A DNA stretch of 35,114 bases from Candidatus Limiplasma stercoravium (GTDB taxonomy: Bacteria > Bacillota > Clostridia > Christensenellales > Aristaeellaceae). The notes under the pieces were generated by a model. It made no database searches. It had not been told where the DNA came from and worked only from the letters and a program-made list of their open reading frames with translations. Both the position numbers and the translations under genes were made by a program. Positions within the stretch are counted from its first letter, which is position 1; every line of letters begins with the position of its first letter. The stretch is taken from positions 1 through 35,114 of the forward strand of contig DVME01000105.1 in assembly GCA_018715175.1 (NCBI GenBank). The letters are read 5' to 3'. Below, one piece after another: positions 1 through 35,114 of this stretch.

Positions 1-140
1 TGGAAAGCGCTCTGAAGCGGTTCAAACGTCAATGTGCTCGCACAGGTGTTTTGGCAGAGGCTCGCAAGCGTGAGCATTATGAAAAGCCCAGCGTAAAACG
101 CAAGAAAAAGGCTGAAGCTGCCCGCAAGCGCAAGTACTGA
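1..140 (+). CDS. rpsU: Ribosomal protein bS21, 3' part
   Basis: The last 46 codons of a reading frame that enters from outside the window. The product is a small, very basic protein of the 30S subunit, which helps base-pair mRNA during initiation. The visible part begins [15 protein letters not shown] and ends in an Arg/Lys-rich tail ([14 protein letters not shown]), the pattern of bS21: a KRF core, a helix with REHYEKPS, then a basic C-terminus. The family is normally 55-70 residues, so only about 10-15 residues are missing. A strong terminator follows 11 bases after the stop, so this gene ends its own transcript and is separate from the histidine operon downstream. Confidence 0.93.
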
Positions 141-151
141 TTCCAACAAGC

Positions 152-190
152 AAGTCCCCGCCTTCCCCCTGTGAAGGCGGGGACTTTCTT
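152..190 (+). terminator. Intrinsic terminator after rpsU
   Basis: A perfect 14 bp stem (152-165 with 173-186) with a 7-base loop, followed by TTTCTT. It is GC-rich and ends in a short T run, and lies just after the rpsU stop codon. It separates rpsU from the histidine operon promoter. Confidence 0.92.
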
Positions 191-225
191 AGCGTCGGGA
201 ACGCTTTATTTATTTATCACGCTAC

Positions 226-254
226 TTGACTAAAGCGTCCTTGGATGTTATACT
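226..254 (+). promoter_or_regulatory. Sigma-70/SigA promoter of the his operon
   Basis: TTGACT (226-231) and TATACT (249-254) are separated by exactly 17 bases, near the vegetative consensus. Transcription should start around 261, giving a leader of only about 38 bases before hisZ. That is too short for a T-box or a His-codon attenuator. Confidence 0.85.
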
Positions 255-263
255 CTCAGACAT

Positions 264-280
264 GCGGCGCAGGACGCCGC
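264..280 (+). promoter_or_regulatory. Small leader hairpin before the hisZ ribosome binding site
   Basis: GCGGCG (264-269) pairs with CGCCGC (275-280) around a 5-base loop, directly ahead of the AAAGGAGG at 283-290. It would sit at the very 5' end of the mRNA and may stabilise it or tune access to the first ribosome binding site. No function is shown by the sequence alone. Confidence 0.4.
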
Positions 281-298
281 GCAAAGGAGGAGCCGCTC

Positions 299-1399
299 AT
301 GCCAAACGTGCTTAGCGCGCAGGAGCGCGCGGTGCTCGCCATGCGCTCGCTGTACGAAAGTTATGGCTACACGCGCTTTCCGATGCGTCGTTTCGAGGAA
401 TACGCGTTCTACCTGGAAAACAAGAGCTTTTTGCGCAGCGAAAGCGTTTTGAGCTTTACGGACGCCAACGGGCGTCTCATGGCGCTCAAGCCCGACGTGA
501 CGCTGAGCATCGTCAAACAGGCTCAGGAGGACGGCTTGCAGCGCCTGTACTACAACGAAAGCGTCTACCGCCTTTCCCCCACCGATCACGAATTTACGGA
601 AATCGGTCAGATCGGCGTGGAAATGCTGGGCGAAATTGGCGCCGTCGGCGCTTGCGAGGTGCTGCGCCTGGCGGTGGAAAGCCTGCGGCTGACGGGCGTT
701 CGCTACGTGCTGGACATTGGGCACATGGGCTTTGCGGCGCAGCCGCTGGCGGCCCTGGCGCCTCAGGAGCGCCAACAGGCCATGCGGCTCATCCGCCAAA
801 AAAACGCGCACGAGCTTGGCGCGCTGCTTGACGCCTGCGATCTGGCGCCGCAAGCCGCGGCGCTGGTGGCGGCGCTGCCTCAGCTGAGCGGCAGCTTTGA
901 GGATACCCTGCCCCGAGCGCGGGCCCTGGCCTTTACGGACGCCCAGCGGGAAGCGCTGGACGAGCTGAAGGCGTATAACGGCGCGCTCCGGCGGTTGGGG
1001 CTAAACGAATGCGCGCGGTTGGATCTGTCTGTGCTCAACGACCTGGACTACTACAACGGCCTCGTGTTTCAGGGGTACATAGAGGGCGCGCCGCGCATGG
1101 TGCTCAGCGGCGGGCGTTACGACCGGCTGATGCGCAAGCTGGGCAAGAAAGGCGGAGGCTTGGGCTTTGCGCTGTATCTGGACGAGGTTGGCCGGGTGCT
1201 CAGCGTCCCGGCGGCGGACGACGCGGACGTGCTGGCGCTTTATGCGCCCGGGGACGACCCTGTGCAGGTGCTCAGCGCTTTGGAGGTTCTGCGCGGGGAC
1301 GGCTTGCGCGTCTATGCCGCTTCGCAGGCGCCTGCGGGTTTTCGCGCCGCACGGGTACTGCGCTTTGCAAACGGCGTCTTTGAGGAGGTGACGGACTGA
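299..1399 (+). CDS. hisZ: ATP phosphoribosyltransferase regulatory subunit HisZ
   Basis: A 366-residue paralogue of the class II histidyl-tRNA synthetase catalytic core. It does not charge tRNA. It binds the short form of HisG, is required for its activity and carries histidine feedback. HisS-like motifs are visible: an ALKPDVTLSIVK motif in the N-terminal third, YYNESVYR followed by an EIGQIGVEMLG strand, LDIGHMGF, and a late SGGRYDRLM glycine-rich motif. The anticodon-binding domain of HisS is reduced, as in HisZ. The ATG at 299 is chosen because AAAGGAGG lies 8 bases upstream. An in-frame ATG at 245 is inside the promoter spacer and cannot be transcribed from it. First gene of the his operon; its stop shares one base with the hisG start. 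Confidence 0.93.
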   Translation: MPNVLSAQERAVLAMRSLYESYGYTRFPMRRFEEYAFYLENKSFLRSESVLSFTDANGRLMALKPDVTLSIVKQAQEDGLQRLYYNESVYRLSPTDHEFTEIGQIGVEMLGEIGAVGACEVLRLAVESLRLTGVRYVLDIGHMGFAAQPLAALAPQERQQAMRLIRQKNAHELGALLDACDLAPQAAALVAALPQLSGSFEDTLPRARALAFTDAQREALDELKAYNGALRRLGLNECARLDLSVLNDLDYYNGLVFQGYIEGAPRMVLSGGRYDRLMRKLGKKGGGLGFALYLDEVGRVLSVPAADDADVLALYAPGDDPVQVLSALEVLRGDGLRVYAASQAPAGFRAARVLRFANGVFEEVTD

Positions 1400-2037
1400 T
1401 GTTGACCATTGCATTGCCCAAGGGCCGTTTGGGAGACAAGGTGTTTTCGCTGCTGCGCGACATCGGCTGCGAATGCGAAGCCCTGGGGCGTGACGAACGC
1501 AGCCTGGTCATCACCGAACCGGGCGGCCAGCGGCGCTATCTGCTGGTTAAGCCCTCCGACGTGGCCATCTACGTCGAGCACGGGGCGGCGGATATCGGCG
1601 TGGTGGGCAAGGACGTGCTTTTGGAAGGCGACAACGACGTTTACGAGCTCTTGGATTTGAAGCTGGGCAAGTGCCGCATGGCGGAAGCCGCGCCGGTGGG
1701 TTTTCGGGAAGACCGGCAGCGTCCGCTGCGCGTGGCCACCAAGTATCCGCGCATCGCTTCGCGGTTTTACGCATCCCAAAGCCGGCCCATCGAGGTCATC
1801 AAGCTCAACGGCTCCATCGAACTGGCGCCCCTGATGCGCCTGAGCGACGTCATCGTGGACATTGTGGAAACAGGCACCACCTTGCGGCACAACGGCTTGG
1901 AGGTCACGCGCGACATCCTGCCCGTGAGCGCGCGCCTGATTGCCAACAAAGCGTCCATGAAATTCAAGGAACCGGCCATCGGCGACCTGTCGGGCCGCCT
2001 GGCCCGCGAAATTGCCCGCAGGGAGGAACAGGCATGA
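1399..2037 (+). CDS. hisG: ATP phosphoribosyltransferase, short form, catalytic subunit
   Basis: Catalyses the first step of histidine synthesis, ATP + PRPP to phosphoribosyl-ATP, in the cytoplasm. The protein is 212 residues, which matches the short HisG class that lacks the C-terminal ACT-like regulatory domain and needs HisZ, encoded just before it. Visible motifs are the N-terminal LTIALPKGRL, the ADIGVVGKDVL strand around residues 64-74, and the PRPP-binding DIVETGTTL loop at about 154-162. The ATG overlaps the hisZ TGA by one base, so the two subunits are translationally coupled, fitting their complex. Confidence 0.96.
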   Translation: MLTIALPKGRLGDKVFSLLRDIGCECEALGRDERSLVITEPGGQRRYLLVKPSDVAIYVEHGAADIGVVGKDVLLEGDNDVYELLDLKLGKCRMAEAAPVGFREDRQRPLRVATKYPRIASRFYASQSRPIEVIKLNGSIELAPLMRLSDVIVDIVETGTTLRHNGLEVTRDILPVSARLIANKASMKFKEPAIGDLSGRLAREIARREEQA

Positions 2038-3323
2038 TGCGCATTGTCAACCATCAAGGCCAGCCGGCGCAGGCGCTGCTCAACCGCGCCCAGGACGTCC
2101 AGCGCGACGTGAGCGCATCGGTGGCCGCCATTTTGGAGCAGGTGCGCCTGCGCGGAGACGCGGCGGCCCTGGACTATTGCGAAGCCTTCGACGGCGTGCG
2201 GCCCGACGGCCTGCTGGTGCCGCCGGAGGATATCGAGGCCGCCTACCGAAAGGTGGACGCGGACTTGATCGCCACCATGGAACGGGCGGCGAGGCAGATT
2301 GAGCGTTTTCACAGCCAGCAAAAGCGCCCCGGATTTTCGGACATGCCCGCCGAGGGCGTGGTGGTGGGGCAGCGGGTGCTGCCGCTGCAAAGCGTGGGGC
2401 TGTACGTGCCCGGCGGCACCGCGCGCTATCCCAGCAGCGTGCTGATGAACGCCATTCCCGCGCGGCTGGCCGGCGTGCCCAACATCGTCATGACCACGCC
2501 CCCGGATCGAGACGGCTCGGTGCCGGCGGTCATCCTGGCGGCGGCGCGAATCGCCGGGGTGCGCACGGTGGTGCGGCTGGGCGGCGCGCAGGCGGTCGCG
2601 GCGCTGGCCTACGGCACTCAAAGCGTGCCGCGGGTGGACAAGATTGTCGGCCCGGGCAACCTGTACGTAGCCACGGCCAAGCAGCAGGCGTATGCGCAGG
2701 GCCTGTGCGCCATCGACATGATCGCCGGGCCAAGCGAGATTCTGGTGATCGCCGATGCGCAGAGCAATCCCGTACACGTGGCGGCCGACCTGCTCAGCCA
2801 GGCCGAGCACGACCGCCTGGCTTCGGCCTGGCTGGTTACCCCCAGCCAAACGCTGGCCCAGGCCGTGGCGCAGGAGGTGGAGCGGCAGCTGGACGCCCTG
2901 GAACGCCGGGACATCGCACGCCAATCCATCGAGCAAAACGGCCGCATCATCGTCGTGGACAACCTGCAAACCGCCGCGCAAGTCGCCAACGACATTGCGC
3001 CCGAGCATCTGGAGCTATGCGTGGAGGATCCCTTCGGCCTCCTGCCGCTCATCGTCAACGCCGGCAGCGTGTTCCTGGGCCGCTACTGCCCCGAGCCGCT
3101 GGGCGACTATCTGGCCGGCCCCAACCACACCCTGCCCACCTCCGGCACGGCGCGCTATTCCTCGCCCTTGGGCGTGGACGATTTTTGCCGCCGCTCCAGC
3201 TACATCTACTACACCCAGGAAGCGCTCAACAACGTGGCGCAGGATGTCATGCGCTTTGCCCAGCGCGAAGGCCTGGGCGCGCATGCCAACGCCGTGCGCG
3301 TGCGCATGGAGGACAAGCCATGA
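2034..3323 (+). CDS. hisD: Histidinol dehydrogenase
   Basis: A 429-residue zinc- and NAD-dependent enzyme that oxidises histidinol to histidine in two steps, the last reactions of the pathway. The family patterns are present: VGLYVPGGTARYPSSVLMN, the KIVGPGNLYVATAK NAD region, DMIAGPSEILV, the SQAEHD zinc/catalytic motif near residue 258, and GPNHTLPTSGTAR near residue 362. The first of two adjacent in-frame ATGs (2034 and 2037) gives an ATGA overlap with hisG and a 6-base gap from GGGAGGA. The reading frame stays open far upstream (from 1671), but that part lies inside hisG in another frame and is only GC-rich shadow. Confidence 0.96.
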   Translation: MMRIVNHQGQPAQALLNRAQDVQRDVSASVAAILEQVRLRGDAAALDYCEAFDGVRPDGLLVPPEDIEAAYRKVDADLIATMERAARQIERFHSQQKRPGFSDMPAEGVVVGQRVLPLQSVGLYVPGGTARYPSSVLMNAIPARLAGVPNIVMTTPPDRDGSVPAVILAAARIAGVRTVVRLGGAQAVAALAYGTQSVPRVDKIVGPGNLYVATAKQQAYAQGLCAIDMIAGPSEILVIADAQSNPVHVAADLLSQAEHDRLASAWLVTPSQTLAQAVAQEVERQLDALERRDIARQSIEQNGRIIVVDNLQTAAQVANDIAPEHLELCVEDPFGLLPLIVNAGSVFLGRYCPEPLGDYLAGPNHTLPTSGTARYSSPLGVDDFCRRSSYIYYTQEALNNVAQDVMRFAQREGLGAHANAVRVRMEDKP

Positions 3324-4387
3324 GCCGCTTTCTGCGTCCGACGCTGGAGGGCTTGGCGCCCTATGTTCCCGGCGAACAGCCGCGCGCGGGCGTCTATGTA
3401 AAGCTCAACACCAACGAAAGCCCCTTTCCCCCTTCTCCCGCCGTGCTGGAGGCCATCAACCGCGACGAAACCGCGCGGCTTCGCCTTTATTCCGACCCCA
3501 CGGCCCTGCCGCTCAAGCAGGCCATCGCCGAGACCTACGGCCTAACGCCCGGCAACGTCTTTTGCGGCAACGGTTCCGACGAGGTGTTGGGCCTGTCCTT
3601 CCTGGCCTTTGCGCAGGGAACGGTTGTCGCGCCGGCGGTGAGCTACGGGTTTTATCCGGTGTTTGCTCGGCTGTTTGGGCTGAAAATGCGCGAGGTGGAT
3701 CTCCGCGAGGATTTCTCCCTCCCCGTGGAGAACTTTGAAAACGCTGGCGCCATGGTGGTTCTGGCCAATCCCAACGCGCCCACGGGCCTGGCGCTGAGCC
3801 TGGAGGACGTGGAGCGCATCGTGGCGGGCAACCCGGATCACGTGGTGTTGGTGGATGAGGCGTATGTGGACTTTGGCGCCCAAAGCGCGCTGCCGCTCAT
3901 CCGGCGCTATCCGCATCTGCTCATCGTGCGCACGTTTTCCAAGTCGCGCTCGCTCGCGGGCGCGCGCCTGGGCTATGCCCTGGCCGACGCCGCGCTCATT
4001 GACGACCTGGAGCGCGTGCGCAACAGCTTCCACCCCTACAACATCAACCGTCTGAGCCTTTTGGCTGGCGTGGCGGCCATGCGCGACACGGCCTACTTCG
4101 ACCGCTGCGTCCAGGCCGTCGTCGCCCAGCGCGACCGCACCGCCCAGGCGCTGCGCGGCATGGGCTTTCACGTCACCGACAGCCGCGCCAACTTTCTCTT
4201 CGCCGCCCATCCTGCTTTCACCGCCCGGGCGTACTACCAGGCGCTCAAGGCCCGCGGGGTGCTCATTCGCTGCTGGGACGATCCCCGCCTGCGGGAGCAC
4301 GCGCGCATCAGCATCGGCTCGGACGCCGACATGACCCGCTTTCTCCAGGAAACCCGCGCTATCCTCGCCGAAAGGAGCATCCCATGA
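3320..4387 (+). CDS. hisC: Histidinol-phosphate aminotransferase
   Basis: A 355-residue class I/II PLP-dependent aminotransferase that converts imidazole-acetol phosphate and glutamate to histidinol phosphate. The sequence has the HisC N-terminal KLNTNESPFPPSP signature, the cofactor-binding GNGSDEVL loop, NPNAPTG, the VDEAYVDFG strand and the Schiff-base lysine in FSKSRSLAGARLGYAL (Lys208). It ends with the usual small domain containing LIRCWDDP. The ATG overlaps the hisD stop by four bases (ATGA). The open frame extends upstream into hisD, but the NESPFPP region defines the true N-terminus. Confidence 0.95.
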   Translation: MSRFLRPTLEGLAPYVPGEQPRAGVYVKLNTNESPFPPSPAVLEAINRDETARLRLYSDPTALPLKQAIAETYGLTPGNVFCGNGSDEVLGLSFLAFAQGTVVAPAVSYGFYPVFARLFGLKMREVDLREDFSLPVENFENAGAMVVLANPNAPTGLALSLEDVERIVAGNPDHVVLVDEAYVDFGAQSALPLIRRYPHLLIVRTFSKSRSLAGARLGYALADAALIDDLERVRNSFHPYNINRLSLLAGVAAMRDTAYFDRCVQAVVAQRDRTAQALRGMGFHVTDSRANFLFAAHPAFTARAYYQALKARGVLIRCWDDPRLREHARISIGSDADMTRFLQETRAILAERSIP

Positions 4388-4986
4388 GAAACGCATCCAT
4401 CCACCGCCAAACGGCGGAAACGGACATCCGCCTCACACTCTCCCTGGAAGGTCGGGGCGATTGCCAAACGCAGAGCGGCTGCGGCTTTTTGGATCACATG
4501 TTGCAGCTCATGGCCCGGCATGGGCGCTTTGACTTGCAGGTTGCCTGCCGGGGAGATACCTGGGTGGACGACCATCACACCGTGGAGGACGTGGGCATCG
4601 CGCTGGGGCAGGCGTTTGGCAAGGCGCTGGGCGACCGGCGCGGCGTGCGGCGCTACGGCCAACGCCTGTTGCCCATGGACGAAGCCCTCGTGCTCGCGGC
4701 GGTGGATCTCAGCGGCCGCGGCTTTCTGGCCATGGATCTAGCGCTTCCCTGCGCCAAGGTGGGCACGTTTGACACGGAGCTGGTGCGGGAATTTTTCCAG
4801 GCTGTGGCGCGCGAAGCCGGCCTGACTTTGCACCTGCGCCTGATCAGCGGCTTAAACACCCATCACATCATCGAAGCCGCCTTCAAGGGCTTCGGGCAGG
4901 CCATGCGCGAAGCCTGTTCCCTGGATCCGCAGCATCCCGACGACATTCCTTCCACCAAGGGCACCCTGGGAGGCGAAGGCGCATGA
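4384..4986 (+). CDS. hisB: Imidazoleglycerol-phosphate dehydratase
   Basis: A 200-residue monofunctional dehydratase that makes imidazole-acetol phosphate from imidazoleglycerol phosphate, using manganese bound by clustered histidines. The diagnostic motifs are GCGFLDHMLQLMARHG, DDHHTVEDVGIALG (residues 62-75) and NTHHIIEAAFKG (histidines near 160-161), and it ends PSTKGTLGG as the family does. There is no N-terminal HAD phosphatase domain as in the E. coli fusion, so another gene must dephosphorylate histidinol phosphate; the PHP gene at 7754 fills that gap. Four-base overlaps join it to hisC and hisH. Confidence 0.96.
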   Translation: MRNASIHRQTAETDIRLTLSLEGRGDCQTQSGCGFLDHMLQLMARHGRFDLQVACRGDTWVDDHHTVEDVGIALGQAFGKALGDRRGVRRYGQRLLPMDEALVLAAVDLSGRGFLAMDLALPCAKVGTFDTELVREFFQAVAREAGLTLHLRLISGLNTHHIIEAAFKGFGQAMREACSLDPQHPDDIPSTKGTLGGEGA

Positions 4987-5609
4987 TCGCGGTGGTGGAT
5001 TACGGGGTGGGCAACCTGTTTTCGCTGGCGCGCTCGCTGGAGTATGTCGGCGCGAATTGCGCGGTCACCCGCGACCCGGAGGCGTTGCGCCGGGCCGACC
5101 GCATCATTCTGCCCGGCGTGGGCGCGTTTGGCGACGCGGCGCGGCGCCTGCGCGATCTGGGCCTGGACGCGCTTTTGCAAGACCAGGCCGCGTTGGGCAA
5201 ACCGCTTTTGGGCATTTGCCTGGGCATGCAGCTGCTGTTGGACGTCAGCTACGAATACGGCGAGCATCCGGGGCTGGGGCTAATACCGGGCGCGGTAAAG
5301 CCGTTGGCCCCGGCGCTGGCGCCGGGCGCCAAGGTGCCGCACATGGGCTGGAACGCGCTGCGCATCCTTGACGGCGATCCGCTTCTGGCCGGCGTGCGCC
5401 AGGGCGACAGCGTGTATTATGTGCATTCCTATTACGCCACGGGCTGCGAAGCGTCGCTGGTGGCCGTGTCCGAGCACGGCGGCGTGGAGGTGCCGGGCGT
5501 GGTGCGCCGCGGCAACGTGTGCGGCATGCAGTTTCACCCGGAAAAGAGCGGCGCGGTAGGGCTTGGAATGTTGGCGGCCTTTGCCAAAGAGGAGGGAGCG
5601 GGATGCTGA
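4983..5609 (+). CDS. hisH: Imidazole glycerol phosphate synthase, glutaminase subunit
   Basis: A 208-residue class I glutamine amidotransferase that releases ammonia from glutamine and channels it to HisF. The triad is visible: Cys79 in GICLGMQLL, and His185 and Glu187 in MQFHPEKS. It starts AVVDYGVGNLFSL as in typical HisH, and PHMGWN is also conserved. ATGA overlap with hisB at the start; the 3' end overlaps hisA by seven bases. HisF, its partner, is encoded one gene further on. Confidence 0.96.
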   Translation: MIAVVDYGVGNLFSLARSLEYVGANCAVTRDPEALRRADRIILPGVGAFGDAARRLRDLGLDALLQDQAALGKPLLGICLGMQLLLDVSYEYGEHPGLGLIPGAVKPLAPALAPGAKVPHMGWNALRILDGDPLLAGVRQGDSVYYVHSYYATGCEASLVAVSEHGGVEVPGVVRRGNVCGMQFHPEKSGAVGLGMLAAFAKEEGAGC

Positions 5610-6337
5610 TACTTCCGGCCATCGACCTGCGAGGCGGACGCGTGGTACGTCTGACCCAGGGGGATTACGAACGCATGACCGTTTACGGCGACGACCCGGC
5701 TTCCACGGCCCGCGGTTTTGAAGCCGCGGGCGCCGCATGGCTGCACATGGTGGACCTGGACGGCGCCAAGGACGGAAACCCGCAAAACCGCGCCGTCATC
5801 GCCCAGGTCTGCGGCGGCGGGCTGAAGGTGGAGGTGGGCGGCGGCATGCGCTCGGAGCGCGACGTGCAGGACACCCTGGCCCTGGGAGTCAGCCGGGTCA
5901 TCCTGGGCACCCTGGCGTTGACGGACTTTGCGCTGCTCAAGCGCCTGGTGGCCCGCTACGGGGAGCGCATCGCCGTGGGCGTGGACGCGCGCGACGGATG
6001 CGTGGCCACGCACGGCTGGCTTCGTACCAGCGACACGCCGGCCGTTGGGTTTTGCGCCACGCTTCGGGACGCGGGCGTGCGCACGGTGATCTACACCGAC
6101 ATCAGCCGCGACGGGCGGCTTGCCGGCGCAAACCTGGAGGTTTACCAAGCGCTTTGCACCCTTGAGGGCCTGGACATCGTGGCTTCCGGCGGCGTCAGCA
6201 CCCTGGAGGACATCGCCGCCCTGCGCGATCTGGGCCTCTACGGTTGCATCCTGGGCAAGGCGCTTTACGCGGGCCGGCTGGATTTGGGCGCCGCCATCGC
6301 CATGGCGCGCAGCGCAAAGGAGGCGGGCGCATGCTAA
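5603..6337 (+). CDS. hisA: ProFAR isomerase (HisA)
   Basis: A 244-residue (beta/alpha)8-barrel enzyme that opens the ribose ring of ProFAR to PRFAR by an Amadori rearrangement. Catalytic aspartates are seen as Asp8 (LPAIDLRGG) and Asp128 (VGVDARDG). The barrel's two phosphate sites appear as VEVGGGMRS and IVASGGVSTLED, and YTDISRDG is typical. The ATG at 5603 follows GGAGGGAGCGG and lies inside the 3' end of hisH. An upstream ATG at 5519 in the same frame is deep within hisH and has no suitable ribosome binding site. Confidence 0.95.
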   Translation: MLILPAIDLRGGRVVRLTQGDYERMTVYGDDPASTARGFEAAGAAWLHMVDLDGAKDGNPQNRAVIAQVCGGGLKVEVGGGMRSERDVQDTLALGVSRVILGTLALTDFALLKRLVARYGERIAVGVDARDGCVATHGWLRTSDTPAVGFCATLRDAGVRTVIYTDISRDGRLAGANLEVYQALCTLEGLDIVASGGVSTLEDIAALRDLGLYGCILGKALYAGRLDLGAAIAMARSAKEAGAC

Positions 6338-7095
6338 ACCGCCGCATCATCCCCTGCCTGGACGTGCGCAACGGCCGCGTGGTCAAAGGCGTCAACTTTG
6401 AAGGCCTGCGCGACGTGGACGATCCCGTGGCCCTGGCCAAGTACTACAACGATTCCGGCGCGGACGAGCTGGTGTTTTACGACATCACCGCCAGCGCCGA
6501 GGGCCGGCCGCTGTTTGCCGACGCGCTGCGCGCCGTGGCGTCGCAGGTGTTCATCCCCCTCACGGTGGGCGGCAGCATCAACACCCTGGACGACTTCGAC
6601 CGCGTGCTCAAATGCGGGGCGGACAAGGTGAGCGTCAACAGCGGCGCCATCCGCGACCCGGGCCTCGTCGCGCGGGCGGCGCGGCGCTACGGCGATCAAT
6701 GCGTGGTGCTCAGCGTGGACGTGCGGCGCGTGGACGGCGCCTATCGCGTGTTTGCGCGCGGCGGGCGCGACGATACCGGCCTGGACGCGCTGGAGTGGAT
6801 CCGCCGCGGGGCGGACAACGGAGCGGGCGAGGTGGTGGTCAACTCCATCGACACCGACGGCGTGCGCGGCGGCTTTGACCTGCCCTTGCTGGAAGCCGTG
6901 GGCCGCGCGGTGTCCATCCCCATTATCGCTTCCGGCGGCGCGGGCAAAGCCGAGGATTTTCTGGACTTGTTTCAACTGCCCTGCGTGGACGCGGGGCTGG
7001 CGGCGTCCATCTTCCATTCGCGCGAGGTGGACATTCGCGGCCTAAAGCGCTACCTGCGGCAAAACGGCGTTTCCATGCGCATTGTGGAGGAATGA
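6331..7095 (+). CDS. hisF: Imidazole glycerol phosphate synthase, cyclase subunit
   Basis: A 254-residue barrel enzyme that takes ammonia from HisH and converts PRFAR to imidazoleglycerol phosphate and AICAR. The N-terminus [20 protein letters not shown] is canonical, with catalytic Asp11 and Asp130 (VLSVDVRR). The phosphate-binding motifs are [21 protein letters not shown] and IASGGAG. The ATG at 6331 overlaps the hisA stop and has AAAGGAGG nearby; the frame stays open upstream to 6244 but that lies in hisA. HisA and HisF share the duplicated half-barrel origin and lie side by side. Confidence 0.96.
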
Positions 7096-7097
7096 AC

Positions 7098-7757
7098 ATG
7101 CCAACCTACGATGAATTGCTCAAAAGCCTGGTGTTTGACCGCGACGGCCTCATCCCCGCCATCGTGCAGGACTACGTAACCCACGAAGTGCTCACCCTGG
7201 CCTACATGAACCGCGAAAGCCTCAAGATCACCCTGAAGGAAGGCCGCACCTGCTTTTACAGCCGTAGCCGCCAATGCCTGTGGCGCAAGGGCGAAACCAG
7301 CGGCAACACGCAGCGCGTGGTCGCCCTCAGCGCCGACTGCGACGGCGACGCGCTGCTGGTGCAGGTCAAAAAGGCCGGCCCCGCCTGTCATACGGGCGAG
7401 GAAAGCTGCTTTTTCCGCGAGATCTACGAGGACGAAGACGTGCGTCCCTTCTCCCTGTCGGCGCTTCTGGCGCTCATCGCTGGGCGCAAAACCAGTCCAC
7501 AGCAAGGCAGCTATACCACCTACCTGTTTGAGAAAGGCCGGGAGAAAATCCTCAAGAAAGTAGGCGAGGAATGCACCGAGGTTCTCATCGGCGGGGCGAA
7601 GGGCGACCGGGAGGAAACCCTGTACGAGCTGGGCGACCTGACCTATCACGCCATGGTGCTGATGGTGGAAATGGGCATCACGCTGGAGGATTTGGTGCGC
7701 GAGCTGGCACGGCGGCACGTGGTGGACAAAAAGGTCAAGCAGGAGCGCATGCAATGA
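7098..7757 (+). CDS. hisIE: Bifunctional phosphoribosyl-AMP cyclohydrolase / phosphoribosyl-ATP pyrophosphatase
   Basis: A 219-residue fusion that performs steps two and three of the pathway. The N-terminal cyclohydrolase part (about 1-110) has [30 protein letters not shown] and the cysteine/aspartate metal sites [11 protein letters not shown] and [11 protein letters not shown]. The C-terminal helical pyrophosphohydrolase part (about 125-219) has [23 protein letters not shown] and [13 protein letters not shown]. Two in-frame ATGs are possible. The one at 7092 would touch the GGAGG with almost no spacing, so 7098, seven bases from it, is preferred. Confidence 0.94.
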
Positions 7758-8593
7758 GCTTCTTGAGCAACGCGCACACGCATACCGACTACTGCGACGG
7801 CGTGAGCGCCATTGACGAAACCCTGGCGCAAGCCCGGCGGCTGGGCTTTGTGAGCCTGGGCTTCAGCGGGCATGCCTGCCAGGGCTTCGACCCGGCATAC
7901 AGCATGAGCCCCGCCGCGCAACAGGCGTATTTTACGCGCCTGCGCGCGCTTCAGGCGCAAAGCGCGCCGCCGCGGATTTGGGCCGGGCTGGAGCTGGACG
8001 CCCTGGCTTTGCCGTCCCTGCGCGAGCAGGCTTTTGCCCAGGCCGACTACATTTTGGAGTCCACGCACTACCTGGAGCGTCAAGCCCTGGGCGCAAGCCC
8101 GGCGGTGGACGGCGATCCGCTCTTGCTTAAGCGCTACGTAACGCAGCGCTTGGGCGGCGACGGGCTGGCGCTGGCCCGGCTGTACTACGACATCCAGGTG
8201 GAGGCGCTTTTGCGCGACCGCCCGCACATCATCGGGCATTTCGACCTGGTGCGAAAGTACGCGCGCAGGCTTGGGCTGTTTGACGAGCACGGCGAGCCCT
8301 ACCGCGCTTTGGCCTGCGCAGCCCTGCGCCGTGCGCGCGCCTGCGGCGCGGTGCTGGAGGTTAACACCGGGGCCATGGCGCGCGGCACGATGGAAACGCC
8401 GTACCCCTCCCTGGAATTGCTGCGCCTGTGGCGGACGTTGGACGGCGATGTGACCGTCTCCTCCGACTGTCACGACGCGCGGCTGCTTGACCATGGGTTT
8501 GACCAGGCGTTGGCGCTGATTCGCCAGGCCGGGTTTACCAGCCTTTTGCGCCTGGGCACGGGAGAGGCGCTATGGGAGCGCGTGGCGGTCTAA
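7754..8593 (+). CDS. hisJ: Histidinol-phosphatase, PHP type
   Basis: A 279-residue PHP-domain metallophosphatase expected to hydrolyse histidinol phosphate to histidinol. Metal ligands are visible as [11 protein letters not shown] at the N-terminus, [10 protein letters not shown], the GLELD segment, [17 protein letters not shown] and the closing [19 protein letters not shown] overlap with hisIE makes it the tenth gene of the operon. It supplies the phosphatase step missing from the monofunctional HisB and so completes the pathway. The name hisK is used for the same family in some genomes. Confidence 0.9.
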
Positions 8594-8615
8594 CGGCTTT
8601 GGGTCAGAGCCAAAG

Positions 8616-8647
8616 CGAAGCCCCTGTCCTTCTGGACAGGGGCTTCG
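8616..8647 (+). terminator. Strong hairpin after the his operon
   Basis: A perfect 14 bp stem with a TTCT tetraloop, 22 bases after the hisJ stop. It lacks a T run on the plus strand (ACTGTCAAAAAA follows), so it may protect the mRNA 3' end rather than terminate by itself. The T-rich hairpin at 8810-8834 could finish the job. Confidence 0.6.
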
Positions 8648-8784
8648 ACTGTCAAAAAACCTTCTGGGAGGTTCGGAGGGCCGCAGCCCTCCGAAGGGTA
8701 TTCCGAATCCAGCGACATGTGCGGTGGATTCGGAAGCCTTGCGCAGCAAGGTTTCCTTGCACGTTTCCCCGGCCGCGCCGAAAG

Positions 8785-8839
8785 CGCAGGGGAAACGTGT
8801 TTTGGCGGAAAAGGCCGCCGTAGGCGGACTTTTTCGACA
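8785..8839 (+). repeat. Dispersed palindromic repeat, copy 1
   Basis: These 55 bases match the reverse complement of 22380-22434 at 53 positions. The core is a 37-base near-palindrome (8803-8839) with a GTA loop and a T5 run at its right end, so it should also act as a terminator. Both copies lie just 3' of a gene and in the same orientation relative to that gene (hisJ here). Confidence 0.85.
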
Positions 8840-8845
8840 AGCTGC

Positions 8846-8877
8846 ACGGGGCTGACTTCAGCCCCGTCTTTGCTTTT
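8846..8877 (+). terminator. Terminator-like hairpin before the nucleoside phosphorylase gene
   Basis: ACGGGGCTG (8846-8854) pairs with the 9 bases at 8859-8867 around ACTT, followed by CTTTGCTTTT. It lies only about 20 bases before the ribosome binding site at 8882-8889. It may therefore be an attenuator-like structure in the leader or the last terminator of the upstream unit. Confidence 0.5.
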
Positions 8878-8898
8878 GGACAAAGGAGGCGCGAGCGA

Positions 8899-10224
8899 AT
8901 GAACATGGTGGACATCATCGACCAAAAAAAGCGGGGAATGGCGCTGAACGAGGCTCAGATCCGCTTATTTGTCCAGGGCGCGGCGGAGGGAACCGTGCCG
9001 GATTATCAATTGGCTGCGCTGCTTATGGCCATTCGCCTGCAGGGGATGAACCGCGAGGAAACCGTGCAGCTTACCATGGCCATGGCGCATTCCGGCGATA
9101 TATGCGACCTTAGCGGCATTCAGGGCATCCCCACCGACAAGCATTCCACCGGCGGCGTGGGCGATACCACCACCCTGGTGCTTGCGCCGCTGGTGGCCGC
9201 CTGCGGCGTTCCCGTAGCCAAGATGAGCGGCCGCGGCCTGGGGCATACGGGCGGCACGCTGGACAAGCTGGAAAGCATCCCGGGCTTTCGGGTGGATTTG
9301 AGTGAGGAAGCGTTTTTGGCGCAGGTGCGCAAGCTGGGCGTGGCCATCATCGGCCAGACCAAAAACCTCGCCCCGGCCGATAAAGCGCTCTATGCCCTGC
9401 GCGATGTGACGGCCACCGTGGATAGCCTGCCGCTGATCGCCTCCAGCATCATGAGCAAAAAGCTGGCCAGCGGCGCGCGGGCCATCGTGCTGGATGTCAA
9501 GACCGGCGCAGGCGCGCTCATGCACACCCTCGAGGACAGCATCGAACTGGCGCGCGCGATGGTGCGCATCGGGCAGGACGCCGGCCGGCGCGTGGTGGCG
9601 CTGGTGACGGATATGGGCGAGCCGCTGGGCAGTCATGTGGGCAACGCGCTGGAGGTCAAGGAAGCCATCGACGTGCTCAGCGGGCGCACGGGCGGCCCGC
9701 TCAAGCGCGTGGCGCTGGCGCTCGGGGCGCAAATGCTGGTGTTGGGCGGCGCCGCAAAGGACGAGGCTGAGGCGCTAGGACGCCTGGAAGAAGCGCTGCA
9801 AAGCGGCGCGGGCCTGGAACGCCTACGCCGCTTGATTATCGCGCAGGGCGGCGACCCCGCCTGCGTGGACGATACCGCCTGCCTGCCGCAAGCGCGCGTT
9901 GTGAGGGACGTGCCGGCGCCAGCGCAGGGCTATGTGCTGCGCATGGATACCGTGGGCCTGGGCATGACCGCGCAGGCCATGGGCGCAGGCCGCAGGGTCA
10001 AGACGGATGTCATCGACCCCAGCGTGGGCTTTGTGCTTCACAAGCGCATTGGCGACCCGGTGCGCCGGGGCGAACCGCTGGCCACCGTCCACGCCCGAGA
10101 TCCAGAAAGCGCGCAAACGGCGGCGCAGGCGATTGCCCGTCTGGTGGAAATTTCGCCGCAGCAAACGCCGCCTTGCAAGCTTGTCCACGCCTTCGTCGAT
10201 GGCGAACGAACGGAAATGCGCTAG
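8899..10224 (+). CDS. pdp: Pyrimidine-nucleoside phosphorylase
   Basis: A 441-residue member of the thymidine/pyrimidine nucleoside phosphorylase family (NP-II). It splits uridine, thymidine or deoxyuridine with phosphate to the base and (deoxy)ribose-1-phosphate for salvage. The start MNMVDIIDQKKRG is typical of the Gram-positive enzyme. The phosphate loop is KHSTGGVGDTTTL, followed by KMSGRGLGHTGGTLDKLES, the family signature, and VDSLPLIASSIMSKKLA. The C-terminal alpha/beta domain contains the GxGR and DPSVGF region. AAAGGAGG lies 9 bases before the ATG at 8899. It stands alone; its stop is 5 bases from the convergent hydrolase stop. Symbol deoA would also be used if it proves thymidine-specific. 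Confidence 0.93.
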   Translation: MNMVDIIDQKKRGMALNEAQIRLFVQGAAEGTVPDYQLAALLMAIRLQGMNREETVQLTMAMAHSGDICDLSGIQGIPTDKHSTGGVGDTTTLVLAPLVAACGVPVAKMSGRGLGHTGGTLDKLESIPGFRVDLSEEAFLAQVRKLGVAIIGQTKNLAPADKALYALRDVTATVDSLPLIASSIMSKKLASGARAIVLDVKTGAGALMHTLEDSIELARAMVRIGQDAGRRVVALVTDMGEPLGSHVGNALEVKEAIDVLSGRTGGPLKRVALALGAQMLVLGGAAKDEAEALGRLEEALQSGAGLERLRRLIIAQGGDPACVDDTACLPQARVVRDVPAPAQGYVLRMDTVGLGMTAQAMGAGRRVKTDVIDPSVGFVLHKRIGDPVRRGEPLATVHARDPESAQTAAQAIARLVEISPQQTPPCKLVHAFVDGERTEMR

Positions 10225-10229
10225 TTCTT

Positions 10230-11012
10230 TCAGCGCTCCTGCTCCTCGCGGGCCGCGCGCATCAGTCCGTCGGTGGCCTCCACGATGGCGTCCAGCTCTC
10301 GGGAAAGGGTCACCACGTGCGGCACGCCCTTGAGCTGCAGCTTGCGGCGCACGTCGCTGGAGACGCCTTCCAAAATCTGATCCGCGCTGCCAAGCCAGAT
10401 GGTTTCGTCCTGGTCGCTCTGCACGCAGAGGATGGGACAGCTGATGTTGAACAGGTTGTCCCGCGCCAGGCGGATGAGGCGGTGGAGGTCTGCTCCCTTG
10501 GCGGTGGGAAAACCTGTATAGCCGTAGTCGTAGGTGCGGTCCAGCGAGGCGTGGCGCTCGTCGGGCGCGCGCCAGGACACGCGGGGATAGAACGGATAGA
10601 GCAGGCCGCTCAGCGGCAGCAGGCGGTTTTGCGTCGCCATGGGCGCGGAATAGGTGACGCAGCCGTGTACCTTCATTTGCTGCGCCACAATCAACGCCAG
10701 CACGCCGCCCATGGACAGGCCGCCCACGGTTAGCGTGCGCACCTCCTGGAGCATATCCAGCGCGGCTTGCTTGGCGGCTTGCAGCCACATTTGCCAGTTG
10801 GAGCGGGCCATGTCCTCCTCGGTGGAGGCGTGGCCGGGCAGGTTGATCGTGCGCACCGTGTGCCCGCGCTGATGCAGCGCGTCGGCCAGCTTGCGCATAT
10901 GCGCGGCGCTGCCGGTAAAGCCGTGCAGGAGCAGGATGCCATTGTCGTCGCCCCGCAAATGGACGGGTTGGCAAATTTCGCGGTCAAAAAACCCTTTTTC
11001 GGTAGGCTTCAT
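10230..11012 (-). CDS. Alpha/beta hydrolase, carboxylesterase/lipase-like
   Basis: A 260-residue serine hydrolase without signal peptide, resembling the Est30-type carboxylesterases and monoacylglycerol lipases of Gram-positive bacteria. Early ILLLHGFTGSAAHM gives the oxyanion hole, GLSMGGVLAL holds the nucleophile serine, and the acid and base are likely the aspartate in VQSDQDETI and the histidine in GVPHVVTLSRE. Substrate unknown. The start at 11012 is chosen because GAAAGGA lies 8 bases upstream; an ATG at 11021 would overlap that site. It follows the MFS gene by 31 bases on the same strand and is probably cotranscribed with it, so export or uptake of an ester is possible but unproven. 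Confidence 0.85.
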   Translation of the reverse strand: MKPTEKGFFDREICQPVHLRGDDNGILLLHGFTGSAAHMRKLADALHQRGHTVRTINLPGHASTEEDMARSNWQMWLQAAKQAALDMLQEVRTLTVGGLSMGGVLALIVAQQMKVHGCVTYSAPMATQNRLLPLSGLLYPFYPRVSWRAPDERHASLDRTYDYGYTGFPTAKGADLHRLIRLARDNLFNISCPILCVQSDQDETIWLGSADQILEGVSSDVRRKLQLKGVPHVVTLSRELDAIVEATDGLMRAAREEQER

Positions 11013-11043
11013 GGCGGTCATCCTTTCGCAGGTTCTTCAAACG

Positions 11044-12318
11044 CTATGCGCTGGGCGCGGCGTTTATGCGTCCCTCGCGCTCCAGGGCGCAGGTAAGCAA
11101 CAGGGCGGCGGCGGTGAGGCAAAGATTGATGGCAAAGGGAAGCGCGCGGTTGATCTCGGCCGCCATGCCTGCCAGGGTGCTCAGCGGCGAGGTTACCAGC
11201 ATGCACATCGCATAGAAAAAGCCCAGCATGCGCGCCCGTTCCTCACGATCGATGTTGAGCATTTGCAGGGAGGTGAGCATGGGGCTGAGAATGGACAGCG
11301 CCACGGCCTCCAGGCACACGGAGACGAGCACCAGCGCATAAGCCCCTGCGGGCATGAACAGCATCAGGCATTGCTGCGCGCCCATCATGACCAGCGCGGT
11401 CGCCACAGGATAACGGAAGCGGCGCACATCCAGCCGGGGCGCGATGAGAAAATAGCAAAGCAGCGTGCCCAAGGTTTTGACGGTGGAAAAAATGGATAGG
11501 TTTTCGGGGGCGACGCCCAGCTTTTGGGTCACCAGCAGCGGCCAGAAGGCGTCGTTGACGCTGTTCATGCCGGCTTGACAGGCAATCAGCGCCGCCGCCA
11601 GCATGGTACGGCGGGTATGGAGCATGGTTTTGAGCACGCAGCGTCCGTCCCACAGCCGGCGCAGGATGCCCACGCCGCGCGACTCGGCCATGCGCCGAAG
11701 CCCCACGGAGGTTTCCTTGCACAGAAAATACAGCGAGACGAACTTGGTGGTCATCAGCACACAGGTAAGGCCGTAGAGGAAACGCATGGTCGGCACCACG
11801 CCGGAATGCTGCACAAACGCATAGGACAGCGGCGCGGCAAAGCCCGCGACGAGCCCGGCGACGGAGGCGATGGTGTACAGGTGTACCAGCTTGTTTTCCG
11901 GCGCGTCTTCGATGAGCAGCAGCCCCCAGGAGGTTTCCGTCACGCGCCACGCGCCGTTGAGAATGGACGCCGCCGCGAACCAGCGCACATCCCGCGCCAG
12001 CATCCACAAGAGCGTGGGCACGCTCCAACTCAGGGTGTCGAAGATGAGCGTGCACAGGCGCCGGCCCAGCTTGTCCGTCAGCACGCCGCCCAGGAGCGAC
12101 CATACCATCTGCGATACCAGCGACAGCGTGGAAAGCAGGCCGATTTGCGTGGGCGTCAGGCCCAGGGCGGACATGTACACGGACACAAAGGGTAGGTATA
12201 GGTTGTAGGGAATGCCCCAAAGCGGCTCCAGGTACAGACAGGGACGGGCGTTGCCTTCCAGGTGGATCAGGGTGTCTATGACGGCATTCCCGCTCAGGCG
12301 GGCTCGGATGCCCTTCAT
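11044..12318 (-). CDS. Major facilitator superfamily transporter
   Basis: A 424-residue integral membrane protein with about twelve hydrophobic segments in two halves. The MFS loop motif is visible between segments 2 and 3 as GGVLTDKLGRRL, and a second, degenerate one in the C-terminal half. The central loop (about residues 195-225) is basic. The N-terminal 40 residues are hydrophilic. I cannot tell the substrate. The start at 12318 is supported by AAGGAG nine bases upstream and a promoter at 12378-12350; the frame stays open 20 codons further but the predicted transcript begins inside that part. Followed at 31 bases by the alpha/beta hydrolase. Confidence 0.85.
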   Translation of the reverse strand: MKGIRARLSGNAVIDTLIHLEGNARPCLYLEPLWGIPYNLYLPFVSVYMSALGLTPTQIGLLSTLSLVSQMVWSLLGGVLTDKLGRRLCTLIFDTLSWSVPTLLWMLARDVRWFAAASILNGAWRVTETSWGLLLIEDAPENKLVHLYTIASVAGLVAGFAAPLSYAFVQHSGVVPTMRFLYGLTCVLMTTKFVSLYFLCKETSVGLRRMAESRGVGILRRLWDGRCVLKTMLHTRRTMLAAALIACQAGMNSVNDAFWPLLVTQKLGVAPENLSIFSTVKTLGTLLCYFLIAPRLDVRRFRYPVATALVMMGAQQCLMLFMPAGAYALVLVSVCLEAVALSILSPMLTSLQMLNIDREERARMLGFFYAMCMLVTSPLSTLAGMAAEINRALPFAINLCLTAAALLLTCALEREGRINAAPSA

Positions 12319-12349
12319 GTTGGCACGCTCCTTGCAAGGTGATGCTCCC

Positions 12350-12378
12350 ATTATACCCAAAACGCGGCCATGGGGCAA
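12350..12378 (-). promoter_or_regulatory. Promoter for the MFS transporter-hydrolase pair
   Basis: Read on the minus strand: TTGCCC (12378-12373), a 17-base spacer, then TATAAT (12355-12350), about 31 bases before the MFS start. A perfect -10 with a partly matching -35. It lies right after the rubredoxin gene stop, so the transporter can be expressed independently of it. Confidence 0.7.
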
Positions 12379-12384
12379 GCGGCG

Positions 12385-12981
12385 TCAATCGCGCTGGAAC
12401 GCTTCTGCGCCGTGTTTGCAGATGGGGCAGATGAAATCCGGCGGGAGCACGTCGCCGTCGTAGTGATAGCCGCAGATGCGGCAGGTGTAGCCGCGCGAAG
12501 GCGCGGGGCGGCGGGGCTTGACGTTGGAGTGATAGTAGGCGTAGGTCATGGGCGGGGCGGAAGCAAGCGCTTTCATATCGGTCACGTCGGCCAGGTAGAG
12601 CTGATGCGTGCCGCAGTCCATCACGCTGCGAACCTTGCCGCAGAGGACGGCGCAGCAGGCCGTGTCCAGGTAGCGCAGGCCGTTGGAAGCGCGGGGATCG
12701 TTGCGGGAGGCAAACTTGTCCACCTCCCGTCCGCTTTGAAAGCCAAAATGCCGAAACAAGTCCATGCCCGCGTCCTGGCTGAGCACGCTGAGCGCGAACA
12801 CGCCGGTTTCATCCAGGATGGAGGCGGTATGGTTGGCTTTGTTTACGCCCAGCGTCAGGCGCAGCGGCTGATCGGTAATTTGCATGGCTGTGTTGATGAT
12901 GCAGGCGTTGTCGCGGGCTCCGTCGTTGACGCTGAGCAGGTATAGGCCGTAACTGAGGGTAAAGATGGCGTTGGCGTCCAT
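12385..12981 (-). CDS. hrb: High-molecular-weight rubredoxin: flavin reductase-rubredoxin fusion
   Basis: A 198-residue fusion. Residues 1 to about 150 resemble the FMN-binding flavin reductase-like split barrel (YGLYLLSVNDGARDNACIIN, then ITDQPLRLTLGVNKANHT, and GVFALSVLSQDA). Residues 165-198 are a rubredoxin with iron ligands Cys167, Cys170, Cys185 and Cys188 (CRICGY and CPICK). In Moorella the homologous Hrb carries electrons from NAD(P)H to flavodiiron proteins for oxygen or NO detoxification, which is its likely role here. AAAAGGAGG lies 7 bases before the ATG. It is divergent from the methionine sulfoxide reductase gene, so two oxidative-stress functions share one intergenic region. 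Confidence 0.9.
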   Translation of the reverse strand: MDANAIFTLSYGLYLLSVNDGARDNACIINTAMQITDQPLRLTLGVNKANHTASILDETGVFALSVLSQDAGMDLFRHFGFQSGREVDKFASRNDPRASNGLRYLDTACCAVLCGKVRSVMDCGTHQLYLADVTDMKALASAPPMTYAYYHSNVKPRRPAPSRGYTCRICGYHYDGDVLPPDFICPICKHGAEAFQRD

Positions 12982-13019
12982 GGAAAGTCCTCCTTTTCTG
13001 TGACGGGATGCATGTTTCT

Positions 13020-13047
13020 ATTATGGGTGAAAAACTCCGTGATGAAA
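13020..13047 (-). promoter_or_regulatory. Possible promoter for hrb
   Basis: On the minus strand CATAAT (13025-13020) with TTTCAT (13047-13042) 16 bases upstream. The -35 is poor. It overlaps the region of the divergent promoter at 13062-13067, so the two could share a regulator. Confidence 0.35.
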
Positions 13048-13058
13048 CCGCTGTTTTG

Positions 13059-13067
13059 TGGTATACT
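13059..13067 (+). promoter_or_regulatory. Extended -10 promoter for the msrC-nth-obg operon
   Basis: TGGTATACT (13059-13067) is an extended -10 element; no good -35 is seen 17 bases upstream. Transcription would begin near 13074, leaving about 22 bases before the GTG start at 13096. Confidence 0.6.
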
Positions 13068-13095
13068 GTTGGCGCCCGAAACGGAGGTGGCGCAC

Positions 13096-13575
13096 GTGAC
13101 CTTGCAAACCCTGGCGGCGCAGCTGGAAGCGCTCATCGGCCGGGAGCGCGATCCCCTGCCCAACCTGGCCAACGCCAGCGCGCTGATCTTTCATTCCCTG
13201 GAAGGGCTCAACTGGGCTGGCTTTTACCTGTACAAGGGCGGCGAGCTGGTGCTGGGGCCGTTTCAGGGAAAGCCGGCGTGCGTGCGCATCGCCCTGGAAC
13301 GCGGCGTGTGCGGCGCGGCGGCGCGCCAACGGCGCACGCTGGTGGTGGACGATGTGCACGCCTTTGCGGGGCACATCGCGTGCGATGCGGCTTCCAAAAG
13401 CGAGCTGGTGGTGCCCCTGATTCACGACGGCCGGCTGCTGGGCGTGTTGGATGTCGACAGCCCCATGCTCGCCCGGTTTTCCCAGACGGATGTCCAGGCC
13501 CTGCAAGAATTGTGCCGCGTCCTCGTTCTTAGCTGCGACTGGCCGGTCGCGCTATCATCCACAGGGAGGGGCTGA
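13096..13575 (+). CDS. msrC: Free methionine-R-sulfoxide reductase (GAF domain)
   Basis: A 159-residue single GAF-domain enzyme that reduces free methionine-(R)-sulfoxide using thioredoxin-type reductant. The three conserved cysteines are Cys62 (GKPACVRI), Cys72 (GVCGAA) and Cys96 (HIACDA). Their spacing of 10 and 24 residues is the same as that of the E. coli enzyme. NWAGFYLY and the closing LLGVLDVDSP are also typical. The GTG at 13096 is chosen because GGAGG lies 8 bases upstream and the length then fits the family; an ATG at 13042 would fall before the predicted transcription start. It leads an operon with nth four bases downstream. Confidence 0.9.
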   Translation: MTLQTLAAQLEALIGRERDPLPNLANASALIFHSLEGLNWAGFYLYKGGELVLGPFQGKPACVRIALERGVCGAAARQRRTLVVDDVHAFAGHIACDAASKSELVVPLIHDGRLLGVLDVDSPMLARFSQTDVQALQELCRVLVLSCDWPVALSSTGRG

Positions 13576-13579
13576 TTTC

Positions 13580-14233
13580 ATGCGCGTATCCAAGAAAGCC
13601 ATCCTCGCGGCTTTGGCCGCCGAATATCCGCAGGCCGGGCCGGAACTGCATTTTACCAACCCTTACGAGACGCTGGTGGCGGTCATGCTGTCGGCCCAAT
13701 GCACGGACCGGCAGGTCAACCGCGTCACCCCCGCGCTGTTCGCCCGGTATCCCACCGTGGCGGACATGGCCGCCGCCGATGTGGACGACGTGTACGTAAT
13801 GGTCAAAAGCTGCGGTTTTAAGAGCAAGGCGGGCAACATCGTCAACGCCTGCCGCCTCATCATGCAAAACCACGGCGGCGAGGTGCCCGGCACCATGGAG
13901 GCGCTCACCGCCCTGCCCGGCGTGGGGCGAAAGACCGCCAACGTGGTTTTGGCCAACGCCTTTGGCGTGCCCACCATCGCGGTGGACACGCATGTGTTTC
14001 GCGTTTCCAACCGCTTGGGCCTGGCCGACGCCAAGACCGTGGAAGAAACCGAACGCCAGCTCTGCCGCGCCATTCCTCGCCGGGATTGGGTAAACGCGCA
14101 TCATTGGCTCATCTTTCACGGCCGCCGGGTGTGCCACGCCCGCCATCCCCAATGCCAAACCTGCGCGCTTAACGCCCTGTGCAAATCATCGCCCGTGCGC
14201 CCCGCCAAAGGGGTTCGGGCAATAGAACAGTAA
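13580..14233 (+). CDS. nth: Endonuclease III (DNA glycosylase/AP lyase)
   Basis: A 217-residue base-excision repair enzyme that removes oxidised pyrimidines and cuts abasic sites. The helix-hairpin-helix is LPGVGRKTAN with catalytic Lys118; the catalytic aspartate is Asp136 in VDTHVFRVSNRL. The [4Fe-4S] cluster ligands are Cys185, Cys192, Cys195 and Cys201, in the exact C-x6-C-x2-C-x5-C arrangement of the family. The ATG lies four bases after the msrC stop with GGGAGGGG just upstream. Paired with msrC, this gives two oxidative-damage repair functions in one transcript. The stop is 11 bases before obg. Confidence 0.96.
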   Translation: MRVSKKAILAALAAEYPQAGPELHFTNPYETLVAVMLSAQCTDRQVNRVTPALFARYPTVADMAAADVDDVYVMVKSCGFKSKAGNIVNACRLIMQNHGGEVPGTMEALTALPGVGRKTANVVLANAFGVPTIAVDTHVFRVSNRLGLADAKTVEETERQLCRAIPRRDWVNAHHWLIFHGRRVCHARHPQCQTCALNALCKSSPVRPAKGVRAIEQ

Positions 14234-14244
14234 GGAGAGAACCC

Positions 14245-15513
14245 ATGGCTTCGTTTGTGGATCGAGTCACCATCACCGCCAAGGCAGGCAACGGCGGCAA
14301 CGGCTGCGTGTCGTTTCATCGGGAAAAATTCGTGCAAAACGGCGGGCCAGACGGCGGCGACGGCGGCAACGGCGGCAACGTAGTGCTCTACGCCGACCCC
14401 AATATGCACACGCTTTTGGATTTTCGCTACCACGGCAAGTACGCGGCGGAAAACGGCGCGGACGGCGGCTCGGCCCGCTGCCACGGCAAGCGCGGAGAGG
14501 ATTTGGTGGTCAAGGTGCCGGTGGGCACGGTGGTGCTGCGCGAGGACGACGGCGCTGTGGTCGCGGATATGAGCCGCCCCGGGCAGAGCCGGGTTTTGCT
14601 GCGCGGCGGCAATGGCGGCCACGGCAACGCCCGCTTTGCCACCCCTACGCGCCAGGCGCCCAACTTTGCCAAGCCCGGCATCCGCACCCAGGAGCAGGTG
14701 TTTCGCCTGGAGCTTAAAACGATCGCCGACGTGGGGCTGGTGGGATTTCCCAACGTGGGCAAGAGCACGCTTTTGGCCGCGCTGACCGCCGCCCGGCCCA
14801 AAATTGCCAACTATCCCTTTACCACCCTCACCCCCAACCTGGGCATCGTCAAGCGTTACGATACCTCCTTTGTCCTGGCCGATATCCCCGGGTTGGTGGA
14901 AGGCGCCAGCGAAGGCGTGGGCCTGGGCCACGATTTTTTGCGCCACGTGGAGCGCACGCGCCTGCTTTTGCACGTGGTGGATGCGTCGGGCAGCGAGGGC
15001 CGCGACCCGATGGAGGATTTTCGCGTCATTTGCGGGGAGCTGGAGCGCTACGGCGAGCTGTCGCAGCGTCCGCAGCTGGTGGTGCTCAACAAGTGCGACC
15101 TCTTGCCGGATCCGGCGCAGGCCCAGGCGCTCAAGGAGCGCTTTGAGCAAATGGGCTATCCGGCGTTCCCGGTCAGCGCCGCCGCCCATCGCGGCTTTGA
15201 CGCGCTTTTGGACGAGGCGGTGCGCCGCTTGGAACAGCTCCCGCCGCCGCTGGAGTTTGCGCAGGAGGTTGTGGAGGAAGCGCCCGCGCTGGACGGCGGG
15301 TTTACCGTGCGGCGCGAGAACGATTGCTTCATTGTGGAAGGCGGCTTTGTGCAGCGCCTGGTGGACAGCGTTAACTTTGACGACGAGGACAGCCTGAACT
15401 GGTTCCACCGCACATTGCGCGATCGCGGCATCATCCAGGCGCTGCGCGACCACGGCGCCGGCGAAGGTTCCACCGTGGTGTTGGGCGATATGGAATTTGA
15501 TTTCATTGATTGA
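14245..15513 (+). CDS. obg: Obg/CgtA family GTPase
   Basis: A 422-residue essential-type GTPase that associates with the 50S ribosomal subunit and takes part in ribosome maturation and stress response. Three domains are visible: the glycine-rich Obg fold (1-158, with NGGPDGGDGGNGGNV), the G domain (160-335, G1 at 167-174 GFPNVGKS, G3 DIPG at 213, G4 NKCD near 285) and the OCT domain at the C-terminus (about 350-422, ending GDMEFDFID). AAGGAGAG lies before the ATG at 14245. An upstream in-frame ATG at 14179 lies within nth. Commonly next to yhbY, as here. Confidence 0.97.
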   Translation: MASFVDRVTITAKAGNGGNGCVSFHREKFVQNGGPDGGDGGNGGNVVLYADPNMHTLLDFRYHGKYAAENGADGGSARCHGKRGEDLVVKVPVGTVVLREDDGAVVADMSRPGQSRVLLRGGNGGHGNARFATPTRQAPNFAKPGIRTQEQVFRLELKTIADVGLVGFPNVGKSTLLAALTAARPKIANYPFTTLTPNLGIVKRYDTSFVLADIPGLVEGASEGVGLGHDFLRHVERTRLLLHVVDASGSEGRDPMEDFRVICGELERYGELSQRPQLVVLNKCDLLPDPAQAQALKERFEQMGYPAFPVSAAAHRGFDALLDEAVRRLEQLPPPLEFAQEVVEEAPALDGGFTVRRENDCFIVEGGFVQRLVDSVNFDDEDSLNWFHRTLRDRGIIQALRDHGAGEGSTVVLGDMEFDFID

Positions 15514-15526
15514 CGAGGAGATAGCA

Positions 15527-15814
15527 ATGATTACCAGCAAGCAACGCGCCGCCCTGCGCTCCATGGCCAACCCCCTGGACGCCATCCTCTATATCGGCAA
15601 GGACGGCATCACCCCCAACACCCTCAAGGAGGCCTACGACGCGCTGGAAGCGCGGGAGCTGGTCAAGGGCGCCGTGCAAAACGGAAGCCCTCTGAGCGCG
15701 CGGGAGGCGCTGGAAACGCTGTGCGAACGCCTGCACGCCGAACCCGTGCAATGCATCGGCCGGCGGTTTGTGCTTTACCGGCCCAGCAGCCGGGGAAAGC
15801 GCATCGAGCTGTGA
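15527..15814 (+). CDS. yhbY: YhbY-family RNA-binding protein (CRM domain)
   Basis: A 95-residue single CRM-domain protein, the family that binds 50S ribosome precursors through a KH-like fold. It shows the N-terminal LTSKQRA-type start (MITSKQRAALRSMAN), the GxxG loop (IGKDGIT), then a helix and the closing GRRFVLYRPS. GAGGAG lies seven bases before the ATG at 15527. It lies 13 bases after obg; this gene pair is common in Bacillota and links both proteins to ribosome assembly. Its TGA overlaps the ATG of the next gene by one base. Confidence 0.93.
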   Translation: MITSKQRAALRSMANPLDAILYIGKDGITPNTLKEAYDALEARELVKGAVQNGSPLSAREALETLCERLHAEPVQCIGRRFVLYRPSSRGKRIEL

Positions 15815-16176
15815 TGCTGCCCGCGGTGCTCGCGGCCCTGCAAGGGCTTCGCCCTCCTTTCGCGCCCCTGGAAAGCGATATTCACCGCATGGTGGGCGAT
15901 TGCCTGCGCGACGCGGGCCTTCCCTGCGCGCACGAGGCGCGCATCGGCAAGGGCTGCCGCATTGATTACCTGGTGGGCACGGTGGGCGTGGAAATCAAAA
16001 AAGGCCGCCCGGATGCGGCGGGGCTGATGCGTCAGTTGGCGAGGTACGCGGCCTGCGAGCAGATCGAGGCGCTCGTGGTGGTCAGCCAGCGCGCGGTAAC
16101 GCTGCCCGACCGGGTGTGCGGCAAGCCGGTACGCGGGGTGGCTCTCAACCGGCTGTGGGGGGTGGCGCTGCCGTGA
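15814..16176 (+). CDS. Small PD-(D/E)xK-like nuclease, partner of the SNF2 helicase
   Basis: A 120-residue protein of a type I associate with phage-borne nucleases next to SNF2 helicases. The core reads GCRIDYLVGTVGVEIKKG. Asp51, Glu60 and Lys62 fit the D...ExK catalytic motif of the restriction-endonuclease fold, with a conserved glutamate at 41. A helix with QLARYA follows, then a strand (IEALVVVSQRA) and an ending with GKPVRGVALNRLW. This arrangement (core, RQLxRYA helix, strand, GKPV strand) resembles VRR-NUC-like and phage nucleases. The ATG at 15814 overlaps the yhbY stop; the stop overlaps the GTG of the helicase. Nuclease activity is inferred from motif, not proven. Confidence 0.65.
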   Translation: MLPAVLAALQGLRPPFAPLESDIHRMVGDCLRDAGLPCAHEARIGKGCRIDYLVGTVGVEIKKGRPDAAGLMRQLARYAACEQIEALVVVSQRAVTLPDRVCGKPVRGVALNRLWGVALP

Positions 16177-17954
16177 GGGACGAGGAAGCGTATTCCCTGC
16201 TGCCGCCCTATCTTCTGGACACCGAGGGCGCCCAGCCGGAAACGGGCGCCACGCAGCGCACCTACGGCACGCTGAGCTATAACCAACGGCGCAGGTGCTG
16301 GGTGGTGCGCGGCGATCCCAGCGTGACGGAGTGGTGCAAGCGGCTTTTTCCAGGCTCGCAGACCAGCCGCCGGGGAGAAGCGCGCTTTACCGCTCACCGG
16401 CGCATCGTGGGGGAGCTCAACTGGCTGATGCTGCGCTACCCGCTGACCGTGCGCGAATGCGACCGCGAGCGCTGGGACGAGGCGCTGGCCCAGGCGCGGG
16501 AGTATGTGGTGCGCCGCGAGCAGGCGTTGCGCCTGCCGCCGCGCCAGGAGCCGGATCCCACGGTTTTTTCGGGCCGCCTGACGCCGTTTCAGCAGGAAGG
16601 GCTCGCGTTTTTGATGCGTTCGGATCGCTGCCTGCTGGCGGACGAGATGGGCTTGGGAAAAACCGTGCAGGCTTTGGCAATGCTGGCTACCGCGGGAGCG
16701 TATCCCGCGCTGGTGATTGCGCCGCCGCATTTGATGCGCAACTGGGAAAACGAAATCGCCCGCTTTGTGCATCATGCCGACGCAACGCCGCTGCGGGTGC
16801 ATGTGCTGCGCGGCCTCAAGCCCTACGCGCTGCCCCCGGCGGACATCTATTTGGCGCATTATCTGATTTTGCGCGGCTGGAAGGAAGCGCTGCCCCAGGC
16901 GGCCATCCCCACGGTGATTTTTGATGAAATCCAGGAATTGAGGCACGCCGGAACGGAAAAATATTCCGCCGCCAGCCTGTTGGCGCATGCGGCTTCGCGC
17001 GTGGCGGGGCTTAGCGGTACGCCCATCTACAACCGCGGCGCGGAAATCTGGAATGTAATTAACATTCTGGACTATCATTTTCTGGGCGATTATGAGAGCT
17101 TTACACGGGAATGGTGCTACGGTTACGGCAACCAAATCGTGGCCAAGCCCGAGCTGCTGGGTGAACACTTGCGGCGGGAGGGCATTATGCTCAGGCGCAC
17201 CAAGCGCGAGGTGCTCAGCGAATTGCCGCCCAAGCGCCGTTTGGTCATGGCCGTGGATAGCGACGATAATGTCTATCGCCGGCTCATGGAACCCCTGCGC
17301 CAGATTCTGGGGCGCATGGGAGAGCCGGAAACCACGGCCAGCCAGCGCGCGCTGTGGGAAATGGAAATTGAGCGCGGAGAACGCCAGGCTACGGGCGTTG
17401 CCAAAGCGCCGTATGTTGCGCAGTTTGTGCGGGCGCTGTTGGACGCGGGGGAAAAGGTGCTGCTGTTTGCGCACCACCATGAGGTCATGGACATTTATCA
17501 GCGCGAGCTCAAGGCGTATTCCCCGGCGTTTCTGACGGGACGCGAAACGCCCGCCAAGAAGGATCGCTCGGTGGAGCGGTTCATGGCGGGGCGCACGGAT
17601 TTGTGCTGCATTTCGCTGCGGGCGGCTTCGGGGCTGAACCTGCAGCGGGCCAGCTGCGTGGTTTTTGGGGAGCTGGATTGGTCGCCGGCGGTACACAGCC
17701 AGGCCGAGGATCGCGCCCACCGCATGGGGCAGACGGATTCCCTGCTTTGCTACTATTTGGTCAGCCAGGGCGGGAGCGATCAGGACATTCAGGATGCCTT
17801 GGGCCTGAAGGTGAGCCAGTTCGTGGGGCTCATGGGCGACGAGCCGCAAAGCGGCGACGACGCGCTTCAAAGCGCCCAGGATGCCCGGCGCTATGTGGAG
17901 CGGTTGGTGGCCCGCTTGGTGGCGCAGGCCGCTAGCGCGGAAGCACCACGGTGA
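16173..17954 (+). CDS. SNF2-family DNA helicase/translocase
   Basis: A 593-residue superfamily 2 ATPase. After a 130-residue N-terminal region of unknown function come a Q-motif-like [12 protein letters not shown], Walker A (DEMGLGKT, 157-164), motif Ia ([12 protein letters not shown]), the DEAH-box variant DEIQ at 251-254, and motif III (LSGTPIYN). The C-terminal lobe has [11 protein letters not shown] and a late motif [13 protein letters not shown]. It resembles the compact SMARCAL1-like SNF2 proteins of phages and bacteria that remodel DNA or replication forks. The GTG at 16173 is chosen because it makes a GTGA overlap with the nuclease, with a G-rich site upstream. The 3' end overlaps the convergent LysM gene by 23 bases. 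Confidence 0.88.
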
Positions 17955-18774
17955 CGCCCGGCTCGAAGTCCTGCGGCGCCAGGCAGGGATTGGCGCGCAG
18001 AATGCTGGCTACGGGCAGGTTGAAGCGCACGGCCACGGCCTCCAGCGTTTCGGTGGCTGCGAGGGTGTAGGTTTCGGGCAGCTCGCAGGGAATGTTCTCC
18101 TTGGGAATGCAAAGGGTCTGGCCTACGCGCAGCGAATCCAGATCCACGCCGGGGTTCGCGGTTTCCAGGGTGTGACGGCTGACCAGGTTGCGGATTTGCA
18201 GGTCGGCCACGGTTTGCCCGCGCTGGACGATCCATTGATCCTCGACGGGACAGACGGTATTGTCGTCCAGGACGTCACCGGGCGTGGCCACGATGCCGCC
18301 GGTGGCGCCGGGACACGGCGTGATGCAGTAGCCGCGGGCCGTGCCGGTCATACCGGTCGCGCCGGTCGCGCCAGTCATACCGGTCGCACCGGTCGCACCG
18401 GTCGCACCGGTCGCACCGGTGGCGCCGGTCATACCGGTCATACCGGTCATACCGGTCATACCGGTCATACCGGTCGCACCGGTGGCAACGGTTGCATCGG
18501 ACAGGCCGGTGGCAACGGTTGTATCGGACAGGTTGGTCGTGCCGGTCGCACCCGTCGCCGCGCCGCCCAATCCGCCTGTCTGGGGCGAGTCGTCCTCCTC
18601 GCGGGGCACGCACAGCACGTCGCCGACCATCAGCCGGGCGGGATGGATGTCGCTGTTGGCGGCCAGCAGGTCGCGCAGCGGCACGCCCAGCTTGTGCGCG
18701 ATAAGGTAAAAGCTGTCTCCCCGCTTGACCACGTACTCCTCGGCGCAGCGGCCGGTGTTGCTTTGCTGGTTCAT
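17932..18774 (-). CDS. LysM protein with collagen-like GXT repeat tract
   Basis: A 280-residue protein with no signal peptide or membrane segment. Residues 13-57 form a LysM domain ([18 protein letters not shown] ... [10 protein letters not shown]). Residues 67-146 are low complexity, with about sixteen ATG/MTG triplets (99-144) that follow a Gly-X-Thr pattern like the collagen-like regions of exosporium proteins. Two more LysM-like units follow at 180-224 and 234-279. Nine cysteines are spread over the protein. LysM without secretion signal plus a GXT tract suggests a spore coat or spore-surface protein, by analogy with SafA and BclA; this is inference. AAAGGAG lies 8 bases from the ATG. A CATAGGGT stretch upstream could be a mother-cell sigma -10, but I see no matching -35. 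Confidence 0.75.
18337..18490 (-). repeat. 9-base tandem repeats coding the ATG/MTG tract
   Basis: On the plus strand units of ACCGGTCAT or ACCGGTCGC (GCGCCGGTC variants) repeat about sixteen times. Each unit codes one Gly-Ala-Thr or Gly-Met-Thr triplet on the minus strand. Unit length is a multiple of three, so copy-number change would lengthen or shorten the tract without a frameshift. Runs of five identical units (18430-18476) indicate recent duplication. Confidence 0.9.
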
Positions 18775-18833
18775 TAAGGTTTCTCCTTTCGGGATGATGT
18801 CCCTAAACCCTATGCGCGACGCCCGGAGAACTT

Positions 18834-18861
18834 GCCCGCCTGCGCGGGCTTTTGCGCAAAA
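18834..18861 (+). promoter_or_regulatory. Hairpin and 12-base palindrome between divergent genes
   Basis: GCCCGC (18834-18839) pairs with GCGGGC (18844-18849), followed by TTTT, then the perfect palindrome TTTTGCGCAAAA (18850-18861) right before the AAGGAGG of the next gene. It could terminate an upstream transcript, act as an operator, or hide the ribosome binding site. I see no obvious promoter for either flanking gene in 18775-18878. Confidence 0.4.
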
Positions 18862-18878
18862 AGAAGGAGGTGCGGCGG

Positions 18879-19577
18879 ATGCCGTTGGTCAACTATTGCC
18901 GCAAGTGCAAAGCCGAGGTGCCGCCAGGGGAGGTCTGCCCCTACTGCGGCGGAAAAATCGCGCCCAGTAGCGAACGCCTGTCCTTTGAAACCACGCGCGT
19001 GCCGGTGCGCGATTGGTTTGCCTGGAACAGCCTGCTCAGGGTGCTTTTGCCGGCCTACGGGCTGGTGGTGGCGCTGGTGCTGGTGGGCGAAGCCGCCGCA
19101 GGCGGCATGGAGAGCGTGGCGGCGCTGCTGCGCCAGGGGTTTTTGGGCTTGATGGGCGCGGTGTTGGCGGTGCTGCTGGCGGCGGTTGGGTTGCTTTTGG
19201 GCTTGCAGGGCCCGGAGCTGGTGCGCTATGTGTTGGATCGCCAGGGCGTACAGGCGCGGGTGTACGTGCCCCAAGGCAGCGAGCGCAGGCTGTGGGCGCG
19301 GTTTCTTTCGCCCCAGGCCGTTGCCGCCTTGAATGAGAACGAAGCCGCTGCGCCCGAGGGCCTGGTGCTGGTGCGCCGCGTGGTACTGCCCTGGGCGCAG
19401 GTTCGGCGCGTGCGTATATGGCGCGAGGAAGGCGTGGTGCTGCTGTTTCGTCCGGCGCTGTGGCAGGCGCTGTGCGTGCGCTGTCCGCAGCGCGAGCTGG
19501 CGCAGGTGGAGGCATTCCTGGGCAAAAAGCTCAAACGCCTGCTTTCGCCGCCGTCCGCGCGCAAGAAAAAGAACTAA
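18879..19577 (+). CDS. Zinc-ribbon membrane protein of unknown function
   Basis: A 232-residue protein I do not recognise as a named family. Residues 7-23 form a small zinc ribbon (Cys7, Cys10, Cys20, Cys23: YCRKCK ... VCPYCGG). Two hydrophobic segments follow, about 52-70 and 88-110, then a C-terminal cytoplasmic part of about 120 residues with strand-like repeats ([39 protein letters not shown]) reminiscent of a PH-like fold. The tail is Lys/Arg-rich. AAGGAGG lies 8 bases before the ATG at 18879, so the upstream in-frame start at 18852 is not used. It lies between the LysM gene and the wall protein, so an envelope role is plausible only. Confidence 0.7.
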
Positions 19578-19603
19578 ATATTACGCAAATGTGAATATCA
19601 TGC

Positions 19604-19632
19604 TTGACATGCTTAACAAATTCCCCTACAAT
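19604..19632 (+). promoter_or_regulatory. Consensus promoter of the wall-protein gene
   Basis: TTGACA (19604-19609), 17-base spacer, TACAAT (19627-19632). A perfect -35 and near-perfect -10, the strongest vegetative match in the window. The transcript would start near 19639, about 45 bases before the start codon. The surrounding 100 bases are clearly AT-richer than the genes. Confidence 0.85.
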
Positions 19633-19683
19633 AACCATGGAATAGCACGCATAACGCCATTTGAATCCATGGAGGGCATGCAG

Positions 19684-22281
19684 ATGAGGCACTCAAAGCT
19701 CTGGACAAGCGCGCTGGTTGCCGTGACGGTTCTGGCGCTGCTGGCGCCCGTGGCGATGTCGGCGTTGGCGGCCACCTATCCCTACGAGACCATCAGCATG
19801 GACGATGTGAACCTGCGCAGCCGGGCCAACACGTCCTCGGTGGTGCTCAAGCGGATCAAGGCCGGCGATACCGTGACGATTTTGGGTGTATCGGGCGATT
19901 TTTACCGTGTGAGCTTTGACGGTTCAACCGGTTACGCCATGAAACGCTACATTGACGGCACGGATCCCGCGGCGGATCCGACGCCCAACCCCGATTTGGT
20001 TCTGCCGCCCATCACGGCCATATCGGAGTATCCTTACGACACCATCACCATCGACCGAGTGAAGCTGCGCAAGAAAGCCGAAACCGAGGGCGAGGTGATC
20101 CGCACGCTGCTGGCCGATACCGTGGTGACGGTGCAGGAACTGACGGACAACGGCTTTGCCAAGGTGCGCGTGGACGGCGATACCGGCTATGTACTGGCTT
20201 CGCACCTGAACCTGGCGGACATTCCCGCGCCTACGCCCACGCCTTCGCCCACGCCCGTGCCCGGAACGGAAAAGTACACCGAGCTCAAAAAGGGCGACGA
20301 AGGCGACGCGGTAACGGCCCTGCAATCCGCCCTGGCGGAATTGGACTACCTGGAAGAGGACGAGGTGGACGGCAAGTTTGGCGCGGCCACCGAATCCGCG
20401 CTGATGACCTTCCAGCGGCGCAACGGCCTGGAGCGCGACGGCATCGCCGACGTGGAGCTGCAACTGCTTCTTTATGAAGGCACGCCCAAGGATTACCGCG
20501 GTTACCGCCAGTATGTCAAAACCCTGCCGCCTGTGGCCGGGGTCAACATTCGAGAGGATGCAACCGGCAAGCCGGTGTCCAACCTGCAAACGCGCTTGCA
20601 GGAGCTGGGTTATTACAGCGGGCCCATCAACGGCGTGTTCGACGAGGATACCGTCGCGGCATGGCTGATGTTTGAGGGCAAGCACGGCTTGGTGGCCGAC
20701 GGCGAAGCCAGCGCCGAGGATCAGGCCATTCTCTACGGCGCTACCGCCTTGACCGCTGGCTCAGTCTCAATGATTACGCCCACGCCCACCGCCCCCCTCA
20801 CGCCGCCCACGCAAACCCTGCGCCGCGGCGACGAAGGTGAAGAGGTGCGCACCCTTCAGCTGCGCCTGACGGAACTGGGCTACTTTACCGCGACCGTCAA
20901 CGGCAACTTTAACAACGCCACCGAGGAGGCGCTCAAAGCCTTCCAAATCAAAAACGGCCTGGAGGACGACGGCGTTTGCGGCCCCATTACCGTCCGCGCG
21001 CTGTTTGATCTCAACGCCATCTACGCCGTGCCCACGCCCATCCCCGTGACGACGCCTTCGCCCACCGAGGAACCCCTGACGGAAGAAAACGTGGTCGTCA
21101 TTCGCGCCGGTACGCTGGGCAGCGTGGTGCTTCGGCTGCAAACCCGCCTGGAAGAACTGGACTACTACGAGTCCCGCAAGGACGGCGTGTACCTGTCCGA
21201 CGATATTCAGGCCGTGCGCGATTTCCAAAAGGCCAACGGGCTGACCGTGGACGGCGTGGCCGGCTTTGAAACCCAAAGCCTCCTTTACAGCGACGTGGCC
21301 GTGCGCGGCAACTACAGTCAATCCCTGGAAATCCTGACCACGCTTCGCTACGGCAGCGAAGGCGAAGAGGTATCCATCTTGCAAAACCGGCTGATCGCCC
21401 TGGGGTACCTGGCCGGCAGCGCGGACGGCATCTTCGGGCGCAACACCAAGACCGCGGTGCAGGCGTTCCAAAAGGCCAGCGGCCTGGATGCGGACGGCGT
21501 GGTGGGCGAAATGACCCAGGCCGCCCTGGATTCCTCCAACGCGGTGGCCAACACGGTATCCACCTCCACGACGCTGCGCATCGGCACCGTGAGCGACGCC
21601 GTGCGCGATTTGCAAAGCCGCCTGATTGCCCTGGGCTTCCTCAACGGCGCGGCGGACGGAAACTTTGGCGTGAAAACCAGCGCCGCGCTGATGGAGTTCC
21701 AGCGCGCCAACGGGCTGACCGTGGACGGCGTGGCAGGCTATAAGACGCTGACGGCCCTCAATAGCACCAATGTCATCGGCGCCCAGGGCGAAGAAACCAC
21801 CACCACCGCGCCGACCGTGACTGCCTCCAACATCAACGCCTCCATGGTGCGCTATGCCAATTGGTATACCGAGGTGCGCCAGAAGTGCCGCACCTACCCC
21901 AACGTGACCGTGTACGACTTCACCACCGGCATCAGCTGGCACCTCAACATCTTCAGCAACGGCGCGCACGCGGACGCCGAGCCCATCACCGCCGAGGACA
22001 CCGCCAACATGAACCGCGCCTTCGGCGGCGTGACTACCTGGACGCCCAAGGCTGTGTGGGTGATGTTCAGCGACGGTACGGTGTACATCGCCACCACGCA
22101 CAACACCCCGCACGATGTGAACCACAACCAGAACAATAACTTCGACGGCCACGTGTGCATTCATTTCCCGCGTACCCAGGAGCAGGTGGAGTCCATCGGC
22201 CCCTACGCGACGCAGCATCAAAAGGCGGTGGAGCTAGGTTGGGAAGCCACGCTGAAGCGGGCGACCCTGGGCGTCAACTGA
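19684..22281 (+). CDS. Secreted SH3/peptidoglycan-binding protein with uncharacterised C-terminal domain
   Basis: An 865-residue exported protein. Residues 1-30 are a signal peptide ending SALAA. Two bacterial SH3 domains follow (33-90 and about 117-178, both starting YPYxTI). A Pro/Thr linker precedes six peptidoglycan-binding modules (about 197-265, 284-354, 375-443, 470-540, 550-617, 627-697), each with the pattern LRxGxxGxxVxxLQxRLxxLGY ... FQxxNGLxxDGxxG. The last 150 residues (715-865) form another domain rich in His and Asn, with a GHVCIHF motif at 822-828. No known catalytic domain is certain. GGAGG lies 8 bases before ATG 19684; ATG 19678 and 19669 are alternatives. The strong promoter suggests an abundant wall protein, perhaps a hydrolase or a structural anchor. 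Confidence 0.85.
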   Translation: MRHSKLWTSALVAVTVLALLAPVAMSALAATYPYETISMDDVNLRSRANTSSVVLKRIKAGDTVTILGVSGDFYRVSFDGSTGYAMKRYIDGTDPAADPTPNPDLVLPPITAISEYPYDTITIDRVKLRKKAETEGEVIRTLLADTVVTVQELTDNGFAKVRVDGDTGYVLASHLNLADIPAPTPTPSPTPVPGTEKYTELKKGDEGDAVTALQSALAELDYLEEDEVDGKFGAATESALMTFQRRNGLERDGIADVELQLLLYEGTPKDYRGYRQYVKTLPPVAGVNIREDATGKPVSNLQTRLQELGYYSGPINGVFDEDTVAAWLMFEGKHGLVADGEASAEDQAILYGATALTAGSVSMITPTPTAPLTPPTQTLRRGDEGEEVRTLQLRLTELGYFTATVNGNFNNATEEALKAFQIKNGLEDDGVCGPITVRALFDLNAIYAVPTPIPVTTPSPTEEPLTEENVVVIRAGTLGSVVLRLQTRLEELDYYESRKDGVYLSDDIQAVRDFQKANGLTVDGVAGFETQSLLYSDVAVRGNYSQSLEILTTLRYGSEGEEVSILQNRLIALGYLAGSADGIFGRNTKTAVQAFQKASGLDADGVVGEMTQAALDSSNAVANTVSTSTTLRIGTVSDAVRDLQSRLIALGFLNGAADGNFGVKTSAALMEFQRANGLTVDGVAGYKTLTALNSTNVIGAQGEETTTTAPTVTASNINASMVRYANWYTEVRQKCRTYPNVTVYDFTTGISWHLNIFSNGAHADAEPITAEDTANMNRAFGGVTTWTPKAVWVMFSDGTVYIATTHNTPHDVNHNQNNNFDGHVCIHFPRTQEQVESIGPYATQHQKAVELGWEATLKRATLGVN

Positions 22282-22345
22282 GGCGCGCAACGCCGGGATT
22301 TGCAAGAAGCCAAAACGAAAAAAAACCGGACGTTTCCGACACGCA

Positions 22346-22375
22346 AAGGGCGCGGCCATTGGAGGCCGCGCCCTT
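22346..22375 (+). terminator. Hairpin after the wall-protein gene
   Basis: A 12 bp GC-rich stem with a 6-base loop (ATTGGA), 64 bases after the stop. It has no T run of its own, and like the hairpin at 8616-8647 is followed at once by ACTGTC and a run of A's. Confidence 0.55.
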
Positions 22376-22379
22376 AGAC

Positions 22380-22434
22380 TGTCGAAAAAGTCCGCCTGCG
22401 GCGGCCTTTTCCGACAAAACACGTTTCCCCTGCG
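22380..22434 (-). repeat. Dispersed palindromic repeat, copy 2
   Basis: Inverted relative to copy 1 at 8785-8839, 53 of 55 bases identical. The 37-base core (22380-22416) folds into a 17 bp arm with two mismatches and a TGC loop, flanked by A5 on one side and T4 on the other, so it can terminate in both directions. It lies 3' of the FAD oxidoreductase gene in the same relative orientation as copy 1 lies 3' of hisJ. A weaker inverted pair (GTTTCCCC/GGGGGAAC, 22423-22446) extends it. Confidence 0.85.
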
Positions 22435-22455
22435 TCGCGGGGGAACGGCAAAGGG

Positions 22456-25038
22456 TTACGCTTCGCTGCGCAGCATTTCGGCCGCTTGGCGCAGAATGCG
22501 GCGGGGGTCGTTTTGATAGGCGCGCAGGCCCTCGTCGCCCGCCGGGTTTCCCAAGACCTTGAGCGCATGCAGCAGCGTGATGCGCAGCATATGAAACCGC
22601 TCGCGCATCAATTCGTCGTCCGCTTCCCGGTTGAGTTCCGGCAGAGCCAAAACGCGCAGCAGCATAGGCTCCAGGGTTTTGTCACGGCGATGGATGGCGG
22701 CATAGGCAAAGCATTCGCCATAGCAATACACGCCGCAGCGCAGGTCGCGCCAGTCCCGAGGCCCGGCTTCCAGGCGTTTGAGCACCTGGCCGAACAGCTC
22801 CGAAACGTCCGTGCGCGGGGCATTGCCAAGGCTGTTGAGCAGGTAGACCAGCTCCGGCATCAACCCATGATCCGGCAGCAGCTGCCCATAGTTGATGGAG
22901 GCGACACGGCGGGGCAGCCCAGGCCCTTGCGATAGGAGCGCGTAGGCGGCGGCCATCACTTCCGCGGCGCCGTCCTCATCGCCATGCCATAGCAGCAGGC
23001 GCGAAAGGGTCAACCGCAGTCCCGGTTCCTGCGCGCGTTGAAGCGCCTGGCGCAGCAGAGGCACGGCTTCGCCGCGGGGCGCGGTCATCACGCGGATGAC
23101 GGGCGCAGGCGAGGTGTGGTAGTTGTCCGGCGGCGCGTCCAGCCATTCCCAAGGTTCGTTTTCGCCGAGGGCGTCGATGGTCTCCCGCAGGCTTACGGGC
23201 GCGGGAAGCTCGGGCAAGCGCCAATCGCCGCCCAGGGCGCGGATGGTGGGAACAACGTTTTCCGCCAGCCAGGGATCTGTTTTTTGAGCGATGGCGCAAG
23301 CGGCCAGCGCCGCCAGCGCCAGACCCTGGCGCTGCAAATCCGGCTGCATGCGCAAGCCGGGGAAAGCGTCGTGCGTACAGCTGATGGCTTTGCCGCCAAT
23401 CAGCAGGCCCCGGATGGGAACCTCCCGCTCGTCCACGGGAATCACAGCGCCGCGCGGCACCACCAGGAGCTGATTGGGCGGCAGCATGCCGAAATAGGCC
23501 ATGTCCGCCGTCAGGCGGCCTTTGGGATCGTAGTTGCTAAAACATGTATACAGCGGCTGTTCCACCGCGCGCATGGCCACCAGCTGCTCCAGGGTGACAA
23601 CGGCCATGCCCCGAATGTGCCGGGATTCCCGGACGGCCACGTATCTTCCATGGTCGTAGGTATGGTCTCCGCGCAGGCGGCCGGCCAGAATGAAGCGCGT
23701 ATAGTCCAGCGGATCGCCCACATGAACCATGGTGGAAAAGTTGTTGCGGTAGTTGTCGGGCGTGGTGTACTGCGCCAGGGAAGCCCAATAGGTCATGCCG
23801 TCGGTTTCGCTGCCATAAGTGTGCGCGGCCCCGGCAAACATGCCCAAATCGCCGTCGCCGGTGCAGTCCAAGATCATCTGCGCGCGGGCCAGGCGCGCAC
23901 GGCCTTCCATGGCGTACAATACGCCCGTCACCCGGTCGCCGCGCTTTTGAACGCCGCAGGCCACGCAGCCCATCCGCACCTGAACGCCCGCTTCCAGGCA
24001 CAGCCCCAAGAGCACATGCGCCTTTAGGTCGGGCAGGAACACGTCGTCCTCGCTCCAAAGGCATTTGCGCCGCGCAAGCCCAAGCCGGCGGTACGCCTCG
24101 TCCACGGCCCGGTCGATGTCGCGGGTGGCGCCGGTGCGCAGGCCGAACCAATAGGTGCTCACGCCGCCCACCGTAGCCGATCCGCCCAATTGCCGGTTCA
24201 TTTCCAGAAGCGTCGTTTTGTACCCCATTCGCGCGCTGTACAGCGCCGCGGCCGCGCCCGCCGTGCCGCCGCCCACCACCAGGATGTCGCAGGCTTCCTC
24301 CTGAGGCGCCAGGGCTGGAAACTCGATGCTCTTTTGCGCTTCAAACAAAGGGTTTTGACTTTGAGGCACGAAAGCGCCGGTCGGATAGAGCCATTCTCCG
24401 GCGCGCAGGCACGCGCCCTGCATCGCCGCGGACAGATCCAGACCGTCAAGCTCCGAAGCCTCTGTGCCGCCTCGGGCCAAAGTGCAGCCTTTGGGCAGGC
24501 AGGTCAACGCCTGCGCATAGCGGCGGTAGCGGTCTTCTGGGGTGGCCCCGGCAAAAGCCGTGGGCAGCGCAAGCACCTGATGCTCGCCGTCGCGCATCAG
24601 GTGCAGGCAGTAGCAGGGATCTTGTGGCGTCAGCCCATCCCGGCAGTCGTACGCCGCGCCGCAGCCCACGGCATAAAGGCCCGATTTGTGGGCCACCAGC
24701 GCCATGCCCTCCCAAAGGCCAAGCACTTGACAGGCGTAAAGCAGCCGAATCCCACGCCGGGCAAACAGCTCCTCGCCGTAGCGTTTCAGCCGGTCGGGAT
24801 GCAGCAGGCCGTCGCAATCCCGGGTTTGCGGCGGAAACAGCAGCGTTTCCCACGCCTGGCTCAAGCCTCGCGGCACGCGCAGGTCGCCCGTGCGGTCAAT
24901 GTCTCCGTACAGGCAGGTATCTTCGCCAATCAGCAGCACCGTTTCCCCCGCGGGGAGGCTCAGGGCGCGAATCATGGCCATGACGCCGCTTCCAACCACC
25001 AGGTGGTCGCAGCGCTCCAAAAGGGCGGCTTTGAGCAT
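22456..25038 (-). CDS. Large FAD-dependent oxidoreductase with duplicated Rossmann start and helical C-terminus
   Basis: An 860-residue protein. The catalytic part (about 246-620) is an FAD_oxidored-type enzyme with a clear dinucleotide motif (CDILVVGGGTAGAAAALYSA), then LLEMNRQLGGSATVGGVS, LDCTGDGDLGMFAGA and a late RGLLIGGKAIS. The first 240 residues hold a second, weaker Rossmann start (DHLVVGSGVMAMIRAL, residues 11-26) with poor conservation after it. From about 640 the protein becomes Leu/Ala-rich and helical, HEAT-like. Substrate unknown; such enzymes are often linked to glycan or glycoside degradation. GGAGGT precedes the ATG. It is the last gene of the carbohydrate operon, 17 bases after the phosphorylase gene. 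No signal peptide, so cytoplasmic. Confidence 0.75.
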   Translation of the reverse strand: MLKAALLERCDHLVVGSGVMAMIRALSLPAGETVLLIGEDTCLYGDIDRTGDLRVPRGLSQAWETLLFPPQTRDCDGLLHPDRLKRYGEELFARRGIRLLYACQVLGLWEGMALVAHKSGLYAVGCGAAYDCRDGLTPQDPCYCLHLMRDGEHQVLALPTAFAGATPEDRYRRYAQALTCLPKGCTLARGGTEASELDGLDLSAAMQGACLRAGEWLYPTGAFVPQSQNPLFEAQKSIEFPALAPQEEACDILVVGGGTAGAAAALYSARMGYKTTLLEMNRQLGGSATVGGVSTYWFGLRTGATRDIDRAVDEAYRRLGLARRKCLWSEDDVFLPDLKAHVLLGLCLEAGVQVRMGCVACGVQKRGDRVTGVLYAMEGRARLARAQMILDCTGDGDLGMFAGAAHTYGSETDGMTYWASLAQYTTPDNYRNNFSTMVHVGDPLDYTRFILAGRLRGDHTYDHGRYVAVRESRHIRGMAVVTLEQLVAMRAVEQPLYTCFSNYDPKGRLTADMAYFGMLPPNQLLVVPRGAVIPVDEREVPIRGLLIGGKAISCTHDAFPGLRMQPDLQRQGLALAALAACAIAQKTDPWLAENVVPTIRALGGDWRLPELPAPVSLRETIDALGENEPWEWLDAPPDNYHTSPAPVIRVMTAPRGEAVPLLRQALQRAQEPGLRLTLSRLLLWHGDEDGAAEVMAAAYALLSQGPGLPRRVASINYGQLLPDHGLMPELVYLLNSLGNAPRTDVSELFGQVLKRLEAGPRDWRDLRCGVYCYGECFAYAAIHRRDKTLEPMLLRVLALPELNREADDELMRERFHMLRITLLHALKVLGNPAGDEGLRAYQNDPRRILRQAAEMLRSEA

Positions 25039-25055
25039 GGGGCACCTCCGTAGCG

Positions 25056-26489
25056 TCAGAACAGGGATACCATTCTCCCCTCCTGCGAGTAGCGCAGGTC
25101 AAGCGTCTTTTGCAGCAAATCCACCTGCAAAGTCGCCGTTTCGCCATCGTAGCGGCGGCGAAGGGAAAGCTGATGGTCGGGTGAATCCAGGATTTCCAAG
25201 TCTCCTTGGAAGGCGGGATGCCGGTTGCGCAGGCGCATGAGCGCCAGCAGGCGCTGCACCACGGGACGGGCGGTTTCCTGCTGCGCCTCTTCCAAGGAGT
25301 AGTCATGCCGGTTGATGAAGCGATGATCCGCCGGGTCAAAGGACAAGTCGTTGCGCCCGGCCAGCATGCCCACGTAGTACACCTGCGGAATGCCGGGCGC
25401 GAAAAACTGGAGCGCCCGGGCGGTCAGGTAGGCGGTTTCGTCCTCGTTCAGCAGGGAAAAATACGTGCCGTAGAGCTGATATGCCTTCCAGTACTTCTTT
25501 TTGGATTCGTCCATGGGCTTGAAGGAGTAGGAAAGATTCGGCTCGATGCGCCGGATAACCTCCAACGCCTGCTCGCGGGACACGATGCCGTCCGCGTCAT
25601 ACACGCCGATGCCGTCATGCGTGTCCAGCACGGTGAATTGCCGCCGGGGACAGATGGAAAACCACCGCTTCATGGCGCGCGCGTCGCCGCTGAGCAGGGT
25701 ATGCAGGGTCAGCAGAGGCAATACAAAGTCATAGGTGTAATACCCGTGGCTGGCGATTTTCAGGGCGGTTTCGTAGCGGTCGTGTACCTCGGGCAGCAGA
25801 GTCATGTTTTGGGAGGCCAGCAGGTTTTCCATCTGCGCGATCAGCTCCCAGATTTGCGGCTCCACAAAAAAGCAATTGCTGCCGCGAATCTTGGTGATGT
25901 AGCCATAGGCGTCCATGCGCACCAGCGAAATGCCGTGCTGTCCGAGGTTGCGCAGGTTGCGCATGATGTACGCCTTGGCCTCGGGCGAGCGGGTATCCAG
26001 GTCGATTTGCTCGGAGGAGAAGGAGCACCACAGCTTTTTTTCCACGCCGCCGGGTAGGTTGACGGTCACGTAGAGGGGTTTTTCGCTGCGGCGGTACACG
26101 GCGGCCAGTTCCTCCGCCGACGGGTTGGGGCCCCAAAACGCTTCGTAGTCCATGAACATGGGCGCGTAGGGGCTTTGATCGCCATGGGCCAGATAGTCCT
26201 GAAATTCCCGGCTGCGCCGGGAGATGTGGTTGACCATCATGTCGCACATGAGGCAATGATTTTGCGCCAGGCGTTGGATGTCCTCCCAGTCGCCAAAAGC
26301 GGGCTCCACCATGTCGTACGTCGTGGGAGAGAAGCCCCGGTCGCCGCTGGAGGGAAAGAAGGGCAGAATGTGAATGCTGCCGACCGCGCCTTTGAACCAA
26401 GTTTCAAGCGCCTGATTCAGCCCCTTGAGGTTTCCGCCCAGGCTGTCGGGATAGGTAATGAGCATGATCTGGTTGGGAATGGCTTTCAT
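25056..26489 (-). CDS. gtfA: Sucrose-phosphorylase-family enzyme (GH13_18)
   Basis: A 477-residue GH13 phosphorylase that should cleave an alpha-glucoside with phosphate to glucose-1-phosphate. The start MLITYPDSLGGNLKGL and HILPFFPSSGDRGFSPTTYD are characteristic. Catalytic residues are the nucleophile Asp193 (VRMDAYGY), acid/base Glu234 (LLPEVHD) and Asp292 (LDTHDGIG), nearly the same numbering as the Bifidobacterium enzyme. The family also includes sucrose-6'-phosphate and glucosylglycerate phosphorylases, and motif reading cannot choose between them; CFFVEP resembles the sucrose and sucrose-6'-phosphate group. AAAGGAG lies 9 bases before the ATG. It follows the ROK-SIS gene by 23 bases and is coupled to sugar uptake genes. 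Confidence 0.88.
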   Translation of the reverse strand: MKAIPNQIMLITYPDSLGGNLKGLNQALETWFKGAVGSIHILPFFPSSGDRGFSPTTYDMVEPAFGDWEDIQRLAQNHCLMCDMMVNHISRRSREFQDYLAHGDQSPYAPMFMDYEAFWGPNPSAEELAAVYRRSEKPLYVTVNLPGGVEKKLWCSFSSEQIDLDTRSPEAKAYIMRNLRNLGQHGISLVRMDAYGYITKIRGSNCFFVEPQIWELIAQMENLLASQNMTLLPEVHDRYETALKIASHGYYTYDFVLPLLTLHTLLSGDARAMKRWFSICPRRQFTVLDTHDGIGVYDADGIVSREQALEVIRRIEPNLSYSFKPMDESKKKYWKAYQLYGTYFSLLNEDETAYLTARALQFFAPGIPQVYYVGMLAGRNDLSFDPADHRFINRHDYSLEEAQQETARPVVQRLLALMRLRNRHPAFQGDLEILDSPDHQLSLRRRYDGETATLQVDLLQKTLDLRYSQEGRMVSLF

Positions 26490-26512
26490 GTTTGCGCACT
26501 CCTTTCAACGGG

Positions 26513-28162
26513 TCAGGCCTCAAAGAACCGGGCTTCCAGCATGGCGCACAGGGTGTGGTACAAAGGCAGATGATACTCCTGCACGTCGGCCGGCGTGCGG
26601 GCCGGCGCGACGATGGCCGCGTCGCACAGCGCCTTGAGCCGTCCGCCGTCGCCTCCGGTGAGCCCCAGGGTCGCCAGGCCCAGCGCCTTGGCCACGCATA
26701 CGGCGGCGGCCACGTTGCGGGCGTTGCCGCTGGTGCTGATGCCGATCAGCACGTCGCCCTTGCGGGCGTAGCCAAGCACCTGTTCGGCGGGGGCCAGGAG
26801 GGGATCCACGTCGTTTTGCACGGCGGTGGAGAGGGCCGCGTGGCCGGTGAGGGCGATGGCGGGAAGGCCCTGCTGCAAACGATCTTCCATGCCAGGGAAC
26901 ACCTGCGCGCAGGCGCTTTGGACAGCCGCCTTGCGCTCTTTGGAAAGCGGGCGCTGGAGATAAAAGCCCTTCATCAGTTCACCCACGATGTGCTCGCTGT
27001 CGGCACAGCTGCCGCCGTTGCCCACCACCAGCACTTTACCGCCGTTGAGCAGGCTGTCGCGCAGGAGGATGTAGGCTTCCATCACGTCGCCGCGGCAGAC
27101 ATCCAGGGCGGGATAGCGCTCAAACAGCCGGTTGTAATGCGCCAGCACCCGCTCGTCGTGCTCCGGGCCGGCCTGCGTGGGATCAATGCCCAGCGCGTAC
27201 AGGGCCACCATGATGCTGGCCAGGTCGCCCAGCTGTTCGCCCGTTTGCGCCGGCGCCACGTTCAGCCCTTGCAGGGAATAGGGAATGGCTTCGCGCCGCA
27301 GCGCTTCCTCCATGGCTGGGCGCAGCAGCGCCTCGCAGCGAACAAAAATGCTGCCGATGACGATGCGCTCGGGATTGAAGGCGTCCACCAGCAGCGCCAG
27401 GCCCTCGCCCAGCCGACGGCCGATGGTCTCAAAAAACGCCCGGGCGTCCGCATCCCCGGCCTTGGCATACTCCGCCATGCGCTTGGCGCTCATATCCTCG
27501 GGCGCATATCCGTCGCGCACCCAAGATGGCGTCCTGCCTGCCTGCACAAGCTGACGGGTCAGCTCCGCCGCCTGGCGGCCGATGCCGCCGCCGCTGGTGT
27601 ATCCCTCAAATGATCCGGCCTTGCCAAAGCCCACGGGTCCGTCGGGCGTCAGGCGCAGATGGCCGACTTCCCCGCCCATGTCCGTATGGCCGCACAAAAG
27701 CTGCCCGTTGGCGATCACCCCGCCGCCCATGCCCGTGCCCATCGTCAGGAAAATCATGTCCTGCGCGCCGCGGCCTGCCCCCAGTTTCCATTCCACCAGG
27801 GCGCAGGCGTTGGCGTCGTTTTGCAAAAAGGCGGGCACGCCGTAACGCTCTTCGAGCATGGCCGGCAGCGGCACGTTTTCCCATCCGGGCAGGTTGGGCG
27901 GGCAGAGGATCACGCCTCTGCGGGAATCCAGAGGGCCGCCGCAGCTGATGCCGATGGCGCGAACGCGATCCCAGCCCAGGCTGTTGCGCTCCAAGATCGT
28001 CTCCACGCTTCGGCAGAGGCGCTCGTAGGCGCTGTCAAAGCCCAGCTGCGTTTGCGTATCGAAGCGGATTTTGTCCAGGAGCGTGATCCCGTGATCCACC
28101 GACGCCAACAGCACCGCGCACTTGGTGCCGCCGATGTCCAGACCGATAAACCTGTCTTTCAT
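26513..28162 (-). CDS. ROK sugar kinase fused to a SIS-domain isomerase
   Basis: A 549-residue fusion. Residues 1 to about 325 are a ROK-family kinase: phosphate-1 LDIGGTKCAVLLA, catalytic Asp116 in LQNDANACALVEW, and FLTMGTGMGGGVIANG. The zinc motif usually written CxCGxxGC is replaced by VGFGKAGS (177-184), so the metal-binding cysteines are absent. Residues about 345-549 are a SIS domain of the GmhA/phosphoheptose isomerase type (VLVVGNGGSCADSEHIVGEL, VLIGISTSGNARNV). The fusion suggests consecutive phosphorylation and isomerisation of one sugar. The start at 28162 is supported by the ROK N-terminus; the frame is open another 57 codons, but these overlap the metallo-hydrolase gene. The ribosome binding site (GGGAGAGAG) is weak. 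Confidence 0.85.
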   Translation of the reverse strand: MKDRFIGLDIGGTKCAVLLASVDHGITLLDKIRFDTQTQLGFDSAYERLCRSVETILERNSLGWDRVRAIGISCGGPLDSRRGVILCPPNLPGWENVPLPAMLEERYGVPAFLQNDANACALVEWKLGAGRGAQDMIFLTMGTGMGGGVIANGQLLCGHTDMGGEVGHLRLTPDGPVGFGKAGSFEGYTSGGGIGRQAAELTRQLVQAGRTPSWVRDGYAPEDMSAKRMAEYAKAGDADARAFFETIGRRLGEGLALLVDAFNPERIVIGSIFVRCEALLRPAMEEALRREAIPYSLQGLNVAPAQTGEQLGDLASIMVALYALGIDPTQAGPEHDERVLAHYNRLFERYPALDVCRGDVMEAYILLRDSLLNGGKVLVVGNGGSCADSEHIVGELMKGFYLQRPLSKERKAAVQSACAQVFPGMEDRLQQGLPAIALTGHAALSTAVQNDVDPLLAPAEQVLGYARKGDVLIGISTSGNARNVAAAVCVAKALGLATLGLTGGDGGRLKALCDAAIVAPARTPADVQEYHLPLYHTLCAMLEARFFEA

Positions 28163-28196
28163 GGCCGACTCTCTCTCCCATCCGTTGCGCCTTTGT

Positions 28197-28919
28197 TCAA
28201 TAGGGATAGGTACGCACGAAATCCTTGAACCAGGGGGTATAGTAGTTGGCAAAGGACTGTACCACCGAGGCGATGCGGCGATCCGCGTCGCACAAAAGCA
28301 GGGGAGGCGTATGTCCAAGAGTATAGCAGTCAAAGTGCAGGGACGTCAAGCGGCGGAGGCTTTCGCGCCAGGCGGCTTCATCGGAGCCGATAAGAGGGCT
28401 ATAACCTCCGTGCAGGGTATCTCCGGCGATCAATAGCCGCATGCCCACGGCGTGATCCAGCGCAAAGCAGCAGCTGCCCGGGCTGTGCCCCGGGGTGTGC
28501 AGGATGGTCCAGGAGCCGGCGTCCGTGGCAAAAGCGTCGTCCTGGGCGATCACGCCGTGTACCGGGGTGGGCGGGAAGGACGCGCCGTAGAGCAGCGACG
28601 CCGAGGTGCGCTCGCTGTCGCCGGTTTCCACCTGCTCGCGGTCCAGGGCATGCACATACAGCTGCGTGCCAAACGCCTGGGCAAACAGCCCGGCGGCGCC
28701 CACGTGGTCGTAATGGCCGTGGGTGGCGTAAATGCGCGCCAGGCGGGAAGGATCAAAACCCAGGGAGCGAATGTTGTCCACGATTTGCGCAAAGCCTTCC
28801 GGCGTTCCGCAGTCGATGAGGTAAAGCGAATCCCCCGCGGGAAGCAGGTAGGCGGTGGCGTCGAAGGAATGCGACACGTTCGGCCCAGCCACCTGGTATA
28901 CGCCCGGCAGAAGTTTCAT
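28197..28919 (-). CDS. Metallo-beta-lactamase-fold hydrolase
   Basis: A 240-residue enzyme of the MBL superfamily. Metal ligands are visible as THGHYDHVG (His67, His69, Asp71, His72), HTPGHSPGSCCF further on, IAGDTLHGG and the final TLGHTPPLLL. No signal peptide. It is not a lactamase in any specific sense; many relatives hydrolyse thioesters, lactones or phosphodiesters. A sugar lactone or an acyl-sugar would fit the operon, but the sequence does not say. ATG at 28919 has AGGT about 7 bases upstream; an upstream TTG at 28943 is a weaker start. It lies between the binding protein and the ROK-SIS fusion. Confidence 0.8.
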   Translation of the reverse strand: MKLLPGVYQVAGPNVSHSFDATAYLLPAGDSLYLIDCGTPEGFAQIVDNIRSLGFDPSRLARIYATHGHYDHVGAAGLFAQAFGTQLYVHALDREQVETGDSERTSASLLYGASFPPTPVHGVIAQDDAFATDAGSWTILHTPGHSPGSCCFALDHAVGMRLLIAGDTLHGGYSPLIGSDEAAWRESLRRLTSLHFDCYTLGHTPPLLLCDADRRIASVVQSFANYYTPWFKDFVRTYPY

Positions 28920-28964
28920 GGATGCACCTGCTTTCTTCCCCAAAAATCGGGAATAAGGTACGAA

Positions 28965-28992
28965 GGGGGAACGGGGTTTTCCCCGTTCCCCT
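28965..28992 (-). promoter_or_regulatory. Stable hairpin after the sugar-binding protein gene
   Basis: An 11 bp perfect stem (28966-28976 with 28981-28991) around a 4-base loop, only about 15 bases after the stop of the binding protein gene. No T run follows on the minus strand. Such hairpins often protect the upstream mRNA so that the binding protein is made in excess of the downstream enzymes. Confidence 0.6.
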
Positions 28993-29007
28993 CAGGCCAA
29001 ACGCTTC

Positions 29008-30267
29008 TTACAGGCCGCTGAGCTCAGGATAGGTGTCCTTGGCTTCCGCCATGAAGTTGGCGATGATGGCGTCGTTGTCCAGGCCGTTCTCAATGCCCTC
29101 CTCCGCGTGGGAAGCGAACATGTTCTGCAGGCCGCGGGTGTACTGGTCGGGGATGATGTCGGGGATGTTGAGGCAGATGGTGTCGTAGGTCTTCATGATG
29201 TTCTGGCCGCCGAAGCGCTCGTTGGTGTAGTCCGGGCCCAGGACGTTAACGATGTTCTTGTTGGCGGGCATCTGGTTGTTGACGGCCAGGTTTTGCAGCT
29301 GGTACTCTTCCAGGGTGAGGAACTCCAGGAACTTGGCGCACAGCTCCTTGTTGGTGGAGTTGGCGTAGATGGCGCGGTAGGTGCCGCCCTCATAGGAGTT
29401 CATGTGCGGCGCGGCCACGCCCACATTGCCTTCGTTCTTTTCCCAATCGGTGAAATAGTCCCAGGAGGGCATCACGCGGATGAGGAGGGTGCCGTCGTTC
29501 CAGGCAGAGGACCACTCGCCGCTCCAGCCGGGCAGGTCGGCCAGGACGCCGGAGTCATAGAATTTGCGCATGGTGTCCAGCAGCTCCAGCCAGCCGTCCT
29601 CAATGGCAAACTCGCCGTTGCGGGCGAAGGGGGTGAGGCTGTAGCCAGCCACTTTCACGATGTCCTTGAGGCTGTTCCACAGATACACGGTGCCGTCGGA
29701 AGCCTCATAGATTTCCTTGGCCTTTTCCAAAATCGCGTCCCAGCTGTTGAGGATGGCGCTGATTTCGGCGTCGTCGCTGGTGCCCAGCCACTCTTCCATG
29801 GCGTCGCGCAGGTACCAGTAGGCCACGGGGGAAACGTTGTCGCACACGCCCTTGAGCACTCCGCTGGAGTCGGTGCCCATGGCCACGGCCCAGTCATAGT
29901 ACTCTTCGCAGGCGTCGCCCAGGCCCAGCTCGTTGAGGTTGGCCAGCAGCGGGCTGTCAATGAACTTATACACATAGCCCTCTTCCAGGTCAAACACATC
30001 GGGCACGCCCTGGCCGGTGGGCAGGGTGTTCATCAGCTTGGTTTGGTAGTCCTCGCCGCCGAACACTTCCAGGTGGATGGTCACGTTGGGGTACTTCATT
30101 TCAAACTGCTCCTTGAGGAAGGGAGCCTGGTCGAAGTACGTCCACCAAGTGAATTCACCGGTCAGGGACTCGTCCACTTCGTAGGGGTTTTCGGTGGTTT
30201 CGGCCAGGGCGGGCACGCAAGCCGCTGCCAGCATCAGGCACAGGATGAGGGAAAGAAACCGCTTCAT
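29008..30267 (-). CDS. ABC transporter sugar-binding protein
   Basis: A 419-residue extracellular solute-binding protein of the carbohydrate (family 1, MalE-like) type. The first 22 residues are a signal peptide (KRFLSLILCLMLAAACVPALA). The LMLAAAC segment could be a loose lipobox at Cys17; otherwise cleavage would be after ALA. After that come a small lobe with VTIHLEVFGGEDYQTKLM and GVPDVFDLEEGYV, and a large lobe with the LFLEFLTLEEYQ-like AKFLEFLTLEEYQLQNL motif. AAGGAGG lies 9 bases before the ATG. Two permease genes lie upstream; no ATP-binding subunit is in the window, as is common for Gram-positive sugar importers that share MsmK-type ATPases. Confidence 0.9.
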   Translation of the reverse strand: MKRFLSLILCLMLAAACVPALAETTENPYEVDESLTGEFTWWTYFDQAPFLKEQFEMKYPNVTIHLEVFGGEDYQTKLMNTLPTGQGVPDVFDLEEGYVYKFIDSPLLANLNELGLGDACEEYYDWAVAMGTDSSGVLKGVCDNVSPVAYWYLRDAMEEWLGTSDDAEISAILNSWDAILEKAKEIYEASDGTVYLWNSLKDIVKVAGYSLTPFARNGEFAIEDGWLELLDTMRKFYDSGVLADLPGWSGEWSSAWNDGTLLIRVMPSWDYFTDWEKNEGNVGVAAPHMNSYEGGTYRAIYANSTNKELCAKFLEFLTLEEYQLQNLAVNNQMPANKNIVNVLGPDYTNERFGGQNIMKTYDTICLNIPDIIPDQYTRGLQNMFASHAEEGIENGLDNDAIIANFMAEAKDTYPELSGL

Positions 30268-30339
30268 GGATCGTTGCCTCCTTACGTTGGATATAGAGTG
30301 TATTTCACAGGCGCATGGCCTGATGAAAACGGGGGGAAT

Positions 30340-31197
30340 TCAGCCTTTGACCGCGGAGCCGATGGAGATTTTCTCCATGATGACCTTGTTGGCAAAGCTG
30401 AAGATCACCAGCAGGGGCGCCACCGAAATCAGGATGCCGACGTACTGCGCGCCGTAGTCCGCGCTGCCCGCGCCGCTCTTGATGGAAGCCAGCAAAACCG
30501 GCAAGGTCATTTTCTTGGTTTCGGTCAGGATAATCAAGGGGTTGAGGTAGCTGTTCCAGTTGCCGATGAAGCTCATGACGCCCTGGGTTACCAGCGCGGC
30601 GCCCATGCAGGGCAAAACGATGCGGTGGTAGATGCCCAGCTCGGTGCTGCCGTCGATGAGAGCGGCCTCGATCATCTCGTTGGGCAAGCCGGAATCCAGG
30701 TACTGCTTGAAGAAAAACACCGCGAAGCAGTTGGAGATGGCGGGAATCACCAGGGGAATGTAGCTGTTTAGGAGCTTCATGTCGCTGATGAGGCGGAAAA
30801 AACCGATGACGCCCAGCTGTCCGGGCAGCATCATCACCACCATGATGAAGGCAAACAGCCCGCCGCGGCCTTTGAAGCGGAACTTGGAAAAGGCGTAGCC
30901 GGTCATGGCGGAGAAGTACAGGCACAGGCCGGTATTGGCCAGGGCAAGCCACAGGGAGTTGAAGAAACCGAGCCAGATGTCCTTGTTTTGCATCATGCGG
31001 TTGTAGTTTTCCACGAACTTGGTGCCCGGGGTGAGGGTGAGGGTGGTGGTAATGGCCAGGTTGTCGTGGGTGGATCCCATCAGCATGGAATAGAAGGGAA
31101 AGAAGCACAGCACGGCGATGGCCCACAAAACCAGGTAACCGGCAAAGTGGCACAGGCGGCGTTTGACGATGGCGCGGGTGTTGATGTTCATGCTCAT
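30340..31197 (-). CDS. ABC sugar transporter permease, MalG type
   Basis: A 285-residue inner membrane protein with about six transmembrane helices. The cytoplasmic EAA loop that contacts the ATPase is NEMIEAALIDGSTELGIYHRIVLP, with the conserved EAA and G-x-P spacing. A periplasmic loop follows the first helix, as in the MalG group (NYNRMMQNKDIWLGFFNS). The start at 31197 has AAGGAGG 12 bases upstream, within the end of the preceding gene; a second ATG at 31191 is possible. It is 4 bases downstream of the MalF-type partner and 72 bases upstream of the binding protein gene. Confidence 0.92.
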   Translation of the reverse strand: MSMNINTRAIVKRRLCHFAGYLVLWAIAVLCFFPFYSMLMGSTHDNLAITTTLTLTPGTKFVENYNRMMQNKDIWLGFFNSLWLALANTGLCLYFSAMTGYAFSKFRFKGRGGLFAFIMVVMMLPGQLGVIGFFRLISDMKLLNSYIPLVIPAISNCFAVFFFKQYLDSGLPNEMIEAALIDGSTELGIYHRIVLPCMGAALVTQGVMSFIGNWNSYLNPLIILTETKKMTLPVLLASIKSGAGSADYGAQYVGILISVAPLLVIFSFANKVIMEKISIGSAVKG

Positions 31198-31201
31198 GGT
31201 C

Positions 31202-32089
31202 TTACTTAGCCTCCTTACCCTTGCGGTTGGTCACCAGGATGGAGATGAGGGAGAAGAAGCCAATAACCACCGCGATGCCGTAGGCGCAAGCTGCGCCGAA
31301 ACCAAACTGCCAGTTTTCGAAGGCGGCTTCGTACATGTACAGCACCATGGTGCGCGTGGCGTTGCCCAGGCCATCCTTGAAGAGCATCTTGGGGATGTCG
31401 AAGATCTGCAAGCCGCCGATGATGGAGGTAATCATGATGTAGAGCATGATGGGCTTGAGCAGGGGCAGGGTAATGCTGCGGGTGCGCTGCCAAGCGTTGG
31501 CGCCGTCAACCTCGGCGGCCTCGTAAACGTCGGAGCTGATGGAGTGCAGGCCGGCGGTGATAAAAATGATGTTGTAGCCGAAGTTTTGCCAGCAGATGGC
31601 GATGCCGCCGACCATCTTGGCCAGGATGGGCGTGTTGGCAAAGTCCACCGCCTGGGGAAAGAGCCCGATGGAGGCCATCAGGTTGTTCACCATGCCGCCC
31701 GGGTAGCCAAAGAGCATGTTAAACAGCATGCCAATGGTCACGGGCGTAATCAGGTTGGGGAAGTAGTACACGCTGCGCAGGAGGCTTTTGTTTTTCACCC
31801 AGCGCTCGTTGAGGATCAGGGAGAGGATGATGGCGATGGTGAGCTGCGGGATGATGGAAAACAGCCAGATGACGATGGTGTTGAGAATGCTGTCAAAGAA
31901 GTAGGCGGAGTGAATCAGCCGATCGTAGTTGTCCAAGCCCACAAAGGTCATCTGAAGCGTCAGAGGGTTATAATCGTGGAAGGAGATGTAGAAGGTATAG
32001 AAAATGGGGTAGATGCCGAAGGTGAGAAACGTTGCGAAAAATGGGAGGATGAACAGGTAAGCCCATTTCTGACGCCTCTTGATAGCCAT
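31202..32089 (-). CDS. ABC sugar transporter permease, MalF type
   Basis: A 295-residue membrane protein with six predicted helices, the first near residues 9-29 (FILPFFATFLTFGIYPIFY). The EAA loop reads DVYEAAEVDGANAWQRTRSITLP. It is the first-position permease of a carbohydrate importer, forming a heterodimer with the MalG-type partner. The ATG at 32089 has AGAAAGGTAG upstream, overlapping the stop codon of the regulator gene 6 bases away, so regulator and transporter are translated together. Substrate not readable from sequence. Confidence 0.93.
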   Translation of the reverse strand: MAIKRRQKWAYLFILPFFATFLTFGIYPIFYTFYISFHDYNPLTLQMTFVGLDNYDRLIHSAYFFDSILNTIVIWLFSIIPQLTIAIILSLILNERWVKNKSLLRSVYYFPNLITPVTIGMLFNMLFGYPGGMVNNLMASIGLFPQAVDFANTPILAKMVGGIAICWQNFGYNIIFITAGLHSISSDVYEAAEVDGANAWQRTRSITLPLLKPIMLYIMITSIIGGLQIFDIPKMLFKDGLGNATRTMVLYMYEAAFENWQFGFGAACAYGIAVVIGFFSLISILVTNRKGKEAK

Positions 32090-32095
32090 ATGTCT

Positions 32096-33106
32096 CTACC
32101 TTTCTGACTCTTGCTTTGGAGTGGTTTCCCGGAGCATCATGGTGGGAAGTACGTAGGTGGCGCACACGTTGTCGGGGCCGCCGCGAATGCGGGAGACAAG
32201 CTGGTTGGCGGCAATGCGGCCCATTTGCGCCAGAGGTTGACTCAGCGTGGTAATGGAGGGACGGGTGTGCTCGCAGATGGGATCGTCGTCAAAGCCGGCC
32301 ACGGCGACATCCTGAGGCACGCGCTTGCCGGCGTCCATCAACGCCTGCAAGCCGCCGTAAGTGGAAGAGGCGTTGGAGCCCACCAGCGCGGTGAAGGATT
32401 GTTCCTGCACCAGGCGCGATACCGTGCGGTAGGCGTCCTTGACGGTCCAGTTCACCCGAACGATGAGGTTGCGATCGGCCTCGATGCCCGCGCATTCCAG
32501 GGCGCGCAGGTAACCGCGTTGGCGGGAGTGGGCGGCGGGCATGTTGTCGGGCCCTTGAAGGTAAGCGATGCGGCGGTGGCCTTGGCGGATAAGCATTTCC
32601 ACCTCGGCTTGGGTGCCGTTGAGGTTGTCCACGTCCACGGTGGGCAAGCCCGCTTCGCCGGCGGCGTCGCCCACGAGCACGATGGGCAAGCCGCTTTCGC
32701 GCAGGAGGCGCACGTCCTGGGGATCGCGCTGGGCGAAGGTCACCAAGATCAGCCCGTCGACCATGCTGGAGGCGAACAGCGAGAGGGATTCGCTTTCCAG
32801 GGCGCGTTCGGACGCGCGGGAGAGAAACAGGCAGGTGTAGCCAAATTCTCGGGCGGCGGACTGGATGCCCGCCATCATGCCGCCATAGATGTAGTTGGAG
32901 ATATCGTCAAAGACGATACCAATGGCGTTGGCCCGGCTGTTCACCAGGCGTCGGGCATTGACGTTGGGCTGGTATTCCAGCTCTTTGATGGCGCGGCGGA
33001 TGCGGTTGGCCGTAACCTGGCTGATGCTGCCGCCGTTGAGGTATCGGGATACGGTGGACTTGGAGGTTTCCGCCCTCGCTGCGATATCCATAATCGTAAC
33101 CGCCAC
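32096..33106 (-). CDS. LacI-family transcriptional regulator
   Basis: A 336-residue repressor. The helix-turn-helix is at the N-terminus (TIMDIAARAETSKSTVSRYL, then a hinge QVTANRIRRAIKELEYQPN), followed by a periplasmic-binding-like effector domain (IGIVFDDISNYIYGGM, DGLILVTF, VDVDNLNGTQ, AVAGFDDDPICEHTRPSITT). Chosen start is GTG at 33106: AAAGGAG lies 8 bases upstream and the first residues then match LacI proteins. The frame is open back to 33190, across its own promoter. It is the first gene of the operon it most likely controls. Its presumed site is the palindrome GGGAACGTTCCC next to its transcription start. Confidence 0.92.
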   Translation of the reverse strand: MAVTIMDIAARAETSKSTVSRYLNGGSISQVTANRIRRAIKELEYQPNVNARRLVNSRANAIGIVFDDISNYIYGGMMAGIQSAAREFGYTCLFLSRASERALESESLSLFASSMVDGLILVTFAQRDPQDVRLLRESGLPIVLVGDAAGEAGLPTVDVDNLNGTQAEVEMLIRQGHRRIAYLQGPDNMPAAHSRQRGYLRALECAGIEADRNLIVRVNWTVKDAYRTVSRLVQEQSFTALVGSNASSTYGGLQALMDAGKRVPQDVAVAGFDDDPICEHTRPSITTLSQPLAQMGRIAANQLVSRIRGGPDNVCATYVLPTMMLRETTPKQESER

Positions 33107-33149
33107 GACACATGCTCCTTTCTGGGGGGAGGAATGTGTATCCTGATTC

Positions 33150-33161
33150 GGGAACGTTCCC
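33150..33161. promoter_or_regulatory. Operator O1 for the LacI-family regulator
   Basis: GGGAACGTTCCC, a perfect 12-base palindrome with a central CG, the form of a LacI-family operator. It lies at about +8 to +19 relative to the predicted transcription start of the regulator operon, so bound repressor would block initiation or early elongation. Confidence 0.75.
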
Positions 33162-33174
33162 AAGTTCTGATGAT

Positions 33175-33203
33175 ATCTTAACACGCCCAAGGCGGAGTGT
33201 CAA
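33175..33203 (-). promoter_or_regulatory. Promoter of the carbohydrate operon
   Basis: On the minus strand TTGACA (33203-33198), a 17-base spacer, then TAAGAT (33180-33175). Predicted start near 33168. It is the only good promoter seen upstream of the whole unit that runs to 22456. Confidence 0.85.
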
Positions 33204-33265
33204 GGGTTTTTGAAAGATTTTATGTCGTTTTTTTGGTTCTTTTTTGCTGAAACGGCCATCGAAGG

Positions 33266-33299
33266 AAAGAAAAATCGGCCGGTTACCTCCACCGGCCGA
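33266..33299 (-). terminator. Terminator of the GH3 glycosidase gene
   Basis: TCGGCCGGT pairs with its 9-base complement (33299-33291 with 33283-33275) around a 7-base loop, followed on the minus strand by TTTTTCTTTCC. It lies 43 bases after the glycosidase stop and ends the upstream transcript before the regulator promoter. Confidence 0.88.
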
Positions 33300-33302
33300 G
33301 AA

Positions 33303-33314
33303 GGAAACGTTCCC
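33303..33314. promoter_or_regulatory. Possible second operator O2
   Basis: GGAAACGTTCCC is one base away from the O1 palindrome. It lies 153 bases from O1, between the glycosidase stop and its terminator. The distance is close to a whole number of helical turns only if about 10.2-10.9 bp per turn is allowed, so looping is possible but not shown. Confidence 0.55.
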
Positions 33315-33342
33315 GGAATTGTCTGTTTTTAGAAATTCGTCC

Positions 33343-35114
33343 TTATGCGTCCAGGCGCAGCGTTGTATGCGCGCACGCACCGCCGCCCAGCGCAAGGCTG
33401 CGGCAATCCGGCTGGTTGAAGCCCGCGTAAATCTCGTACGCCCCTGTCTCCAGCGCTTTGGAACCGTCCTCATACACCGTCGAAAGCGCCTCCAGCGCAA
33501 TCTCCAGCGTGACCGTGCGCCGCTCGCCGCTGGCCAGCGCCTCGCGCCGCACCGCCTTGAGCGCATATACCGGCGTGGCGACCGCCGCGCTTGCGTGGCC
33601 CACATACACCTGCAACGGCGCTTCGCCCGCCCGGTCGCCTGTGTTGGCAACCTGCACCGACAGCCGCAAAGAGCCGTCCCGCACGCTTGCCTCCAGCCCC
33701 TGGGCGGCAAAGGTGGTGTAGCTTAGCCCAAAGCCGAAGGGATACAACGGCTCGGATTGCAGGTAGCGGTAGGTACGGCCTTTCATGGAATAGTACGTAA
33801 ACGCCGGCAGGGAATCGCTGTTGCGGTAGAACGTCACGGGCAGCCGCCCCGAGGGATTGAACGCGCCAAACAGCAGCCGCGCCACCGCCAGACCGCCCAA
33901 AGACCCAGGATACCATGCCTGTACCACCGCGTTGGCCTTGTCCGCGGCGTCCTCCAGGTCAATCGCGCTGCCCGTCATGTTTACAATCACGCAGGGCTTG
34001 CCCGTTTGCAGCACGCGGCGCATCAAATCGCGCTGGATGCGCGGCAAAAGCAGATCCGTCTTGTCGCCGGTCCAGCTTCCGTTGGCCATTTCCTCGCCCT
34101 CGATGGTCTCGTCCATGCCCACGCACAAAACCACCACGTCCGCCTGACGCGCCTGATGAACGGCCTCGGAATAACAATCGCCGTAGTAACCGGGGCTCTC
34201 CAGCTCGTCCTGATACAAATGGCAGCCTCGCGTGTAGAGAACCCGAGCTTCGGGCAGCTCCTGACGGATGCCCTCCAGCACGGTGACATAGTGACTGGCC
34301 GTGCCATGGTAGTTGCCGTTGAGGGCCACGCTGCTGTCCGCGTTGGGGCCGATGACCGCGATGGTGCGGACGCTTTCCTTCTTGAGGGGCAGCAGACCGT
34401 CGTTTTTGAGCAGCACCAGGCTTTCCTGGGCCAATTTGAGGTTAAGCTCGCGGTGCGCCTGCTGATCCACCGCGTCGTAGCCCACATGATCCCACGGGGT
34501 TTCGCGGTCGAACATGCCCAGGCGCATGCGGATTTCCATGAGCTTTTGCGCGGCCCGGCGGATGTCCTGCTCGTCGATGAGCCCTTCTTCCAGGGCGGCC
34601 AAAAGCTGCAAATAGGTGTTGCCGCAGTTGAGCTGGCAGCCGTTTTTCAGCGCCAGGGCCGCGGACTGGGGCGCGGTATCGGTCACCTGATGGTGCAAGT
34701 GGAAGTCCGCGATGGCCCAGCAATCGGAGGTAAAGTACCCGTCCCAGCCCCAGCGGTCGTGAAGGATGCGCTGAAGCGCGGGACTTGCGCAGCAGGGTTC
34801 GCCGTTGGTGCGGTTGTAAGCGCCCATAAAGCCCGCTACCCCCGCCTTGGCCAAGGCTTCAAAGGCGGGCAGATAGGTTTCCTCCATGTCCTTGGGGCTG
34901 GCCACGGCGTCAAAGCCATGGCGCAGCTTTTCCGGCCCGGAGTGGACGGCAAAGTGCTTGGCGCAACCGGCGGCCTGCAAGTAGCGCGGGTCGTCGCCCT
35001 GCAAGCCCTCCACAAACGCCACGCCCAAATGCCCCGCCAGGAACGGATCCTCGCCGTAGGTTTCCTGGCCGCGGCCCCAGCGGGGATCGCGGAAGATGTT
35101 TACGTTGGGGCTCC
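33343..35114 (-). CDS. Glycoside hydrolase family 3 (beta-glucosidase/beta-xylosidase), 5' end missing
   Basis: 589 residues are visible; the N-terminal 100 or so lie beyond the window edge. The visible start NIFRDPRWGRGQETYGEDP and CAKHFAVHSGPE are typical of GH3. The nucleophile is the Asp of GYFTSDCWAIADF, and LNCGNTYLQLLAALEEGLI resembles the beta-xylosidase group. The second domain has VLLKNDGLLPL, IAVIGPNADS and a likely acid/base Glu in DETIEGEEM. The C-terminus is the fibronectin III-like domain (YPFGFGLSYTTF, then VQVANTGDRAGEAPLQVYV). No secretion signal can be judged. It is just upstream of the carbohydrate operon on the same strand, ends in its own terminator, and may supply that operon's substrate or product. 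Confidence 0.9.
   Translation of the reverse strand, partial: SPNVNIFRDPRWGRGQETYGEDPFLAGHLGVAFVEGLQGDDPRYLQAAGCAKHFAVHSGPEKLRHGFDAVASPKDMEETYLPAFEALAKAGVAGFMGAYNRTNGEPCCASPALQRILHDRWGWDGYFTSDCWAIADFHLHHQVTDTAPQSAALALKNGCQLNCGNTYLQLLAALEEGLIDEQDIRRAAQKLMEIRMRLGMFDRETPWDHVGYDAVDQQAHRELNLKLAQESLVLLKNDGLLPLKKESVRTIAVIGPNADSSVALNGNYHGTASHYVTVLEGIRQELPEARVLYTRGCHLYQDELESPGYYGDCYSEAVHQARQADVVVLCVGMDETIEGEEMANGSWTGDKTDLLLPRIQRDLMRRVLQTGKPCVIVNMTGSAIDLEDAADKANAVVQAWYPGSLGGLAVARLLFGAFNPSGRLPVTFYRNSDSLPAFTYYSMKGRTYRYLQSEPLYPFGFGLSYTTFAAQGLEASVRDGSLRLSVQVANTGDRAGEAPLQVYVGHASAAVATPVYALKAVRREALASGERRTVTLEIALEALSTVYEDGSKALETGAYEIYAGFNQPDCRSLALGGGACAHTTLRLDA

Follow-up and report, generated by a model that had tools for sequence, protein, structure and literature searches.

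Which glycoside is taken up and degraded by an operon that combines an ABC importer and a GH13_18 phosphorylase with an FAD-dependent oxidoreductase, a metallo-beta-lactamase-fold (MBL) hydrolase and a sugar kinase-isomerase fusion, and is this a sucrose operon at all? The question is raised by the window, i.e. the whole analyzed stretch of 35,114 nucleotides from Candidatus Limiplasma stercoravium (genome G000). The sequence-only reading had described eight genes of one order and strand, separated by 4-88 bases behind a LacI-type promoter, and the open reading frame map and Pfam bear this out: all eight are open reading frames on the minus strand, the gaps from the LacI gene to the FAD gene being 6, 4, 72, 88, 34, 23 and 17 bases, and Pfam agrees with every gene label (8/8; Table 1). 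NCBIfam names the phosphorylase by TIGR03852, above the cut-off; this enzyme aside, no operon protein lies above a cut-off among the matches listed, and the profile search returned nothing for the solute-binding protein, which gave four weak matches among solved structures, the best with E 1e-15. The operon is one piece of a larger module whose genes go on outside of these eight, and we tentatively read it, at rather less than even chance, as that half of a catabolic pathway which imports and cleaves a non-sucrose alpha-glucoside (glucosyl-X). The GH3 gene upstream is possibly an accessory of the module; it has relatives near the FAD gene in genome G986 (57%), where the G994 locus ends (57%) and near the ROK-SIS gene in G053 (52%).

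Table 1. Positions of the operon genes and neighboring features in the window
Feature	Position	Strand	Basis or remark
LacI-family regulator, 336 aa	32096..33106	-	PF00356 + PF13377; 57% ortholog in G907
ABC sugar permease, MalF/UgpA type, 295 aa	31202..32089	-	PF00528; 77% G907, 74% G856
ABC sugar permease, MalG/UgpE type, 285 aa	30340..31197	-	PF00528; 78% in both G907 and G856
Extracellular solute-binding protein, 419 aa	29008..30267	-	PF13416/PF01547; 75% G907, 74% G856
Metallo-beta-lactamase-fold hydrolase (MBL), 240 aa	28197..28919	-	PF00753 + metal-ligand motifs
ROK sugar kinase fused to GmhA-like SIS isomerase, 549 aa	26513..28162	-	PF00480 + PF13580
GH13_18 alpha-glucoside phosphorylase, 477 aa, acceptor loop YWKAYQ	25056..26489	-	TIGR03852, loop comparison
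FAD-dependent oxidoreductase, 860 aa	22456..25038	-	PF12831; orthologs 62%, 56%, 51%
GH3 glycosidase upstream of operon, truncated by contig end	33343..35112	-	PF00933/PF01915
Sigma-70-type promoter TTGACA-17-TAAGAT	33175..33203	-	Scan at chance level; conserved operator beside
Putative LacI operator GGGAACGTTCCC, perfect palindrome	33150..33161		Just downstream of -10 hexamer
Second operator-like site, one mismatch to GGGAACGTTCCC	33303..33314		
Terminator-like hairpin	33299-33275		Between upstream GH3 gene and operon promoter

None of the regulatory site scans is significant alone, with 3 promoter-like sites found versus 3.0 expected, 10 terminator-like sites versus 12.6, and 3 matches to the operator palindrome with at most two mismatches versus 1.8. 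The assignment of operator and promoter carries weight because the syntenic operon of G907 keeps the palindrome at the same place, extended to 18 bases (TTTGGGAACGTTCCCAAA), behind a TTGACA-17-TACAAT promoter.

The continuation of the module became apparent from the distribution of the FAD gene, which is present in 4 of 250 family genomes (E <= 1e-60), belonging to four different genera. An FGGY sugar kinase occurs in the same four of these 250 genomes and in no other (E <= 1e-50), and such identical sets would arise by chance with a probability of 6e-9 if phylogeny is ignored. The rarity of the FAD gene suggests a niche substrate. The named member of the family is a sheep-rumen MAG. In G000, the FGGY gene adjoins a class II aldolase gene on another contig (C134) and lies 21 bases behind an asparaginase-like gene (labeled by eye), while G053 has overlapping reading frames for FGGY and FAD; an aldolase was found in five of the eight FAD genomes whose loci or contigs were read. 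This FAD-tracking FGGY kinase and the aldolase next to it lie outside the window and are absent from the sequence-only reading. The possibility that the FGGY-aldolase genes of G000 are preceded by the same operator was considered and rejected, as stretch L110 contains no match to the palindrome with at most two mismatches, and stretch L109 has three-mismatch matches only, at chance level. There is likewise no perfect palindrome of at least 10 bases upstream of FGGY in G907 and G856, and the operator palindrome was not found upstream of the MBL and permease genes of G856, and therefore a common regulation of both halves is unsupported.

How constant is this gene set in relatives? In G907, which belongs to another genus, the first seven genes from LacI to GH13_18 follow in the same order with 57-78% identity, and the FAD gene (62%) lies about 4 kb upstream of LacI, so that FAD, FGGY, aldolase, LacI, ABC, MBL, ROK-SIS and GH13_18 genes share a single contig. 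In G856, adjacent MBL and FAD genes stand beside convergent permease and binding protein genes, and FGGY, aldolase, GH38 and ROK-SIS form one run. In G986, MBL and FAD genes are 6 kb apart within one 10 kb stretch, and the 37 kb contig carries FAD with MBL, GH38 and GH3, but no FGGY, aldolase or DeoR gene. A second lineage, G811 and G994, has FAD, FGGY, aldolase, GH13_18, SIS and ROK genes in one locus together with GH32 and GH36 genes. G053 has FAD and FGGY, yet no GH13_18 close to that of the window (one weak match) and no class II aldolase in the 49 kb of the FAD contig. In view of G053 and G986, the FAD step is not tied to glucoside phosphorolysis. Across the loci, the FAD gene is found with glycosidases as varied as GH38, GH3, GH2, GH36 and GH32. 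The assignment of the FAD and MBL genes to the pathway is supported, as they appear to be conserved partners in G856, G986 and G907, and the idea that they are passengers was rejected on the same grounds. Clusters without them, which would speak against the assignment, are not what the phosphorylase clade shows: G000 and G907, the two genomes in which it was found, have both genes.

The proteins themselves fit into this picture to different degrees. The FAD protein consists of a degenerate N-terminal Rossmann-like module, an FAD_oxidored core (PF12831, 156.5 bits, cut-off 27) and a C-terminal helical region, and the elements of the FAD-binding GxGxxG...E mark, GGGTAGA, E279 and TGDGD, are invariant in 5/5 aligned sequences. 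Its AlphaFold model, computed from a three-sequence alignment, is of low overall confidence (mean pLDDT 45.9), the C-terminal helices being the sole confident part. No relative was found in viral contigs, and an open-licence library yielded, among the papers listed, nothing relevant on the gene set or the flavoprotein and no paper joining FAD_oxidored with a glycoside hydrolase. In the MBL protein, the motifs THGHYDH, HTPGH, AGD and GH, which we take to be the metal-ligand motifs of such hydrolases, are present in 4/4 aligned sequences including that of the window. Among solved structures, a gluconate kinase and glycerol kinases come closest to the G000 kinase, and two 'Aldolase' entries together with L-fuculose phosphate aldolases to its aldolase; both proteins score far under the cut-offs of the NCBIfam families among the matches listed. 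The GlpK/GlpD polyol route pairs an FGGY kinase with a flavin dehydrogenase, and the FucK/FucA ketose route an FGGY kinase with a class II aldolase; in contrast to these systems, the window encodes a PF12831 protein with an extra N-terminal module. Tetronate pathways are also similar in part: the best NCBIfam match of the aldolase is 3-oxo-tetronate 4-phosphate decarboxylase (OtnC; 111 bits in G000, 99 in G907, cut-off 250), whereas that of the G811 aldolase is L-ribulose-5-phosphate 4-epimerase, and DUF1537-type kinases match best to 3-oxo-tetronate kinase (OtnK; 228 bits in G907, 257 in G811, cut-off 350), but no OtnK-type kinase is among the eight window genes.

We propose, at close to but still below even chance, an undescribed modular pathway in which a core of FAD enzyme, FGGY kinase and aldolase, often with DeoR, MBL and SIS/ROK, would oxidize and cleave the aglycone of an alpha-hexoside, with GH13_18, GH38, GH36, GH32 and GH3 as interchangeable front ends and a GH13_18 of new acceptor specificity. 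The linkage of the genes, the presence of the catalytic motifs, the acceptor loop lacking the sucrose mark and the conservation of the operator are observed, whereas the order of the steps, the nature of X and the roles of MBL and ROK-SIS are inferred. LacI would hold the operon off at GGGAACGTTCCC until an inducer arrives, the ABC transporter would bring the glycoside in, and GH13_18 would split it with phosphate to glucose-1-phosphate and X. The FGGY kinase would phosphorylate X and the FAD enzyme would oxidize it, following the logic of a GlpK/GlpD-like kinase and flavin dehydrogenase, and the class II aldolase would cleave or decarboxylate the keto product to yield triose phosphate. The MBL enzyme would most likely open a lactone or ester arising from the oxidation, and ROK-SIS would most likely convert hexose set free by companion glycosidases (GH38, GH3) to fructose-6-phosphate.

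What alternatives exist for this pathway? Oxidation by the FAD enzyme could precede cleavage and target the whole glycoside or its glycone, as in 3-keto-glycoside chemistry, with MBL, ROK-SIS and phosphorylase acting on the modified product. The model for this would be E. coli ycjM-ycjW, where, by annotation, a regulator (presumably LacI-type), an ABC importer and a GH13_18 phosphorylase are likewise combined with redox enzymes that act on a glycoside, namely glycoside 3-dehydrogenases, and with a 4-epimerase. The variety of glycosidases in FAD loci (GH38, GH3, GH2, GH36 and GH32), the Gfo/Idh gene and a gene that we take to be ThuA-like in the G811 locus, and a PF01261 barrel near the FAD gene of G053 are in line with such chemistry. 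However, the redox enzyme of the window is a PF12831 flavoprotein, neither a ycj-type Gfo/Idh glycoside 3-dehydrogenase nor a PF01261 protein is among the eight genes, and the annotation of the ycj cluster includes no ROK-SIS, MBL, FGGY or class II aldolase; YcjM, which carries TETN and TRSPYE, is a glucosylglycerate phosphorylase and 28% identical to the window enzyme. Moreover, the FAD gene tracks an FGGY kinase, which implies a free, phosphorylatable compound. In a comparison of 25 sequences (window, 20 other family places, two G811 genes, G994 and YcjM), the catalytic Asp, Glu and Asp of the window enzyme are in place, RMDA, PEVH and HDGIG aligning with the same motifs or family variants in 25/25, and the glucose-contact motifs that were checked are kept, so the donor should be unmodified glucose. 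Oxidation before cleavage appears unlikely.

A second alternative starts from the ROK-SIS fusion. The substrate could be a glucosyl-mannose, cleaved to glucose-1-phosphate and mannose, which a dedicated ROK-SIS would convert via mannose-6-phosphate to fructose-6-phosphate, while FAD, FGGY and aldolase would serve a different sugar. The SIS half matches phosphoheptose isomerases, could be aligned with GmhA (2xbl) and keeps the GmhA-type His/Glu of the first and Gln/His of the last motif (ADSEHIVGEL, VQEYHLPLYH); the product of GmhA is manno-configured. The kinase half resembles ROK glucokinases (3vov), but differs from them in being part of one fused chain and in reading GFGKAGSFE in place of CxCGxxGCxE, the Cys-rich motif by which ROK kinases bind zinc. 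In favor of a dedicated function, the gene lies directly behind GH38 in G856 and immediately upstream of GH13_18 in the window and in G907; in G994, the halves are separate adjacent genes (52% and 44%), as they are separate also in G811. Full-length matches occur, however, in 23 of the 250 family genomes, including all four FAD genomes (chance 6e-5), and 17 of the 20 other ROK-SIS loci that were read have no module gene, a distant aldolase or FBA-like relative being present in two of those. ROK-SIS thus looks like a general enzyme that was recruited to the window operon, and we rejected it as a pathway marker. As a dedicated mannose route also leaves FAD, MBL and FGGY unexplained, we regard it as quite improbable.

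The remaining question is whether the phosphorylase simply acts on sucrose. The window enzyme scores 518.7 bits against TIGR03852 (sucrose phosphorylase; cut-off 334.4), and the two solved structures nearest to it are 7qqi ('Aamy domain-containing protein') and 7qqj ('Sucrose phosphorylase', E 8e-133); with sucrose phosphorylases such as 7qqj it shares the family and the catalytic and glucose-contact motifs, but the acceptor loops differ. GH32 and GH36 genes, which also raffinose-family clusters contain, are found in the G811 and G994 FAD loci. In these loci, loop A of GH13_18 reads KPVVYQ, whereas a second G811 copy elsewhere in the genome has the sucrose-type NLDIYQ. According to PMC7178133, sucrose phosphorylases have the loop-A signature N(L/V)D(I/L/V)YQ, including Asp342, which contacts OH4 of fructose. 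This signature is present in 2/25 compared sequences and absent from the window enzyme, whose loop A is YWKAYQ (YRKSYQ in G907); relative to the sucrose-signature sequences, Lys stands at the Asp342 position and Glu-Lys at the positions of Pro134-Arg135, with residue roles from the same paper and the B. adolescentis enzyme itself outside the alignment. Neither loop of sucrose 6F-phosphate phosphorylases, GFDVHQ (promiscuous) or KXXYYQ (strict), is found in the window enzyme, KN(M/V/I)YYQ being present in 11/25, nor is VGAIYQ of glucosylglycerol phosphorylase. Glucosylglycerate phosphorylases are marked by (T/S)ETN at the acid/base and a Glu in loop A, as confirmed by TETN and Glu in the YcjM control, and the window enzyme has PEVH and Gln. 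Its loop A fits none of the published sucrose-6-phosphate, glucosylglycerate, glucosylglycerol and myxobacterial signatures, the other FAD-linked GH13_18 enzymes likewise agree with no published signature, and motifs outside of the published signatures occur also in another 7/25. The aberrant loop is suggestive and not proof, and by itself would be compatible with sucrose, but the window enzyme is, judged from its sequence, probably not a sucrose phosphorylase, and with the signature lacking in the FAD-linked GH13_18 enzymes the earlier claim that this is not a plain sucrose pathway can be upheld at that strength. An ordinary sucrose or sucrose-like operon, with ROK-SIS as fructokinase and FAD and MBL as passengers, has a slender chance at best, since loop A lacks the signature including the Asp342 position, the sucrose-type G811 copy is not the FAD-linked one, and FAD and MBL are conserved partners.

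The earlier suggestion of an undescribed route for an unusual alpha-glucoside thus gains from the aberrant loop A and the FAD and MBL partners, but it had missed the FGGY kinase and the aldolase. GH13_18 specificities beyond sucrose have previously been found via clades with aberrant loop A and their gene neighbors, as PMC7178133 describes. The phosphorylase clade of the window combines an aberrant loop A with co-occurring kinase, flavoenzyme and aldolase genes. The module reading predicts that the FAD and FGGY genes are co-inherited in larger genome sets, and a branch of the PF12831 flavoproteins could gain a function.

The operon occupies eight contiguous genes of the window, encoding a LacI regulator, two permeases, a binding protein, a metallo-beta-lactamase-fold (MBL) hydrolase, a ROK-SIS kinase-isomerase fusion, a GH13_18 phosphorylase and an FAD oxidoreductase. 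Gene reading and family scans reproduced this set, its gaps of 4-88 bases (6, 4, 72, 88, 34, 23 and 17 in operon order) and its domain labels, as proposed by the sequence-only reading. Window scans for promoter, terminator and palindrome each alone remained at chance level. The best evidence for a putative LacI control is that G907, which belongs to another genus of the family, carries TTTGGGAACGTTCCCAAA ahead of its LacI gene at the position of the window palindrome; upstream of the MBL and permease genes of the family genome G856, a palindrome of this kind was looked for and none was found.

Coordinates of features in the window and in compared genomes (G, genome; C, contig; L, locus stretch)
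Feature	Location	Strand	Remarks
Eight-gene operon	window 33106-22456	-	LacI first, FAD last
Promoter TTGACA-17-TAAGAT	window		ahead of LacI gene; sequence scan
Palindrome GGGAACGTTCCC	window 33150-33161		downstream of promoter; palindrome scan
LysM-like ends flanking GATGMTG-type collagen-like repeat run	window 17932-18774	-	LysM label by eye
Long protein, SH3-like and several peptidoglycan-binding-like repeats	window 19333-22281	+	labels by eye; probably exported; convergent with operon
FGGY kinase and class II aldolase	window's genome, C134, L110:9110-11197	-	6 bases between them; 21 bases behind asparaginase-like gene; contig also with apparent CRISPR-Cas locus (both labels by eye)
GH13_18 pieces only (207 + 67 aa matches), GH38 piece (36 aa)	G850, L142, about 10951-12190		beside ROK-SIS; apparently decayed remnants of a similar neighbourhood
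Second G811 phosphorylase, NLDIYQ	G811:C34, L171:9776-11176		flanked by GH32-like genes, ABC permease-like genes near; setting differs from FAD-linked paralogue
Pyruvate-formate-lyase-like glycyl radical enzyme	G994, L168:10076-12349		between ROK and racemase-like genes, inside glycan locus

The FAD enzyme is closely associated with an FGGY sugar kinase encoded outside the operon. In one set of 250 family genomes, used for FAD, FGGY and ROK-SIS alike, the FAD gene (E <= 1e-60) occurs in four genomes of four genera (the window's own, G053, G856 and G907), and the FGGY kinase (query from the window's genome, E <= 1e-50) in exactly these four and no others; identical sets would arise by chance, if independent and with shared ancestry ignored, with a probability of 6e-9. 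Full-length ROK-SIS matches are found in 23 of the 250, including all four FAD genomes, one of the 23 (G049) having two adjacent genes instead of the fusion. At order level (1e-30) only the window's own genome among 396 has the FAD gene, and at class level 9 of 391 do, the other eight matching over part of the length only. This rarity applies to the full-length type only, because PF12831 relatives (E <= 0.001) are present in 88 of 100 relatives.

That the gene set forms a conserved neighbourhood is borne out by G907, which keeps seven operon genes in order (LacI 57, permeases 77 and 78, binding protein 75, MBL 64, ROK-SIS 69 and GH13_18 68% identity to the window), and whose FAD gene (62%) shares this contig and lies some 4 kb ahead of LacI. 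The interval between FAD and LacI holds, on the opposite strand, a class II aldolase and the FGGY kinase, and also a DeoR-like gene that is 45-49% identical to its G053 counterpart. Ahead of FAD, genes for GH38, an Asp/Glu-racemase-like protein, an FBA-like class II aldolase and a DUF1537-type kinase form a run that also includes a gene whose only match, to GH31, is sub-threshold. In G856, MBL adjoins FAD, binding protein and permease genes converge on this pair, and a second contig carries FGGY, aldolase, GH38 and ROK-SIS in a single run. In G053, GH38, FGGY and FAD are grouped, FGGY and FAD overlapping; its ROK-SIS lies on a separate contig near a GH3 gene, and a GH13_18 close to the window type was sought there and not found. 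The compared genomes are draft assemblies, and many come from metagenomes; FGGY and FAD are on separate contigs in G856 and in the window's genome, where binning links the two (GC 0.64 vs 0.59); the codon-usage correlation of FGGY with the operon is 0.84, equal to that of another window gene.

A second lineage was reached through G811 (a Clostridiales MAG, DUNO01000001), picked up by a scan of named genomes; among G811 and its relatives, 4 of 96 genomes, G811 counted, have the FAD gene. The G811 locus combines SIS, ROK, DeoR, two permease-like genes, a putative binding protein, GH32, racemase-like, FGGY, FBA-like, DUF1537-type kinase, GH36-like (Raffinose_syn), class II aldolase, GH13_18, MATE, FAD and Gfo/Idh genes with one that we take to be ThuA-like. 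In G994, FAD to GH13_18 span about 46 kb with DeoR, permease-like, GH32, several GH38, GH2, GH20, GH36-like, racemase-like, FGGY, FBA-like, DUF1537-type kinase and class II aldolase genes; SIS and ROK are adjacent genes, 52% and 44% identical to the corresponding parts of the fused window protein. G986 has MBL (54%), GH38, a GH3 gene 57% identical to that of the window, and FAD, all inside 10 kb, and no FGGY, aldolase or DeoR on this 37 kb contig; G1008 has DeoR and FAD, then genes resembling those of G994. FGGY was thus seen in six of eight FAD genomes and the aldolase in five, G986 and G1008 being covered by contig stretches alone.

The window FAD protein is built around a PF12831 core in which the FAD motifs are intact, with a degenerate Rossmann-like N-terminal module and a helical C-terminus, the sole confident portion of the predicted model. 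At four distant loci the module apparently stands as a small gene of its own that overlaps the FAD gene, and profile comparison gives this moderate support (probability 81%); at four other distant loci FAD is a single long gene. The window protein may thus have arisen by fusion of the two genes of such a system. In L051-L054, stretches with distant relatives, the small Rossmann-like gene overlaps an FAD gene of 600-690 aa, possibly a two-subunit flavoenzyme.

For GH13_18, 18 of 250 family genomes have a match (E <= 1e-50), the only one of the window type besides the window being in G907, with the remainder 35-46% identical. In a comparison of 25 sequences, the window enzyme retains the catalytic and glucose-contact motifs checked, which makes glucose its likely glycone. 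The acceptor loop A was compared with specificity signatures drawn from PMC7178133 and PMC6720575. It reads YWKAYQ in the window, YRKSYQ in G907 and KPVVYQ in the FAD-linked genes of G811 and G994; the sucrose signature is found in two sequences (NLDIYQ, the other G811 gene; NLDVYQ, G029), the strict sucrose-6-phosphate signature KN(M/V/I)YYQ in 11, and TRSPYE in YcjM, the E. coli glucosylglycerate phosphorylase. The acceptor of the window enzyme is thus probably other than fructose. An aberrant loop A is not peculiar to FAD-linked genes, as seven further sequences have unassigned motifs: KARQYQ in one and (N/T/S)FNTYQ in six (family-wide, L065-L071), another clade without a published signature.

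How would the part X, released from glucosyl-X, be used? Import by an ABC transporter and phosphorolysis by GH13_18 are known for these families, and for the steps thereafter we infer that X would be handled by FGGY kinase, flavin dehydrogenase and class II aldolase, a coherent route of phosphorylation, oxidation and cleavage. A less likely alternative is that the FAD enzyme oxidizes the intact glycoside before cleavage, as is suggested by the E. coli ycj cluster with its glycoside 3-dehydrogenases. The aldolases of G907 and the window's genome score highest, below cut-off, as 3-oxo-tetronate 4-phosphate decarboxylase, which makes a beta-keto acid phosphate a possible intermediate; they also resemble L-fuculose phosphate aldolases of solved structure. 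The MBL hydrolase would fit a lactone intermediate, and ROK-SIS would fit hexose salvage.
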